Source of the DNA: Candidatus Nitrotoga sp. SPKER
GTDB taxonomy: Bacteria > Pseudomonadota > Gammaproteobacteria > Burkholderiales > Gallionellaceae
NCBI GenBank assembly: GCA_003402285.1
Contig: QFXG01000007.1
Span: forward strand, 1-64,000
Length of the DNA: 64,000 nt
Direction: 5' to 3'
Part shown: in pieces, positions 1-64,000 of the stretch
Layout: each line of letters starts with the position of its first letter
How positions within the stretch are numbered: the stretch's first letter is position 1
The notes under the pieces: generated by a model
What the model saw: the letters and a program-made list of their open reading frames with translations, nothing else
What the model was told of the DNA's origin: nothing
Database searches by the model: none
Program-made: the position numbers and the translations under genes

Positions 1-130
1 CGGCTTATCCTGTACATGTTGCAGCTCCGGTTTGTGAGTTGGCGCTCAGGGGTATATCTCCTATTACCAGATGCTGCAACACCTTTATGCCTATCGGCTC
101 AATTTATTCCGGACAGCAGTGGGTAACTAA

Positions 131-733
131 TCAGGTCGCCAGCATTTTATTAATTACCGCCCGCAATTCTGAAGTAAAGTTGAATTTCAATGCAGTTATG
201 TGGCCTTTCTCAGACATTTTTTTCCAAGTCTTGCGGAGAATATTGAGCAGTTTTTCTTCTTCAAAATAACTATATTTATTAACAAATTCGATCAGATAAT
301 ACTGAAGGAACACCAAGCCAACGACGTCTTCTAAACTTTGGCTTTCCGGGTTGGTCTTGAGCTTTTCTTTGCGCAACAGCGCTTGTACATTAGCAATTAT
401 TTCCTCGTCGTAGCCTACCTCGCGCATAATCCCACCCGTCATTTCACCGTGAAACTTATACAGCTCTATACGCCAACATTTATACCCAATCCTATCCATC
501 GGGTAATTATTGCGTGGGATTTTCCAGCGACAGATATGCTGACAACGCGCGGCCAATTGTAATGTCTCAGAAGCATCAGGCTCGAAATACTTAAGCATGG
601 CAGTCATGCGTTTAGAATAGAGTAACTCTTTAGGATAAGTCACACCCTCAAAAACATCCTGATTAGGATCAGCAGCGTTAGCGGTATCAAATTTGACAAA
701 CGCTTGCTCGAAGCGGGAAATATTAGCAATCAT
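131..733 (-). CDS. DUF4202 family protein
   Basis: A 200-residue soluble protein that I recognise as the DUF4202 family by its overall pattern: an N-terminal RFEQAFVKFDTANAADPN stretch, then PKELLYSKRMTAML, a QHICRWKIPR segment, the YPMDR motif and a late ILRKTWKKMSEKGH block. The length fits the family. It is rich in His and acidic residues and is probably all-helical, but the molecular function of the family is not known to me. It has no signal peptide. It lies downstream of dapB on the same strand with an 84-base gap, so it may have its own promoter. The start ATG at 733 is the natural one. Confidence 0.85.
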   Translation of the reverse strand: MIANISRFEQAFVKFDTANAADPNQDVFEGVTYPKELLYSKRMTAMLKYFEPDASETLQLAARCQHICRWKIPRNNYPMDRIGYKCWRIELYKFHGEMTGGIMREVGYDEEIIANVQALLRKEKLKTNPESQSLEDVVGLVFLQYYLIEFVNKYSYFEEEKLLNILRKTWKKMSEKGHITALKFNFTSELRAVINKMLAT

Positions 734-817
734 ATTGCCATCTGTAACATCTCAACAATCATCTAAATAATTGTTCTAAACATTAATTTAATTTGTTGAA
801 GTGCTCTGCTTATACAC

Positions 818-1624
818 TTACTTCAACCCAAGCACATCCTGCATGTCATACATTCCAGCCGCATTGTCTTGCAGGAAACGTCCCGCGCGTAGCGCACCAA
901 GAGCAAAAGTGGCACGACTACTCGCCTTGTGAGTAATTTCAATACGTTCACCGATGCCTGCAAACAATACAGTATGATCTCCCACAATATCGCCACCACG
1001 TACAGTAGCGAAGCCAATGGTGGACGGATCGCGTTCCCCTGTAACACCTTCACGACCATATACAGCGCATTGAGCAAGATCGCGCCCCAGTGTTTTTGCA
1101 ATTACCTCCGCCATGCCCAGCGCAGTTCCAGAGGGTGCATCCACTTTGTGACGGTGATGCGCTTCGATAATTTCAATATCATAACCATGGCTTAAAACTT
1201 TGGACGCCATTTCCAGCAACTTGAACGTAAGGTTTACACCTACACTCATGTTGGGGGCAAACACAATACCGATGTGCTGCGCTGCCGCACCCAACTGCGC
1301 CTTTTGTTGCGCAGAGAAACCGGTGGTGCCTATAACTATAGGTACGCCAAGCTTCACACATACTCCAAGGTGATGCATCGTGCCTTCCGGACGCGTAAAA
1401 TCGATCAGCACATTCGCACCTTGCAGCGCATCCTCCACATTAGCGGTAATCCTCACACCACATATACTACCAGTCAACTCGCCAGCATCTTTCCCCAACT
1501 GGGTACTGGAGGTATGCTCCAAAGCCGCATGCAAGGTCAAATCATCCGACTGTAGTATGCCTTCCAGTAAAGTCTTGCCCATTCGCCCACTACAACCGGC
1601 AATTACGACTTTTATTTTATCCAT
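818..1624 (-). CDS. dapB: 4-hydroxy-tetrahydrodipicolinate reductase
   Basis: DapB reduces 4-hydroxy-tetrahydrodipicolinate with NAD(P)H in the diaminopimelate/lysine pathway, in the cytoplasm. The 268-residue length is normal. The N-terminal nucleotide-binding loop [11 protein letters not shown] is at residues 7-17, and the substrate-binding/catalytic signature HHRHK (156-160) followed by DAPSGTA is intact. The gene follows bamE after 26 bases, in the run nadK-recN-bamE-dapB, so it is probably cotranscribed. Nothing unusual is seen. Confidence 0.97.
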
Positions 1625-1650
1625 CGCTACTCCTTGAATATTTTTCAGAG

Positions 1651-2034
1651 CTAATTTTCGCCGACGGGTTCAGTCGATGCAGGCACAACAATCGCGGGTA
1701 GCGCGGGCATATTGCCATCGTCAATACGAGTAAGGTAGTCGCCCTCGAAATATAATGTCATGCGTTGCTTTTCAAGCAACTTGCTTTTTTTTTCAAATCT
1801 ATAGACATAATCCCAACGATCAGCATGAAAGGCATCATTGATTAATGGCGTACCCAGGACAGCCTGCACCTGCAATCGCGTCATACCTAACTTGAGCTTA
1901 TGGCGCATCTCAGGCGTAACCATATTGCCTTGATTAATTTCCATCTTGTGAGCAATGAACGAGGGTAGCTTGGGCGTAGTCATTTCACTGCACGAAACAA
2001 GCAACACCGAGACAACAATCAACTTAATACGCAT
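1651..2034 (-). CDS. bamE: Outer membrane assembly lipoprotein, BamE/SmpA-OmlA family
   Basis: BamE is a small lipoprotein of the BAM complex that inserts beta-barrel proteins in the outer membrane. The start [15 protein letters not shown] gives a short lipoprotein signal with the lipobox Cys at residue 14. The body carries the family pattern [18 protein letters not shown], then [10 protein letters not shown] and DRWDYVYRF. The reading frame stays open to 2127, but that would overlap recN and bury the signal peptide. I therefore prefer 2034; 2046 (MAFTMRIK) is also possible, and neither has a strong ribosome site. The gene sits between recN and dapB. Confidence 0.9.
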
Positions 2035-2083
2035 AGTGAAAGCCATTGATAATGAAACGTCAGCATGATACATCAAAGCGGCT

Positions 2084-3757
2084 TCAGGACGACAGATCCA
2101 GTCCCGTCCCAAGCATTTCAGCCGCATGTTTACGCGTGGTATCAGTAATTCTTACTCCGCCTAACATGCGTGCAATTTCCTCGACACGTTCCACTTGATT
2201 GAGGATAGATATGGTACTCACGGTAGCATCGTTTCGGCTGGATTTGCTCACCTGCCATTGTGCATCCGCCATTGCCGCCACCTGCGGCAAATGCGTTACA
2301 CACATCACTTGATGACGCTGTCCCAAACACTTAAGCAAAGCGCCAACAATTTCCGCCACACGCCCGCCTATGCCACTATCCACTTCGTCAAAGATCAACG
2401 TGGGCACGGTGGCTGCCTGACTGGCAGCCACCTGTATTGCCAGACTGATACGCGACAATTCGCCACCTGAGGCAACTTTTGCCAAGCTGCGCAACGGCGA
2501 ACCGGGATTGATCGCCACCTGAAACTCGAACGCTTCCAGTCCCTGTGCATTTCCTTCGGCAAGCGGTTTCAGTGCCACAAAGAAGTTACCGCCCTGCATG
2601 GCCAAAGTCTGCATTGCAGTAGTAATTTCTCTTGATAATTTTTCGGCTGCTTTTTTACGGGCTGCACTCAATTTTTTCGCAGCGGACAGATACTGTTCAC
2701 GTGCGGCAGCCTCTTGCTGCGCTAATGCGGCAAGGTCAGCATCACTGCCCAGATCCTCCAGCCGCGCGATAATAGACTGCAAAATCTCTGGCAATTGCTC
2801 CGGCATTACCCGGTATTTGCGCGACGCATCCACCACCGCAGCCATACGCTGCTCCTGTTTGCGCAGCTTTTGCGGGTCAACATCCACTTTCTGCGGATAA
2901 TGACGTAACGCATACACGGCTTCCTGCAAATCGTTTTGGGCACTTTCCACCATACTAAGTGTGTCCTGCAAGGATCCGTCGAATTCAATGCCTACGCGTA
3001 AACGAACAGTAAGCGCATTCAATTGCGCAAGACAGGCAGCATCCGCTTCACTTAATATCTCCACGCCAAATTGGGCGGTTTCCAGCAGATCTGCGGCGTG
3101 CGACAGACGCGCATATTCACTCTGTAATTCCATCCACGCCTGTCCAGTGAAGTTCAGCATTTCCAGCTCGTGCCGCTGGAACAACAATAACTCACGCTCG
3201 CTAGCCACCGCTTCAGCTGTTTGCTCCAGTTTTATATGTCGACGAAGTAACGTTTGCCATTCACGGAATAATCCCGCCAACTCTCCCACTTCACTTATCA
3301 AACCGGCATAACCATCCAGTAGATCGCGCTGAGCATCGGGACGCAACAAGGATTGATGTGCATGCTGACCGTGGATATCGAGCAGATACTCACCTGCATC
3401 GCGCATCTGTTGCAACGTAGCACTACGCCCATTAATAAAACCACGCGACCGTCCATTGACATCCAGCACCCTGCGCAGCAAGCATACATTCGCATCACCT
3501 ACCAACTCTCGCTCGCGCAACCAGGATTGCAAATCGGGCAAGTTGGCTATATCGAATTCCGTACTGATCTCGGCGCGCTCACAACCGCTACGCACCATGC
3601 TCGCATCGCCACGCTCGCCCAACGCCAGCGACAATGCATCAATCAAAATGGATTTACCCGCACCCGTCTCGCCAGTAAGCGCAGTGAAGCCGGAAGAAAA
3701 ATCAAGCTCAAGGGAATCAACGATGACAAAATCACGGATACTAAGAAACTTCAACAT
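2084..3757 (-). CDS. recN: DNA repair ATPase RecN
   Basis: RecN is an SMC-like ATPase acting in double-strand break repair. The 557-residue protein has Walker A GETGAGKS at residues 29-36, a long central coiled-coil region rich in Ala, Glu, Leu and Arg, the ABC-type signature ASGGELSRISLA, and Walker B LIFDEVDSGIGG with a following THLPQVA segment. The start codon overlaps the nadK stop by one base (TAATG), so translation is probably coupled. No LexA box was identified upstream, because the gene appears to be transcribed from the nadK side. Confidence 0.97.
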   Translation of the reverse strand: MLKFLSIRDFVIVDSLELDFSSGFTALTGETGAGKSILIDALSLALGERGDASMVRSGCERAEISTEFDIANLPDLQSWLRERELVGDANVCLLRRVLDVNGRSRGFINGRSATLQQMRDAGEYLLDIHGQHAHQSLLRPDAQRDLLDGYAGLISEVGELAGLFREWQTLLRRHIKLEQTAEAVASERELLLFQRHELEMLNFTGQAWMELQSEYARLSHAADLLETAQFGVEILSEADAACLAQLNALTVRLRVGIEFDGSLQDTLSMVESAQNDLQEAVYALRHYPQKVDVDPQKLRKQEQRMAAVVDASRKYRVMPEQLPEILQSIIARLEDLGSDADLAALAQQEAAAREQYLSAAKKLSAARKKAAEKLSREITTAMQTLAMQGGNFFVALKPLAEGNAQGLEAFEFQVAINPGSPLRSLAKVASGGELSRISLAIQVAASQAATVPTLIFDEVDSGIGGRVAEIVGALLKCLGQRHQVMCVTHLPQVAAMADAQWQVSKSSRNDATVSTISILNQVERVEEIARMLGGVRITDTTRKHAAEMLGTGLDLSS

Positions 3758-4629
3758 TACAATGTTTTATTCCAGAGCAATTTTTCACGTAATGTACGGT
3801 AATAGCTATGTCCTACTGGATGCAATAAACAAGCTGGCTTTGAATGACGTCTCACTACAACTTTGTCATTTTCCTGCAAGTCAAAATAGGCGTGACTATC
3901 AAAGTGCACGCGTGCATCAGAAATGCGATGCGGCAAAATTTCCAGCAGCGATTCGCTTTTAACAACGATGGGACGATTGCTTAAGGTATGCGGACAGACA
4001 GGAACCAGAGCGATCAGGTCGAGCGAAGGATGCAAGATAGGGCCACCAGCGGATAATGCATATGCTGTAGAGCCAGTAGGGGTCGCCACAATCAAACCAT
4101 CTGCACGTTGAAGATACAGGTACTCATCGTCGATGCGTACCTCAAATTCAATCATGCTGCTGATATTGCCGCGGTGTAACACCACTTCGTTGAACGCTAG
4201 CGAATTAAATATCTCAATACCATCGCGCAAAATACAGGTCGACAATAACATGCGCTGCTCAGTGACGAAATTGCCATTCAGCATAGCGGCTATGGTTTGC
4301 TGCATGGTATCAACCGATATGTCTGTCAGAAAACCTAACCGCCCCTGATTCACTCCCACTAGCGGGATACCGAGAGGAGCCAAAGTACGTGCAATGTTCA
4401 ACATGGTTCCATCGCCGCCCAGCACGATAGCCAGATCCACTTCATTCCCCATCGCGTCCAGTGTCATAACGCTATAGTCATGCTGCTTTAGATGCTCGGA
4501 CGTAAGACTATCCACCACGACCGAAACATCTTGCCCAGAAAGAAATGCAGCCAATCGCAACAGCGGCCCGGTAATTTCCGGCGTCTTGTATTTTCCAATC
4601 AGTGCGACAGTTTTAAAAGGGAATTTCAT
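3757..4629 (-). CDS. nadK: NAD kinase
   Basis: NadK phosphorylates NAD to NADP in the cytoplasm. The 290-residue protein carries the GGDGT motif at residues 71-75, the NEVVLHRG segment, and the second signature DGLIVATPTGSTAY followed by ALSAGGPI. It heads the run nadK-recN-bamE-dapB. No Shine-Dalgarno sequence is visible before the ATG at 4629. A short open frame ending at ATGA over this start (see 4626-4742) could supply ribosomes by coupling. Confidence 0.97.
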   Translation of the reverse strand: MKFPFKTVALIGKYKTPEITGPLLRLAAFLSGQDVSVVVDSLTSEHLKQHDYSVMTLDAMGNEVDLAIVLGGDGTMLNIARTLAPLGIPLVGVNQGRLGFLTDISVDTMQQTIAAMLNGNFVTEQRMLLSTCILRDGIEIFNSLAFNEVVLHRGNISSMIEFEVRIDDEYLYLQRADGLIVATPTGSTAYALSAGGPILHPSLDLIALVPVCPHTLSNRPIVVKSESLLEILPHRISDARVHFDSHAYFDLQENDKVVVRRHSKPACLLHPVGHSYYRTLREKLLWNKTL

Positions 4630-4742
4630 AGCATAAATTGTGATTCTCTATCTCTTTCTGGCAACACCCCTTTCGCAACCTCTTTTACCACTCTGTATAT
4701 TATTTGAGGTACCCGGTTGCTAACCAAACGCTGATTTGAAAT
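4626..4742 (-). CDS. Possible 38-codon leader ORF coupled to nadK
   Basis: On the minus strand a ten-base match to the 16S anti-SD complement, AAGGAGGTGA, lies at 4750-4759. There is no ATG at the expected distance, but an ATT seven bases downstream (4742) opens a 38-codon frame. That frame ends in TGA overlapping the nadK start as ATGA. The predicted peptide starts I/M-SNQRLVSNRVPQII and is basic; I recognise no family. ATT starts are known (infC) but rare, so this could be a chance frame. The arguments for it are the very strong ribosome site and the missing one at nadK. Confidence 0.25.
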   Translation of the reverse strand: MSNQRLVSNRVPQIIYRVVKEVAKGVLPERDRESQFML

Positions 4743-4820
4743 AAATAACTCACCTCCTTAAATTAAGAAGCAAATAAAAAAGGGCTAAATCAAATTTAAC
4801 AAATATAAATTACTCGTACT

Positions 4821-6302
4821 TTATGGGAGCGTTCTAGCAATACGGAATCCAACCTTGTATTCATAACGTTTTATCTCTTCGTTCCCCACGCGATATGCTG
4901 AGCGCATAAAATGCGAAGTGTATTTCCAAGAGCCACCACGAATTACACGTCCTACAGCCCTATCATTTCCAGCTGTTTTTTGCACCCAAGCACTTCCATT
5001 TGTTGGCGCACCTTTATAATTATTATGGTAAGTATCTTCCGTCCATTCCCACACGTTGCCTAGCATGTCGTATAAACCGAAAGCATTGGGCGGGAAGCTG
5101 CCTACCGGGGAAGATGATGCGCCCTCCCACGGAGTGGCAGATCCATCCCACTTGTGGCCGCAATCACTACAATTCGCATTGTTGCGTCCGACATCATTGC
5201 CCCAGTAAAAAGCAGTTGTCGTACCGGCGCGGGCGGCATACTCCCATTCCGCTTCGGTTGGCAAACGGTAATTCTTTCCGGTTTTCTTTGATAACCATTG
5301 CACATAGGCTTGAGCATCAAACCAATCAACACAGGAAACCGGACGGTTATCAAAATCACTGTCGCCAATAAGGTCTTTACGGAAGCCAAAGTCACCTGAA
5401 TTGCGGCCAACACGTTCTTCAACCCAACCGCTTTCGTTGACTGCCCAACATGTTCCTGCATCATGCTTGGTCTCACCCACAAATGCTGCATACTGACTTC
5501 GAGTAACTTCAGTTTTACCTAAAGCAAAAGACGGTAGCGTGACCTTATGCAAAGGACTTTCATCAACACCGTGTCCGGCCTCATTATTTGGCGAACCCAT
5601 GTCAAAACTTCCAGCAGGGATGACGATCATTTCTGGACAGCCTGGACAATCTTTGAATATTCCTTTTTTAACCTCAACCTGCTCAGGTTCGCGCCGTTTA
5701 CCTGCAGCATTAAGTTGCGTCGCACCCAGTTGAACCTCGATCTTTTTAACCGCACCGTCTCCCACACGCAGCTCTTGTTCGAATGTACGATCATTAAAAG
5801 CATCAACCTTCTTTTGCACCCGCAACTTCAACGTGCCTTCAGGCACCTTCACGTCTAATGAACATACACCCTTAAGTTGATCGTCAACGAACACTTCAGC
5901 GTCCATATCATCAATTTTACAGATAACACTCAGCAACGACCCTTTCTTCGCATCAACCTGCTCCCGATTCAACTGCGCTGACTCTTGCGTGCCTTCGACA
6001 TTTTTTTGTGCCGTACCCAATGACACTTCAACCGTTTTAATCACGTTATCGCCTATACGAATTTCTTGCTCAAATATACGTGCGCTGGAAGCATCAACTT
6101 TCTTTTGCACCTTCAACTTTAATGTACCTTCTGGTACCAGCACATCCACAGGGCATTCGCCCTTGAATTTGCCATTAACCAATACATCAGCACCTACATC
6201 ATCACCTTTACAGGTCACACTCAACGTAGAATCAGCCGCATATACGTTAGTGAATGCCGCTAGGGTTACAACTAGTAGGGTTGAAATATAAACTGATTTC
6301 AT
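4821..6302 (-). CDS. Secreted SUMF1/FGE-fold protein with two PEGA-like repeats
   Basis: A 493-residue exported protein. Residues 1-22 form a signal peptide ending VYAA. Two tandem copies of a roughly 73-residue beta-rich module follow, near residues 27-100 and 123-197, each built around VPEGTLKLKVQKKVDA-like text and resembling PEGA surface domains. From about residue 220 there is a formylglycine-generating-enzyme (SUMF1) domain: MIVIPAGSFDMGS, RLPTEAEWEYAARAG, YDMLGNVWEWTED and VIRGGSW. The paired active-site Cys expected just after RGGSW are absent (KYTSHFMRSAYR), so a true sulfatase-activating role is unlikely. The ATG at 6302 is preceded by GGAGA. It separates nadK from hrcA. Confidence 0.88.
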   Translation of the reverse strand: MKSVYISTLLVVTLAAFTNVYAADSTLSVTCKGDDVGADVLVNGKFKGECPVDVLVPEGTLKLKVQKKVDASSARIFEQEIRIGDNVIKTVEVSLGTAQKNVEGTQESAQLNREQVDAKKGSLLSVICKIDDMDAEVFVDDQLKGVCSLDVKVPEGTLKLRVQKKVDAFNDRTFEQELRVGDGAVKKIEVQLGATQLNAAGKRREPEQVEVKKGIFKDCPGCPEMIVIPAGSFDMGSPNNEAGHGVDESPLHKVTLPSFALGKTEVTRSQYAAFVGETKHDAGTCWAVNESGWVEERVGRNSGDFGFRKDLIGDSDFDNRPVSCVDWFDAQAYVQWLSKKTGKNYRLPTEAEWEYAARAGTTTAFYWGNDVGRNNANCSDCGHKWDGSATPWEGASSSPVGSFPPNAFGLYDMLGNVWEWTEDTYHNNYKGAPTNGSAWVQKTAGNDRAVGRVIRGGSWKYTSHFMRSAYRVGNEEIKRYEYKVGFRIARTLP

Positions 6303-6986
6303 GGTTTCTCCGTTTAAAAAATGATTGAGGTGGAAATTTTATTCATCTTTGAAATCTTTACCGCTATTATTTATGGGCATCATAATGCGTTAAACTCATC
6401 GTCGCTGAAACTGGCTTGATGCAGAATGGCGCGTAATGTACCACGGGCAAGTTCATTATTGTCAGGAACTACCAATTGAAAAATAGTTAGTAACCTGCAG
6501 GATAGTTTTGGGGTGGTATCGAATTTTTAAAAACAACCACCTAGAACAATTCATATTCATAACCAGACTCTCGAACAACAAGATTGACTGATGGTTTCGT
6601 TTTTAATTCCTCTGTGAAACAAATAATTTTTTCCTAATGACTTTGAAGATTTGAGGGGCCGTAGACCCTTGAAGCATAAACTATTCGATATATCAAAAAA
6701 TATTGAAATTAAATTACTATGAGAAATATCAAACACAGAACAGTATTTAGAATTAATTTCCCACTTGCCAAGTGGATATAATAGTAACTTGTGGATTCAG
6801 AATCTGAACATTATATTTTTATGAGCATAGTAAAACTATTTGCGCACGGCATAAATGAAGCTTCAATTCTTAACAAGTTCATTTAAATGTTAAACTACCA
6901 ACATTCAAATCGATCTCGCTTATTCAATAACCACGAACACAACAACCCCTTACCGAAGCAAAGCCACTACTTCCAGATCAGATCTA
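6303..6986. other. AT-rich intergenic region with a toxin-gene fragment
   Basis: No intact gene lies in these 684 bases between the divergent SUMF1-fold gene and hrcA. The left part holds a recognisable HicA C-terminal fragment (6380-6478). A further unrecognised open stretch of about 30 codons runs on the minus strand down to a stop at 6541. The right part is very AT-rich and should hold the hrcA promoter. I found no CIRCE inverted repeat. Confidence 0.6.
6380..6478 (-). pseudogene. HicA-type mRNA interferase, C-terminal fragment
   Basis: Reading the minus strand from 6478 to the TGA at 6380-6382 gives a 32-residue tail containing VVPDNNELARGTLRAIL and ending DDEFNAL. This is the typical end of HicA toxins, where a valine/proline strand is followed by a G-T-L-R-A-I-L helix. 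The N-terminal part with the catalytic His is missing: upstream the frame reaches a stop at 6527 with no HicA-like text. No HicB partner is visible. It is probably a dead toxin-antitoxin remnant. Confidence 0.6.
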
Positions 6987-8015
6987 ATGTCAACAATTCT
7001 TAATAACCGCGCACAAATTTTGCTTAAGACATTGGTGGATCGCTATATTAACAATGGTCAGCCGGTGGGTTCGCGCGCACTGCTACAGTTTTCCGGTTTG
7101 GAAGTCAGCTCCGCAACGATCCGTAATGTAATGGCGGATCTCGAAGAAATGGGACTGGTGAGCAGTCCGCACACGTCCGCTGGACGCGTGCCGACTGCGC
7201 GAGGTTACCGTTTGTTTATTGATACACTGATGGTAGTGCAACCATTGGACAGCACACGTGTGCAACAACTCGAACACCAATTACAACCAGATAATCCATC
7301 TCGCTTGCTGATGCAAGCATCCAATTTATTGTCAGAGCTTACACATTTTGCCGGTGTAGTTGCCACGCCAAAGCGCGCCGCCATCACTGTGAGCCATGTG
7401 GAATTTTTACGGCTATCCAAAAAGAAGGTTCTGCTAATTATCGTTATGCCAAATAACGAGGTGGAAAATCGCGTATTACTGACCCACAAGGATTACACCC
7501 AATCACAACTCACTGAAGCTGGCAATTTTTTAAACAAGCACTATGCCAACTGCCCCTTCCAGGATATTCATCAACGCGTACAGTCCGAGTTACATCAACT
7601 ACAGCACGATCTCATATCACTGATGAGTGCCGCGATGGCGGCAAGCGATACGGTAATTGCACGAAAAAATGAAGATTATGTGATCAGTGGGGAACGTAAC
7701 TTACTGTACATCAATGATCTTTCATCTAACATGGAACAATTGCGCGGGCTGTTCAACGTATTCGAACAAAAAACCGAACTGCTGCAGTTGCTTGATGTAA
7801 GCCGCCATGCCCCAGGTGTGCATATTTTTGTCGGTAACGAATCCGGACTGCCCGGATTGGACGAGTGCAGCGTAGTGAGTGCACCTTACACTTCTGACGG
7901 TCAAATTATTGGCACGCTGGCAGTGGTCGGTCCTAAACGCATGAATTACGAAAAAGTCGTCCCAATTGTGGACATCACCTCCAAGCTACTAAGCAATGCG
8001 CTGTCGCAATATTAA
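6987..8015 (+). CDS. hrcA: Heat-inducible transcription repressor HrcA
   Basis: HrcA represses chaperone operons by binding CIRCE elements and needs GroEL to fold. The 342-residue protein has the winged-helix N-terminus (ILLKTLVDRYINNGQPVGSRAL, VSSATIRNVMADLEEMGLV, then SAGRVPTARGYR), a central GAF-like dimer domain and the C-terminal VVGPKRMNYEKVVPIVD segment. Gene context is usual: nadK lies nearby on the other strand. No CIRCE repeat was found before the gene. Confidence 0.97.
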   Translation: MSTILNNRAQILLKTLVDRYINNGQPVGSRALLQFSGLEVSSATIRNVMADLEEMGLVSSPHTSAGRVPTARGYRLFIDTLMVVQPLDSTRVQQLEHQLQPDNPSRLLMQASNLLSELTHFAGVVATPKRAAITVSHVEFLRLSKKKVLLIIVMPNNEVENRVLLTHKDYTQSQLTEAGNFLNKHYANCPFQDIHQRVQSELHQLQHDLISLMSAAMAASDTVIARKNEDYVISGERNLLYINDLSSNMEQLRGLFNVFEQKTELLQLLDVSRHAPGVHIFVGNESGLPGLDECSVVSAPYTSDGQIIGTLAVVGPKRMNYEKVVPIVDITSKLLSNALSQY

Positions 8016-8114
8016 CCAAAAAACAACTAACAATTCATTAAAGAGCAGTCCAAAACTTTTCAACCGGTATTCTGTTTAGCTTTTTTCAGTATCCAATCTC
8101 TTGAAAACAACTTT

Positions 8115-9206
8115 ATGCCTTACTCAATTGAACCTACCTATAGCCACGGTACTCCTGAAAAATGTGCAGTGTTATTGCTTAACCTTGGCACACCGGATGC
8201 TCCCACTGCCGAAGCAGTCAAACCTTACTTGCGTGAATTTCTGGGCGACCCGCGCGTAGTGGAAATTCCCAAACTGGTTTGGTGGTTTATTCTAAATGGC
8301 ATTATTCTTAACACCAGGCCAAAGAAATCTGCCGCCAAATATGCCAGTATTTGGATGCCGGAAGGCTCACCCCTGAAAGTACATACCGAACGTCAAACGA
8401 AACTGCTAGCAAACTATCTGGGGGAACGTACCCATGGCATGCCACTGGTGGTGGACTACGCTATGCGCTATGGCAATCCCTCAATTCCCAGCGTGCTAGA
8501 CAAACTTAAGGCACAAAACTGTCAACGCATCCTGCTTGTTCCGATGTATCCACAATATGCCGCCAGCGCAACCGGTACCGCATGGGATATCATTTTTAAC
8601 ACACTCATCAAACAACGCAACATGCCCGCGGTGCGCACTATTAAGCACTTCTACGACAACCCTGGCTACATTGCGGCTACTGCACAAAACATCCGCGATT
8701 ATTGGACACTGCATGGTCGCCCGGATCGGCTGGTGATGAGCTTTCATGGCTTACCGCGCTACACTTTGGAGAAGGGAGATCCCTATCACTGCGAATGCCA
8801 AAAGAGCGGACGTCTGATAGCTGAGGCATTACAGCTTAATGCAGATCAATACACGGTTTGCTTCCAGTCACGCTTTGGCCGCTCCGAATGGCTCCAACCT
8901 TATACCACTGCCATACTTAAAGAGTTAGGCAAGAATAAAACTAAACGCGTTGATGTAGTCTGCCCTGGCTTCGTGGCAGACTGCCTGGAAACACTGGAAG
9001 AAATTGCCATGGAAGGTAAAGAAGACTTCAGGCATGCAGGCGGTGGCGAGTATCACTACATTCCTTGCCTCAATGAACGACCAGGATGGATACACGCCTT
9101 AGCAGATTTGGTGTTAGACAACCTGCACGGCTGGCTCGATAAACCGCAAGCTGCGCAACTGGAACAAAGCCGCTTAAAGGCTTTGACTATGGGCGCTAAG
9201 CGTTAA
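8115..9206 (+). CDS. hemH: Ferrochelatase
   Basis: HemH inserts ferrous iron into protoporphyrin IX, the last step of protoheme synthesis. The 363-residue protein contains [14 protein letters not shown] near the start, the LRVFLxDPRVVE-like block ([14 protein letters not shown]), the catalytic [20 protein letters not shown] region, [15 protein letters not shown] and the acidic [15 protein letters not shown] segment. It stands 99 bases downstream of hrcA on the same strand. No strong ribosome site is seen before the ATG. Confidence 0.97.
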
Positions 9207-9258
9207 CTTGTAGATTCATAGCTATCTTCAGTCACGCATATAGCGACCCAAAATACCT

Positions 9259-9804
9259 TTATATCCGGATAAAATTATCGCGGTAATACTTCATTTCATC
9301 GATGGATTCGTAAATATCGGCCAATGCTTCATGCTTACCGTGTTTTTTTATTCCCTGAGCCACTTCTGGCTTCCAGCGTTTAGCAAGCTCCTTAAGAGTG
9401 CTTACATCCAAGTTACGATAATGGAAATAGCTTTCCAGTTGCGGCATCCAGCGTGCAAGAAAGCGACGGTCTTGGCAGATAGAATTGCCGCACATCGGTG
9501 ATGTGCGGGCAGGCACATGTTCCTTGAGAAACTCCAGCATCTGAGTTTCCACTGCTACATCGTCCAGCGTCGATGCTTTCACCTTGTCGATGAGGCCAGA
9601 TTTGCCATGGGTGGCTTTATTCCAGCTATCCATACCGTCCAAGATACTATCTGCCTGGTGCACGACCAAAACCGGTGCTTCAACAATCGTATTCAGATCG
9701 CCATCAGTAATAACCAGTGCAACTTCAATAATGCGATCAGTTTCCGGAACTAGGCCGGTCATTTCCATATCTATCCAAATGAGGTAGTTTTGATTTTGTG
9801 CCAT
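9259..9804 (-). CDS. orn: Oligoribonuclease
   Basis: Orn is a 3'-5' exoribonuclease of the DEDDh family that degrades di- to pentanucleotides, including pGpG from c-di-GMP turnover. With the start at 9804 the product is 181 residues. It shows WIDMEMTGL (catalytic Asp12 and Glu14), a [12 protein letters not shown] block, [15 protein letters not shown] and the C-terminal [11 protein letters not shown] with the His and Asp of the site. The frame is open to 9873 but the extra 23 residues do not fit the family. A c-di-GMP dependent cellulose locus lies elsewhere in the window. Confidence 0.96.
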
Positions 9805-9905
9805 AATTGACTGCGTGTGTTTATTGATATAACTAGCGGGCAGGTATTGTGCCATATCAACATAACAATCCAATTATTTTTAATTAGTAAGTAAAATCAG
9901 AATAA

Positions 9906-11159
9906 ATGAATTCAGTCCAATTTTCCGCGTTATTTATTGGTACACTGTTATTAACTACGGTCGCTCAAATATGGCTGGCACGACGTCATCTTGCCCACAT
10001 CCAAGCACATCGCGCGCAGGTACCCTCGGATTTTCGTGAGCAGATAAATCTCTCCGCGCACCAAAAAGCGGCGGACTACACAAGCGAAAAAACACGATTG
10101 ACCCTACTGAGCATGCCATTCAATGCGCTGTTGCTATTCGTATTTACTCTCGGGGGCGGAGTACAGTGGATCGCCGACTTGTGGTTGGCCACTTTTACCA
10201 ATTCACTCATACAAGGCTTGGCCGTCATTCTAACGGTGCTACTACTCTCATCTCTTTTGGAAATGCCGTTCAGCCTATACCGCACATTTGTCATTGAGGC
10301 GCGCTACGGCTTCAATAAAATGACACTGGCAATGTACCTGGCTGATAGTGCTAAAAGTTTATTGCTCGGCGCCCTATTTGGCCTGCCCTTATTATTTGGA
10401 GTATTGTGGCTAATGGAACGCATGGGCACAAACTGGTGGCTGTATGTTTGGGGAGTGTGGGTAACATTCAATCTGCTACTCCTATTCATCTACCCCTCTT
10501 TCATCGCACCGCTGTTCAACAAGTTCACCCCGCTGCAAGATGAGACGCTCAAAACACGTATCAAGGCATTATTACAAAAATGCGGATTCACCGCACAAGG
10601 GCTATTCGTAATGGATGGCTCCAAGCGTACTTCGCATGGGAACGCCTATTTCACGGGCTTCGGCAAAACCAAACGAATTGTATTTTTCGACACCCTGCTG
10701 GAACGCCTGGTGCCAACAGAAATTGAGGCGGTTCTAGCGCATGAGCTGGGGCATTTCAAACGTCACCATGTTCTAAAGCGTATCGTTTCCACCTTTGCCA
10801 TAAGCCTGGGATTCTTATGGCTACTCGCACAATTGATGGAAGCAAACTGGTTCTATGCCGGACTCGGCGTTACCACTCCATCCACCGCGCTTGCGCTATT
10901 ACTGTTCTTCATGATATTGCCCGTCTTCAGCTTTTTACTGCATCCGCTTATGAGCTACTACTCGCGCAAGCATGAATTCGAAGCAGATGCCTACGCCGCG
11001 CAACAAACCAATGCGCATAACCTGGCCAGTGCACTGGTAAAGATGTACCAAGACAATGCTGCAACCCTTACGCCAGATCCGCTGTACTCCACGTTTTACG
11101 ACTCACATCCACCCGCTTTAATGCGCATTGCTCGATTACAAACCTTACAAAGGGCCTAA
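9906..11159 (+). CDS. M48 family metallopeptidase, Ste24/CAAX protease type
   Basis: A 417-residue integral membrane zinc protease. The zinc site HELGH is at residues 279-283, and the third ligand is in the late KHEFEADAYA segment. Several hydrophobic membrane segments lie on both sides (residues 7-25, 63-110, 155-205 and 300-350, roughly). The motif DGSKRTSHGNAYFTGFG is typical of the Ste24 group. The gene starts a compact plus-strand run protease-cytochrome-pterin dehydratase-rsgA. Its substrate in bacteria is unknown and is probably a membrane or misfolded protein. Confidence 0.93.
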   Translation: MNSVQFSALFIGTLLLTTVAQIWLARRHLAHIQAHRAQVPSDFREQINLSAHQKAADYTSEKTRLTLLSMPFNALLLFVFTLGGGVQWIADLWLATFTNSLIQGLAVILTVLLLSSLLEMPFSLYRTFVIEARYGFNKMTLAMYLADSAKSLLLGALFGLPLLFGVLWLMERMGTNWWLYVWGVWVTFNLLLLFIYPSFIAPLFNKFTPLQDETLKTRIKALLQKCGFTAQGLFVMDGSKRTSHGNAYFTGFGKTKRIVFFDTLLERLVPTEIEAVLAHELGHFKRHHVLKRIVSTFAISLGFLWLLAQLMEANWFYAGLGVTTPSTALALLLFFMILPVFSFLLHPLMSYYSRKHEFEADAYAAQQTNAHNLASALVKMYQDNAATLTPDPLYSTFYDSHPPALMRIARLQTLQRA

Positions 11160-11161
11160 TT

Positions 11162-11467
11162 ATGAATAAATTTTTTATTATATTTTTGTTAGTGTGCGGT
11201 ACAGCACAAGCTGACCCCTTTGCCAATGGCCAACCAGAAGCCGGTAAAAAACTGTTCGACAAATACAAATGTAATAGTTGCCACAACGGCAAAATGGGCG
11301 GTGACGGTAATGCCATCTTCACGCGTCCCAACCGCAAAGTAACTGACCCACAACAGCTAACGGCACAAATTAATGTATGCACCCGTAATGTGGGTGCCGA
11401 TTTTTCCACACAAGACAAACTAGACCTCGCCGCCTATCTCAACAAGCATTTCTATAAATTCAAGTAA
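11162..11467 (+). CDS. Small periplasmic c-type cytochrome
   Basis: A 101-residue monoheme cytochrome c. It has a signal peptide ending GTAQA, then EAGKKLFDKYKCNSCH, whose CNSCH binds heme. The only Met in the mature part is four residues after the heme His, so the usual C-terminal axial Met of class I cytochromes is missing. A further Cys (NVCTRN) could form a disulfide or act otherwise. It starts two bases after the protease stop. It is likely an electron carrier or a heme protein with an open or non-Met sixth ligand. Confidence 0.88.
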   Translation: MNKFFIIFLLVCGTAQADPFANGQPEAGKKLFDKYKCNSCHNGKMGGDGNAIFTRPNRKVTDPQQLTAQINVCTRNVGADFSTQDKLDLAAYLNKHFYKFK

Positions 11468-11472
11468 ACGCT

Positions 11473-11811
11473 ATGACCACCGTCTGTGATTTGAAAAACA
11501 AAGAATGTAAACCTTGCGAAGGCGGTATACCATCGTTATCTCAAGATGAAATTAACATTCTGATAAAGCAGTTGGATAACTGGGTGCAACGCGATCACAC
11601 GATCAATAAAACTTTCGAATTCAAAAACTATTATCAGACCATGGCCTTTGTAAATGCAGTGGCATGGCTTTCGCACCGCGAAGATCATCATCCCGATCTA
11701 AGCGTGAGCTACAGCCAATGCCATGTGGAATATTCCACGCATGCCATTAAGGGTCTGTCAGAAAATGATTTCATCTGTGCCGCCAAGGTGGACGCCTTGT
11801 TTAAGATTTGA
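11473..11811 (+). CDS. 4a-hydroxytetrahydrobiopterin dehydratase
   Basis: A 112-residue pterin-4a-carbinolamine dehydratase. The core reads WLSHREDHHPDLSVSY, with the conserved acidic-His-His-Pro-Asp site, and the tail has YSTHAIKGLSEND followed by AAKVDAL, both typical. The N-terminus carries an unusual CDLKNKECKPCEGG segment with three Cys, seen in many proteobacterial members. It recycles the pterin cofactor after aromatic hydroxylation. No hydroxylase is visible nearby, so its partner is elsewhere or it acts in another pterin pathway. Its stop overlaps the rsgA start. Confidence 0.94.
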   Translation: MTTVCDLKNKECKPCEGGIPSLSQDEINILIKQLDNWVQRDHTINKTFEFKNYYQTMAFVNAVAWLSHREDHHPDLSVSYSQCHVEYSTHAIKGLSENDFICAAKVDALFKI

Positions 11812-12680
11812 ACCCAACTATCCAAGGGCAAGTAATCGCCGCCTTCAGCCGCCAATACATGGTGGAACTGTGTGATGGAGAATTGCTGACCTGTCTGACT
11901 CACGGCAAAAAGAGCGAAGTGGCATGTGGCGATATTGTAGAAATCCAGCGCATCAATAATGCGCAAGGGGTGATCAAACATATCCTGCCGCGCCAGACTT
12001 TACTGTACCGTTCTGATGCCTACCGCCAAAAACTCATTGCCGCCAACATTACGCAAATTATTATAGTCGTAGCAAGCAAACCTTCATTCTGCGACGAACT
12101 TCTAGCGCGCTGCCTCATCGCCGCACATGACCAGCAACTTGCCACCCTCATTGTGCTGAACAAATGCGACTTACTGGAAGAAATAACAACTGCACGTAGC
12201 CAACTAGAAACCTACCGCGCCATCGGCTACCGTGTACTGGAACTGTCTGCCAAAGAGAACGCGTCCCCGCTATACCCCTTTTTACAAGGCCACACCAGCA
12301 TACTGGTCGGGCAATCCGGCATGGGTAAATCCACCCTCATCAATAAATTACTCCCGGATGCACAAGTCGCCACACGTGAAATTTCCACCGCACTAAATTC
12401 AGGAAAACACACCACCACCCACGCACGTCTCTATCACTTGAATACGAAAAGCCATTTGATAGACTGCCCCGGTGTGCAAGCATTCGGACTACACCACCTG
12501 GATTTTGGTGCCATCGAAGCGGGCTTTGTGGAATTCGCAGCCTACCATGGCCAGTGTCGCTTCCATAACTGTCACCATACACATGAACCGGACTGCGCAC
12601 TGAAAAAAATAGAGCAAGAGGGAAAAATCGATGCGCGGAGACTAAAATTGTTCCAGGAGATTAGCCAGAGCCGGTGTTGA
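11808..12680 (+). CDS. rsgA: Ribosome small subunit-dependent GTPase A
   Basis: RsgA is a circularly permuted GTPase that helps the late maturation of the 30S subunit. The protein has an N-terminal OB-fold, the G4 motif NKCD, then the P-loop GQSGMGKST (168-176) and DCPG (G3). A C-terminal zinc-finger region reads CRFHNCHHTHEPDC. The length of 290 residues is normal. The start is a TTG overlapping the upstream stop as TTGA, which suggests translational coupling; the next ATG is 17 codons further in and would cut the OB-fold. Confidence 0.95.
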   Translation: MNPTIQGQVIAAFSRQYMVELCDGELLTCLTHGKKSEVACGDIVEIQRINNAQGVIKHILPRQTLLYRSDAYRQKLIAANITQIIIVVASKPSFCDELLARCLIAAHDQQLATLIVLNKCDLLEEITTARSQLETYRAIGYRVLELSAKENASPLYPFLQGHTSILVGQSGMGKSTLINKLLPDAQVATREISTALNSGKHTTTHARLYHLNTKSHLIDCPGVQAFGLHHLDFGAIEAGFVEFAAYHGQCRFHNCHHTHEPDCALKKIEQEGKIDARRLKLFQEISQSRC

Positions 12681-12756
12681 CCTGCCTCCTTGAAAATACA
12701 GTAATTGATTGGCTTACCGTAACCTCATCAAACAAGGGGCTAGTATCACGGGTACA

Positions 12757-13695
12757 TCAGATCCTAACGAACGTTGCCAACCCCAGCAGTAACAACAACA
12801 CAATCCAGAATACCAGTGCGCGCCACACCAAGCCTACAGCACTTTGCATGAAGTCCACGTCAGCCTCATCCCCAATTCCCAATTCGGGACGATCCAGCGG
12901 CAAACCGCCCTGTGAAATGGGCAATCCAAGCCGTACACCAATCGCTCCTGCACCACTTGCCAGCACAATGCCTGCTTCTGGATCAGGCCAATTTTGTGCC
13001 TGTGTACGCCAGCAATACACCGTATCTTCAAAATCGCCGACAATCGCAAAAATCGTGGCGGTAAGGCGTAGCGGTAGCCATTCGATCCAGTGGTAAGCTT
13101 GTCGTGCGAACACTCCGAATTCGCTGAGTTCGGCATCAGCCTGATTATCCCAACGCGTATATATGAATTGCGACATGCGATACAGTATTGCGCCCACTGG
13201 CCCCAGCCCCAGCAGCATTGTAATCACAAACCACACTATTACACCGAACACACGACGATGCGAGGCCAGCAGCCCTTCTTCAATAGTGACACGCGCAACT
13301 TCCTCGTAACTCAGATCATGACATGACGCTCCACGCCATGTAGAAAGGATGCTGCGCGCTTTATCCAAATCGTTATCACGTAGCGCTTGGTGAATATCGG
13401 TATAGTAATGACTGAACTGGCGGAAGCCCATGGTGAGGTACAGCACCAGCACACTGAATGCCCAGGCGAAAACCGGATAAATAAAATACGCTAACCCATA
13501 CAGCGCAGCTGTCCCACATAATGGTAATAGCACCGCAAGTAGCCAGGCAATCTTGCCATGCTTATGCTCACCCGTATTTAAGTGATGCTGAAAAAAATTG
13601 ACATAGCGTGTAAGCCGAACAAATAAGTATTTGCGCGAAGCAAGCGGATGTAATTGTTCCAGCAACAGGGCGGCAATTAGTGAAAACAGGCTCAT
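12757..13695 (-). CDS. CobD/CbiB-AmpE-like membrane protein
   Basis: A 312-residue integral membrane protein of the CobD/CbiB superfamily, in the AmpE-like branch. The N-terminus MSLFSLIAALLLEQLHPL and the acidic/arginine-rich cytosolic segment with EEVARVTIEEGLLASHRRVFGVI are characteristic. Membrane segments fall near residues 75-110, 170-195 and 290-312. No cobalamin genes are nearby, so a cobinamide-synthase role is unsupported and a signalling role like AmpE is more likely. The frame extends to 13767, but the start at 13695 puts the first membrane helix at the N-terminus. It converges with rsgA. Confidence 0.8.
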   Translation of the reverse strand: MSLFSLIAALLLEQLHPLASRKYLFVRLTRYVNFFQHHLNTGEHKHGKIAWLLAVLLPLCGTAALYGLAYFIYPVFAWAFSVLVLYLTMGFRQFSHYYTDIHQALRDNDLDKARSILSTWRGASCHDLSYEEVARVTIEEGLLASHRRVFGVIVWFVITMLLGLGPVGAILYRMSQFIYTRWDNQADAELSEFGVFARQAYHWIEWLPLRLTATIFAIVGDFEDTVYCWRTQAQNWPDPEAGIVLASGAGAIGVRLGLPISQGGLPLDRPELGIGDEADVDFMQSAVGLVWRALVFWIVLLLLLGLATFVRI

Positions 13696-13846
13696 GGCAT
13701 CTGTGGGTGCATAGGCTAAGTTAGCCCGCAAGATACCACACACACACATAATTATGCGACACACCATTCATCCTGTTTTCCTCAGTTGAACTTGTAAAAA
13801 CGGCTGCGAACCCAATACTGGAGCGGGTCAATGACAGAAAAAGCAG

Positions 13847-14191
13847 TTGACCCGGCGTTACAGGCGCAAGCCCAAACGGGTAGCGGAAGATATTCGCTTG
13901 ATGTCATCAGGGGTGATTTCAGGTTTGTTGGGACGAGAACGGAGCCCGAGCGCGCTGGGGCAGTTGACGTTGATTGCCGAATTTCTCGAAGTGACCGGAT
14001 TATTCGCCCGCTGGATGGAAAGCCGCTCGATGTTCTATACCAGCCCCAACGCCCCCCAACAAAAACTGACGTCCCCGGCATCGGGCTGCGCTCAATTCTC
14101 GATGGGCAGCGACGAGAACCTGCGCCGCGCCTTAGCCTATCTCTACTCCTGGCTCAAAAACACACGGCTAAAGCAAATGCTCCGCATTTAA
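13847..14191 (+). pseudogene. Transposase fragment, possibly IS1380-like
   Basis: The open frame contains LGQLTLIAEFLEVTGLFARWMES followed by FYTSPNAPQQ, which resembles the N-terminal part of IS1380-type transposases as I remember them. After TSP the similarity breaks, and only NLRRALAYLYSWLK, similar to a segment further in, is left before a stop. The DDE catalytic region is absent. It reads as a 5' fragment with an internal deletion. It abuts the 3' end of the next gene on the other strand, so that gene may have been trimmed or placed here by the event. Confidence 0.45.
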
Positions 14192-15471
14192 GCGGGTGCA
14201 CACATTGCAATACCCTCGTTTGCCCAACCGAGCGCCACCACTTCGTCGATATCTTGCTGGTTCGTCGAGTACCGATGATTTGAATCCCACGCATTTCTCG
14301 CCCCGTTTTCAGCAAAAGCGCGGTTGTAAGCCCGATACACCGGAACACTCGCTTGCGGGCATGAAAATGAACCGTCAGCGTTTTTCCGTGGCACATTCAT
14401 CGGGAACGAATAACCTTCGAAATTCCACTGTTGCTCAGTCGTTGGGCGCGGCGTTTTTTGCAAGTTTTTTAACGCCGCGCAATCGGCATCGCCCACCGTG
14501 AAAAAGTGTGAGTTTGGCCCGGGCGAGACGCTGCCATAAAAACGACAGGTACGCACGAAACCGCCTGCGTTGAACGACTTACCCGTGCGAACAAAGTGAC
14601 CCGCGCCGCCAGAATCAACAAATGCCGCTTCTGCCGGATCGCTTGTATAGAAAAAATTACCACCTGGTGATTTGGGAAAATCTTGTGTGTTGCGGAATTC
14701 GATCACCGTACCATCACGTTTTGGAGCGGGGAGGTCACGCAACTTGATCACATCAAGGTAGCCTGTTACTCCTAGCTCATAGCCAATCCCTAAACCAGCG
14801 CTGAGCCCGTTGAGTCCAGAGACGACAAACTCTTCAAACTCAAATCCTGTAACTGTAGTAGCTCGCTGCACACCTTCAGAGGTTGTGTAGCAGGGCATAA
14901 ATGGGGGTGGACTAAAGCCGAAGAGTGGTGTCACAAGCGCTATGGCACAATTCGGCACGCCCGGAGCACTTATAGCCCCTTTTTCTGAAAGTGCGTTGGG
15001 GAGAAAGGGACCAGCCGGATGATACTCACTGATTACAGTGATTATAGTGATTACATTGTCACCTTGAATACTTGGATAACTTGAAAACAAGTTTTCAAAG
15101 TGGACACGCGGCTCGATCCCATTTCTACTGCGCAGGTCGAATCCAAAAGCAGATACAGGATCACCAAAAGCAGGTGGAGACGGTTGCGAAATATTCACAA
15201 ACCGAACACTAGATCGCTCCGGAAAATCACCCTGTGCGGTCGGCAGCAGATTTTCTGTTTGTGTAAAAAGCCGCGTGTAAGTGGCGGGTGGGGCCAGTTG
15301 AGGGGATATAACAAACTCCAAAACAAGCCCTTCGCGTGGAACGACTGAAAACGGGCCAGGCTCAACGACACTTACAGCCCATGAAGGCAAAAATGGAATT
15401 AACCAGAGTAACGCAAAAGCCGCTACTAAAAGCCAATTTTTATGCGCCATTGATCGACTGAATACAATCAT
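14188..15471 (-). CDS. Secreted protein with C-terminal DUF5648-like domain
   Basis: A 427-residue protein with a signal peptide (hydrophobic residues 13-32, ending SWA). The middle part (about 35-250) is rich in Pro, Ser and Gly and I do not recognise it. From about residue 280 the sequence follows the DUF5648 pattern: FYTSDPAEAAFV, HFVRTGKSFNAGGF, CRFYGSVSPGPNSHFFT and VYRAYNRAFA, then DSNHRYSTNQQDID and a WANEGIAMCAP end. This domain is common at the C-termini of extracellular proteins; its ligand is unknown to me. The gene stands alone, beside a transposase fragment. Confidence 0.7.
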   Translation of the reverse strand: MIVFSRSMAHKNWLLVAAFALLWLIPFLPSWAVSVVEPGPFSVVPREGLVLEFVISPQLAPPATYTRLFTQTENLLPTAQGDFPERSSVRFVNISQPSPPAFGDPVSAFGFDLRSRNGIEPRVHFENLFSSYPSIQGDNVITIITVISEYHPAGPFLPNALSEKGAISAPGVPNCAIALVTPLFGFSPPPFMPCYTTSEGVQRATTVTGFEFEEFVVSGLNGLSAGLGIGYELGVTGYLDVIKLRDLPAPKRDGTVIEFRNTQDFPKSPGGNFFYTSDPAEAAFVDSGGAGHFVRTGKSFNAGGFVRTCRFYGSVSPGPNSHFFTVGDADCAALKNLQKTPRPTTEQQWNFEGYSFPMNVPRKNADGSFSCPQASVPVYRAYNRAFAENGARNAWDSNHRYSTNQQDIDEVVALGWANEGIAMCAPA

Positions 15472-15744
15472 GAAATTGATAGCTGCCGGTTGTTTAGGTA
15501 GGTGGTGAACAAAAGTTTAACCCAGCTTGTCATGTCGATGTATTCAAACCCGTAATCATCTTAAAAATGCGTCAACTATATTTTTATTTCTATCTGGATA
15601 ACGCTCTTGAAACTTATCGTTATCACGTTGCCTATTGTTCGGTTCACGCGCTTCGGAAAACTGCAACTCGGTACCGTCGAACAAATCCACGATGTAGAGA
15701 ATTTAATTTAGTTTATAACGATGGGCACTTAACCGACACTCGCC

Positions 15745-16998
15745 CTAAATAATCATTCCCGCCGCAACCGTATTATTTGTCGCTTCATCAATGACAATAA
15801 AGCTGCCCGTAAAACGATTTTTTTTGTAGCTGTCGAATACCAGCGGCTGTTGCACCTTCATTGCCACGCGGGCTATGTCATTCATATTGAGCGTGGCGCT
15901 GCTGTGCTGTTCCAATGTATTGACATCCACACGATATTCAAGACGCGCAAAAACACACTTCACCACACGCGTAGTGTGCTTGATAATATATTTGCGATTC
16001 AGGTCAAGTGGCGATTCAGACAGCCAACACAGCATGGCCTCAAATTCCTTGGTAGCTTGTGGCATCGTGGCAGATTTCACAAACATATCGCCGCGCGAGA
16101 TATCGATCTCATCCGTCAAAGTTAGCGTGACTGATTGTGGCGCATAAGCACGTTGCAAGTTGCCATCATAGGTGACGATCTCCTTCACCTTGGTGGTACG
16201 GCCTGAAGGCAGGATAGTAATTTCATCGCCCGTCGCGATTTCTCCCGACTCAATACGCCCCATGTAACCGCGAAAATCGTGATATTCCTGCGTCTGCGGA
16301 CGGCACACCCATTGCACTGGATAGCGAAAATCGGTCGTGTTGATATCATGGTCAATCACCACATGTTCCAGCAATTCCAATAGCGGGGTGCCTTTATACC
16401 AATTTAAATTTTCACCACGCTCCACTACCATGTCGCCATTCAATGCCGACATAGGAATGCAGGTCATCTCATGCAGGCCCAGTTGCGCGGCAAATGCACG
16501 ATACTCTGCACAAATCGCATCAAACGTTTCTTCTGAATAACCCACCATATCCATTTTGTTAACGGCCAGCACAATATGCGGTACACCTACCAGGCTGGCG
16601 ATAAAAGTATGACGACGTGTTTGCGTCAATACGCCCTTGCGGGCATCAATTAAAATGATAGCCAGGTTCGCTGTGCTGGCTGCAGTTACCATGTTGCGCG
16701 TGTACTGCTCGTGCCCGGGCGTATCGCCGATAATAAATTTGCGCCTGGGCGTAGCAAAGTAACGATAAGCCACGTCTATGGTAATTCCCTGTTCACGCTC
16801 CGCTTGCAAGCCATCGGTAAGCAGTGATAAATCCACTGCGCCCATGCCACCCCGCCGCTCACTGGTTTTGGTAATGGCAGAAAGTTGATCTTCAAAAATA
16901 GACTTGGAGTCGTGTAACAAGCGGCCAATCAACGTGCTTTTGCCATCGTCGACGCTGCCAGCCGTGATAAAACGCAGTAGCTGTGTGGTGTTGCTCAT
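15745..16998 (-). CDS. cysN: Sulfate adenylyltransferase, large (GTPase) subunit
   Basis: CysN is the EF-Tu-like GTPase that drives ATP sulfurylation of sulfate by CysD. The G1 loop GSVDDGKSTLIGRLL is at residues 14-28, DTPGHEQYTRN is G3, and NKMD is G4; two beta-barrel domains follow. The 417-residue length means there is no fused APS kinase. It follows cysD with two bases between them. Together they make adenylylsulfate, which the adjacent APS-reductase-type CysH can use directly. Confidence 0.96.
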   Translation of the reverse strand: MSNTTQLLRFITAGSVDDGKSTLIGRLLHDSKSIFEDQLSAITKTSERRGGMGAVDLSLLTDGLQAEREQGITIDVAYRYFATPRRKFIIGDTPGHEQYTRNMVTAASTANLAIILIDARKGVLTQTRRHTFIASLVGVPHIVLAVNKMDMVGYSEETFDAICAEYRAFAAQLGLHEMTCIPMSALNGDMVVERGENLNWYKGTPLLELLEHVVIDHDINTTDFRYPVQWVCRPQTQEYHDFRGYMGRIESGEIATGDEITILPSGRTTKVKEIVTYDGNLQRAYAPQSVTLTLTDEIDISRGDMFVKSATMPQATKEFEAMLCWLSESPLDLNRKYIIKHTTRVVKCVFARLEYRVDVNTLEQHSSATLNMNDIARVAMKVQQPLVFDSYKKNRFTGSFIVIDEATNNTVAAGMII

Positions 16999-17000
16999 AA

Positions 17001-17906
17001 TTAAAAGTAACCTTCTTTTTTGCGCAGTTCCATTGATGCCTCTGAAGTCTGATCGTCCATACGCGTCGCACCGCGCTCAGTAATGCGCGTGATTGCTGTT
17101 TCTTCAATAATTTCCTGCGCGTTGCGTGCATGCGACTCTACCGGACAGGTACAAGTCATATCACCCACCGTACGGAAACGCACCATCATTTTTTCTACTA
17201 TTTCACCTGACTTCGGCTGAACCAGATGTGACACGGGCAAAATACCATTATCACGGCGAATCACCTCGCGTTCATGTGCGTAATAGATGTCGGGGATATA
17301 GAGCTTCTCACGTGAGATATATTCCCAAATATCCATTTCCGTCCAGTTACTGATCGGGAACACGCGAATATTTTCACCGGCATGTACCCGCGTGTTGTAT
17401 GTATCCCACAACTCGGGGCGCTGATTTTTCGGATCCCACTGACCGAACTCGTCGCGGAAAGAAAAAATACGCTCCTTGGCTCGTGCCTTTTCCTCGTCCC
17501 GGCGCGCACCGCCAAGACAAGCATCGAAACCAAACTCAGCAATGGTTTCCAGTAAAGTCACAGACTGGAAGGCATTGCGTCCCTGATCGGCATTTTTCAG
17601 CACAATCGTTCCCTTCTTGATCGAACCATCCAGCGAACGTACGATGAGCCGCTCACCCAAATCAGCTGCCAGTTTGTCGCGACAAGCGATCACTTCTGGA
17701 AAATTATGCTCGGTATCAATATGCACCAACGGAAACGGAAAGCGCGCCGGGCGGAAAGCCTTTTCTGCCAGGCGCAACATGACGATAGAGTCCTTACCAC
17801 CGGAAAATAGCAGTGCAGGATTTTTACATTCCGCCGCTACTTCTCGCATGATGTGGATAGATTCACTTTCCAGCACATCCAGATGGGTAAAAGGTTGATT
17901 ACTCAT
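17001..17906 (-). CDS. cysD: Sulfate adenylyltransferase, small subunit
   Basis: CysD is the catalytic PP-loop subunit of ATP sulfurylase. The 301-residue protein has the FSGGKDSIVMLRLAEKAF signature near residues 34-51, HIDTEHNFPEV, and the LGGARRDEEKARAKERIFSFRD block. It is cotranscribed with cysN. A gap of 118 bases separates it from cysH, so cysDN may have its own promoter in 17907-18024. Confidence 0.96.
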   Translation of the reverse strand: MSNQPFTHLDVLESESIHIMREVAAECKNPALLFSGGKDSIVMLRLAEKAFRPARFPFPLVHIDTEHNFPEVIACRDKLAADLGERLIVRSLDGSIKKGTIVLKNADQGRNAFQSVTLLETIAEFGFDACLGGARRDEEKARAKERIFSFRDEFGQWDPKNQRPELWDTYNTRVHAGENIRVFPISNWTEMDIWEYISREKLYIPDIYYAHEREVIRRDNGILPVSHLVQPKSGEIVEKMMVRFRTVGDMTCTCPVESHARNAQEIIEETAITRITERGATRMDDQTSEASMELRKKEGYF

Positions 17907-18024
17907 TTTTTCTCAACTTCTAAAAATATAAATTCAAGATACCTGAATCTATGGTTCAACAAATAATGCGCCGGGGTGAATAAGGCACGCCTTCCCAGAC
18001 ACTGCCACCGAAAGCCAGAGCAGA

Positions 18025-18729
18025 CTATACCTGCCTGATCGGAGTAATTTTGTTCACGTGCAAACCGCACTCCTTATTTTGCGCATCCTCCCACCACCAA
18101 CGCCCCGAACGGATATCTTCGCCCGGTGTAATAGCGCGCGTACAGGGTGCGCAACCAATACTGGGATAAAAATGATCATGCAGTTTGTTATAAGGCACCT
18201 CATATTGCTTAAGGTATTCCCATACTTCAGCATTACTCCAATCGAGCAGCGGATTGAATTTCTGCAAGCCATTATCGGCATCGAACGCCGACACCTGCAA
18301 AACACCCCGCGTAGGTGCCTGCTCATGACGCATACCAGTAAGCCAGGCACGTTTACCAGATAAGGCACGACGCAGCGGCTCCACCTTGCGGATATGACAG
18401 CAACGCTTACGCAACTCCACGCTATCATAAAAACCGTTCACGCCATTTTGGGCGACATACTCTTCAATCTGCCGTGCCTCCGGGAAAAAAATTTGCAGCG
18501 GCACGCTGTAATGCGCACGAACCTCTTGCATCAGGTCGTAAGTTTCTTGCGGCAAACGCCCGGTATCCAAGCTAAACATCTCAATATCAGGCTGATATTT
18601 ATTGATCAAATCGGTCAGCACCATATCTTCCGCTCCCAAACTGTTAGCGAAAATAACAGGCGTATAATCACGCACAGCATTGGCTAACACCGTGCGCACT
18701 TGATCAATTTTTAGTTGCAACTCACTCAT
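18025..18729 (-). CDS. cysH: Adenylylsulfate (APS) reductase, assimilatory
   Basis: CysH reduces activated sulfate to sulfite. The PP-loop-like start FANSLGAEDMVL is followed by the paired-Cys segment KRCCHIRKVEPL and a later CAPCTRA. This CC...CxxC set binds a [4Fe-4S] cluster and marks the APS-using type, not the PAPS-using enzyme. The catalytic Cys lies in the C-terminal KECGLH. The length is 234 residues. It lies between the DUF934 gene and cysDN, consistent with an APS route that needs no APS kinase. Confidence 0.94.
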   Translation of the reverse strand: MSELQLKIDQVRTVLANAVRDYTPVIFANSLGAEDMVLTDLINKYQPDIEMFSLDTGRLPQETYDLMQEVRAHYSVPLQIFFPEARQIEEYVAQNGVNGFYDSVELRKRCCHIRKVEPLRRALSGKRAWLTGMRHEQAPTRGVLQVSAFDADNGLQKFNPLLDWSNAEVWEYLKQYEVPYNKLHDHFYPSIGCAPCTRAITPGEDIRSGRWWWEDAQNKECGLHVNKITPIRQV

Positions 18730-18733
18730 TTAT

Positions 18734-19255
18734 TTAACCTGCTGTTGCTATTCCATCACGTTTTACACGACGGAACAGGGGTAGTTTTTGATCCAGCGAA
18801 GTTTGATAGGTTTCTGAAAAATCAGTCAAACCCTTTAACGCATCATGAATATTCTTGTCCGGGCGCGGTGCAAAAGCATCAAAGCCAACGCGTTGCATAT
18901 AGAACATCTGGTCACGCAACACATCACCAATAGCACGCAATTCGCCAACGTAACCGAGACGCGCCCGTAAATTATAAGCAATCGAATAACCACGACCATC
19001 CGCGAATTTAGGAAAATCAACAGCGATGACGTCAAATTTTTCTACCTCGCCTTTCAATTCTTCCGGCCGCTCATTACTAGCAAGCCAGACACCCAGCTCA
19101 GTGCGATTTTGCAGTTTGGCACGTTGCGCCTGCCAAACTTTAAGCGGAACAATGACTTTCGCGGCAGGAACGGTGACTGATTCTGGCGTCTCATTTTCAC
19201 TCAGGCGGAGAACGGTCCAATCATCGCTGACAACGGCTTTGTTTTTAATAATCAT
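18734..19255 (-). CDS. DUF934 family protein
   Basis: A 173-residue protein of the DUF934 family, almost always found beside cysI and cysH in proteobacteria. Segments that identify it are WQAQRAKLQNR, VWLASNERPEEL, VDFPKFADGRGYS and GYVGELRAIGDVLRDQMFYMQRVGFDAF. It has no membrane segment or signal. The function is unproven; a role in sulfite reduction or electron supply is an inference from its position. Four bases separate it from cysH and five from cysI. Confidence 0.92.
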   Translation of the reverse strand: MIIKNKAVVSDDWTVLRLSENETPESVTVPAAKVIVPLKVWQAQRAKLQNRTELGVWLASNERPEELKGEVEKFDVIAVDFPKFADGRGYSIAYNLRARLGYVGELRAIGDVLRDQMFYMQRVGFDAFAPRPDKNIHDALKGLTDFSETYQTSLDQKLPLFRRVKRDGIATAG

Positions 19256-19260
19256 GATCG

Positions 19261-21006
19261 TTAAAACCTCGATTTACGTTGAACTGTATAGTTATCAGGC
19301 TTATCTATAAACCCATAAGCACTTTTATCAACCGACTCTTCTGCCTCAATCGGCGTTGCATATACAAATTCTTTAAAGGGTGCCATACCTATCCTGCGCA
19401 CCGTGTCGATGAAAAGCTCTTCTTCAAGGCGCTCACGCACATAAACTTGCAACAGCCGATCAATCACCTCAGGCATTTGTTGAAAGTTAAAAGAAGGGCC
19501 AATTATTTTACCGATGGCAGCATCATTACCCTGTGCACCCCCAACCGACACTTGGTACCACTCCCCACCATCCTTCTTGTCGACGCCGATAACGCCAATA
19601 TGTCCCACATGGTTATGCCCGCACGCATTGACACAGCCCGACATATTGAGCTCGATTTCACCAATATCATGTTGAAAATCAATATTGTCGAAACGTTCTG
19701 AAATCATTTTTGAAAGCGGGATCGATCTGGCAAATGCCAGGGTACAGAAATCCGCACCGGGGCAGCAAATGATATCGGTTAACAAACCAATGTTGGGCGA
19801 TGCCATACCATGCTCTGCTGCTTCTTTCCAGAGGCTAATAAGGTCAGATTGTTTAACATCGGCCAGCACCAAATTCTGCTTATGAGTAGCTCGCAGTTCG
19901 CCAAAACTAAAACGATCTGCCATATCTGCCACGACATCCATTTGCTCCGCACTCGCATCTCCCGGCGCTACGCCCGTTTTCTTAAGTGACAGCACCACAA
20001 CTGCATAACCCGGAATCTTGTGGGGCTTCACGTTGCGCCGCAGCCAGTTCGCAAAAGCTTTGTTCTCGGTCTTGTATGACGCCACACCCGGATCATTTGC
20101 CGGTAATGTTTCATAAGCGGGCGCTGTAAAGTAGGCCGCGACACGGTTCAATTCTTCAACAGTCAACGTGCCCGTACCGTCTTTGATATCAGCCCAATCC
20201 GCTTCGACCTGGCGTCTGAACTCTTCAATCCCGATGGCTTTAACCAGAATCTTGATACGTGACTTATACATATTGTCGCGGCGGCCATATTGATTGTAGA
20301 CACGCATGATGGATTCAATGTACGTTAGCATATGCTGCCACGGCAAAAAGTCGCGAATCTCGCTACCGATAATAGGGGTACGTGCCGTACCGCCACCCAC
20401 CAACACGCGAAAACCAATTTCTCCCTGTTCATTCTTGATTACGGATAATCCGATATCATGCACCGCGATCGCGGCGCGATCTTCAATTGCGCCATTTATT
20501 GCGATCTTGAATTTACGCGGCAAGTAAGCAAATTCTGGATGAAAAGTGCTCCACTGGCGCAAAATTTCGGCATACGGACGCGGGTCAATAATCTCATCCG
20601 CCGCAACACCCGCATATTCATCAGACGTGATGTTACGGATGCAGTTGCCGGAGGTTTGAATCCCGTGCATTTCAACGGTGGCAAGATCAGCCAATAAATC
20701 CGGGGTTTCTTCCAGTTTGATCCAATTGAACTGGAGATTTTGACGGGTCGTAAAGTGACCATAGCCACGGTCGTATTTGCGCGCGATGTGCGCAAACATG
20801 CGCATCTGCGTAGAGGACAACATGCCATAGGGCACAGCGATACGCAACATATATGCATGAATTTGCATATACAGCCCGTTCTGCAATCGCAACGGACGAA
20901 ATTCATCTTCTGTTAGTTCATCTGACAAACGGCGACGCACCTGGTCACGATACTGAGCGACGCGCTCATTAACAATTTGATGGTCATAAACATCATATTT
21001 ATACAT
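19261..21006 (-). CDS. cysI: Sulfite reductase hemoprotein subunit (nitrite/sulfite reductase family)
   Basis: A 581-residue siroheme/[4Fe-4S] reductase. The iron-sulfur and siroheme ligands are in CCPGADFC and in MSGCVNACGHNHVG. The N-terminal half holds RMFAHIARKYDRGYGHFTTRQNLQFNWI, with basic residues of the anion site. In this DUF934-linked operon, sulfite is the likely substrate, but nitrite reduction is not excluded by sequence alone. It is the first gene of the run cysI-DUF934-cysH, with its promoter in 21007-21110. Confidence 0.92.
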   Translation of the reverse strand: MYKYDVYDHQIVNERVAQYRDQVRRRLSDELTEDEFRPLRLQNGLYMQIHAYMLRIAVPYGMLSSTQMRMFAHIARKYDRGYGHFTTRQNLQFNWIKLEETPDLLADLATVEMHGIQTSGNCIRNITSDEYAGVAADEIIDPRPYAEILRQWSTFHPEFAYLPRKFKIAINGAIEDRAAIAVHDIGLSVIKNEQGEIGFRVLVGGGTARTPIIGSEIRDFLPWQHMLTYIESIMRVYNQYGRRDNMYKSRIKILVKAIGIEEFRRQVEADWADIKDGTGTLTVEELNRVAAYFTAPAYETLPANDPGVASYKTENKAFANWLRRNVKPHKIPGYAVVVLSLKKTGVAPGDASAEQMDVVADMADRFSFGELRATHKQNLVLADVKQSDLISLWKEAAEHGMASPNIGLLTDIICCPGADFCTLAFARSIPLSKMISERFDNIDFQHDIGEIELNMSGCVNACGHNHVGHIGVIGVDKKDGGEWYQVSVGGAQGNDAAIGKIIGPSFNFQQMPEVIDRLLQVYVRERLEEELFIDTVRRIGMAPFKEFVYATPIEAEESVDKSAYGFIDKPDNYTVQRKSRF

Positions 21007-21110
21007 TTTTTAATTTCCTTACATTTAACGGCGCATTATAAAGCCAAGTTACGTTAACCTTGCTTCCGCGGCCAAATTTTTAAACACACTTTATCGATCA
21101 AACAACAATT

Positions 21111-21893
21111 TCAGTACAACATCAGCTTGATACCGATAATAGTCAACATGGTCGCCAGAATCGGACGCAACACCTGGTCTGGGATTTTTATACCAAGATG
21201 GCTACCCAAATAAATTCCGGGCAGCGAACCCAGCAACAAACTACCCAACAGCCCGTAATTTACCGTACCCAGCGCAGCATGACCCAGTCCGGCAATCAAA
21301 GTGAGCGGCACCGCGTGCGCAATGTCCGTACCGACGATCTTGGCCATCGGCGCGCGCGGATACAGGAACAGCAGCACCACCACGCCCAGCGCACCCGCAC
21401 CAACCGATGAAATAGTCACCAGCACACCCAGAACCGCACCGGTTAAAATGGTCGCAGCGGTTAAATGATGCGCATGCAGTTCGAACATCACACCATCCGG
21501 ACGTTCCCCAAGCTTTTTCAAATACGGCCTAAGCATTAATGCTGCAGCAGTCAATAACAATGCAACACTCAACACGCTGGTAATCAGCGACTTCAAATGT
21601 TTCTCGTCCAGCGCCAAATAATGGAGCAGCGCCATACTGAGCAGAGCGGCGGGCAAACTGCCCATGGCCAGCAGCTTAACCACTTTCCAGTCCACCGTGC
21701 CGCGTCGCCCATGCACCCAGCTACCCCCCATCTTTGTCAGCGACGCATACAACAAGTCCGTGCCGACTGCCGTGGCCGGGGCAACACCGAACACCAGCAC
21801 CAATACCGGTGTCATTAAGGAGCCACCGCCAACGCCAGTCACGCCGACCACAAAGCCGACTATAAAACCAGAAAATGTATAAAGCCAGTCCAT
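21111..21893 (-). CDS. TauE/SafE family membrane permease
   Basis: A 260-residue membrane protein with about eight hydrophobic segments. The start carries FSGFIVGFVVGVTGVGGGSLMTPVL, and a second copy of the family repeat lies at ILTGAVLGVLVTISSVGAGALG. Family members export sulfite or sulfonates, or take up sulfur anions. Its place between cysI and cysB supports a sulfur-anion substrate. It is divergent from cysB over a 101-base gap with a strong dyad, so it is probably CysB-controlled. Confidence 0.9.
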   Translation of the reverse strand: MDWLYTFSGFIVGFVVGVTGVGGGSLMTPVLVLVFGVAPATAVGTDLLYASLTKMGGSWVHGRRGTVDWKVVKLLAMGSLPAALLSMALLHYLALDEKHLKSLITSVLSVALLLTAAALMLRPYLKKLGERPDGVMFELHAHHLTAATILTGAVLGVLVTISSVGAGALGVVVLLFLYPRAPMAKIVGTDIAHAVPLTLIAGLGHAALGTVNYGLLGSLLLGSLPGIYLGSHLGIKIPDQVLRPILATMLTIIGIKLMLY

Positions 21894-21931
21894 CTAAACT
21901 CCCTAAAACGGCGCGCATGGTAGCGCACCTC

Positions 21932-21956
21932 CATAATGTTATCCAATAACATTATG
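21932..21956. promoter_or_regulatory. Perfect inverted repeat between tauE-like gene and cysB
   Basis: The arms CATAATGTTAT and ATAACATTATG (11 bp each, perfect) are separated by CCA. The dyad lies in the 101-base region between two divergent genes, 38 bases from the permease start and 38 bases from the cysB start. It looks like an operator, possibly for CysB autoregulation. It is too AT-rich and lacks the T-tract for a good terminator. Confidence 0.6.
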
Positions 21957-21994
21957 TTAGTATTTTATAATCTATCGTTATAAGAAAAATTGCT

Positions 21995-22942
21995 ATGAAT
22001 TTACAACAATTGCGCTACCTGCATGAAATTGTTCAACATGAGCTAAACATTTCCGATGCAGCAAAAGCGCTCTATACCTCACAACCTGGACTAAGCAAGC
22101 AAATAAAAATTTTAGAAGAAGAGCTCGGAATCGAGATATTTGTACGCAATGGCAAACGCCTCACCACGATCACTGAGCCAGGCAAAGCCGTGCTTAAAAT
22201 TGCCCAGCGTATGCTTCATGATGTAGACAATCTAAAGCAAGTGGGACAAGAATTCCGCAGCCAGGATAGTGGCTCACTTACCATCGCCACCACCCATACC
22301 CAGGCACGCTATGCCTTGCCGCCAGTGGTCAAACAATTCATTAAACGTTACCCAAAAGTCAAACTCAACCTGCATCAAGGGAGTCCCACCCAAATTGCAC
22401 AGCAAGTACTGAATGGCGAAGCAGACATCGCCATCGCCACTGAAAGTCTGATTATGTACGACGAACTGACAACCTTGCCCTGCTATGAATGGCACCACTG
22501 CATCGTGGTGCCAACAGAGCACCCGCTCTTGGCGGAAAAAAAATTGACGCTGAAAAAAATTGCTCAATATCCCATCATTACCTACGACTTTGCATTTAGT
22601 GGGCGCGGCAAGATCAACGCCGCTTTCAGTGCACATAACATCACGCCTAACATCGTACTCACTGCTATTGATGCGGATGTAATTAAAACCTATGTAGAGT
22701 TAGGCTTGGGCATCGGCATTGTCGCCCAAATGGCATTCATTCCAGAACGCGACAAACACTTACGCATGATAGACACCGGCAATCTCTTTCAATCAAGCAC
22801 CACACGCATTGCCATCCGCCGCAACGAATTTCTACGCGGCTATACTTATCACTTTATCGAGCTATTTGCCCCTCACCTTACCCGTGATGCCGTAACGCAA
22901 GCTTTACACGTTAGAAACATCTCTATCAATCCAAAATCCTGA
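21995..22942 (+). CDS. cysB: LysR-type regulator CysB
   Basis: CysB activates sulfate assimilation genes with N-acetylserine as inducer. The 315-residue protein starts MNLQQLRYLHEIVQHELNIS, with the helix-turn-helix at about residues 18-37 (AAKALYTSQPGLSKQIK) and the LysR effector domain after residue 90 (TIATTHTQARYALP, the CysB-type sulfate/inducer pocket). The Thr-rich TTHTQARY segment separates it from general LysR proteins. It is divergent from the permease and adjacent to the cys operon. Confidence 0.95.
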   Translation: MNLQQLRYLHEIVQHELNISDAAKALYTSQPGLSKQIKILEEELGIEIFVRNGKRLTTITEPGKAVLKIAQRMLHDVDNLKQVGQEFRSQDSGSLTIATTHTQARYALPPVVKQFIKRYPKVKLNLHQGSPTQIAQQVLNGEADIAIATESLIMYDELTTLPCYEWHHCIVVPTEHPLLAEKKLTLKKIAQYPIITYDFAFSGRGKINAAFSAHNITPNIVLTAIDADVIKTYVELGLGIGIVAQMAFIPERDKHLRMIDTGNLFQSSTTRIAIRRNEFLRGYTYHFIELFAPHLTRDAVTQALHVRNISINPKS

Positions 22943-23091
22943 GCGAGACCAAGTTCAAATAAAGTTGTACCGCGTTGCCTATCTCGCATCAAGCATCACC
23001 AGAACAATGTAGTATTAAGCGTAACTGGATTAAAATACCGCACCAAAGCTACGCAATATTCCAAATTTAGTTACATCATTCAAGGAAAACC

Positions 23092-23637
23092 ATGCAACAA
23101 AAAAATATCAGCCCGCGTTTTAAACCTATGACGACGATCTTGTTTGGTAGCCGTTGGCTGCAACTACCACTGTATCTGGGGCTAATCATTGCCCAATGCG
23201 TTTACGTATTTCACTTTATGGTAGAACTCACCCATCTGGTTGAAAAAGTACCGCACCTTGGTGAAGCCGACATCATGCTGATCGTACTCGGCTTGATCGA
23301 CGTGGTCATGATTTCCAACCTGCTCATCATGGTGATTATAGGAGGCTACGAAACGTTCGTTTCCCGCTTAGCGCTAGCAGGCCACCCAGATGAGCCGGAC
23401 TGGCTATCGCACGTCAATGCAAATCTGCTTAAGATAAAACTGGCCACCGCCATTATCGGCATCTCGTCTATTCATTTGCTAAAAACATTTATCAATGCGC
23501 CTAATCTGACTGAAAAAACCATGATGTGGCAAACTCTGATCCACATGGCATTCGTGGCTTCAGCAGTTGCAATGGCTTACATTGATCGCCTGATGATGCC
23601 ACCTCACATCGCAACCAAAAATGCCAATGAACACTAA
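23092..23637 (+). CDS. UPF0114 (YqhA-like) membrane protein
   Basis: A 181-residue protein with four hydrophobic segments near residues 20-42, 60-82, 113-132 and 145-165. The family pattern FGSRWLQLPLYLGL, then IDVVMISNLLIMVIIGGYETFVSRL, is clear. The function is unknown. AAGGA precedes the ATG at 23092. It is monocistronic and ends before a hairpin at 23726-23753. Confidence 0.93.
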   Translation: MQQKNISPRFKPMTTILFGSRWLQLPLYLGLIIAQCVYVFHFMVELTHLVEKVPHLGEADIMLIVLGLIDVVMISNLLIMVIIGGYETFVSRLALAGHPDEPDWLSHVNANLLKIKLATAIIGISSIHLLKTFINAPNLTEKTMMWQTLIHMAFVASAVAMAYIDRLMMPPHIATKNANEH

Positions 23638-23725
23638 CCAATAACTATTGTTGGAGCCAGCAGGCTTCTCTCAGGTGGAAAATTCTGGGCTAAAAAGGAG
23701 ACTCTCTACAACTTCCAGGAAAGCT

Positions 23726-23753
23726 ACGGGGGCGCGATAACAACCGCCCCCGT
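23726..23753. terminator. Rho-independent-type hairpin between convergent genes
   Basis: A nine-base-pair GC-rich stem, ACGGGGGCG against CGCCCCCGT, encloses a ten-base loop and is followed by only TTT. It sits between the UPF0114 gene and the convergent VOC gene, so it can serve either strand. Confidence 0.6.
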
Positions 23754-23772
23754 TTGAGCTCCATGTAAGGCG

Positions 23773-24168
23773 CTACATGGAATGGAAACCAATCATATTA
23801 CCTTCGGTGTCATGAACCAGAGCAATGAAGCCATGTTCACCGATAGAAAATTTTTCCTTGACAATGCTGCCGCCATTCTCGGCAGCCCGGGCTGCTTGCA
23901 CTGCGCAGTTTTCGCTACCAAAATACACCAATGTGCCGCCACCGCCGGAGGGAAAACCATCCATTTTGATTAACATACCGCAAGCGCCGTAAGTGGTGGA
24001 ACTGGTTTCTTTATCTGAGGGAAAACTCCACATTTCCATATTTGTGAACTCAGCTGACGGGGCGGGCATTTTTTCCAGTTTGATTGCAAGTACGGCTTCA
24101 TAGAACGCTTTGGCACGCTCCATGTCTTGTACATAAATTTCAAACCAGACAACCGGATTACTTTTCAT
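23773..24168 (-). CDS. VOC (glyoxalase-fold) family protein
   Basis: A 131-residue vicinal-oxygen-chelate protein. It begins MKSNPVVWFEIYVQDMERAKAFYEAVL, the usual first beta-alpha-beta unit, and ends with HGFIALVHDTEGNMIGFHS, where the Asp/Glu-rich turn and final His lie. The substrate cannot be told. A clear AGGAG site seven bases before 24168 selects this start over the in-frame ATG at 24192. Confidence 0.9.
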   Translation of the reverse strand: MKSNPVVWFEIYVQDMERAKAFYEAVLAIKLEKMPAPSAEFTNMEMWSFPSDKETSSTTYGACGMLIKMDGFPSGGGGTLVYFGSENCAVQAARAAENGGSIVKEKFSIGEHGFIALVHDTEGNMIGFHSM

Positions 24169-24433
24169 GGTATTTCTCCTTTTATGGGTCAACTGTGACA
24201 GAATCTAACGAATAGCATTGATGTGCCGCCCTCCAAGCTTGTTAAACCCGCGACCTTATTGGCGGCGGATAAACCTCGTTGAACTGAACCATAGGAGAAC
24301 AGAACCTATGGGATTTTAAGGTTTTGAAGTATAGCGTCAACCCAAAGAAGGTAATGGTAGGTAATGGAGGTAGCGATCTTATTAGCCACCAACTTCATAA
24401 AATTGGGATCCCTAGGTCAGCCTTCATCTAAAA

Positions 24434-24479
24434 TAAATCGAGTCTCACCCTGAGGTCTCATAACCCTGAGGTGTCATAA
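24434..24479 (+). repeat. Repeat copy resembling the left junction of the IS10-type element
   Basis: Positions 24434-24459 match 26759-26784 at 25 of 26 bases, including the first ten bases of the IS terminal repeat (CTGAGGTCTC). Within this copy ACCCTGAGGT(C/G)TCATAA occurs twice in tandem, 16 bases apart (24447-24463 and 24463-24479). No transposase is next to it. It could be a scar of an earlier insertion or a copy of a host repeat that the element favours. Confidence 0.7.
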
Positions 24480-24570
24480 AAACAAAAATATTCATGAATG
24501 TGCTTGCGGGTCAAACACCTATACACAACTTAAATTTAACATAGAAATATATTAATGTTGGACCTGACAT

Positions 24571-24692
24571 TTTTTTGTAATCAAAATTGACGAACTAATG
24601 ACCTTGTGCGACCAACTTAAAACCCGCATCACAGAAGCCAACGGGCACAGCAGCAATTAGCGGACGGGATCGTTGAGCAGGCCGTGACCTGA
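24571..24692 (+). pseudogene. Type I restriction specificity subunit (hsdS), 3' fragment
   Basis: One frame reads KIDELMTLCDQLKTRITEAN from 24583. After a frameshift, the next frame gives QQLADGIVEQAVT and a TGA at 24690-24692. Together these match the conserved C-terminal helix of HsdS proteins, where the K-x-D-E-L-M-x-L-C-D-x-L motif precedes an L-A-D-A-I-V-E-Q-A end. All DNA-recognition domains are missing. No hsdR or hsdM is present. It is a decayed end of a restriction-modification locus. Confidence 0.7.
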
Positions 24693-24774
24693 AACCCGGT
24701 ACAAGTGATAAAGTGGCTAGGTTCTCATAACGTTTGATGAAGTTTTTCAACCCGATTTTTAACAGGGGGAACTT

Positions 24775-24885
24775 TTGCCTATACAACACGCAATCTGGAA
24801 AATCGAAGATAACCCGGAGCCGATCTCATCCAGACACACCACAATGCGACAACTGATACGACGCTCAATTTCGATGCGATCATGA
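24775..24885 (+). pseudogene. N-terminal fragment of a nuclease-like (PDDEXK-type) gene
   Basis: A TTG with AGGGGGAAC before it opens a 36-codon frame whose first residues, LPIQHAIWKIEDNPEPIS, resemble the start of a family of nuclease-like proteins often found with restriction genes (pattern M-P-I-Q-H-A-x-W-x-V). After about 17 residues the similarity is lost, and a TGA follows at 24883. Identification is from memory of the family start and is tentative. Confidence 0.4.
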
Positions 24886-24898
24886 GGCGCGCCAACGT

Positions 24899-26722
24899 AT
24901 GCGCGCTGAACACAGGCGGCTGACTGTCGCACTTTTCTTTTCCCTCCTGATTCACTTACTACTGTTGAGTTTAACCTTCGGTGGGCAAGGGTTTGGACTA
25001 CCGGGCTTAGGCTTTCACTGGCAAGAGCGACGGATAGCGGCGCCCGATCTGCACATCATGCTTATGCCGCTGCAGCAGGCATCAAGCGAGCAGGCTGTTG
25101 CCGGTACGCCTGTCCTGAGTCCATCTGTATCTTCTTCGCCACCTCTGAGTCGGGCGACAGCAACGATCGTTCCCAAGGCCAAGCCAGAGTCAAACTTCGA
25201 GACCAGTGTTACGGCGCCCACGCAGATCCCTGTTCCGGCAGTGATCGCGATGGAACGAGCCGACGAAACTAAGTGGGTTGTGCCATCTCCTTCACTGGCG
25301 CTAAAGCCTGCCATTGCGGTTGCGCCACACCCTTCGATCACGGATACCGTGAAGCCAGCACCTCTAAATGCCGGCGATGTGGCGCAGAAGAGATCCAAAC
25401 CGGAGGTGCGGGAGCAAGCCGTAAAAGTGGACAAATTTGTTCCTCCGGAGCGCGAGGCGCAACGACAGGCAGATCAGATGGAAGCACAACATCAGGAGGC
25501 CGTGCGGCAGGAAGCAGCGCGTGTCGAGACTGAACGATTGGAAGCCGCGCGAATAGCGGCAGCACAGCTGGAGGCGCAACATCAGGAGATCGCTCGACAA
25601 GATGCAGCGCGTATCGAAGCTGCCCGATTGGAGGTCATACGCCTGAAAGCCGTGCGACAAGCGGAAGCAAAGCTGGAAGCACAACGTCAGGAGGCTGCTC
25701 GTGAGGTAGCAGCGCGCGTCGAGGTTGAACGATTGGAAGCCGCGCGAATAGCGGCAGCACAGCTGGTGGCGCAACGTCAAGAGACTGCTCGTCAGGAAGC
25801 GGCGCGCATCGAGGCAGGCCGATTGGAGGCAGGCCGATTGGAGGCTGCACGAATAGCGAAGGCAAAGCTGGATGCACAACTTCATGAGATCGCTCGACAA
25901 GAAGCAGCGCGTATCGAAACTGCTCGATTGGAGGTCATTCGCCTGGAAGCCGTGCGACAAGCGGAAGCAAAGCTGGAGGCACAGCGTCAGGAGACGGCTC
26001 GTCAGGAAGCGGCGCGCATCGAGGCCGCCAGGCTGGAGACTGCACGTTTGGAAGCCGCGCGAATAGCGAAGGTAAAGCTGGAGGCACAACGTCAAGAGGC
26101 TGCTCGTCAAGATGCCGCGCGCGTCGAGGCTGCACGATTTGAGGCAATACGATTGGAAGCCGCGCGAATAGCAGAGATACAGCTGGAAGCACAACGTCGG
26201 GAGGCTGCTCGTCAGAAAGCAGCGCGCGTTTTGGCGGAACAAGAAGAAGCAAAACGGGAAGCGCGGCTGCAGGCCATAGGACGTCAGCTCAATGAGTCAG
26301 CCGCCCGGCGCAAAGAAGCCTCGACTGCCACCGCCCGCTTAAACTCCACACTACCATATTCGTTGAGCACGGTACGTCGGGCCAGGCTATGGGGGCGAAC
26401 CCACTCCAACGCCGAACTCGTCCAATATGCTGAGGCGTGGGCGCGGAAAATTCAGTTCAACACACCTATTGATAAAGTCCGCGAAGTGGTGAAGCGGCCG
26501 CACACCGATCCCATGGTGACGGTGTCTATCCGAAGCGATGGATCCGTGGAGTCAGTGATTTTTGTTATTTCAAGCGGCGTGGCGGAAGTCGATGAAGCAA
26601 TACGGCGCATCGTGCAAAGCCATGTTCACTATCAAGCGTTCCCGCCAGAACTGGCCCGCGAATTCAACGTGGTCGATATCCGCCGGACCTGGCACTTCGA
26701 TACAGCCATCCGGTTGGACTGA
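24899..26722 (+). CDS. TonB/TolA-like envelope protein with long coiled-coil repeat
   Basis: A 607-residue protein. Residues 11-29 form one membrane helix (VALFFSLLIHLLLLSLTF) with the N-terminus inside. A Pro/Ser/Val-rich linker covers roughly 60-180. About eight imperfect units of 30-35 residues rich in Ala, Arg, Glu and Gln (190-460), each ending in a form of LEAQ, make a predicted single helix or coiled coil as in TolA. The C-terminal 95 residues have the TonB-like fold (VTVSIRSDGSVESV, then VDEAIRRIVQ). It may link the inner membrane to outer-membrane partners. No exbB/exbD, tolQ/tolR or receptor gene is adjacent. Confidence 0.75.
   Translation: MRAEHRRLTVALFFSLLIHLLLLSLTFGGQGFGLPGLGFHWQERRIAAPDLHIMLMPLQQASSEQAVAGTPVLSPSVSSSPPLSRATATIVPKAKPESNFETSVTAPTQIPVPAVIAMERADETKWVVPSPSLALKPAIAVAPHPSITDTVKPAPLNAGDVAQKRSKPEVREQAVKVDKFVPPEREAQRQADQMEAQHQEAVRQEAARVETERLEAARIAAAQLEAQHQEIARQDAARIEAARLEVIRLKAVRQAEAKLEAQRQEAAREVAARVEVERLEAARIAAAQLVAQRQETARQEAARIEAGRLEAGRLEAARIAKAKLDAQLHEIARQEAARIETARLEVIRLEAVRQAEAKLEAQRQETARQEAARIEAARLETARLEAARIAKVKLEAQRQEAARQDAARVEAARFEAIRLEAARIAEIQLEAQRREAARQKAARVLAEQEEAKREARLQAIGRQLNESAARRKEASTATARLNSTLPYSLSTVRRARLWGRTHSNAELVQYAEAWARKIQFNTPIDKVREVVKRPHTDPMVTVSIRSDGSVESVIFVISSGVAEVDEAIRRIVQSHVHYQAFPPELAREFNVVDIRRTWHFDTAIRLD
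25470..26260 (+). repeat. In-frame degenerate repeat array in the TonB-like gene
   Basis: Units of about 90-105 bases recur, most clearly as variants of GAAGCCGCGCGAATAGCG and of GGAGGCTGCTCGTCAGGAAG. Some units differ by an extra 15 bases (GGCCGATTGGAGGCA occurs twice in a row near 25820). All indels keep the frame, which implies selection for an open helix of variable length. The opposite strand also stays open here, which is a composition artefact. Confidence 0.85.
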
Positions 26723-26758
26723 TTGCTCTGTATTTATTGATCTTTACATAGGAAAAAT

Positions 26759-26784
26759 TAAATCGAGTCTGACCCTGAGGTCTC
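26759..26784 (+). repeat. Right copy of the 26-base direct repeat, spanning the IS left junction
   Basis: This matches 24434-24459 with one mismatch. Its first 16 bases lie outside the IS element and the last ten are the IS tip. The two copies bound 2.3 kb that hold the restriction remnants and the TonB-like gene. Confidence 0.7.
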
Positions 26785-28111
26785 CCCTCAAAACTCTGTT
26801 GCATTTCAATAAAGTAGCGCGTATTGTCTGCTCTAAAACAGCACATGCAAGGCAGGTTAATTGTCTCTTTCGTAGCGACCAAACTGCGAAGGAGAACCCA
26901 CCATGCATGCGATCACAATCTTACACCGCATTCTTTCTACCAGCTTCCCCGTAATTCACGCAAAACGCTTAGTCAGTTTACTGGCTGCTGTTGAGGCGGT
27001 GGTCACGGGCAGCCGGCTGACGTTAAGCGATATGGGGCGCGGGCTGACCGGTGCAGTTGCTGTCAAATACAACATCAAACGCATCGACCGGTTGCTCGGC
27101 AATGTCTTACTGCACACTGAAGTCCCAACGTTGTATGAGGCAATGGCTCAACAGTGTTTGGTCGGAATAGCCATGCCACTGATCGTCATCGACTGGTCGG
27201 ATTTAACACCAGACCGGCATTGGCAACTACTGCGTGCTTCGGTTGCCATCGAAGGTCGCAGCATGACTCTGTATGAGGAGGTGCATCCTCAATCGCAGGC
27301 GACATCGCCCACCGTGCATAAGGCATTTCTCACCCGACTTGCCGATATATTGCCGACAGGCTGTGTGCCTATTCTGATAACCGATGCCGGTTTCCGTGGC
27401 ACATGGTTCAAGTTGGTCAATCGTATGGGCTGGCATTGGATCGGTCGCATTCGTAACCGTGATATGGTCAGCCCGGCAAACGAAGATGCGTGGGTAGGCG
27501 GCAAAACATTGTATGCACGCGCCACCGCTAAAGCGAAGTCTCTCGGTCAGTACAGCTATGTACGCAATCATCCGATGCCATGCTGTCTGGTGTTGATTAA
27601 ACGCGCCAGCCAAAAGCGCCACAAGAAGAGTCGCCTGGGTAAGCGGGTGCATTCGAGCCATAGCCTGAAGAATGGCCGTGCGCAAAGTGAGCCATGGCTA
27701 TTGGCTGTGAGTCCAAGTCTCGCTCACTTGAGCGCTCGGGCTGTCGTTGCCATTTATGCCCAGCGCATGCAGATCGAAGAGTCATTTCGCGACTTGAAGA
27801 GTGAACAATATGGACTAGAATTCTCTGCAGGCCGAACCACGCAAAAAGATCGCTTGGGTGTGTTGCTACTCGTCGCGTGTCTTGCCTCGTTTGTCCTGCG
27901 CCTGATTGGTGAAGTGGGTAAGGCTCGACAGATGGAGTTCCAATTCCAGAGCAACACGCGTCGCTCGCGCCCGGTTCTCTCTGTGATCTCTCTTGCCTTG
28001 CAGCTTTTGTGCAACACGGGATGGCGGCATTCCAGCCACAGGAGTTTAGAGATGCCCTTGCGAGACTGCGTTATGGGCATCATGCGCTGCAACTTTGAGG
28101 GGAGACCTCAG
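26775..28111 (+). mobile_element. IS10-type insertion sequence (IS4 family), 1337 bp
   Basis: The ends are perfect 18-bp inverted repeats, CTGAGGTCTCCCCTCAAA at 26775-26792 and its complement at 28094-28111. They are close to the IS10 tips I remember (CTGAGAGATCCCC). The length is close to the 1.33 kb of IS10. One transposase frame fills the element. The nine bases on the left (AGTCTGACC) and right (AAGCAGGAA) do not match, so there is no target duplication; recombination or flank decay after insertion is likely. Confidence 0.9.
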
Positions 28112-28123
28112 AAGCAGGAATGA
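26903..28123 (+). CDS. IS4-family (IS10 group) transposase
   Basis: A 406-residue DDE transposase. Catalytic residues fall at Asp97 (VIDWSD), Asp161 (ITDAGF) and Glu292 in the YAQRMQIEESFRDLK (YREK) motif, the same numbering as I recall for the Tn10 enzyme. KYNIKRIDRLLGN in the N-terminal DNA-binding part is also shared. The frame has no stop inside the element: the last three residues (KQE) and the TGA at 28121-28123 come from flanking DNA. All catalytic residues are present, so the protein may be active. Confidence 0.93.
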   Translation: MHAITILHRILSTSFPVIHAKRLVSLLAAVEAVVTGSRLTLSDMGRGLTGAVAVKYNIKRIDRLLGNVLLHTEVPTLYEAMAQQCLVGIAMPLIVIDWSDLTPDRHWQLLRASVAIEGRSMTLYEEVHPQSQATSPTVHKAFLTRLADILPTGCVPILITDAGFRGTWFKLVNRMGWHWIGRIRNRDMVSPANEDAWVGGKTLYARATAKAKSLGQYSYVRNHPMPCCLVLIKRASQKRHKKSRLGKRVHSSHSLKNGRAQSEPWLLAVSPSLAHLSARAVVAIYAQRMQIEESFRDLKSEQYGLEFSAGRTTQKDRLGVLLLVACLASFVLRLIGEVGKARQMEFQFQSNTRRSRPVLSVISLALQLLCNTGWRHSSHRSLEMPLRDCVMGIMRCNFEGRPQKQE

Positions 28124-28155
28124 TAGATTTAATTTTTTCATATATTCTTTTCACC

Positions 28156-28191
28156 AGAAGAAATGGCAAGCGTACGCTTGCCATTTCTTCT
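28156..28191. terminator. Perfect 36-bp palindrome, probable yceI terminator
   Basis: Arms of 18 bases (AGAAGAAATGGCAAGCGT and its complement) meet at a central GTAC with no spacer. The hairpin is 25 bases past the yceI stop on the minus strand. There is no strong T-tract on that side, so it could also be a protein-binding or replication-related palindrome, but position favours termination or mRNA protection. Confidence 0.55.
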
Positions 28192-28215
28192 GCGTTACAA
28201 ATAAAAATTTAAAAT

Positions 28216-28785
28216 CTAATCTTTATATGCTTCTACTTCAAACTCCATTTTTATATCATCCCCCACATTAGGCAGACCAAATTTCATGCCGAAATCTGAA
28301 CGCTTAATCTGGGCGATAGCATCCGCGCCACATAATTCTTTTTTATTCATCGGGTGATTAGCGCACTTGAAGGCAAGAATGGTGAGCGTTACCGGTTTGG
28401 TTACACCAAGCAGAGTAAGATTGCCTTCTACACTAACCGGAACATCACCCTTAAATTTGACTGCGGTCGATTTGTACGTAAGGTTGGGGAATTCAGCAAC
28501 ATTGAAGAAATCCGGTGAACGCAAATGGTCATCACGTTTACCAAAACCAGTGTTGATAGAGGCTGCTTCAATGGTGACATCCACCGACCCAGTCTTTGCA
28601 GTACGATTGAAAGTGAGTTTGCCGCTACTTTTATCGAAACGGCCATGCATGGTAGAAAAACCCAAATGACTGACACTGAAATGTGCAAAGCTATGTTGAG
28701 GATCCATACTATAAGAATCTGCAGCATGAGCAACGACTGGCAAACTTACCAAAAATAATGCGGCAATGATATTTTGTTTAAGCAT
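28216..28785 (-). CDS. YceI family periplasmic protein
   Basis: A 189-residue exported lipocalin-like protein with a signal peptide (residues 1-21, ending AHA). The family text YSMDPQHSFAHFSVSHLGFSTMHGRF, then GKRDDHLRSPDFFNVAEFPNLTY and LLGVTKPVTLTI, is clear. YceI proteins bind polyisoprenoid lipids in the periplasm. A Cys pair (FKCANHPMNKKELCG) is in a loop found in many betaproteobacterial members. AGGAGA precedes the ATG. Confidence 0.94.
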   Translation of the reverse strand: MLKQNIIAALFLVSLPVVAHAADSYSMDPQHSFAHFSVSHLGFSTMHGRFDKSSGKLTFNRTAKTGSVDVTIEAASINTGFGKRDDHLRSPDFFNVAEFPNLTYKSTAVKFKGDVPVSVEGNLTLLGVTKPVTLTILAFKCANHPMNKKELCGADAIAQIKRSDFGMKFGLPNVGDDIKMEFEVEAYKD

Positions 28786-29112
28786 AGTGTTCTCCTTAAA
28801 TATTAGAAAAAGTGGCGCACAGACCGCATGTTAATTTTAAAGATTACGCCTGCCGCACACATTTTAAAGCAACAACAAAAAAATTTTACCACCCGGCCAA
28901 TCATGAAACAATTGTTTGATACATTTGTTTACAATTTTTAACCTGTCCTTAAAATCAAAAACTCGCAAACACTACCTGTTGAATAATAACAACTAATCAA
29001 ACTCGCTCTGACGATCACATCAGCACGAGCACCAGTCACTTAAGAGCGGGAATTTATAAATAATTTCAGCGCACCAAAAAACTGAATCAGCATTAGTGAA
29101 GCAAGCACTTGC
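28786..29112. other. AT-rich intergenic region
   Basis: These 327 bases hold the yceI promoter on the right-hand side of that gene and the end of the TPM gene run. I see no gene, repeat or clear hairpin. Confidence 0.5.
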
Positions 29113-29610
29113 TCATAAGAGTATTGGCTTATCTAACAGTTCATTCACCAAAGTAGCTTTTTTCGGGAAATACCGCTGTAAATGGCTACTTACAGCATGA
29201 ATTCCCTTGATTACCCCCACTTCAAACTTGCCCAGCCGAAATGCCGATTCCATTTCAAGACAAATTTCTTCCCAGCCAGCCTTGCCAAGATTAACGTGTA
29301 TCCCACGGTCAGCAACAATTTCCACGTCACGATCAGCAAGCAGCAAATAAATCAAGACTCCATTATTATGCTCGGTGTCCCATATTCTCAATTGCGAAAA
29401 CATATCAATAGCCCGTTCACTTGCAGTCTGATTACGCCAGAGAGCGACAAAATCGAGCGATGCTTCAACCGCAAAGCGGACTTGCCCTGCATGTTTGGCT
29501 TCGGCTTCATGAATCGCCTGCTCAATGGCGTGCAGCGAATGTTCGGGGAACGCAGACCTCACCGCCATGCTGCCCGTAATTAAATGCTTAATGATGCGCT
29601 GAATAGCCAT
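29113..29610 (-). CDS. TPM-domain protein, short form
   Basis: A 165-residue soluble protein of the TPM (TLP18.3/Psb32/MOLO-1) fold. Recognisable parts are AIHEAEAKHAGQVRFAVEASLD, the NGVLIYLLLADRDVEIVADRGIH strand-loop and a KFEVGVIKGIHAVSSHL helix. It lacks a signal peptide, which suggests a cytoplasmic or membrane-associated place. It is the last gene in lemA-TPM-TPM, and its ATG directly follows the stop of the preceding TPM gene. Confidence 0.85.
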   Translation of the reverse strand: MAIQRIIKHLITGSMAVRSAFPEHSLHAIEQAIHEAEAKHAGQVRFAVEASLDFVALWRNQTASERAIDMFSQLRIWDTEHNNGVLIYLLLADRDVEIVADRGIHVNLGKAGWEEICLEMESAFRLGKFEVGVIKGIHAVSSHLQRYFPKKATLVNELLDKPILL

Positions 29611-30453
29611 TTACCATCGCCCCGATGCACCTCCGCCGCCGAAACCACCGCCTCCGCCACCAAATCCACCCCCTCCACCAAACCCTCCTTGGCCGAAACT
29701 ACCGCCTCCCAAAGAGCCATGCCCACCACCGATCAACGTAAAAATAAATGCGATGGTACCCACAATCCCAGCTATTAAAATAGGAGCGACGATTAACCAA
29801 GCGAGTATAGCGGTAACAAAACCAATGATAATCGCCGCAGGTAGCCGTCCTAAGAGTTTGCGCAGCACACCGCCCACCACAATCGCCAGCATAAAACCGA
29901 TAAACAACAACGACTCAAGATTTTTAAAACTTCCTGATATTGCACTACGCTCACGTGGGGGCGGGAGTGATTCATTTTCAATTATCGCCAGTATTTGTTC
30001 AATCCCCGTTGCAATACCCGCATAGTAATTTCCAAGCTTAAAGTGCGGAGTGATCGTCTCGGCAATAATACGCTTCGTAACAGCATCGGGCAGCACACCT
30101 TCCAGACCGTAGCCGACTTCAATACGCAATGCGCGATCATCCTTGGCAATGAGCAGTAATAGACCATCATCAATCCCCTTGCGCCCAAGTTTCCAAGCTT
30201 CCACAACCCGAATACCGTATTGTTCAATCGTTTCTGGTTGGGTAGTTGGAATCAACAGCACAGCAACTTGCGCACCTTTTTTCGCTTCAAATTGGGCGAG
30301 GCGGATTTCAAGCTGTTGTTTTTGGGCGGTATCGAGGGTACTGGTTAAATCAATTACGCGTGCGCTTAATGACGGCACTACTACTTCTGCGTGCGCTAAA
30401 CTGCTTAAACATACCAGTAAAAGCAGCAGGACTGGCGCCCAGAATCGCACCAT
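29611..30453 (-). CDS. TPM-domain membrane protein (YgcG family)
   Basis: A 280-residue protein with a signal peptide (residues 1-22), a periplasmic TPM domain (VIDLTSTLDTAQKQQLEIRLAQFE, then DDGLLLLIAKDDRALRIEVGYGLEG), two membrane helices (about 180-240) and a Gly-rich tail with repeats of GGGGFGG ending SGRW. The start at 30453 fits the signal peptide; the frame is open upstream to 30495 but would overlap lemA. Partners of lemA in this arrangement are common, and the role is probably in envelope maintenance. Confidence 0.9.
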   Translation of the reverse strand: MVRFWAPVLLLLLVCLSSLAHAEVVVPSLSARVIDLTSTLDTAQKQQLEIRLAQFEAKKGAQVAVLLIPTTQPETIEQYGIRVVEAWKLGRKGIDDGLLLLIAKDDRALRIEVGYGLEGVLPDAVTKRIIAETITPHFKLGNYYAGIATGIEQILAIIENESLPPPRERSAISGSFKNLESLLFIGFMLAIVVGGVLRKLLGRLPAAIIIGFVTAILAWLIVAPILIAGIVGTIAFIFTLIGGGHGSLGGGSFGQGGFGGGGGFGGGGGGFGGGGASGRW

Positions 30454-30454
30454 A

Positions 30455-31069
30455 TTACTTAGCAGGCAATACTTGACCAGACGCGCTGAAATCAACTGTC
30501 GGCGACTTGGAAATTTCTTTCTCGTTTTCGACTGTGAACGACGGTTTGATCTTAAATCCGAACATTATCGCGGTTAAATTGCCGGGGAAAGAACGCACAG
30601 CAATATTATAATCCTGCACCGTTTTAATGTATCGGTTACGCGCCACAGTAATGCGATTTTCCGTACCTTCAAGCTGTGCTTGCAAATCGCGAAAGTTAGC
30701 GTCAGATTTTAACTGTGGATAATTTTCGCTTACCACCAACAGACGGCTTAATGCCGAAGTCATTTCACTTTGGGCAGCTTGAAATTTGGCAAAAGCTTGT
30801 TCGTCATTAATAAGCTCGGGTGTAGCCTGAATGCCACCGACCTTAGCCCGTGCATTGGTTACACCCAATAACACTGCTTGCTCCTGTGCGGCATAGCCTT
30901 TGACTGTATTAACCAAATTGGGTATCAAATCAGCTCGACGCTGATATTGGTTGAGCACTTCAGCCCAACTTGCCTTGATTTGCTCATCGGTTGATTGCAG
31001 TGTGTTGTAGCCACAACCGCTTAAAGCCAGTGTGGCAAGACAAGCCAAGAATAATAACCCAATACGCAT
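30455..31069 (-). CDS. lemA: LemA family lipoprotein
   Basis: A 204-residue protein with a lipoprotein signal (LATLALSGCGYN) and a long helical body. The family signature NQYQRRADLIPNLVNTVKGYAAQE and the later YPQLKSDANFRDLQAQLEGTENRI are clear. The function is not established. It heads the operon with two TPM-domain genes, and ATG is preceded by GGAGAG. Confidence 0.94.
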   Translation of the reverse strand: MRIGLLFLACLATLALSGCGYNTLQSTDEQIKASWAEVLNQYQRRADLIPNLVNTVKGYAAQEQAVLLGVTNARAKVGGIQATPELINDEQAFAKFQAAQSEMTSALSRLLVVSENYPQLKSDANFRDLQAQLEGTENRITVARNRYIKTVQDYNIAVRSFPGNLTAIMFGFKIKPSFTVENEKEISKSPTVDFSASGQVLPAK

Positions 31070-31311
31070 GATGCTCTCCTCATCAAAAGATTACGGAAAA
31101 AATTTTAACTTGCCCATTTCAAGTGGTACATCTTACGCTAAGGATTACTATACGTCTGAATGAAGTTGACAGCAATTAGCAACAACCATTGTCAATCCAG
31201 ATAAATTATGTTTACATCCAAAATGTTAAACTTAGCCTCTGATACTGATAGCTGCAATCGAATGCAGCTTCCCAAAACAAGCATCGAGTAAATCAACAAA
31301 GTGAGGTGGAT

Positions 31312-32043
31312 ATGAAACAGTCAGGATTTATTATTACCATAACCGTACTGATGTTATCGGCATGCGGAAATAAGAGCGAAAAAGAGTCTACTGCAGTCCC
31401 AGTATCACCCCCTTTAGCTGAGCACAACACTACCGTTATCACCAACCCATCAATAGCCTCTCCCGCAAAAGACAAAGTGTCAGAAACGTCGCTGCCAGAA
31501 TCGACGCTCGCTGCTTCCACGGCTACTACGCAGACAGATAGCAAACCACCAAAGGCGAATAACAATATAAAGGACGGGTCATCTAGCGGTAAAAAAGTGC
31601 TAAACGTCGAACAAAGCGCTCCTGTTATTACCGAACAACCCATCATACCTTCACCCACAGTAAAACAGGCACCGGAAAAAGCAGTGCTAGAATCTTCTAA
31701 CCTCAAACCCTCTTCTCCTGCAAAGACCGAAATACCACTTGCGGTGAACAAAGGCGCGGAGAGCGGGGCTCTAAATCGGGAGGAAGGGCTAACCTTAGCT
31801 AACAAAAGCGGCTGCCTGGCCTGTCACAAGATCGAAACCAAGTTAATTGGCCCCGCATGGCGCGACGTAAGCAAACGCTACAACGGAGATACTGGTGCCA
31901 AGGCGCGTCTGATTACAAAGGTAAAAATAGGCGGCAAAGGCAATTGGACAGATGTAACAGGTGGAATCGCCATGCCCCCTTATTCTCCCCGAGTATCGGA
32001 TGAAAATATCGAGAAATTGGTGACATTTATACTGTCCCAATGA
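31312..32043 (+). CDS. Lipoprotein with C-terminal cytochrome c domain
   Basis: A 243-residue protein. The signal has a lipobox (MLSACG). A low-complexity Ser/Thr/Pro/Lys linker (about 25-160) joins it to a small cytochrome c of the c-551 type: KSGCLACHK binds heme, GPAWRDV follows as usual, and AMPPYSP supplies the axial Met. ATG 31312 is chosen because GAGG lies five bases before it, over a GTG six bases upstream. It is probably a tethered electron carrier of the inner or outer membrane. Confidence 0.9.
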   Translation: MKQSGFIITITVLMLSACGNKSEKESTAVPVSPPLAEHNTTVITNPSIASPAKDKVSETSLPESTLAASTATTQTDSKPPKANNNIKDGSSSGKKVLNVEQSAPVITEQPIIPSPTVKQAPEKAVLESSNLKPSSPAKTEIPLAVNKGAESGALNREEGLTLANKSGCLACHKIETKLIGPAWRDVSKRYNGDTGAKARLITKVKIGGKGNWTDVTGGIAMPPYSPRVSDENIEKLVTFILSQ

Positions 32044-32217
32044 GCGATTGAGTGAACCTAGCCGTTGGTGTGACTATCCCCATAGGCACTTAACGCCGTC
32101 CGGAAAAGATATTTCTGGTGAAGTTTCGATATATGTAATCATCCCACATCGACAGCCAACAACAATTACATGAATTTGATTCGGTGATAACTCAGCTTAT
32201 AAAAATTATCATAAATA

Positions 32218-33168
32218 ATGGCGGGAACTAACCTTTTAACCCTAATCGATGACATCGCATCCATTCTGGACGATGTTGCTGCAATGAGCAAAGTCGCAGC
32301 TAAAAAAACTGCGGGGGTACTCGGGGATGATCTAGCACTTAACGCTCAACAAGTGTCGGGGGTTACGGCCAACCGTGAATTACCCGTTGTCTGGGCGGTT
32401 GCCGTAGGATCATTCAAAAACAAATTCATTTTGGTGCCTGCTGCAATCGCTATTAGCACCTTTATCCCCTGGGCAGTGACACCATTATTAATGTTAGGTG
32501 GAGCCTTCCTTTGTTATGAAGGATTTGAAAAACTTGCCCATAAGTTGGTGCAAAGCAAAACAAAAATCGATGTACATCAAATTGAACATATGGCGGCAAT
32601 GGTCAATCCTGACGTCGATATGGCCCATTTCGAGAAAGACAAAATTAAAGGAGCCATCCGTACTGACTTTATCCTGTCTGCTGAGATTATTGTGATTACG
32701 CTAGGAACGGTTGCAACGGAATCGTTTTGGAAACAGGTTGCAGTACTCACAACCATAGCCATCATCATGACCGTCGGTGTCTACGGCCTGGTGGCTGGGA
32801 TCGTTAAGCTGGACGATGGTGGAATTTACCTTAGTCAAAAAAATAGTGACCGCCTATTTGGCAAAACGCAGCGTTACATAGGAAACGCTATTTTGAAAAT
32901 TGCCCCTTACTTGATGAAGAGCCTATCCATCGTTGGCACTGTTGCCATGTTCATGGTAGGCGGGGGTATTCTTATCCATGGTATATCTGGTGCATCTGGA
33001 CTGATCCACAATTTAACCCATAGCGGCAACGGCATTATTGGTTCGCTGGTTAATATCGGGGCACCCGTACTACTAAATGTCTTGACTGGAATTGTAACTG
33101 GTGCAGTCATCCTCCTCGTTGTGACCACTGCGAAACGAATTTTTCTGATGGTTAAATCGCCGCCTTAA
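32218..33168 (+). CDS. DUF808 family membrane protein
   Basis: A 316-residue protein with several hydrophobic helices. It begins MAGTNLLTLIDDIASILDDVAAMSKVAAKKTAGVLGDDLALN, which is the family start, and carries a TPLLMLGGAFLCYEGFEKL segment. The function is unknown. It is monocistronic and convergent with queG. The ORF has no clear ribosome site. Confidence 0.94.
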   Translation: MAGTNLLTLIDDIASILDDVAAMSKVAAKKTAGVLGDDLALNAQQVSGVTANRELPVVWAVAVGSFKNKFILVPAAIAISTFIPWAVTPLLMLGGAFLCYEGFEKLAHKLVQSKTKIDVHQIEHMAAMVNPDVDMAHFEKDKIKGAIRTDFILSAEIIVITLGTVATESFWKQVAVLTTIAIIMTVGVYGLVAGIVKLDDGGIYLSQKNSDRLFGKTQRYIGNAILKIAPYLMKSLSIVGTVAMFMVGGGILIHGISGASGLIHNLTHSGNGIIGSLVNIGAPVLLNVLTGIVTGAVILLVVTTAKRIFLMVKSPP

Positions 33169-33195
33169 TTCCGCACGTACATCCACTCGCTTAGA

Positions 33196-34266
33196 TCAAC
33201 TTCCATGCTGCCCCAGTGCCCAAGCTACATGCTCGCGCACTAACGGAGATGCGTCCTGGGCACGGGCTTGCAGCGCAGCCAGCACTTCCATGCTGTTGGG
33301 CGCATTACCCAGTGCCACAGCGATGTTACGCAGCCATTGCTCATGGCCGATGCGGTAAACAGCACTGCCAGCAAATTTTTGATTGAACGTTTCCTCATCC
33401 CATCCAAACAATTCGGTTAATGCGACATCATCCAGCCCGTGCCGTGCAGCGAAATCCGGTTCAAGACTTTTATGCGCAAAACGATTCCATGGACATACCA
33501 TTTGACAATCGTCACAACCGTAGATGCGATTTCCGATAAGCGGGCGTAACGCTACAGGAATGCTACTTTTAAGTTCGATAGTCAAGTAAGAAATGCAGCG
33601 TCGTGCATCCAGCTTGTACGGCGCGATAATAGCCTGCGTCGGACACACTTGAACACACGCCATGCAAGTACCGCAATGTTCCGATTCCGGCTCATCAATG
33701 GGAAGTGGTAGATCGGTGTACAGCTCACCCAGGAAAAACCACGAACCATGATCACGCGACAACAACAACGTGTGCTTACCACGCCAGCCTAACCGAGCTT
33801 TATATGCCAACTCCACTTCCATTACCGGTGCACTGTCAGTAAATACGCGATAGCTGAAACCACCCACTTCAATGCGAATTTTTTGAACCAATTTTTCCAG
33901 GCGCTTTCGTAAAACTTTATGATAATCGCGTCCCAAAGCATAGCGGGAAATGAAAGCACGGGTGCCATCCTCTAACACTTCCCAACCGTCTTTAACAGTG
34001 GGTGGATAATAGTCCATACGCACCGAAATAACGCGCAGTGTGCCCGGAATTAATTCCGCCGGACGGGTACGTTTAGCGCCATGTTTTGCCATATAATCCA
34101 TCTCGCCATGGAAGCCTCGCGCAAGCCATTCCAGCAAACGCTCCTCGGCATCATGAAGATTGATATCAGCGATACCCACTGCCTGAAAGCCAAGCTCCCT
34201 ACCCCATTCTTTTATTTTGGCGGCTAGTGCGGTGTAATCCACAATTTGAGGTGTCTCGATTTGCAT
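33196..34266 (-). CDS. queG: Epoxyqueuosine reductase
   Basis: QueG reduces epoxyqueuosine to queuosine in tRNA, using a cobalamin and two [4Fe-4S] clusters. The 356-residue protein has the cluster motifs CGTCMACVQVCP and CDDCQMVCPWN, and a C-terminal HEAT-like tail. The cobalamin-binding N-terminal half (FSYRVFTDSAPVMEVELA) is typical. Its 5' end overlaps that of tsaE on the other strand, so the two share a divergent, overlapping start region. Confidence 0.96.
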   Translation of the reverse strand: MQIETPQIVDYTALAAKIKEWGRELGFQAVGIADINLHDAEERLLEWLARGFHGEMDYMAKHGAKRTRPAELIPGTLRVISVRMDYYPPTVKDGWEVLEDGTRAFISRYALGRDYHKVLRKRLEKLVQKIRIEVGGFSYRVFTDSAPVMEVELAYKARLGWRGKHTLLLSRDHGSWFFLGELYTDLPLPIDEPESEHCGTCMACVQVCPTQAIIAPYKLDARRCISYLTIELKSSIPVALRPLIGNRIYGCDDCQMVCPWNRFAHKSLEPDFAARHGLDDVALTELFGWDEETFNQKFAGSAVYRIGHEQWLRNIAVALGNAPNSMEVLAALQARAQDASPLVREHVAWALGQHGS

Positions 34267-34752
34267 AATCAGAATGATAGCCGAATAAACCTGCCGCTGG
34301 CCGATGAAGTCGCTACCGTTGCGTTTGCGGCACGACTCGCCCCAGGAATAAAACCTGGCATGGTGATTTATCTATATGGCAACTTGGGCGCCGGTAAAAC
34401 TACTTTAGTACGTGCACTGCTACATGCGATGGGTTATAGCGGACGGGTGAAAAGTCCCACCTATACTTTACTTGAGCTATATCAAGCTGGTGGGTTACAC
34501 TTGCGCCACTTTGATCTCTACCGCTTCCACGACGCAAGTGAATGGGATGCCGCAGGCTTCCGCGACGAATTTGACGGGCGGAATGTGTGCCTAGTGGAAT
34601 GGCCAGAAAAAGCGCACGGTCTTGTACCGCAAGCAGACATGGAAATCACACTCGCAATATCATCTACTGAAATAATAGGGAATGGTCGCAATATTGAAGT
34701 TCTTGCAATTTCACAGGCTGGCAGGGAATGCTTAAAAATATTGCAAAGTTAG
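34246..34752 (+). CDS. tsaE: tRNA threonylcarbamoyladenosine biosynthesis ATPase TsaE
   Basis: TsaE is the ATPase that supports the t6A-forming complex. The Walker A loop GNLGAGKTTLVRALL is followed by the KSPTYTLLELY motif and the HFDLYRF segment. Length is about 160 residues. The start is uncertain: the frame has TTG at 34246 and 34261 and no ATG before the conserved domain. It ends inside the amiC start (25-base overlap), a usual order in proteobacteria. Confidence 0.92.
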   Translation: MRCLDLHNQNDSRINLPLADEVATVAFAARLAPGIKPGMVIYLYGNLGAGKTTLVRALLHAMGYSGRVKSPTYTLLELYQAGGLHLRHFDLYRFHDASEWDAAGFRDEFDGRNVCLVEWPEKAHGLVPQADMEITLAISSTEIIGNGRNIEVLAISQAGRECLKILQS

Positions 34753-36056
34753 TCGTATTCAGCCTTTTGCTGTGGCTGCCCCACGCACAGGCAGCTATCG
34801 CCATCAGCTCTGCTCGCGTTTGGCCAGCACTGGAATACACTCGCCTAACGCTGGAATCAGCCAAACCGATCCGCTATGAACTGTTTTCCATTAGAAACCC
34901 TGATCGGCTGGTTATTGATCTAAAAGATGTCGAAACTAATGGTCCTCTTAATGAGCTGGTTAGTAAAATTCGCAGTGACGATCCTTACATAAAAAGTGTA
35001 CGCGTGGCCCGCTTCAAACCCGGCATAGCACGCTTGGTGTTCGACCTCAAATCCCAAGTCAAACCGCAATTATTCAACCTTCTGCCAGTGGCAAAATACA
35101 ACCACCGCTTGGTTCTTGATATCTACCCTGCTATTCCCCTGGATCCGATGATGGCACTATTGCAGGAGGAACCAGCATCGCGCACGATGGAGTCTGCCCC
35201 CACCATAAGCCCGTTGTCTCAAGAAACTGACTCAAAAAAATCCACCATAGCAAGTACGCCAACAACTCCACAGCCTATCATTAGATCCAACAAATCTACG
35301 GTACGCCTGCGACCCGAGATGAGCACAAGACCTCTCATCATTGCGATTGATGCCGGGCATGGCGGCGAAGATTCAGGCGCGAAAGGATACAATGACACAT
35401 ATGAAAAAAACGTTACACTGGCGATTGCGCGCAAACTGAAGGAGCTGATGGATGAGACCCCGGGTATGCATGGCGTATTAATTCGCGAGGGTGATTATTT
35501 CATTTCACTGAACGGGCGTGTACAAAAAGCGCGCCAAGTACGCGCCGACTTATTTATCTCTATCCATGCCGATGCTTTCGTTAAACCCCATGCACGTGGT
35601 TCCTCAGTGTTCGCCCTGTCCGAACGTGGTGCTACTAGCGCCAGCGCACGCTGGCTAGCAAAAAAAGAAAACGAAGCTGATTTAATTGGTGGCGTGAATC
35701 TCGCAGTAAAAGACCCCTATCTCGCGCGCACACTACTTGATCTTTCGCAAACAGCCACCATCAACGACAGCATGAAGCTGGCTAAACATGTGCTGGGTGA
35801 AATGGGCAACATCAATACATTACATGGCAACTCTGTTCAGCAAGCTGGTTTCGCCGTGCTGAAATCACCGGACATCCCTTCGATATTAATTGAGACTGCT
35901 TTCATCAGCAACCCCAGCGAAGAACTGCGCCTGAACGACAAGGACTATCAGGAGAAAATGGCGCGCGCCATTCTTAGTGGCATCAAAAGCTATTTCGCGA
36001 AAAATCCCGCGCTTTCAAAGCCTCTTTTAGTTCAGAATAAATTAACTTCCACTTAA
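34728..36056 (+). CDS. amiC: N-acetylmuramoyl-L-alanine amidase (AmiC type)
   Basis: A 442-residue periplasmic cell-wall hydrolase. A signal peptide covers residues 1-22 (ending AQA). An AMIN domain follows (about 25-130), which targets the septum. A Pro/Thr linker leads to the zinc Amidase_3 domain (about 200-430): IAIDAGHGGEDSGAKG, SIHADAF and the catalytic Glu in IETAFISNPSEE. It overlaps tsaE, so it is cotranscribed. Confidence 0.95.
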   Translation: MLKNIAKLVVFSLLLWLPHAQAAIAISSARVWPALEYTRLTLESAKPIRYELFSIRNPDRLVIDLKDVETNGPLNELVSKIRSDDPYIKSVRVARFKPGIARLVFDLKSQVKPQLFNLLPVAKYNHRLVLDIYPAIPLDPMMALLQEEPASRTMESAPTISPLSQETDSKKSTIASTPTTPQPIIRSNKSTVRLRPEMSTRPLIIAIDAGHGGEDSGAKGYNDTYEKNVTLAIARKLKELMDETPGMHGVLIREGDYFISLNGRVQKARQVRADLFISIHADAFVKPHARGSSVFALSERGATSASARWLAKKENEADLIGGVNLAVKDPYLARTLLDLSQTATINDSMKLAKHVLGEMGNINTLHGNSVQQAGFAVLKSPDIPSILIETAFISNPSEELRLNDKDYQEKMARAILSGIKSYFAKNPALSKPLLVQNKLTST

Positions 36057-36177
36057 CCCAAGCTTTCCATAAATTCCCGTGCTACGAAATACAGCATTTA
36101 CATGTTAGACAAAAATCGTCGACTTATACCATCCCTATTTATCTGATAGATAAATAGATAAAACAATAGCGAGCAAT

Positions 36178-37143
36178 GTGACAATCTACGATATATTTAA
36201 CGGCGATGCGGACGGTATTTGTGCTTTACATCAACTGCGTCTCGCTCATCCAGTTCAAAGCATTCTCGTCACAGGTGTAAAACGGGACATTTCATTACTG
36301 GCACAAATCCAGGCTGAAATCGGTGACCAAATTACTGTTTTGGATATTGCGATGAGCCAAAACCGGGAGGCCCTACTGCTAGCGTTGGATCGCGGAGCGC
36401 AAGTGCGATATTTTGACCACCATATTCCTGGCGACATTCCTGATCATCCTCAACTAACCACTTTTATCGACACCTGTCCAAACATCTGTACTAGCATGCT
36501 GGTGAACAAGCACCTTAACAATCAATTTTTAATCTGGGCAGTAGTGGCTGCATTTGGGGATAATATGCATGAATCGGCCATTCACGCATCAAAGACTCTG
36601 CAACTTACCGCTACCCAATTAGATGCACTGCAAAAACTGGGGGAATGCATCAACTACAATGCTTATGGAGAATCACTACAAGATTTGTATTTTCATCCAG
36701 CCGAGCTTTATCAAATAATGCATCATCATCGTGACCCGTTTACCTTTATCCATGAAGAACCCGCGTTTGAAACTTTGGAAAATGGCTATATTGCAGATAT
36801 TGCACTAGCCCAAAAACTAAAACCAGAAGTGGAAAACACCACCGGGGCAATTTATCTTCTTCCCGATGCACCATGGAGTCGACGCATCTCCGGCATATTC
36901 GGAAATCTCCTGGCCACAGCATTCCCTTTAAAAGCCCATGCTATATTGACCAAACACACTAATGGAGGATTCGTGGTTAGCGTACGCGCGCCATTAGCCA
37001 CAAAGAGTGGTGCCGATAAAGTATGTGAGCAGTTTGAAACGGGCGGAGGAAGAAAAGGGGCCGCTGGTATTAATTATCTGCCGGAAAATCAATTCGGCCG
37101 GTTCAATCAAATATTCAACACTACATTCAGTCACAATACTTAG
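36178..37143 (+). CDS. DHH family phosphoesterase
   Basis: A 321-residue protein of the DHH/DHHA1 superfamily, which includes NrnA-type pAp phosphatases/nanoRNases and c-di-nucleotide phosphodiesterases. The first metal motif FNGDADG is at residues 7-13, the DHH motif YFDHH at 78-82, and AAFGDN is a third. The C-terminal GGGRKGAAG is the DHHA1 substrate-binding loop. The start is GTG. It ends four bases before the sulfurylase-like/APS-kinase gene, so the two are one unit. Substrate is inferred, not shown. Confidence 0.88.
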   Translation: MTIYDIFNGDADGICALHQLRLAHPVQSILVTGVKRDISLLAQIQAEIGDQITVLDIAMSQNREALLLALDRGAQVRYFDHHIPGDIPDHPQLTTFIDTCPNICTSMLVNKHLNNQFLIWAVVAAFGDNMHESAIHASKTLQLTATQLDALQKLGECINYNAYGESLQDLYFHPAELYQIMHHHRDPFTFIHEEPAFETLENGYIADIALAQKLKPEVENTTGAIYLLPDAPWSRRISGIFGNLLATAFPLKAHAILTKHTNGGFVVSVRAPLATKSGADKVCEQFETGGGRKGAAGINYLPENQFGRFNQIFNTTFSHNT

Positions 37144-37147
37144 CGTA

Positions 37148-38866
37148 ATGAATAAACTTATAACACCTTATGGTGGCAGGTTGGTCAATCTGAATGTCGA
37201 CCAAAAACGTGCGGAAGTCCTATGCCGCGAAGCCATACACTTTCCCTCATTAGATCTAAATCAGCGACAATTATCAGACTTGGAGTTGTTACTCAACGGG
37301 GGGTTCTCTCCATTACGCGGCTTCATGAACCAAGCCGACTACAACAGCGTTTTAAATGATATGAGCCTCGCCGATGGTACATTTTGGCCGATGCCCATTA
37401 CTCTGGATATTCCAGATTCAGTTGCTCAACAACTTGTACTAGGAAGCTGTCTTGCGTTGCGCGATCCGGAAGGTTTCATGCTGGCCGTAATCACAGTGGA
37501 AGAACTTTGGCAGCCTGATAGAACAATGGAAGCACAAGCTCTATTCAATTCCGATGAGGCTGCTCACCCCGGCGTTGCTGATTGTTTACAACAAAAAGGC
37601 CAATATGCTGTTTCTGGACATCTCGAAGGGCTATCTTTACCCTTACACCACGGTTTTCCGACACTCCACCTTACCCCGGAAGACTTACGCAAATCTTTCG
37701 CACAGCGCGAGTGGCACCGTATCATTGCTTTTCAGACACATCAACCATTACATCGTGCTCAATATGAATTTACGTTGCGTTCTGCCATGGCCCATGAAGC
37801 CAATTTGCTAATCCACCCTGTCATAGGCAACGCAAAATCTGATCATTCCAATTACTTCACATTGATACGCTGCTATCAAGCCATTATGCCGCGTTTTTCT
37901 TCTACAACCACGGCCCTATCCTTACTTCCCCTATACCCTCGCGGATCCGGCTTACGTGAAGTTTTTTGGAAAGCCATTGTGCAACGCAATTATGGTTGCT
38001 CTCATTTAATTGTTGGTGGAGAGTATAACGACGATGAGGGTACCCGACGCGGAATAGATTTGTTTCAGGAATACTGCTTACCCGCCAATGCAGCGAAGCG
38101 AAATGCTATTGGCATAAAACTGATCCCATTCCCACGTATGGTTTACATAGAGGAACGCGCACAACACTTACCTCTGGAAGAAGTACCTAAAGGTGCACTT
38201 AGTACTAATTTGACCGATACCGAATTGAAACGTCGCTTAGTGGAAGGGCTAAAAATTCCTGAGTGGTTTTCTTACCCTGAAGTACTAAATGAGTTACGTA
38301 TAGCTTATCCAGCCCGTGACAAACAAGGTCTTACAATATTCTTTACAGGCTTATCGGGCGCCGGAAAATCGACTTTAGCCAAAGTCCTAATGACGAAGCT
38401 GCTGGAAATGGGAGGGCGGCAAGTGACTTTGTTGGATGGCGATATCATGCGCAAACATCTTTCCAGTGAGCTAGGCTTCTCACGGGAGCATCGCGATCTC
38501 AACGTACGAAGAATCGGTTACGTCGCTTCCGAAATCACCAAGAATCACGGCATTGCCATTTGTGCACCGATTGCACCTTATGACGCCACACGTCGAGATG
38601 TACGACTTATGATCGAACCATTGGGTGGTTTTTTTGAAATCCATGTGGCCACGCCACTGTACGTATGTGAAGGCCGTGACCGCAAAGGACTTTACGCTAA
38701 AGCTCGCGCTGGCCTAGTAAAGGAATTCACTGGCATCAGTGATCCTTATGAAACCCCGGAAAAACCCGAACTCGTTATTGACACTACAAATATCAGCGTA
38801 GAAGAGGCAGTACAACAAATTTTACTCAAACTAGAACGCGAAGGATACGTACGTTTAACACATTAA
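37148..38866 (+). CDS. Fused ATP-sulfurylase-like / APS kinase protein
   Basis: A 572-residue two-domain protein. The N-terminal part follows the PUA-like plus ATP-sulfurylase fold (LSDLELLLNGGFSPLRGFM). The QTRNP-HxxH motif is QTHQPLHRAQ (196-205), and the GRDHAG-like loop is GGEYNDDEG (290-298), so several residues thought essential are changed. The C-terminal domain is an intact APS kinase with P-loop GLSGAGKS (401-408), DGD and RRIGYVASE. ATG 37148 is preferred over the long in-frame upstream frame. It is likely an APS kinase with a divergent or inactive sulfurylase half. Confidence 0.85.
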   Translation: MNKLITPYGGRLVNLNVDQKRAEVLCREAIHFPSLDLNQRQLSDLELLLNGGFSPLRGFMNQADYNSVLNDMSLADGTFWPMPITLDIPDSVAQQLVLGSCLALRDPEGFMLAVITVEELWQPDRTMEAQALFNSDEAAHPGVADCLQQKGQYAVSGHLEGLSLPLHHGFPTLHLTPEDLRKSFAQREWHRIIAFQTHQPLHRAQYEFTLRSAMAHEANLLIHPVIGNAKSDHSNYFTLIRCYQAIMPRFSSTTTALSLLPLYPRGSGLREVFWKAIVQRNYGCSHLIVGGEYNDDEGTRRGIDLFQEYCLPANAAKRNAIGIKLIPFPRMVYIEERAQHLPLEEVPKGALSTNLTDTELKRRLVEGLKIPEWFSYPEVLNELRIAYPARDKQGLTIFFTGLSGAGKSTLAKVLMTKLLEMGGRQVTLLDGDIMRKHLSSELGFSREHRDLNVRRIGYVASEITKNHGIAICAPIAPYDATRRDVRLMIEPLGGFFEIHVATPLYVCEGRDRKGLYAKARAGLVKEFTGISDPYETPEKPELVIDTTNISVEEAVQQILLKLEREGYVRLTH

Positions 38867-39146
38867 AAAAGATATAGAAAAACCCGGTTTATTTGCTTAA
38901 CCTATTTATAAACAGGTTACAGTCAACCCTGTGAAATTCAAAACGTTAATACTAAGAAACAATAATATCTTCAAAAACAATAAAATTTAAATGTTTTGAG
39001 AAAATCAACGTTAAGAATATCAATAACCGTGCATTATTATTGATATTAAAATTTATTAAATATGTACAATTACGCGATGAATACTTAAACTTCAATAATC
39101 ATAAACACATTTATTGAATCAATTTATTTAAATAAAGGAGCTTATT
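38867..39146. other. AT-rich intergenic region
   Basis: A strongly AT-rich 280-base gap. An imperfect inverted repeat, AACCTATTTATAAACAGGTT near 38899-38918, could stop transcription from the gene before it, but lacks a good T-tract. The promoter of the Cache gene should lie at the right end, where AAAGGAG precedes its ATG. Confidence 0.4.
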
Positions 39147-39629
39147 ATGAAAAAAACAATTCTATTTTTAACAACATTACTATTTATGGCCACTGCAAGT
39201 GCAGATAACGCCAGAAAAACAGTGGATGAACTCAAAACGAAATTTATAAAAATGGGCGAACCTAGAATAGAAGGCGTAGAAAAATCTGGAAATATAATGG
39301 CTCCAGTCATTTATTTTGGTAAACAAAAAATAAACAATACTTTTGATGTTGTTGATGAAATTAAAAAGGCATCTGGTGCTTACGCTACTGTCTTTGTTAA
39401 AGATGGCGCGGAATTTATTCGCGTGAGTACAAATGTACTCACGCCTAAAGGCGTTCGCGGGATTGGAACTAAACTTGCTCATAACAAGGCTTATGACGCA
39501 GTGATCAAAGGTGAAGCATATTGTGGTGATATCGATATTTTAGGTAATTCTTTCTATACTTGTTATGATCCTATCAAAGATAAAGTAGGTACAATTATTG
39601 GCATCTATCTTATTGGATTTAAAAAATAA
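39147..39629 (+). CDS. Lone periplasmic Cache-domain protein
   Basis: A 160-residue protein. A signal peptide (1-19, ending ASA) precedes a single sensor domain of the Cache_3-Cache_2 type: FDVVDEIKKASGAYATVF, then DGAEFIRVSTNV and AYDAVIKGEAYCG, ending GTIIGIYLIG. There is no histidine kinase, methyl-accepting or cyclase domain, so it is a free ligand-binding module. AAAGGAG is placed well before the ATG. No partner gene is adjacent; the closest neighbours are AT-rich gaps. Confidence 0.85.
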   Translation: MKKTILFLTTLLFMATASADNARKTVDELKTKFIKMGEPRIEGVEKSGNIMAPVIYFGKQKINNTFDVVDEIKKASGAYATVFVKDGAEFIRVSTNVLTPKGVRGIGTKLAHNKAYDAVIKGEAYCGDIDILGNSFYTCYDPIKDKVGTIIGIYLIGFKK

Positions 39630-40335
39630 ACGTTAAGTTTGAACGCGATTAAAATCTAAAGTGTACCCATATCAGGTATATGCACAACTATATATTTATT
39701 AGATAAAATACTTTCTAAGAAATAACAATGATTAAAGATTGTTCATTCACTTAGATTTAAACTACGGTATAATTTTTGCCGCAGTATTAAGCACTCCCAA
39801 CCAAAACAAAAATTAATTTAGTCCATTCGAACTGTATCTACAGTTTGATTAATGGATTGTATTAATCGTTTTTGTTAAGTTTACCCATAATTTTTTACCT
39901 TAATGACCGTATGAACACACTCTTATTATTCAACAACTTAATATCTGACATAGATACTCATTTCGTGATATACGAAATTACAAATCCAAAGCCTTAACTG
40001 GTGACTGATTCCTTAGACAAAACATAATGAACAAACCTCAAAAAATCACATCTCAACTGACCTAAAATACCCAAATTTTAAAACCCCATTAAGATTTATT
40101 TTGAAAACCATCCAAATCAAAGAAATGTATGCTAGCCACATATTTTTGGATAGCCAAATTAATCTAGACGAAGACGAAGACGAGCCAAGTAAAAGAAAAT
40201 AACGAGGCTATGAAGGACAGATACTCTATAACACAACAGTGGCGAAATATACGTGAGTATGTATAAATCCAGTTTTTGATAATGAAATAACTAACACTAT
40301 AACCAGTTAAAATAACGATATAAAAAAGGATACAG
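39630..40335. other. 706-base AT-rich gap without a recognisable gene
   Basis: No ORF with family resemblance is present; the minus-strand frame 40164-40391 overlaps the start of purE and shows no motif. The gap may hold the purE promoter and an RNA, but I see no strong hairpin. GA-rich CGAAGACGAAGACGAGCC at about 40168-40185 is a short tandem repeat. Confidence 0.4.
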
Positions 40336-40830
40336 ATGAACAAACCACTAATTTCCATCTTGATGGGCAGTTCAAATGATTGGGAAATCATGCAGCAGGC
40401 CGCGCGCCCTTTACATGATTTCGGCGTAGCCTACGATGCGCGGGTGATCTCCGCGCATCGTTCACCCGAATTATTGGTAAGCTATGTTCAAGAAATGAGT
40501 GAACAGGGCGTACAATGTTTCATCGCCGGAGCGGGTGGCGCAGCGCACCTGGCTGGCGTCATTGCTGGGCAAACTACTCTGCCAGTACTAGGCGTACCCA
40601 TTCCATCCCAATACCTCAAAGGAATCGATTCACTACTGTCCATCGTACAAATGCCCAAGGGAATTCCGGTGGCCACCTTTGCTATTGGCGAAGCAGGTGC
40701 GGCAAATGCTGGCCTGTTCGCAATATCCATGCTGGCACTTAACGATACACAGTTGGCCAAACGCCTCATCGCATTCCGCAAACAACAAGCCGAAGCAATT
40801 GCTACAATCAAGCTGTCCTCACTAAGTTAG
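40336..40830 (+). CDS. purE: N5-carboxyaminoimidazole ribonucleotide mutase
   Basis: PurE moves the carboxyl group in purine synthesis (class I). The 164-residue protein has [12 protein letters not shown] at residues 8-19, VISAHRSPE and the [15 protein letters not shown] loop. AAGGA precedes the ATG. It is followed by purC after 12 bases, so the two are coexpressed. No purK is in the window. Confidence 0.97.
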
Positions 40831-40842
40831 AAGGGAAATCCT

Positions 40843-41727
40843 ATGTCCGTATTACTTGAGTCCAACTTAACCAGCCTGCCATTATTACACCGGGGCAAAG
40901 TGCGCGATATTTATGAAGTGGATGATGATCGCCTACTCATTGTGCAAACTGATCGCTTGTCTGCCTTCGATGTCATTTTACCAACCCCGGTTCCAGGCAA
41001 AGGTCAAGTACTCACTACTCTGTCCAATTTCTGGTTTAGCAAGCTTAATCATGTTCTCCCTAATCACCTTACCGGTACCAAGCCAGAATCCTTGGTCAAC
41101 ACTGATGAAGAACGCGCACAACTGACTGGTCGGGCCTTCGTAGTCAAGCGTTTAAAGCCTGTGCCTATTGAGGCCATCGTGCGCGGCTATCTGGCCGGTT
41201 CCGCATGGAAAGAATATCAAAAGACTGGCATGGTGTGCGGCATTAAACTACCTGCCGATTTACAGGAAGCACAAAAACTGTCGCAGCCCTTATTCACGCC
41301 TTCAACCAAGGCACCAGTGGGTGAACACGATGAAAATATCTCCTTCGAGCAAGCTGTAAAATTGCTGGGTGTGCCGCGCGCGAATGCAGTACGTCATGCC
41401 GCCTTGTCACTTTATGCCCAGGCAGCGGAATATGCTGCTACCAGGGGAATCATCATTGCTGATACAAAATTTGAATTTGGTGTGGACTCCTCAGGAAAAA
41501 TGTATTTAATTGATGAAGCGCTAACGCCTGATTCTTCGCGGTTCTGGCCTACTGATCAATACAAAGTAGGTAGCAACCCGCCTAGCTTTGATAAGCAGTT
41601 TGTGCGTGACTGGCTGGAAAATTCTGGCTGGAATAAACAATCCCCAGCGCCAAAAGTTCCTACCGACGTAATCGAAAAAACCGCGGAAAAATATTACGAA
41701 GCCGGGCGACTGTTAATGGACGTGTAA
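40843..41727 (+). CDS. purC: SAICAR synthetase
   Basis: PurC joins CAIR and aspartate with ATP. The 294-residue length is the longer bacterial/plant-like form. Signatures seen are [26 protein letters not shown], the [18 protein letters not shown] block and [23 protein letters not shown] precedes the ATG. Confidence 0.97.
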
Positions 41728-41994
41728 TACATTCCTGCAATAATATACATTATGTACCACGCTGTGCGCCTTAATGGGCACAATATCTGGCATGGGTAAC
41801 ATCATATTGCTGTGGCAATATCCCCATAATGGGATATACCTACAATTATTCAAATAATTAATATTTTTTATGCAAGATATCTCAATAGTGCTTAGGTAAT
41901 TTGATAAGGGCAACAAAAACGGTAAACTCATTTTCTATGTTGCCTTCCTATATCCGAAAGTAAATGTGCGTTTTATTATTAAGGTACTAACGGA

Positions 41995-42432
41995 TTGAAA
42001 AAAACAGCTATTCGAAAATTCAACCAGCAACTTCTTTCCTTGGTCGAACATATCGGCTTGCTGGTCATAGCCATTGCAACAGTGTTTGCCATGGCGAGCG
42101 AGACCATGATTATGGTGCGAGCAGCACAAGTGACGCTGACTGATCTATTACTGCTTTTCCTTTATCTGGAGGTACTTGCTATGGTCGGCCTATATTACAA
42201 CTCAGGCAAGTTACCTGTGCGCTTTCCACTTTATATCGGCATGGTGGCACTTGCGCGTTATTTGATCTTAGACATGAAAGCCATGGATGACTGGCGCATG
42301 CTTGCAATAACTGGCTCTATCCTAATGCTAACGTTGGCAGTATTTCTGATTCGTTTTGGCCATGTACGTTATCCCTATTCGGGCGATGAATCGTCGGCCG
42401 AATTACGACAACCCAACCGAATGCAGGATTAG
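41995..42432 (+). CDS. psiE: PsiE family membrane protein
   Basis: A 145-residue protein with four hydrophobic segments. The PsiE pattern VRAAQVTLTDLLLLFLYLEVLAMVGLYYNSGKLPVRFPLYIGMVALARYLILD is clear. PsiE in E. coli responds to phosphate starvation, but the function is not known. The start is TTG at 41995, with no ATG that would keep the first helix. Its 3' end overlaps the open frame of the next gene, but probably not its true start. Confidence 0.85.
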   Translation: MKKTAIRKFNQQLLSLVEHIGLLVIAIATVFAMASETMIMVRAAQVTLTDLLLLFLYLEVLAMVGLYYNSGKLPVRFPLYIGMVALARYLILDMKAMDDWRMLAITGSILMLTLAVFLIRFGHVRYPYSGDESSAELRQPNRMQD

Positions 42433-42448
42433 GAACAAGACCCTGTCA

Positions 42449-43447
42449 GTGAGTCTTTACACTATCCCCGATAACGAGATACAAGCTGCTGCGGCATTAC
42501 TGCGGGCAGGTGAGACGGTGGCTTTCCCCACTGAAACTGTCTACGGATTGGGGGCAGATGCTACCAATCCCCGTGCCGTGCGAAAAATTTTTGAGATCAA
42601 GGGTCGGCCCATCTACCATCCATTGATCGTTCATATTGCCGCAGCCTCCCAACTACCAGTTTGGACCCAGAAAATTCCCGATGCTGCATGGCGACTGGCA
42701 ACCGCATTCTGGCCGGGTCCACTGACTTTGATCTTGCAACGCTCCAGTCAAGTGCCGAATGAAGTTACCGGAGGGCAAGATACTGTAGGCCTACGTGTAC
42801 CAGACCACCCTATCGCAACCGCTCTGCTGCGTGCATTCGGCGGTGGAATTGCGGCACCATCAGCCAATCGTTTTGGGCAGGTAAGTCCAACCACAGCGCA
42901 ACACGTACATGACAAATTGGGATCTAAAGTGAGCATGCTTTTAGATGGAGGTCCATGCCGTATCGGCGTGGAATCGACCATCGTTAGCTTAACAGATGAA
43001 GAAGCTGTGTTATTGCGGCCCGGTGGACTTTCTATCGAAGCTATTGAAGACACACTTAATAAAAAAATCTTACTGGCTCAAGCGGCTGCCCCTAAAGTGC
43101 GAGTTTCCGGCATGCTAGATTCACATTATGCCCCCACGACTCCAATTGAAATACATCCAACAGAAAAACTATGGCATCGAGCACATCAACTAGCTAAGCT
43201 GGGCTATAAAGTAGCAGTTCTTAAATTAAGCGATGACAACAAGTGTATCAACAGTGATGAAATCAAAATCTTTCAGATGCCGCTATTGGCCAATGAGTAT
43301 GGACGCAACTTCTATGCGACACTACATCATATTGATCACGCCAACTTCGATCGTCTTCTGGCTGAAGCACCACCCACAACACACGAGTGGGTTGCACTCC
43401 ATGACAGGATGCGACGCGCCGCCCACTCAGGTGCATTACTAAAATGA
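42449..43447 (+). CDS. L-threonylcarbamoyladenylate synthase (Sua5/TsaC, long form)
   Basis: A 332-residue protein that makes threonylcarbamoyl-AMP for tRNA t6A. The YrdC domain covers about residues 10-195: PTETVYGLGADA, IKGRPIYHPLIVH, SANRFGQVSPTTA and a STIVSL segment. A C-terminal Sua5 domain follows (RVSGMLDSHYAPTTPI onward). GTG 42449 is chosen because it gives the family start YTIPDNEIQAAAALLRAGE; the frame is open to 42356. TsaE of the same pathway is also in this window. Confidence 0.9.
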   Translation: MSLYTIPDNEIQAAAALLRAGETVAFPTETVYGLGADATNPRAVRKIFEIKGRPIYHPLIVHIAAASQLPVWTQKIPDAAWRLATAFWPGPLTLILQRSSQVPNEVTGGQDTVGLRVPDHPIATALLRAFGGGIAAPSANRFGQVSPTTAQHVHDKLGSKVSMLLDGGPCRIGVESTIVSLTDEEAVLLRPGGLSIEAIEDTLNKKILLAQAAAPKVRVSGMLDSHYAPTTPIEIHPTEKLWHRAHQLAKLGYKVAVLKLSDDNKCINSDEIKIFQMPLLANEYGRNFYATLHHIDHANFDRLLAEAPPTTHEWVALHDRMRRAAHSGALLK

Positions 43448-43675
43448 GTGTGAAGGCAAAAATACATCAATGGGCTAACAAAAATAGGGGAATCATTTAC
43501 AGACCCAATAATTCATAAATTATCTTCCACTCAACAATACAGTGCCATACAAAAATAAATAAAATTCAATATCAGGCAGTGTGAGAAAAAATTTTATCCT
43601 AAAAATGAATCTTGTTTTTATGTTGCTTTTAAATAAGAACTTTCAGAGTCAAACCACCATGCAACTCATAATTTT

Positions 43676-45316
43676 TTATAATCCCATAATTTTACTATCT
43701 ATAATCATGTTGTTGCCCGATGGGCTTTTATCATAGTGATCTTTCAGTATGACAAAATCCTCATGTCTCTTTAAACTCTCTTTTCCATAAAGATCATAAA
43801 TCTCAACTGAAATATTATGATTAGGAGCGGTTACTAAAAAGTCATCAATTGTTTCGATAATGTCGTGATCAATAAACTGAGATTTGCTGGCATCAATTGT
43901 GAGCGTGCTGTTTGGTTTGATATATGAAAGAAGCTTCCTCAATAAAGACTTATTCAAAAACACAACATCTTTGTTAAGAGTTAATATATAAAATGATTTA
44001 TCTTGAGTTAAGGTAATGGCAGCCCGATAATTAGCCTTAATAACAAAGAATAAACCAACTACCACACCGATTGACATACCTATTAATAAATCAGTTGTTA
44101 AAATCGCTGTTATTGTAATAACAAAAGGTACCAATTGACTCCACCCTTTGCGATAAAAATCCAGAAACAAGGCCGGCTTGGCTAATTTAAACCCCGTATG
44201 CAATAAAATACCGGCTAAACAACCAAGCGGAACATAATTTATGTATTTCGCGAAAAACATGACACTAAGCAATATACATAAGCCATGAATAAAACAGGAT
44301 AAGGGAGTTTTACCACCCGCATTAATATTACCTGAACTGCGCACAATGACAGCAGTAATCGGTAGCCCTCCAATTAGCCCGCTAATAATATTGCCAACTC
44401 CTTGTGCTTTCAGTTCCCGGTTAGTCGGTGAAGTACGCTTTAAGGGATCCAGCTTATCAACTGCCTCAAGACTTAATAATGTTTCGAGACTACCTATGAT
44501 AGCTAGCGTTGCGGCAATAAGGTAAACCTGAGGATTAGTCCAAAAACTATAGTCTGGAAATATAAAATTATCTAAAAATTCACTCATATTGTTTGAAACA
44601 GGAACTCTCACTAAGTGAATTGCACTGACCGACCAATCCGGCATCCATCGTTCAGCAGCTAAATTATAAAGAACGCCCCATATTACGGCGATCAACGGGC
44701 CAGGAATTAGCTTAAAAAATTTCTGATTTTTAAACCATGGCCTTTCCCAAACTATTAGTATAAGCAAGGCAACCATGCATATAAGTACGACGCCCTGTGA
44801 AATAGAGCTAAATGCATCTAATATTGGAAAGAAAAACTCATGTACATCTTCATGCGTATAGGCTTCAGGTCCTCCAAAATTTTCATTATAGCCAGTAGCA
44901 TGTGGAATTTGTTTAATAATTAAAATCAAGCCAATAGCAGCTAACATCCCTTTAATAACTGATGACGGGAAGAACGCTCCGATAACTCCCGCTTTGAGAA
45001 AACCAGCAATTAATTGGATAATACCTGCAATGATCACCGCAACTAAAAACCCCTGGAAACTACCTAATGTTTCGATGGCATTATAAACAATCACAGTTAA
45101 TCCAGCCGCTGGGCCAGAAACACTAAGTTGGGAACCACTTAACCAAGCAACAACGAGACCACCAACCATTCCTGCTATTAATCCAGCGAACAAAGGTGCG
45201 CCAGATGCCAAAGCTATACCCAGACATAACGGCAAAGCCACTAAAAATACCACAATACCTGCGGGCAAATCATCTTTTAGGTGTCTAAAATAGTACTGCA
45301 TAGGCTGCTGGGTCAT
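43676..45316 (-). CDS. SulP family anion transporter
   Basis: A 546-residue inner-membrane transporter with about 12-14 hydrophobic segments and a C-terminal STAS domain (about 440-530). Typical parts are DDLPAGIVVFLVALPLCLGIALASGAPL, the GxIxxxxGGSQLSVSGPAAGLT-type loop and PxxAVIVRSSGNINAGGKT. A carbonic anhydrase gene directly upstream supports bicarbonate as the substrate, as for BicA-like members, though sulfate is possible. ATG 45316 is preceded by GGAGGTGG; a GTG upstream is less likely. Confidence 0.9.
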   Translation of the reverse strand: MTQQPMQYYFRHLKDDLPAGIVVFLVALPLCLGIALASGAPLFAGLIAGMVGGLVVAWLSGSQLSVSGPAAGLTVIVYNAIETLGSFQGFLVAVIIAGIIQLIAGFLKAGVIGAFFPSSVIKGMLAAIGLILIIKQIPHATGYNENFGGPEAYTHEDVHEFFFPILDAFSSISQGVVLICMVALLILIVWERPWFKNQKFFKLIPGPLIAVIWGVLYNLAAERWMPDWSVSAIHLVRVPVSNNMSEFLDNFIFPDYSFWTNPQVYLIAATLAIIGSLETLLSLEAVDKLDPLKRTSPTNRELKAQGVGNIISGLIGGLPITAVIVRSSGNINAGGKTPLSCFIHGLCILLSVMFFAKYINYVPLGCLAGILLHTGFKLAKPALFLDFYRKGWSQLVPFVITITAILTTDLLIGMSIGVVVGLFFVIKANYRAAITLTQDKSFYILTLNKDVVFLNKSLLRKLLSYIKPNSTLTIDASKSQFIDHDIIETIDDFLVTAPNHNISVEIYDLYGKESLKRHEDFVILKDHYDKSPSGNNMIIDSKIMGL

Positions 45317-45484
45317 TTTTTCCACCTCCACAATTTTTAAGTTGGTAGCATTATATTACGGTATGTTTAGCAATAGTGTGAGGCTATGGCTATAATTTAT
45401 GCAAAATCTATCTACTATGATAAATTGGAATTATTTAACTCATACATAAAGCAGGTAAGAATCTGGCCTTATTCACTATATTCA

Positions 45485-46108
45485 TTATTGATAAAACTCA
45501 ATACTCCCACTCTGTATTTCAAACATACCGCCCACAATAGCTATTTCGTTGTTGTCCTGCATTTCACGTAAAATTTCACTCCGGTGTTTAATATGAGCAA
45601 TCATCAAGTGCACATTGGCCATAGCAACTTTCTCCACAAACTCTGAATTCTTAGAATTCCGATCTGTTGGGTGTTCACGAACACTTGCCACTGCGGGTTT
45701 GAGTTTAGCGATTAGGGCGGTAAGATTACCTAGTCTGACATCATCACACGCCCCTTTGATGGCGCCGCAACGACTGTGACCTAATACAACAACAACTTTT
45801 GCACCGCCAATTTTGCAAGCAAATTCCATACTCCCAAGAATATCTTCATTAATAACATTCCCAGCAATTCGAATGCTGACAAGATCGCCTAAACCCTGAT
45901 CGAAAATAAGTTCAGCTGATGCGCGCGAATCAATGCAACTTAGAACAACAGCGAATGGACTTTGCCTATCTGAGGTTTCGTTCAATTGTTGTAATAAATT
46001 ACGACTAATTTTAAGGTTATTCACGAAACGTGCATTACCATCTTTGAGAGCTTTTAATGCCATTTCCGGCGTAAGCAATAATTGAATGTCACTGATATCG
46101 GAGGTCAT
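45485..46108 (-). CDS. Beta-class carbonic anhydrase
   Basis: A 207-residue enzyme that interconverts carbon dioxide and bicarbonate. The zinc ligands are in VLSCIDSRASAELIFD (Cys and Asp) and VLGHSRCGAIKGA (His and Cys). ATG 46108 has GGGA six bases before it and is preferred over a GTG at 46120. It lies 168 bases upstream of the SulP gene on the same strand; the pair likely works in inorganic-carbon handling. Confidence 0.94.
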   Translation of the reverse strand: MTSDISDIQLLLTPEMALKALKDGNARFVNNLKISRNLLQQLNETSDRQSPFAVVLSCIDSRASAELIFDQGLGDLVSIRIAGNVINEDILGSMEFACKIGGAKVVVVLGHSRCGAIKGACDDVRLGNLTALIAKLKPAVASVREHPTDRNSKNSEFVEKVAMANVHLMIAHIKHRSEILREMQDNNEIAIVGGMFEIQSGSIEFYQ

Positions 46109-46120
46109 TAAATTTCCCAC

Positions 46121-46578
46121 AAAAAATTACAAATCTTTAATAAAGTAAAACTAAATGCTGAACCTTCTTGACTCGGCAATGAACAGAAGTACAAACATCG
46201 ATCTTGGGCAAATTCAGTGAAACGCTCAATTTAATTCCACCAGAGCTACGCAAAACCCTCATGCACTACTCAGAGCGTAAAATGAGCAAACACACTAACC
46301 AAACAACTAGCTGACACTTATTACTCGCGCAATCCGTCATAACATGATTTGAACGAGTATCAATAATACTACTGCCCTAGTATGTTTCCAGAAGCAGACT
46401 TGTCGATTTACACACAAAAACAACTACCATATTAAATATAGCCACTTAAACATTTACATACCTGAGAAAATCATTCAGACTTTCATTATTGGCAATAGTT
46501 ACAAATTTTACTCAAAATGAAGCTCGACAAATCAACATTAACTGTTGAATTAATTTCTGAATTTACCGTATATTAATT
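46121..46578. other. AT-rich intergenic region
   Basis: A 458-base gap between the stress-protein gene and carbonic anhydrase, both on the minus strand. It should carry the carbonic anhydrase promoter. I see no gene, long repeat or strong hairpin. Confidence 0.4.
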
Positions 46579-47028
46579 TTAATTCGGTCTTAAAACCAAT
46601 ACATCACAAGGTGATAGTTTTAAAAGGCGATCCGCAAAGGAACTAAGAAAAAGGCCAGAAAAACCTCTCTTATTTCTTGTCGCTGCTACAATCATACCCG
46701 CATTAATTTCTTTAGCGTACTCAGCCAGTCGATCTGCTGGAGACTGAGCAAATAAAACTTCAAAATGCGCTTTTTTGAATGCAAGTTCAGGCATCATTTC
46801 TTTTGCTTTATTCTTAATAAACTCTAGCATTTGTTGTTTCAAATTTTCAACTGTCCCCTTGTCGGGGATTTCCTCAAAACCCATCTCACTAACACTAATA
46901 TCTTTCTTGATCACATGAACGAAGTAAGCTTCTCTTTTAGTCCAACCATACTCATGCCCCCACCTTGAAATACTTTGCATAAACTCTTCTTCGGTTGGCA
47001 TAGCAATGACAATCTTTTGTGGGTTCAT
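46579..47028 (-). CDS. Universal stress protein (UspA fold)
   Basis: A 149-residue single-domain Usp. The core begins KIVIAMPTEEEF, and the C-terminal AGMIVAATRNKRGFSGLFLSSFADRLL follows the ATP-loop region, ending CDVLVLRP. The glycine-serine step usually seen after the GxxG pair is not clear, so ATP binding is uncertain. It lies upstream of the carbonic anhydrase/SulP pair on the same strand but with a long gap, so cotranscription is doubtful. Confidence 0.88.
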   Translation of the reverse strand: MNPQKIVIAMPTEEEFMQSISRWGHEYGWTKREAYFVHVIKKDISVSEMGFEEIPDKGTVENLKQQMLEFIKNKAKEMMPELAFKKAHFEVLFAQSPADRLAEYAKEINAGMIVAATRNKRGFSGLFLSSFADRLLKLSPCDVLVLRPN

Positions 47029-47836
47029 TTTAATTAACCTCTAGAGTAAATATAAATCCTTATTTATGACACCAATATACAGTAAATCAACTAGCCAAGA
47101 CAATAATGAGTTGAATTTAAGAAGGTAGCTAATCAATATCTGCAGAATACCACTCCCTGTTCGCATTTCTGATCGTAACTTAATCCTTTTTGTTAATTTA
47201 CATTCAAATGCAGCGGGTGATCGATTGCTCAGCCGAACCTGTATGCGTTGTCGTGTAATATCATGATGTATTCAGTAATTGCCTGAATAGCTTCCACACG
47301 GATTTCAGATCATACATATAGAACACCAGAGCTGCCTAAACTTCTTAAAATGTTAGTCGATAATAAATTTTACTGGACAACGTCCCATTTCACAGAAAAT
47401 AGCCTGAGAAGCAAACTGACCAATAGCACGAAATAACTAGATACTAAGCAACCATGAAGTAAGCTATCATCCCTAGGAATCCTAATCGCTAGATTGGTAG
47501 CACAACTAGCGGTTACCTTATCTAAAGGCAACCCAATAATATTGGAGCAGGCAACCCAATAATATTGGAGCCATAATTTTAGACAGTTAGAAATAGCTAC
47601 AGTGTGGATTCTATCAATCGCGATACAAAAAAACACTTACTACCAAACTTGTGTATCACTAAATGCCAAGCTAAAGGAAATTTTCTACCTTATTCCACTC
47701 ACTGTACCGATTAAATTTTACTGATAATTTAACTCAGAGACAATCAGCTGCAATAGTACAAAATAATAACTCATGCCAAGAAATAAAATTGAATCCCTTT
47801 AACAATTGAAGTCAGATAAATCCTAAAAATCAAAAA
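47029..47836. other. Long intergenic region upstream of bcsB
   Basis: An 808-base AT-rich gap between the divergent Usp gene and bcsB. It contains the tandem palindromic repeat at 47527-47571. No ORF here resembles a protein; the minus-strand frame 47370-47636 spans the repeat and looks random. The bcsBZC promoter must be here. Confidence 0.5.
47527..47571. repeat. Two tandem 22-23-base copies with an internal palindrome
   Basis: GGCAACCCAATAATATTGG plus AGC(A) occurs at 47527-47549 and again at 47550-47571. Each copy contains CCAATA-A-TATTGG, a 6-1-6 inverted repeat, and the centres are 23 bases apart (about two helical turns). Such spacing suits cooperative operator binding. It stands 266 bases before the bcsB ATG and about 500 from the Usp gene. 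Confidence 0.8.
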
Positions 47837-50119
47837 ATGAAACTTTCTGTGATTGCCAATCTCAACCAAACTTTCGTAATGCTCGCAGCCTTTTGTTTGA
47901 GCTTCTTATCTCTTCCATCAGCCGCGCAAATAGAGCCACCACTTCTCGTGCCAAAGATAGAAGCCACAACAATCCCCAGTCGTCAGTCAGTACTAACCAT
48001 GAAAGACATCGGCGCTTCCCGCCCAATCGAGTTGAAAGGCGTGAACAGCAATGCCTATCTTTCTTTGGGTGTGCGATTAGATGAGATCGTCACCAAGGCC
48101 AAGCTGCACCTAAACTACACACTATCTCCCGCACTGCTACCAAATATCTCTCATCTCAAAATATATCTAAACGATGAAGTGTTGGCCACGCTACCAGTGA
48201 CTAAAGAAAATCCGACTGGCCCACAAAAACTTGATGTTGATCTTGATCCTCGTTTTTTTACTGACTTTAACAAACTGCATCTGCAATTCATCGGTCATTA
48301 CACCAATGATTGCGAATTTCCTCTCCACTCTAGCTTGTGGGCCAACATTAGCAACATGAGCACGCTGGAAATGAATTTGCAATCAATTGCTTTACGCAAC
48401 GATCTTGCTCTGCTACCCGCGCCCTTCTTCGACCAACGAGACAATCGCTTACTTAACCTGCCTTTCGTATTTGCCACCCAGCCCTCTTTAAGTTCACTGC
48501 GAGCAGCGGGCGGTATTGCCTCCTGGTTTGGTGCTTTAGCAAGCTATCGCGGTGCCCGTTTTCCGGCCTATTTGAATCGTCTACCAGAACGTTACGGAAT
48601 AGTTTTCGCGACCAATGACGAACGACCAGAATTTCTTGCTAAATATCCCAAGGTGGATGCGCCAACCATCTCTGTGATGCAACACCCGGAAAATCCTACA
48701 GGCAAGCTACTCCTCATCCTTGGTCGTAATGCTGCCGACCTGCAACTAGCCGCAGATGCCTTGGTTCTGGGTAAAGCTGTCATGACTGGTACTTCAATTG
48801 CCGTCAAGACACTGGAGTATCCACCGCGCCGTGTTGCTTACGATGCACCTAACTGGCTGCAATCAGGCCGTCCTATACCATTGGGCCAACTCGTCAATAA
48901 CCCCACTGACCTACAGCGCCAGGGCCAACCTCTCGAACCAATTCTCATCAACGCCCGCTTGCCAGCCGATCTGTTTACCTGGGAAGTAAAGGGAGTACCG
49001 ATTGACCTCAAATACCGTTACACACCACCGGCAGAACAAGGCGATGCCAATCTGAGAATTGAAATAAACGACCAATTTATCGAAGCCATACCGCTGCTAT
49101 CCGGCGCAGTAAGCCGAGAAAAGAACCACCTGTTACTGCCTCTTCTGGATGATGGTTCCTTACGGGAACAAAGTGGCGTGGTGATCCCCGCTTTTCACTT
49201 GGGCAGCAATAATCAACTACAGTTTTCGTTTTCTATTCCTTTCAGTGATAACGGTCGCTGTAAATCTTCACCCCAAGGAAACATGCGTGCTGCAATCGAT
49301 CCAGATTCAACTTTGGATCTGAGCCACTTATATCACTATGCAGCGATGCCAAACCTTGCATTTTTCGCTAATAGTGGATTTCCGTTCACCAAGTACGCCG
49401 ATCTTGCAGAAACAGCGATCGTCATCCCCGATCAGCCTAACACCTTTGACATGGAAGCTATGTTCGCTTTACTGAGCCACATGGGCCGTTCCACCGGAGT
49501 TCCCGCATTGCACTTCAAACTTCTACAGACAAAATCAGTGCAAGATGCAAAAGATCTAGACCTGCTAGTAATTGCCAGCGGTGCTAACAAGGATCTTCTC
49601 GCCAGTTGGGGTAAATCCCTTCCGGCGCTTCTGGAAAAAGGAAGTCGCACCTTTACACCTTTAGGCAAAGCCATGGATATGGCTTATGAATGGTTTGGAC
49701 TGAGTGAAAACAAAACACCCAAGTCCGGAGAGGGTACCATTCTTCTTGGCTCCGGATCTTTGGCCGCTATCATCGGTTTTGAATCACCGCTTAGCCCATC
49801 ACGTAGTGTCGTCGCCATTACTTCGAACACTCCCACGGCATTGACCTCAGCCCTTGATGCTCTGAATGATGGTGGGAAAGTTCAATACATCCGCGGTGAC
49901 CTTGCTTTAATGCGTGGCGAAAGTGTCGAGAGTTTTCGCGTTAATAATGTGTATTACATAGGCGAATTACCGTGGTGGCGCTGGATATGGTTCCACTTGA
50001 ATCACCACCCACTGCTCCTGACTGCTATCGGCATCGCAATCGGCCTTTTTGTTGCTCTACTTGCCTTTGGGGCCCTACGTAATCTGGCTACCAAACGACT
50101 CGGTCAGCATAAGAAATAA
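47837..50119 (+). CDS. bcsB: Cellulose synthase periplasmic subunit BcsB
   Basis: BcsB guides the glucan through the periplasm and anchors BcsA. The 760-residue protein has a signal peptide (about 1-32, ending SAA), a large beta-rich body with two carbohydrate-binding/flavodoxin-like repeats (IELKGVNSNAYLSLGVRLDE at the start of the first), and one C-terminal membrane helix (HPLLLTAIGIAIGLFVALLAFG). It heads the plus-strand arm bcsB-bcsZ-bcsC. In E. coli bcsB follows bcsA directly; here bcsA lies about 7 kb away on the other strand. Confidence 0.95.
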   Translation: MKLSVIANLNQTFVMLAAFCLSFLSLPSAAQIEPPLLVPKIEATTIPSRQSVLTMKDIGASRPIELKGVNSNAYLSLGVRLDEIVTKAKLHLNYTLSPALLPNISHLKIYLNDEVLATLPVTKENPTGPQKLDVDLDPRFFTDFNKLHLQFIGHYTNDCEFPLHSSLWANISNMSTLEMNLQSIALRNDLALLPAPFFDQRDNRLLNLPFVFATQPSLSSLRAAGGIASWFGALASYRGARFPAYLNRLPERYGIVFATNDERPEFLAKYPKVDAPTISVMQHPENPTGKLLLILGRNAADLQLAADALVLGKAVMTGTSIAVKTLEYPPRRVAYDAPNWLQSGRPIPLGQLVNNPTDLQRQGQPLEPILINARLPADLFTWEVKGVPIDLKYRYTPPAEQGDANLRIEINDQFIEAIPLLSGAVSREKNHLLLPLLDDGSLREQSGVVIPAFHLGSNNQLQFSFSIPFSDNGRCKSSPQGNMRAAIDPDSTLDLSHLYHYAAMPNLAFFANSGFPFTKYADLAETAIVIPDQPNTFDMEAMFALLSHMGRSTGVPALHFKLLQTKSVQDAKDLDLLVIASGANKDLLASWGKSLPALLEKGSRTFTPLGKAMDMAYEWFGLSENKTPKSGEGTILLGSGSLAAIIGFESPLSPSRSVVAITSNTPTALTSALDALNDGGKVQYIRGDLALMRGESVESFRVNNVYYIGELPWWRWIWFHLNHHPLLLTAIGIAIGLFVALLAFGALRNLATKRLGQHKK

Positions 50120-50129
50120 GCACCTAGAA

Positions 50130-51341
50130 ATGAAATATTTATTTGTGGGTACAAGACATAAGGCGAGCATTTTGCTCTGCCGGGGATATCAAATTCTCAC
50201 TACGCTCTGCTTTTGCTTGGGAACTGCACAAGCAGTAACAGTCGAGCCTACTTGTCAGGCAGACTGGCCTGCTTGGCAAAACTTCAAGTCGGGATTCATC
50301 AATGAGGGCGGACGGGTAGTGGATGGGAGTACCCCCCGTAAACAGACCGTATCAGAAGGACAAGCCTATGCGTTGTTTTTCGCCTTGGTAGCCAATGATC
50401 GCAAAACCTTCGACAAGATTTTGCAATGGACCGAAAACAACCTGGCAAATGGCGATCTGACCAGCCATCTGCCAAGTTGGCTATGGGGTCGTAGAGATGA
50501 TGGTAGTTGGGGCGTGCTGGATAGTAATCCGGCATCGGATGCCGATCTATGGATAGTCTATGCATTAGGCGAAGCCGGTCGGCTCTGGGGCGAACGCCGC
50601 TTCATTGCGCTTTCATCGCTGCTGGCTAGCCGTATATTACGCGAGGAAACCGCAGTCCTGCCAGGTTTAGGCCCCACTTTGCTACCTGCACCGCGTGGCT
50701 TCCAAACGGGAGAGAAGACTTGGCGTCTTAATCCCAGCTACCTGCCCATGCAGCTAATGAACTGGCTAAGCAGCCGGAGCCCTGATTCCACTTGGCAGCG
50801 AATCTCAGAATCCTCCCAAAGAATCCTTTTGGAATCGGCTCCGAAAGGATTCTCACCTGACTGGACAGTCTATCAGGATAGCAAGGGATTCCGAATAGAC
50901 AGTGCGGGAAAAGAAAAAGGCGCTGGTGGCTATAACGCCATTCGGGTTTATCTGTGGGCCGGCATGCTTGCGCCCGACGCTTCTGCCCGGTCACAACTTC
51001 TTGCTGCTTTTTCCCCCATGGCCAGCTTTATCACGCGCCACGGCTACCCACCAGAGTCTATCAATATCATCACGGGTGAAGCCAATGGTCCAGGGCCATC
51101 AGGATTTTCCTCCGCACTACTACCCTTTCTGGCCGCCCAGGAAGATAGCGCTGCCTTACAGGGACAACGCGATCGTCTAATAGCTCGTCCACCGCGGCCA
51201 GATGCCTACTATGAACAGGCGCTTTCCCTCTTTGCCCATGGCTGGATGGACGGACGCTACCACTTCACGACAAATGGCAGCCTGCTGCCCTCTTGGCAAA
51301 AACCATGCAGCTCCGCCTCCTCCCGATTACCTTCGCACTGA
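50130..51341 (+). CDS. bcsZ: Endo-1,4-beta-glucanase, GH8 (cellulose locus)
   Basis: BcsZ is a periplasmic GH8 cellulase needed for normal cellulose export. The 403-residue product has a signal peptide (ending TAQA), then WPAWQNFKSGFINEGGRVVDG, whose Glu is the expected acid catalyst, SEGQAYALFFALVANDR, and the SNPASDADLWIVYAL aspartate segment. ATG 50130 is chosen; the frame is open upstream to 50049 inside bcsB. It starts 10 bases after bcsB and overlaps the bcsC start by 37 bases. Confidence 0.95.
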   Translation: MKYLFVGTRHKASILLCRGYQILTTLCFCLGTAQAVTVEPTCQADWPAWQNFKSGFINEGGRVVDGSTPRKQTVSEGQAYALFFALVANDRKTFDKILQWTENNLANGDLTSHLPSWLWGRRDDGSWGVLDSNPASDADLWIVYALGEAGRLWGERRFIALSSLLASRILREETAVLPGLGPTLLPAPRGFQTGEKTWRLNPSYLPMQLMNWLSSRSPDSTWQRISESSQRILLESAPKGFSPDWTVYQDSKGFRIDSAGKEKGAGGYNAIRVYLWAGMLAPDASARSQLLAAFSPMASFITRHGYPPESINIITGEANGPGPSGFSSALLPFLAAQEDSAALQGQRDRLIARPPRPDAYYEQALSLFAHGWMDGRYHFTTNGSLLPSWQKPCSSASSRLPSH

Positions 51342-54300
51342 CTCTGGCTGGGTTGCTAAGTATTCCAGCCCTTGCCCGTTCAGAAAATAACGCTAGCGCC
51401 GACCTGCTGCGCAGCGCTCACATGTGGGAAGCCAAGGATCGCCCGGATTTAGCACGTGTCATACTAGAAAAATTACTGACCATCGAATCCAACCCAGAAG
51501 TACTATTTATGCTGGGAAGCATTGAGCTACGGTCAGGAAATATAAAACTTGCCGGCGATTATTTACATCGCCTGGAACAGCATTATCCTCACCACCCCAA
51601 AACTCTGGGTCTGCGCAGCCTGTATCGGGTTAACACCACTGAAAAACAGACTCTGGCAAACGCACGCCTGATGGCCAGAGCCGGCAATACCAAGGAAGCT
51701 GCCAAAATCATGCGCCGGTTATTTCCAGAAGCTCCTCCTCCCGGTGAACTCGGACTCGAATATTACCAACTCGTAAGTAGCACTGCCGCAGATCAGCAAA
51801 CAGCAAAATCCGCTCTCGACAACCTTTACCGGGAAACAGGAGAAGCGCGCTACCGCCTTGCCTGGCTTAAGCTGCAAAACAATCAGCGTAGCAACCAGGA
51901 AATCCTGCAAGGTTATGAATCCTTGGCCGCTGCGCCCGACGTTAATCGACAAAAATTACGCGAAAACTGGTGGGCTGCCATAAAACGTCTGGCAGCAGCA
52001 CCGGCAACCCTGCCTTGGATCCGCCGCTATTTAAAAGAATTTCCAAACGACCAGAATGCCATCGAATATCTGGCAGAACTACAACAATTACATGAAAAAG
52101 CGCTGCGCATCGCCAACGACCCTGCGGTACGTGCCCGTCAAACTGGGATCACTTTTCTGGAACACGATCAGCTGGAAGATGCCCAACGTGAGCTGCAAAA
52201 GTCGCTATCAAAGCGCCCCAAAGATCCCCAAGTGCTCGGTAGCATGGGCTTGCTTCGCTTGCGCCAGGGACAGCACGAAGAGGCTAAAAGCTGGTTTCAG
52301 CGTGCAGCCAAGGCTGAACCGGGCAGCAACAAATGGTCTGGTTTGATCCGCACCGCAACTTTCTGGGGACAAATGAAACGGGCCGATGAGCTACTCGAAG
52401 CCGGGAAACTGGTTGAAGCACAACAATTTGCACGACAAGCACTGAGTATCGATCCAAACAATGCTGATGGACTCGCTCTACTGGGCAATATTCTCGACCG
52501 GAGTCAGCATCTAGCCGATGCCGAATCACTCTACCGTGAGGCACTCAAACGCGATGTGGGCAATACGTCGGCTATGCGCGGCCTACTTACACTGCTCTCA
52601 CGTAGCGAACGTCGCGATGAAGCTCAAGCGTTGATTGCCACATTCCGCCAGAATAACCCCAAAGAAGTTAATCGATTCAACGAAAGCCAAGCCAGCCTGC
52701 TACGTGATGAAGCCGAGGCATTCATCAGCGCTCACCAGCCCAGCCACGCCCTGCTAGCATTAGAAACCGCTGTACAACTCGCCCCCCGTGATGCCTGGAT
52801 TCGCCATGACCTAGCAAATCTGTACGAGAGTTTGGGCTTGCCGATTCTCAGTCGTCGTGTAATGGCAGAGGGTATTGCGCTGGTTCCAAACGAGCCATCC
52901 ATGAACTATGCCTATGCTTTAGTGCTGTCTGCCCAAGAACGGGAAATAGAAGCACTGCAACGCTTAGCCCGTATTCCCCCGTCCGCACGTTCCAGCGCCA
53001 TGAATGAACTGGAAACGCGTACATGGATCAAATTGCGCATTCGTCAGGCCACAAAACTCCAGGCTAATGAAAGAAAAGACGAAGCGATCCGAATGCTGCT
53101 CCTTGCGGAACAACATGCCGCAAACAACAATCCAAATGCAATCGAACAAGTGTCGGAAGGCTGGTTTAGTCTGGAGCAACCGGCTCGCGGCCTCGCCCTG
53201 ATGAAACGACACCTGATTGACACGAAATCAGCGACGATGGACAGCCAACTTTATTATGCTTCATTGCTCAATCGAGCCAAACAGGATGACGCCCTGAGCA
53301 TTTTTCTGCTGGAACTACAGCAACATCCCGACTGGAATGACAAACAACGAGAGACCATACTGGCAATTGAAACTGACCTTGCTGCCCGGCAAATTGAACA
53401 GCTGCTACAGCGTGGCCAAATAGCTCAGGCTCGCACTCTCGCTGACCGGGCGGTCGTTACAGGACGAACAGGCGACATTTCGACGCTGAAAGCTCAGGCC
53501 CGTCTGCTGCTAGAGGCTAACGACTGGAAAGCCGCTCTACTGATCTTGCAGGCGATACTGGACAAATATCCAGACGACTTGGAGTCACGTCTAAATCTCG
53601 CGCAAGCTCACGCGCAGGCAGGCGACAAACAGGCTGCTCAGGCAACAATAGATCAACTACTGCCTCGTTTGCATGAGAATGATGTGGATACAAAATTGTC
53701 CATTATCCGATTGGAAGCGCGTCTTGGAAATATGAATCGAGCTAGGAAAATAATAAAGAAACTCCTCACCAGCAACCCCAACAATCCAGATGTGATGATT
53801 CAGGCAGGTCGTATCGAGCGCAGTGATCGTCAGTACTCGGCTGCCTTGGCTTATTTCCGCCAAGCACTGATCTTGGAGAAGCGCGCTCCGAACGTAGCGA
53901 CAACCGCCGAATCCGTGCCTCTACTCGACCTGGATCCCAAACACCCATTAATCGGCTTAGCACCACAACCTAGTTACGCCTTAGGGTATCCCAATGCAGT
54001 TAAGAATTCAGACAACACCGATAAACAAGAATCTGCGACAAAATCGAATTTACATAACCCACTCGCTCCGTCCACAACAGTACCAGGAAAAATAACTTTA
54101 ATCCGCCGCCCCACCACAGCTGAAGAGGAAATTACCCGTATTGAAACCAGGCAAGACCCCCGCATTGAAGTAGGATTCGAAAAGCTCAGCAGAAACTCTT
54201 CAAACGGCACATCTACCTATCATGGAACAGAGACTCCAATAATCGGATGGTGGCCGGTGGGCTACGATGGACACGGTTTTGTCCACGTGGATCGGGTCAG

Positions 54301-55279
54301 CGTCGATGCAGGCGAACTTACTCAAGACGACGCCCCTCTCTTTGGCAAGCTGGGTGTAAGACCTTCTTCTCTTCCTCCTCCATATTCGCAAAAAGTAGAG
54401 GGCACTTCGGTCGGTATGGGCTATGAGGGTGATCAATTACACTGGGATCTGGGCATGATCGGTATCGGCTTTCCGGTACAAAATATGGTCGGGGGTATTC
54501 GCAAAGCCTGGGAAGCAAACAACGTGGATTACGCCCTTGAAATTTTCCGTCGCCCACAAACTAACAGCCTACTTTCCTATGCTGGCACACGCGATCCCGC
54601 TACAGGTGAAATCTGGGGAGGTGTCGCCTATACTGGATTTAGCGGTCGAATCGCCCACACTTTTGGTCAGTTTAATACCTTCGCCAGCGCGGAATATGGC
54701 CTATTACGGGGCAAAAATGTACTCGATAACAGCCGTATCGCCCTACGTACTGGCATAGACAAAGACGTGCTACGCCGGGAAAACATGTGGGTCAATCTGG
54801 GATTCACGCTAACCCACTGGCGCTACAAAGAAAACGAATCTTTCTACACTTTTGGTCATGGCGGTTACTACAGCCCACAAAAGTACACTTCAGTAAACAT
54901 GCCGATAGAGTGGGCAGGTCGCAGCGGAAAACTTTCCTATTTGGTGCGAGGCTCAACCTCTTTCGCCTGGACTTTTGAAAAACGTATGCCTTATTACCCA
55001 ACCGACAGCGCGTTACAAAATGATGCTGTCAATAGTGGAAATGGAATCGACTCTGGATTTTATCCCGGGGGGGACGGCGGTGGAAAAGGCTATTCCCTGC
55101 GGTTGGCAACCGAATATCAGATTACGCCCCATTTAGCTATTGGGGGATACCACAACATGGATCGCACAGCTTTCTATACTCCAAATCTAACTTTCGTCTA
55201 CTTACGCTACCTGTTTAAGGCTCATTCAGAACCAGTGCGCTTCCCACCGATAACGGCTAGGCCTTACTCCCGCTTCTGA
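51305..55279 (+). CDS. bcsC: Cellulose export outer-membrane protein BcsC
   Basis: A 1324-residue protein: a signal peptide (ending ALA), a long TPR superhelix (about 30-890) with many typical pairs such as LARVILEKLL and EEAKSWFQRAAKAEPGSN, a Pro/Thr linker, and a C-terminal barrel (about 960-1324; starts near RIEVGFEKLSRNSS). It forms the exit pore. ATG 51305 gives the signal peptide directly; a TTG at 51293 is also in frame. Its TGA abuts the bcsG stop on the other strand (TGATCA), with no terminator between. Confidence 0.95.
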   Translation: MQLRLLPITFALTLAGLLSIPALARSENNASADLLRSAHMWEAKDRPDLARVILEKLLTIESNPEVLFMLGSIELRSGNIKLAGDYLHRLEQHYPHHPKTLGLRSLYRVNTTEKQTLANARLMARAGNTKEAAKIMRRLFPEAPPPGELGLEYYQLVSSTAADQQTAKSALDNLYRETGEARYRLAWLKLQNNQRSNQEILQGYESLAAAPDVNRQKLRENWWAAIKRLAAAPATLPWIRRYLKEFPNDQNAIEYLAELQQLHEKALRIANDPAVRARQTGITFLEHDQLEDAQRELQKSLSKRPKDPQVLGSMGLLRLRQGQHEEAKSWFQRAAKAEPGSNKWSGLIRTATFWGQMKRADELLEAGKLVEAQQFARQALSIDPNNADGLALLGNILDRSQHLADAESLYREALKRDVGNTSAMRGLLTLLSRSERRDEAQALIATFRQNNPKEVNRFNESQASLLRDEAEAFISAHQPSHALLALETAVQLAPRDAWIRHDLANLYESLGLPILSRRVMAEGIALVPNEPSMNYAYALVLSAQEREIEALQRLARIPPSARSSAMNELETRTWIKLRIRQATKLQANERKDEAIRMLLLAEQHAANNNPNAIEQVSEGWFSLEQPARGLALMKRHLIDTKSATMDSQLYYASLLNRAKQDDALSIFLLELQQHPDWNDKQRETILAIETDLAARQIEQLLQRGQIAQARTLADRAVVTGRTGDISTLKAQARLLLEANDWKAALLILQAILDKYPDDLESRLNLAQAHAQAGDKQAAQATIDQLLPRLHENDVDTKLSIIRLEARLGNMNRARKIIKKLLTSNPNNPDVMIQAGRIERSDRQYSAALAYFRQALILEKRAPNVATTAESVPLLDLDPKHPLIGLAPQPSYALGYPNAVKNSDNTDKQESATKSNLHNPLAPSTTVPGKITLIRRPTTAEEEITRIETRQDPRIEVGFEKLSRNSSNGTSTYHGTETPIIGWWPVGYDGHGFVHVDRVSVDAGELTQDDAPLFGKLGVRPSSLPPPYSQKVEGTSVGMGYEGDQLHWDLGMIGIGFPVQNMVGGIRKAWEANNVDYALEIFRRPQTNSLLSYAGTRDPATGEIWGGVAYTGFSGRIAHTFGQFNTFASAEYGLLRGKNVLDNSRIALRTGIDKDVLRRENMWVNLGFTLTHWRYKENESFYTFGHGGYYSPQKYTSVNMPIEWAGRSGKLSYLVRGSTSFAWTFEKRMPYYPTDSALQNDAVNSGNGIDSGFYPGGDGGGKGYSLRLATEYQITPHLAIGGYHNMDRTAFYTPNLTFVYLRYLFKAHSEPVRFPPITARPYSRF

Positions 55280-56857
55280 TCACAATCCAGGCTGATAATC
55301 GATCCATGTGCCCTCAGAGCGCATCAGATAACCGTTTTCACGCCCAATGACAACGATATCTTCGTTTTCGCTCACAAAAGGTGTACCCGGCAGATTTTGT
55401 AACCGTTCCGCCAGAGGTTTACCACCCGTTCCGGCAAAGGGACTGTCCGCGATAAAATCGGCAAGAAGTGTGCTAATTGCAAAGTAACTCACCGATTTAT
55501 CCACCTGCAAAGGTTGATGTGGCGTATCTCCAGACTTACCCTTAAAACCTACCAGTTTGATGGCCGCGGGCACCAATGTGATCTTGGGATTGGGAATTTC
55601 ACGCATACCGGATATCTGCACCTTGTCTCCCCGCAAAGCAGCACCATGTTCCGGTACTAAAATCACCACCACCGGCCTTCCTTTGCCCTCTAGGAAAGTA
55701 ATAAAACGATCAAAATCTGACATCAATTTATCCAGTCGTGGTTTGAACGTTTCCAAACTAGAGCGTGACTTAACCCCAGAAACACGGTTTCCATCATGCA
55801 AGGCAATAGTGTTGTAGTACAAGGCTCGGGGCCGAACTGATGGCGGCTGGCGTGCCCACCACTCCGAGAGTAGCGGGAAATCCTCATAAATAGGGGTATC
55901 GTCAAAACTGTGCATCACTACGGGGGCGAAACGGTTGTCATCCAGTTTTACCCCGATACCCGATGGTTCTTGTACCATGCCCGCAAATTGGTCGAAGTGT
56001 CCATCATGGTTAAGCAGGCCCCGCACTTCGAAGCCGGCAGCTTCAAAATTACGGAAAAGATTGCATTGAGACGCATCCACTTCATACAGCTTGCGATGCG
56101 GAAGCTGCCCACAATTACTGTGAAACAAACGTAAAGCACCTGGGCCGCTGTAGCTAGCGGCAGTATTAAAACGGCGAAATACTACATCAAAACGATTTAA
56201 CAGGGTCGAGCTGTTTTCACCTACATAATCCATATCGTCCCATGAAAGAGAACAGACATGTAAAAACACCACATCAAAAGGGGCAGCAGAATCTGCAATC
56301 GAGGGAAAACTTACCCGTTTGTCTTGTTCGGCGGTGTAAAAGGCTTCCAACTGGGCGGTAGGCTCCAGCTTAGGCAAAACCGTAGCGCTTCCATTCACTA
56401 ACGTCGGATGAGGAGCAACAACCGAGACAGCATTGCCACCTTGCAAATTAGCAAAGGGCGCGCTCAAAATGCCAAGAAAAGCCAAAGTAGCAAAACGCAG
56501 ACGACGACGAAGCAGCAGATAAGCTACCAGTAGGAGACCCAGAGCAGCAATCACCCAGATATTTATAAAGCGGCCTAGAAGTTCAAGTAAATAATCGCCA
56601 CCAAACCCTGTCAGCGCTTGCTTCTGGGAAAGCACGCGCGAAATCGGTGGCAACCAGGAGTCATGGTAAAGCAAGGCCAGCCCCAATGGCATCGCCAGTA
56701 TCGCGCGAATCAAGCGATGCCGATCAGACGCCAGAGGTAGCACAAGCACAATGGCGAAGACCAAATTAGGAAGCCAATGAAAGCCAATAAATCCGCTGTA
56801 AAATAAGCCCAGCTTGGCAATAAAATAAATACTCCAGTAACCCATGAGTGCTATCAA
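55280..56857 (-). CDS. bcsG: Cellulose phosphoethanolamine transferase BcsG
   Basis: BcsG transfers phosphoethanolamine to cellulose in the periplasm. The 525-residue protein has membrane helices in the first 160 residues and an alkaline-phosphatase-fold domain after about 190: FLHVCSLSWDDMDY, the nucleophile region AASYSGPGALRLFHSNCGQ, and VVVILVPEHGAALRG with the metal-binding His. It is downstream of bcsA (49 bases) and last in the minus-strand arm. ATG at 56845 (MGYWSIYF) is an alternative start. Confidence 0.94.
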   Translation of the reverse strand: MIALMGYWSIYFIAKLGLFYSGFIGFHWLPNLVFAIVLVLPLASDRHRLIRAILAMPLGLALLYHDSWLPPISRVLSQKQALTGFGGDYLLELLGRFINIWVIAALGLLLVAYLLLRRRLRFATLAFLGILSAPFANLQGGNAVSVVAPHPTLVNGSATVLPKLEPTAQLEAFYTAEQDKRVSFPSIADSAAPFDVVFLHVCSLSWDDMDYVGENSSTLLNRFDVVFRRFNTAASYSGPGALRLFHSNCGQLPHRKLYEVDASQCNLFRNFEAAGFEVRGLLNHDGHFDQFAGMVQEPSGIGVKLDDNRFAPVVMHSFDDTPIYEDFPLLSEWWARQPPSVRPRALYYNTIALHDGNRVSGVKSRSSLETFKPRLDKLMSDFDRFITFLEGKGRPVVVILVPEHGAALRGDKVQISGMREIPNPKITLVPAAIKLVGFKGKSGDTPHQPLQVDKSVSYFAISTLLADFIADSPFAGTGGKPLAERLQNLPGTPFVSENEDIVVIGRENGYLMRSEGTWIDYQPGL

Positions 56858-56906
56858 CTCCCGAATTTTATTTGACCTGCGATCATTAAATCACGTATCT
56901 CCCAAG

Positions 56907-59444
56907 TCAACTCCGAACTAACTGACGCTGCCTAGTCAAGCCTTTAACCAGGTTACGCCACAGACTACGGTAACCTTTAAATCCGAAAATAGCGATTTCT
57001 TTGAAGCTCTGTAGAGGACGATCTACATCCTGTTCGTTCGACCAGTTCCTCCACGCATCGGCGCGGGCAAAAGTACATTGAACCAGATTTGCTTCCTGCT
57101 CTATGCTCAAATTATCGAACTGAACACCAAGCTTGTTACCATGACTGGCAATTACCCTTGCAGGAAAAGTGCATTCCACTTCGCCATACCAAAGTGAAAT
57201 CCAAACCCGTTCTTTCACTGGCAGTTCGAATTCCCGGTCGAGCAGCAAGCCAAGACCAGTCATGGAATAATCTTCAGTACGACACATTCTTGTACTCCCA
57301 TCCATAAAATGCAATGCCGCCAGCAAGTTGGTAGACACTCGGTGAGATACTCGCACCTGCCTGGCTTCAGTGGCAACGCCAATAGCTGCACCCAATATGA
57401 GAAGGTTGTAGGCTGTCCAGGTCAAGTTGAGCAATACGGTTCCCATTTCAAAAGTGTTCCAGAAAAAAAATCGCACCAGACCGATGGTCAATCCCACAAT
57501 ATTAAGCGCAGCTAGCACAATATACGGCTTGGAAATGGTCCAGTCGAAGAAGGAATGTTCGATCAAGCCTCCTTTAGCTGTAACATTGAATTTCCCGGCT
57601 TTCGGATTGAATATGGCAAGAGCTGTAGGCAGGATGATGTACCAAGCTAAAACCGATTCATATACCTCGGCCCAGAACGAGTGTCGATGTGCTCCCTGAA
57701 TATGCGCATTAGCCAGATTGGCCTGCAACATATGGGGCAACACGTAAACGGCAAGCATAGCGGCTGCCGCGCTAATTATATGAACTTCAAAATAAAGATA
57801 GGTTAAAGGAGCGGTCAGAAAAATAAGACGCGGAATACCGTAGAAAAAATGCAGCATCGCGTTGCTGTAACAGATGCGTTGAAAGAAACTTAATCCCTTA
57901 CCCAAGAATGGATTGTCGATTCTAAAAATCTGCGCCATACCTCGTGCCCAACGAATACGCTGCCCGATGTGGCTAGAAAGGCTTTCAGTAGCCAGCCCTG
58001 CTGCCAAGGGAATATTAATATAGGCAGTGGTATAGCCAAGCCGGTGGAGTTTCAGGGCAGTGTGTGCATCTTCGGTCACTGTTTCCACGGCGACCCCACC
58101 CACCTCTTCGAGTGGCCCCCGACGCAATACCGCACAAGAACCACAGAAAAAAGTGGCATTCCAGAAATCATTGCCGTCCTGGATCAAACCATAGAACAAT
58201 GCACCTTCGTTAGGGACACGGCGGAAAGTGCCAAGGTTACGCTCAAAAGTGTCAGGGGAAAAAAAGTGATGGGGCGTTTGCAGCATCGCGCAACGCTTAT
58301 CCTTGAAAAACCAACCCATTGTAGACCGCAAAAAGGAATTGGTAGGTAAATGGTCGCAGTCAAAAATGGCCACATATTCGCCGTGGGTCAATTTTAGTGC
58401 ATGATTCAGATTGCCCGCTTTAGCATGGACATTGTCAGGCCGAATGATGTAGCCCACACCAGCTTCTTTGGCAAAGCGACGAAATTCATCCCGTCGCCCA
58501 TCGTCGAGAATATAAATATTGAGCTTATCACTAGGCCAGTCTATCCCCTTGGCTGCAAGAACCGTCGGCTCTAAAACCTTGAGCGGCTCGTTGTAGGTGG
58601 GAATGAAGACATCAACACTGGGCCATAAGGAAGTATCCAATGGCAGACTTGAGGTATGCCGCTTGAGTGGCCAGGCATTCTGGATGTAGCCGAGTAAAAG
58701 AACCAGCCAAGTGTATATCTCCGCAAGCAGTAAACAGATGGCAAGAAAAGTTTCCCACCCAGAATCCAGCGGGATGGTCTGGGTCAATCGCCACCAGCCG
58801 TAACGACATGAAGCGAGCACCGAAAGAGCGATCAATATCAGAGCGGGCAAATTGCCGGGAATACGCTGCACAAACAGCGCGGTTCCCCATAAGCAGACAA
58901 GGAATAAAAACTGTCCAAACCAGGTAAAGGGAGTGGTCACTATCAACCAGAAAAAAAATATTGACAACAGAACCAGTAACCACAATAACAAAGGTTTTCG
59001 AAAAGAAGGGGTCTCCAGCCATCCTTCCAAGCGCCGACCAAGCGCCTCGTGATCCACTGCCGGAAGAAAAGAAAGTAGCTGCTGCCCAAGCCAACGCAGG
59101 GTTCGAACACCTGCCTGCACAATCCACTCTATTGTTAAAAACAACAGATTGATGAGGCTAACCGATAAAGTTAGCAAAGTACTCCAGAGAGAAGTTTCGG
59201 TACGCGCGGCGTGGCCCGGAGGGAATATAAATAAATACAGCAACCACTGCCGGACGCTACGCTTGTCCACTACTCCTAGTTTCTCAGCTAACCAATCCAG
59301 CGGTTCAGGGCGCGATTTAATCTTCAGATGCGCCAACTCCGTCAATTCATCAGTATTCGACAATAAAAACAATCTCTTCAACCATAGGCTTGGTTGATCT
59401 AGTCGAAACACCCCTAAATGACGAACGATCCAATGGCGCATCAA
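56907..59444 (-). CDS. bcsA: Cellulose synthase catalytic subunit BcsA
   Basis: BcsA is the processive glycosyltransferase that makes and translocates glucan from UDP-glucose, switched on by c-di-GMP. The 845-residue protein has several N-terminal helices, the family-2 motifs DDG (314-316), DCD (362-364), TED (457-459) and QRIRW (495-499), further helices, and a PilZ domain with VRVSHRVSTNLL and DYSMTGLG. All catalytic motifs are intact. The order bcsQ-bcsA matches E. coli, but bcsB is not next to it. Confidence 0.97.
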   Translation of the reverse strand: MMRHWIVRHLGVFRLDQPSLWLKRLFLLSNTDELTELAHLKIKSRPEPLDWLAEKLGVVDKRSVRQWLLYLFIFPPGHAARTETSLWSTLLTLSVSLINLLFLTIEWIVQAGVRTLRWLGQQLLSFLPAVDHEALGRRLEGWLETPSFRKPLLLWLLVLLSIFFFWLIVTTPFTWFGQFLFLVCLWGTALFVQRIPGNLPALILIALSVLASCRYGWWRLTQTIPLDSGWETFLAICLLLAEIYTWLVLLLGYIQNAWPLKRHTSSLPLDTSLWPSVDVFIPTYNEPLKVLEPTVLAAKGIDWPSDKLNIYILDDGRRDEFRRFAKEAGVGYIIRPDNVHAKAGNLNHALKLTHGEYVAIFDCDHLPTNSFLRSTMGWFFKDKRCAMLQTPHHFFSPDTFERNLGTFRRVPNEGALFYGLIQDGNDFWNATFFCGSCAVLRRGPLEEVGGVAVETVTEDAHTALKLHRLGYTTAYINIPLAAGLATESLSSHIGQRIRWARGMAQIFRIDNPFLGKGLSFFQRICYSNAMLHFFYGIPRLIFLTAPLTYLYFEVHIISAAAAMLAVYVLPHMLQANLANAHIQGAHRHSFWAEVYESVLAWYIILPTALAIFNPKAGKFNVTAKGGLIEHSFFDWTISKPYIVLAALNIVGLTIGLVRFFFWNTFEMGTVLLNLTWTAYNLLILGAAIGVATEARQVRVSHRVSTNLLAALHFMDGSTRMCRTEDYSMTGLGLLLDREFELPVKERVWISLWYGEVECTFPARVIASHGNKLGVQFDNLSIEQEANLVQCTFARADAWRNWSNEQDVDRPLQSFKEIAIFGFKGYRSLWRNLVKGLTRQRQLVRS

Positions 59445-59446
59445 AG

Positions 59447-60214
59447 TTACACCTTTCCGTCGAGGCTGCTTGCGGGTCCAGCAAGCAGCCAGTTGAGCAA
59501 ACCGTTCAAATCATGGGCGACCAGAGAATCCGGGCTTAAGCTCTGTAAGTTCGTTCGATTTGCAACAGCACGGGGAATCGCTTCATCCCGATGCACGGGA
59601 TAAGGTGAGAGTCGCATTTGTAAGGTCGATCGAAATCGTGCCAATAGATCGTTTTGCAGTGTCCGGGTACTATCCAAACCATTTACTACATAGATGAGCT
59701 GACTCCCTGGAGCGCACCGGGATAAAGTAGCTTCCACTGCTGGCAACAAAGCCAGGGAGCGAGCATCGGGCGCCAACACAGCAAGCACCAAGTCTGCTGC
59801 AACTATGGCCTGACGTGCATAGAGAGAAGGCAGACGGGACGTATCAATCAATAGAAAAGCCTCTGACGGATAATCAATCTGAGCGATACATTTACTGAGC
59901 CACTCAGGTTCTGCACGCAGATGTTGCTCAAAAGTGACCAGACTAGTTTCATTGGCTCGGCCAAATGGCAAACAAGCCACTCCATTTGAGTTGACAAGCG
60001 CACTCTTGCCAAATTCTTTCTTTGTTAAAAAATCTGGCAACAGACCACCTAGGCTCGCCTCACCGCTACCAAATAGAGTAGACAATAGGTTTTGGGGATC
60101 AAAATCCAAAGCCAGAACCGCGATTTCGCGCTGGGCAAGCAAGATAGCCAAGCTGGCCGTCAGGGTGGAACGACCCACCCCACCTGCAGCTGAAACAATA
60201 GCAATCTTAAACAT
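59447..60214 (-). CDS. bcsQ: MinD/ParA-like cellulose protein BcsQ (YhjQ)
   Basis: A 255-residue P-loop protein that helps place and assemble the cellulose machinery. The N-terminal SAAGGVGRSTLTASLA is the variant Walker A loop of this family, lacking the first Lys of ParA and carrying Arg in place of the second. LALDFDPQNLLSTLFGSGE and LLIDTSRLPSLY are the other switch parts. Its ATG overlaps the end of bcsF closely, and its stop is two bases from the bcsA start. Confidence 0.92.
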   Translation of the reverse strand: MFKIAIVSAAGGVGRSTLTASLAILLAQREIAVLALDFDPQNLLSTLFGSGEASLGGLLPDFLTKKEFGKSALVNSNGVACLPFGRANETSLVTFEQHLRAEPEWLSKCIAQIDYPSEAFLLIDTSRLPSLYARQAIVAADLVLAVLAPDARSLALLPAVEATLSRCAPGSQLIYVVNGLDSTRTLQNDLLARFRSTLQMRLSPYPVHRDEAIPRAVANRTNLQSLSPDSLVAHDLNGLLNWLLAGPASSLDGKV

Positions 60215-60217
60215 ACA

Positions 60218-60388
60218 TCAGTTCTTCGCACCCGGCATCCGTTCGGTATGACCAGGTTTATAGGGCACTATACAACGTAAATACCGACGCAAGAATAGAC
60301 GCCGTAACAGCCGGTACTTCACTACATAGTAAGTAACTACCGCTAACAGTACGCCTGAAAGGAGAGATAAAATAAAATTTTTCAGCAT
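60218..60388 (-). CDS. bcsF: Small cellulose membrane protein BcsF
   Basis: A 56-residue frame, MLKNFILSLLSGVLLAVVTYYV then KYRLLRRLFLRRYLR, ending with PYKPGHTERMPGAKN. It has one membrane helix, a basic segment and a short tail, matching the layout of BcsF, which tethers BcsE to BcsG. The frame is complete with ATG and TGA. It starts 12 bases after the bcsE stop, and its TGA lies three bases before the bcsQ ATG. The sequence is divergent, so the name rests on size, topology and place. Confidence 0.8.
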   Translation of the reverse strand: MLKNFILSLLSGVLLAVVTYYVVKYRLLRRLFLRRYLRCIVPYKPGHTERMPGAKN

Positions 60389-60399
60389 TATCAAAGAAT

Positions 60400-62196
60400 T
60401 TATTCAGATAAAGTAGAACACATGCCCGCCGTTGCACGCCGCGGCAAGGAAAAAGGTCGCATGGCACGGTGCTTATCCACTGGGCATATCAACTTAAGCT
60501 CAGTAGTTTCAACCGATGAAGACGGGAAAATCTGTTTCATCTGCTTCTGGGGGCCAGCTGTTGCGATCGAACGCTTGGCTTTGTCTTCCAGAATTGGCAA
60601 ATCGACTTGTAGTACTGATGAGTAATCGTGCATGGGCGAGTTTTCATTGTCTCGCCGCAACTGATCGATGGACTCCCAGATCAACTCAGGTGTCGGCTCA
60701 ATAATATGGGAAGAAAACAGCTCCGTCACAGGCACGGAAAAAAGCCGATCAAGCGTCGAATCCACATCCGACTCTCGGCAAGCAAACAAAAACAGATAAA
60801 TACTATTCTGATCGGCAGTAAAGATATCGCCAAGTCTCCTTGCCTGGCAAGCCTGAAGAGCGTCCAGTTGTGCCACTCTGGAAAGAATTGGAAGGCGTAT
60901 CAAGCTATGGCCCAGATCAATACGTTCGGAACGCTTGAGCATTGCCGTCACTTCGCGACAAAAAATGGACGGCGATAGGTAACCGGCAATTTGGTTGGGT
61001 TCAGCAGCCTGCACCGCAAGAAGATATTCATTCTCCATCGGGCGACTAAATACTTGGTCAGACATGGTATTTATAATCTGCACTACGCGAGAGAATGGAA
61101 TTTCCTTGTACACCATCAAGTTGATCCCCAAACGCAGGAGCATCAACTCGTTATTGTAACGAAGCTTGTTGGTGGTTTCTCGCACAATAATTTTCAAGGA
61201 GCGGGGGTGGGACGAGCGCATGCGATGGACAAATCGCGATAGTGCTTCAAACTCATGATCACCATCCGCGTGTAACAGGATGGTAGCGGCCACCGCATTA
61301 TCACAGATCGCTTCCATATCGGACAAATCACTTGCCACTATCCATTCTGCGGGCACACCTTTGACTCCGGCAACGGTCGCTGCTGTCGCTATGACTCGCC
61401 CTTGGTCAGGCGCATAAAAAACTACCTGCCCTCCAGCATTCATTTCAGAACTATCTGAACTCAGAGACTTATCCTGTTCGGACAATTTCAGACCAAATTG
61501 CCGATGCACACTCTTATCCTGCCCTACCCACCGCTCAATAGTTAACAGGCCTCCACCGCAATCTCCATCCAATACGGCAAGGTTAGGTACAAGCTCCGGT
61601 AAAGTTTGCAGCAATGGCAAAAAACCATGAGCTCCGTTAATATCTTTGATTATTAGCAGAATGGGCGCATGGCGATTTGCAGCCCATTCCTTCCAGGCTT
61701 GCCACTGTTGGATAAATAAATTTTTGTTCTGCCAATCAAAAATCGCCTGGCCCTCCTGAATCAGCAAAGTGTGGTGTGCGGTCACGCCACAAACACCAAT
61801 CTCATCAAAGAAGCGATCAGCACCCAGACGTCCTATAACCTCGGCACAATCATTGGTAACACGGAAAAAAACAAGTGGTCCAGGATTGTCTTTATCAACG
61901 GTACCAAGGCTGCGAGCGAACCGATCCATAAATTTCTGCCCGGACTCTCCCGATGCTAATATGGCCAACGGCCCTGCCTGTCTAAAATTACGTGCTGCCG
62001 AGAGTGCACAACACTGCCCTAGTGCCTCGTCCCGCACCAACAAAACACTCGTCAAACCGGCACTGCACAGACCCACATCAGCAGGTAAACCAAACACTCC
62101 CAGATGAGTTTGATCGATCATGACTCCCCTCGAAGTACTGTCTTTGCGCAATAAGCGCATGATCAAAGACATAAATCGCCCAAACATATTTATCAT
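60400..62196 (-). CDS. bcsE: Cellulose biosynthesis protein BcsE
   Basis: BcsE is a cytosolic c-di-GMP-binding protein that boosts cellulose output. The 598-residue protein has a degenerate RecA-like first half (GDCGGGLLTIERW, VFYAPDQGRVIATAATVAG) and a later GGDEF-like I-site (GIL) region (about 380-500). The start at 62196 overlaps the dgkA stop as TAATG, which suggests coupling; the frame is open to 62226. It is first of the cellulose genes in this arm, after dgkA. Confidence 0.88.
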   Translation of the reverse strand: MINMFGRFMSLIMRLLRKDSTSRGVMIDQTHLGVFGLPADVGLCSAGLTSVLLVRDEALGQCCALSAARNFRQAGPLAILASGESGQKFMDRFARSLGTVDKDNPGPLVFFRVTNDCAEVIGRLGADRFFDEIGVCGVTAHHTLLIQEGQAIFDWQNKNLFIQQWQAWKEWAANRHAPILLIIKDINGAHGFLPLLQTLPELVPNLAVLDGDCGGGLLTIERWVGQDKSVHRQFGLKLSEQDKSLSSDSSEMNAGGQVVFYAPDQGRVIATAATVAGVKGVPAEWIVASDLSDMEAICDNAVAATILLHADGDHEFEALSRFVHRMRSSHPRSLKIIVRETTNKLRYNNELMLLRLGINLMVYKEIPFSRVVQIINTMSDQVFSRPMENEYLLAVQAAEPNQIAGYLSPSIFCREVTAMLKRSERIDLGHSLIRLPILSRVAQLDALQACQARRLGDIFTADQNSIYLFLFACRESDVDSTLDRLFSVPVTELFSSHIIEPTPELIWESIDQLRRDNENSPMHDYSSVLQVDLPILEDKAKRSIATAGPQKQMKQIFPSSSVETTELKLICPVDKHRAMRPFSLPRRATAGMCSTLSE

Positions 62197-62573
62197 TACC
62201 TCAGAGACCACAAAATCATGGCCCAAATTAAAATGGCGTTCGTTAATGCCAACAAAACGGCAGCACTACCCATATCCTTTGCCCTTTTAGCCAATGGATG
62301 AATATCCAATGACACTCGATCCACATTGGCTTCAATGGCCGAGTTGAGCATTTCCACCACCAATATCAGCATAAGGCTAGCCACTAACAACACCCGCTGA
62401 GTCACGTCTACCGGCACCATGAAAGCCACCGGCACAAGAACAATAACGAGAATAACTTCTTGACGAAAAGCGGCCTCCTCTCGCCATGCAAGTAGTAATC
62501 CAGACAGGGAGTAACTCAGGGCATTCACTAACCGACGTAACCCGGAAGTTTTGTGAGGATTAACACTTGTCAT
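62196..62573 (-). CDS. dgkA: Diacylglycerol kinase (prokaryotic, integral membrane)
   Basis: DgkA phosphorylates diacylglycerol for lipid recycling. The product of about 125 residues has GLRRLVNALSYSLSGLLLAWREEAAFRQE and the signature VVEMLNSAIEANVDRVS with the catalytic Glu, and three membrane helices. ATG 62573 (MTSVNPHK) is used; another ATG is at 62588. It heads the minus-strand cellulose arm and overlaps bcsE by one base. Confidence 0.93.
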   Translation of the reverse strand: MTSVNPHKTSGLRRLVNALSYSLSGLLLAWREEAAFRQEVILVIVLVPVAFMVPVDVTQRVLLVASLMLILVVEMLNSAIEANVDRVSLDIHPLAKRAKDMGSAAVLLALTNAILIWAMILWSLR

Positions 62574-62588
62574 GTTTACGAATTTCAC

Positions 62589-63032
62589 CCTATCGATTTA
62601 ACTTCGAAGTAAACCACTTGCTAGTCTAATGCATCGTTTTTAATAGAATGATTATTTACTCATTAATTTCGAGATAGAAACTTTCCATGATGCTGTTACA
62701 CATAACACCCAGAGTATTTTAAATTTTGCCTTTTTCATACCGGCCATACTACGTGTTCATCTAATTCTTCGTAAGTTCCTTAATTATCGGTCAATTTTAT
62801 TAAAGCTTAAAATAGTAGAGCATCTAGTAGATTAGCCAGAATATCTATTGCATGTTGTGCATGCCAAGTAAATAGGCGTATCGGATTAACTTAGCTTTCG
62901 TGCAATTAAAAAACAATGCCGATGGTTTAAGAACCGAACACAAGGTGATCTATCATTCCCTAATTGCTTGAATTATCCTATTGTCATACAATGATAATCA
63001 TTCTCATAAAATCATGAAGCACGCTAGTACTG
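62589..63032. other. Intergenic region between divergent dgkA and FecI-like gene
   Basis: A 444-base AT-rich gap. The dgkA-bcs promoter must lie in the left part. A Fur-type site (62987-63005) is near the right end, before the sigma-factor gene. No gene is seen. Confidence 0.5.
62987..63005 (+). promoter_or_regulatory. Fur box upstream of the FecI-like gene
   Basis: The core ATGATAATCATT is exact, and the whole 19-base site matches the consensus GATAATGATAATCATTATC at 16 positions. It ends 27 bases before the start codon at 63033, so Fur bound here would block the promoter when iron is plentiful. Confidence 0.85.
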
Positions 63033-63539
63033 ATGTCAACGGCAAATACCATTTCTCAGGAAATTGAATCACTCTACAGCAATCATCATAATTGGCTGTG
63101 TGGGTGGTTACGCAAAAAACTGGGGACAAACTGTGACGCGGTTGACTTCGCACATGACACTTTCCTGCGTATTCTTACATCACGCGACCTATTTTGTATC
63201 CGCGAGCCCCGTGCTTATCTCGCCACGGTCGCAGGCGGATTAGTCGCTCATCATTATCGCCGGCGCGCCATTGAAAAAGCTTATCTTGACGCGCTAGCCA
63301 GTTTGCCAGAACCGGAGACTCCTTCCCCGGAATACAGTGCTATTTTGTTGGAAACATTAATTGAGATTGATCAATTACTCGATAACTTGCCTCTAAAAGC
63401 ACGCCGAGCGTTTTTACTGGCGCAACTCGAAGGTTTGACTTATGCGGAAATTGCTCAGCAATTAGGTGTATCCGTCAGCATGGTTAAACAATATATGCTG
63501 CGTGCCACACAGCAATGCTATTTTTCGCTCTCGCTCTGA
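63033..63539 (+). CDS. FecI-like ECF sigma factor
   Basis: A 168-residue ECF sigma factor of the iron-starvation group. Region 2 carries DAVDFAHDTFLRIL and a PRAYLATVAGGLVAHHYRRRA helix; region 4 holds LEGLTYAEIAQQLGVSVSMVKQYM, the -35 recognition helix. A Fur box lies just upstream and a FecR-like gene three bases downstream. It likely activates a TonB-dependent siderophore receptor beyond the window. Confidence 0.94.
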   Translation: MSTANTISQEIESLYSNHHNWLCGWLRKKLGTNCDAVDFAHDTFLRILTSRDLFCIREPRAYLATVAGGLVAHHYRRRAIEKAYLDALASLPEPETPSPEYSAILLETLIEIDQLLDNLPLKARRAFLLAQLEGLTYAEIAQQLGVSVSMVKQYMLRATQQCYFSLSL

Positions 63540-63542
63540 ACC

Positions 63543-64000
63543 ATGGCCACCAAAAATGCGGTTGGTTCTACTGCTATGCCTAAGCAAACCACTACTTTTA
63601 CAGAGGTTGAATTACCCTTCAATACCCACGTTGCTCAGCAGGCATCCGAATGGCTAGTCTTGCTAATTTCCGGTACTGCCACAGATGATGATCGCCATGC
63701 CTGGGAAAAGTGGCGCAACGCCGACCCAGAACATGGTCGTGCTTGGCATCACATTGAAAATATCAACCAGCGCTTTCAGGGAATACCCACTGACATTGCC
63801 TTCAAAACATTGGCTCCCAATGTTTTACAAAATCGCCGTCGCTTGATTAAGGCACTCACTATAGTACTCATGGCAAGTGGAACGGGTTTGATCGTTCGAA
63901 AGACGACACCCTGGTGTGAATGGACTGCCGACTATCGAACCAGTACAGGCGAACAGCGTAAGCTTACGTTGGCAGATGGCACGCTCGTTGTGCTCAATAC
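63543..64000 (+). CDS. FecR-like anti-sigma regulator, truncated by the window edge
   Basis: An open frame of 152 codons from ATG 63543 to the window end. Residues 30-75 form the DUF4880 N-terminal region that binds the sigma factor (ASEWLVLLISGTATDDDRHA, then WEKWRNADPEHGRAW). A membrane helix follows (about 103-118), then the start of the periplasmic FecR domain (RTSTGEQRKLTLADGTLVVLNT, split here by the edge). It directly follows the sigma gene and should be cotranscribed. Confidence 0.9.
   Translation, partial: MATKNAVGSTAMPKQTTTFTEVELPFNTHVAQQASEWLVLLISGTATDDDRHAWEKWRNADPEHGRAWHHIENINQRFQGIPTDIAFKTLAPNVLQNRRRLIKALTIVLMASGTGLIVRKTTPWCEWTADYRTSTGEQRKLTLADGTLVVLN

Follow-up and report, generated by a model that had tools for sequence, protein, structure and literature searches.

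The cellulose locus

Candidatus Nitrotoga sp. SPKER is a nitrite-oxidising bacterium. The window analysed here, 64,000 nucleotides of contig QFXG01000007.1 from a 2.98 Mb genome, contains cellulose synthesis (bcs) genes that open reading frames and family models sort into two arms facing each other: the forward strand carries bcsB-Z-C (47837-55279), and the reverse strand dgkA-bcsE-F-Q-A-G (62588-55280). Judging by strand, bcsA and bcsB presumably belong to different transcripts.

The forward arm encodes the co-polymerase BcsB (47837-50119; PF03170, 722 bits); the family 8 endoglucanase BcsZ (50049-51341; PF01270, 247 bits; NF008305, 518 bits against a cut-off of 299); and BcsC, with TPR motifs and an outer-membrane pore (51293-55279; PF05420, 319 bits, plus TPR models). 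The bcsZ coordinates are those of an open frame from TTG, and its exact start is unsure. A long AT-rich stretch before bcsB contains a short direct repeat, read by eye (47530-47576). Genes for a SulP-type transporter and a carbonic anhydrase (43676-46120, reverse strand) adjoin the bcsB end; such genes also lie beside the bcs locus in some relatives.

The reverse arm begins with dgkA (62196-62588, with an alternative ATG start at 62573), whose product belongs by sequence to the prokaryotic diacylglycerol kinase family (PF01219, 117 bits, cut-off 22.3). Residues 9-125 of its 127, a span of 117, align without gaps to the solved diacylglycerol kinase 3ze3. It also carries the conserved glutamate/asparagine and KD stretches of Escherichia coli DgkA, which we take to be the marks of the family. 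Divergent from dgkA is a gene for a FecI-type ECF sigma factor with sigma-70 regions 2 and 4 (63033-63539); the open frame that follows it at 63543 is, by position alone, a putative FecR-type partner.

Next come bcsE (open frame 60400-62226; PF10995, 308 bits; TIGR03369, 254 bits, cut-off 245) and, nearer the junction, bcsQ (59447-60214; TIGR03371, 198 bits, cut-off 158). Between them lies a gene (60218-60388) that is bcsF-like in position and shape, encoding 56 residues with an N-terminal hydrophobic stretch. Neither the BcsF nor the BcsR model of Pfam matches this protein at E ≤ 1; in some Comamonadaceae the same bcsE-bcsQ position is occupied by small proteins whose sequences contain a similar (L)RCxxPY stretch. 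The name bcsF is putative, taken from position and topology alone. The cellulose synthase BcsA, with a PilZ domain (56907-59444; NF008558, 1089 bits, cut-off 992; PF07238, 50 bits), has an N-terminal extension of about 140 residues, which may correspond to the BcsG-recruiting N-terminal region of type II BcsA, though its phmmer alignment to the solved BcsA of 7lby covers residues 142-829 only. The arm ends with the phosphoethanolamine transferase BcsG (55280-56857; PF11658, 570 bits; TIGR03368, 560 bits, above its cut-off). Its residues 7-522 align to the solved BcsG 9b8v, and the SYSG stretch bearing the nucleophile is conserved.

Nothing in the whole genome matches the BcsR model (PF10945) above its cut-off, the best score being 12 bits on another contig. 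In 14 control genomes the same model gave weak matches in seven and a match above the cut-off in one, and bcsR is not treated here as essential to type II membership. Type II features found by family models are the bcsA, bcsB, and bcsC core together with bcsE, bcsG, and bcsQ, the last three above the cut-offs of their models. The locus is predicted to be of type II, that is, a phosphoethanolamine-cellulose locus.

The stop codons of bcsC and bcsG abut exactly, TGA against TCA, in the hexamer TGATCA (55277-55282). A scan for terminator-like and promoter-like signals found neither at 55280, and the idea of such a signal at the junction was dropped. Over positions 46500-63100, terminator-like sites are no more frequent than in shuffled sequence (17 versus a mean of 19.9); promoter-like sites number 31 in the region versus 22.1 shuffled (sd 4.5). 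A sequence-only reading of this DNA had described two facing arms with abutting stops, no terminator between them, and no bcsR, and the analysis agrees with it on each of these points.

One of several common arrangements

In E. coli, phosphoethanolamine-cellulose genes are ordered bcsRQABZC with a divergent bcsEFG. The window shares with this type the core genes as well as BcsE, BcsQ, and a BcsG that matches the solved protein over most of its length. It differs in its facing arms, which put bcsA and bcsB on opposite strands; in having no BcsR above the cut-off; and in holding dgkA within the block. Another likeness is the bcsB-Z-C-E-Q-A-G order of Acidovorax, Paraburkholderia, and Caballeronia: like the window, these loci combine a B-Z-C module with an E-Q-A-G module and keep bcsA at a distance from bcsB. 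Some of those loci also have a linked dgkA, there beside bcsB. However, they run on one strand and their dgkA, where linked, is divergent from bcsB, whereas the window has two facing arms with dgkA first in the bcsE arm.

The sequence-only reading took the facing arms and the separation of bcsA from bcsB to be unusual, and proposed a comparison of bcs order in relatives. Neither feature turns out to be so. A sample of 150 genomes from the family includes 19 of the genus, of which 12, the window genome among them, have a close BcsA; all 12 show the same convergent order. Among named bcsG loci (the best 80 of 375; nine of Nitrotoga type and 71 others), bcsA-G faces bcsC-(Z)-B in nine of the 71: two from Oxalicibacterium, and one each from a betaproteobacterial bin, Azovibrio, Nevskia, Stagnimonas, a Nevskiaceae bin, Peristeroidobacter, and Hydrocarboniphaga. 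The order is common, the very outcome that the sequence-only reading had named as its refutation, and its status as a peculiarity of the window genome is rejected. In the same best 80 of 375, C-E-Q-A-G runs on a single strand in 28 loci; bcsB was seen in only two of these because elsewhere the stretch stops short of it. Upstream DNA read in seven Burkholderia-group genomes does contain bcsB-Z-C, and so does a Caballeronia grimmiae plasmid. The separation, too, has precedent: an operon survey describes bcsA in betaproteobacteria as rearranged, apart from bcsB (PMC7112194).

A BcsA tree was built for 64 chosen loci by a quick method, without truncated or odd layouts and with long branches flagged; on it the convergent label requires four changes, so the layout is either old or repeated. 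Nothing indicates a special function for the facing order or for the separation of bcsA from bcsB, both of them ordinary rearrangements.

Might the facing arms nonetheless be a regulatory device, in which converging transcripts overlap and damp each other? The stops of bcsC and bcsG lie 0 nt apart in seven of the 12 genus loci and 0-6 nt apart in all 12, and the absence of a terminator-like site at the window junction would suit such a device. But the nine convergent loci outside the genus have gaps of 12-241 nt; one of these gaps (L116) holds a hairpin flanked by A/T runs that, read by eye, resembles a two-way terminator; and compact gene ends can be accounted for without any such device, which makes this explanation most improbable. 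The facing layout, as one of several common arrangements, matters little.

Diacylglycerol kinase at cellulose loci

The position of dgkA is another matter. Eleven of the 12 genus bcs loci have an intact dgkA ahead of bcsE, and the distance from the dgkA stop to the conserved bcsE ATG is 8 nt in the window and 7-8 nt in all 11. This close spacing bears out the earlier view that dgkA is joined to bcsE, which recurrence elsewhere extends; the two genes are presumably co-transcribed. The twelfth locus, of Nitrotoga BS (G051), retains a 46-codon dgkA remnant before bcsE (L037:16864-17004), with an intact copy on another contig. A further genus member (G061) has kept dgkA and shows no bcsA or bcsG match. 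The window genome has a single dgkA copy, as far as was found.

Linkage extends beyond the genus. In the family sample, BcsG was found in 30 of 150 genomes and DgkA in 133; among the matches listed, 17 of the 30 have dgkA either within the bcs block or as a neighbour of bcsG. Eleven of these are Nitrotoga. In five others (G091, G116, G120, G126, and G141) dgkA directly follows bcsG, bcsZ-bcsC adjoin, and neither bcsA nor bcsB was found in the stretch; in the last, G004, dgkA precedes bcsG. The remaining 13, in which the stretches around bcsG were inspected (some broken by contig ends), show no link: G051, G015, G019, G038, G041, G044, G056, G059, G068, G085, G119, G123, and G135. The non-Nitrotoga bcsA loci examined in the family showed no DgkA close to bcsA, the G004 copy lying just outside the stretch, beside bcsG. 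The pairing of bcsG with bcsZ-bcsC in five family genomes (L184-L189), two of which (G091 and G141) have several bcsG-like genes, possibly marks a second phosphoethanolamine-modified polysaccharide.

For 48 of 81 bcsG loci (the best 80 of 375 plus the plasmid), the genomes or records behind them were searched. DgkA occurs in 45 and lies at the bcs locus in nine: eight of the Burkholderia group, including two C. grimmiae strains, and G004. The other 39 show no visible dgkA link. In C. grimmiae, dgkA is divergent from bcsB.

A second sample comprised 77 genomes of Paraburkholderia, the genus of G551 (P. diazotrophica, locus L155). BcsG was found in 29 and DgkA in 75. Ten of the 29 carry a dgkA on the contig of bcsG, 13.4-14.4 kb away from that gene; DNA read for three (L171, L172, and L175) places dgkA next to bcsB, and the distance suggests the same for the other seven. 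In two genomes (G602 and G581) bcsG and dgkA sit close to the starts of separate contigs, and neither genome is counted as linked or unlinked. At least 17 of the 29, contig ends aside, have no dgkA near bcsG on the same contig. At least two dgkA copies are present in 12 of 13 genomes with an upper-score BcsG, one of 16 with a lower-score BcsG, and three of 48 without BcsG, a division of BcsG made by score rather than by tree, after the scores had been seen. The samples were drawn by tool, and related genomes within them are not independent.

The link recurs in Caballeronia, in Paraburkholderia, and in other members of the window genome's family; it takes four layouts, and the DgkAs involved come from different branches. 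A tree of 71 chosen DgkA domains, 32 of them linked, requires six label changes versus a shuffled mean of 23.9, and at least four of the six are forced by starred branches. Linked copies form separate groups: Nitrotoga; the family bcsG-dgkA pairs, among which the unlinked G085 copy falls; G004 alone; and a Burkholderiaceae group that sits beside unlinked copies from the same genomes. Different layouts and separate tree groups make recruitment look repeated. The small number of alignment columns and some long branches leave the number of recruitments uncertain, but the dgkA-bcs pairing seems, from these comparisons, to have formed repeatedly, in different bacteria. The DgkAs of G061 and G051 nest within the linked Nitrotoga copies, so dgkA can also leave the block. 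Support for placing the Nitrotoga DgkAs with those of Burkholderiales is only 90/76; a test against grouping with seven unlinked family copies, chosen after the tree had been seen, gave a p-AU of 0.043. Arrival of dgkA together with bcs from outside the family is too weakly backed by these values to be claimed.

A probable role in lipid recycling

These observations suggest a model for the type II locus. BcsA would make and extrude the glucan; BcsB, BcsZ, and BcsC would carry it across the envelope; and BcsE, BcsF, and BcsQ would help complex assembly. With phosphatidylethanolamine as donor, BcsG would attach phosphoethanolamine to the glucan. Diacylglycerol would remain behind in the inner membrane, and DgkA, encoded first in the bcsE-F-Q-A-G arm, would convert it back to phosphatidic acid. 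Because dgkA lies a few bases before bcsE in the same arm, lipid recycling would rise with cellulose modification. DgkA probably does rephosphorylate the diacylglycerol freed by BcsG: gene content, order, spacing, and recurrence are all seen in the DNA, and from them we infer the catalysis and the metabolic coupling.

The lipid logic, already proposed in the sequence-only reading, agrees with the published BcsG model, which has phosphatidylethanolamine as donor and diacylglycerol as the released product (PMC11379886). DgkA is described as salvaging diacylglycerol, which E. coli dgkA mutants accumulate (PMC8027125). Moreover, two reports place dgkA next to several mcr genes and propose it there as diacylglycerol recycler (PMC7559476, PMC10285318). 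The mcr-3-dgkA and eptA-pap2-dgkA pairs resemble the window in that a phosphoethanolamine transferase gene adjoins dgkA (PMC7559476, PMC10285318); they differ in that the acceptor is lipid A and the transferase of the EptA family, rather than cellulose and BcsG. In the literature searched, which took in few subscription papers, no paper was found that names bcsG or bcsA together with dgkA.

Genome content fits the same pattern. No EptA-type transferase (EptA_B_N) match was found in any of the 12 bcs-bearing genus genomes, the window genome included. G018 gave neither a BcsA nor a BcsG match at the thresholds applied; there eptA, a PAP2 gene, and dgkA stand in a row, in that order, with overlapping open frames (L089:7395-10208). 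Most simply read, dgkA tends to accompany a phosphoethanolamine transferase that the cell uses. G079 also has eptA, and there eptA and dgkA are on different contigs. BcsG may not be the sole source of diacylglycerol, since the window genome has three Sulfatase-family proteins, two of them scanned against Pfam; and dgkA, being single-copy there, must also serve any other source.

Could dgkA instead be a bystander, a housekeeping gene that has come to lie beside bcs in some lineages with no shared function? Its single copy in the window genome would suit one, as would its departure from the block in G051, its persistence without bcsA and bcsG in G061, and the many BcsG genomes without a link; the last two, the 39 of 48 and at least 17 of 29 genomes showing none, and the separation of eptA and dgkA in G079 all count against the recycling link as well. 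The G051 remnant and the 13 of 30 unlinked family genomes likewise argue that any link between dgkA and bcsG is not obligatory. A bystander, however, would hardly be expected in four layouts from separate DgkA tree groups, in additional copies found mostly within a single BcsG-bearing set of Paraburkholderia, and at the tight bcsE spacing retained in all 11 intact Nitrotoga loci, and this explanation seems unlikely, if still worth keeping in mind. A shared function of another kind would have DgkA mainly supply phosphatidic acid, or alter the membrane, for synthase assembly rather than remove the diacylglycerol left by BcsG. In favour of such a role, dgkA adjoins bcsE rather than bcsG in Nitrotoga, and in Paraburkholderia and Caballeronia it adjoins bcsB. 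But in G004 dgkA precedes bcsG, and in five genomes of the family (Gallionellaceae) it directly follows bcsG with neither bcsA nor bcsB in the stretch, an arrangement that supports recycling. We know of no published role of DgkA in synthase assembly, and this explanation is very improbable.

Recycling of the diacylglycerol left by BcsG is therefore the preferred explanation. A broader proposal is more tentative and falls a little short of an even bet: that DgkA is a repeatedly recruited accessory of phosphoethanolamine-cellulose synthesis, provided in some lineages by a dedicated second copy; that a hard-working BcsG depends on diacylglycerol recycling; and that several groups wired dgkA to bcsG independently.

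The fate of the diacylglycerol that BcsG leaves behind appears to be a gap in the phosphoethanolamine-cellulose model. The seemingly repeated origin of the gene link suggests that DgkA performs the recycling step, and the bcs-linked second dgkA of Paraburkholderia and Caballeronia offers a direct test of recycling. If the proposal is true, the known association of dgkA with phosphoethanolamine transferases for lipid A would come to include one whose acceptor is a polysaccharide.
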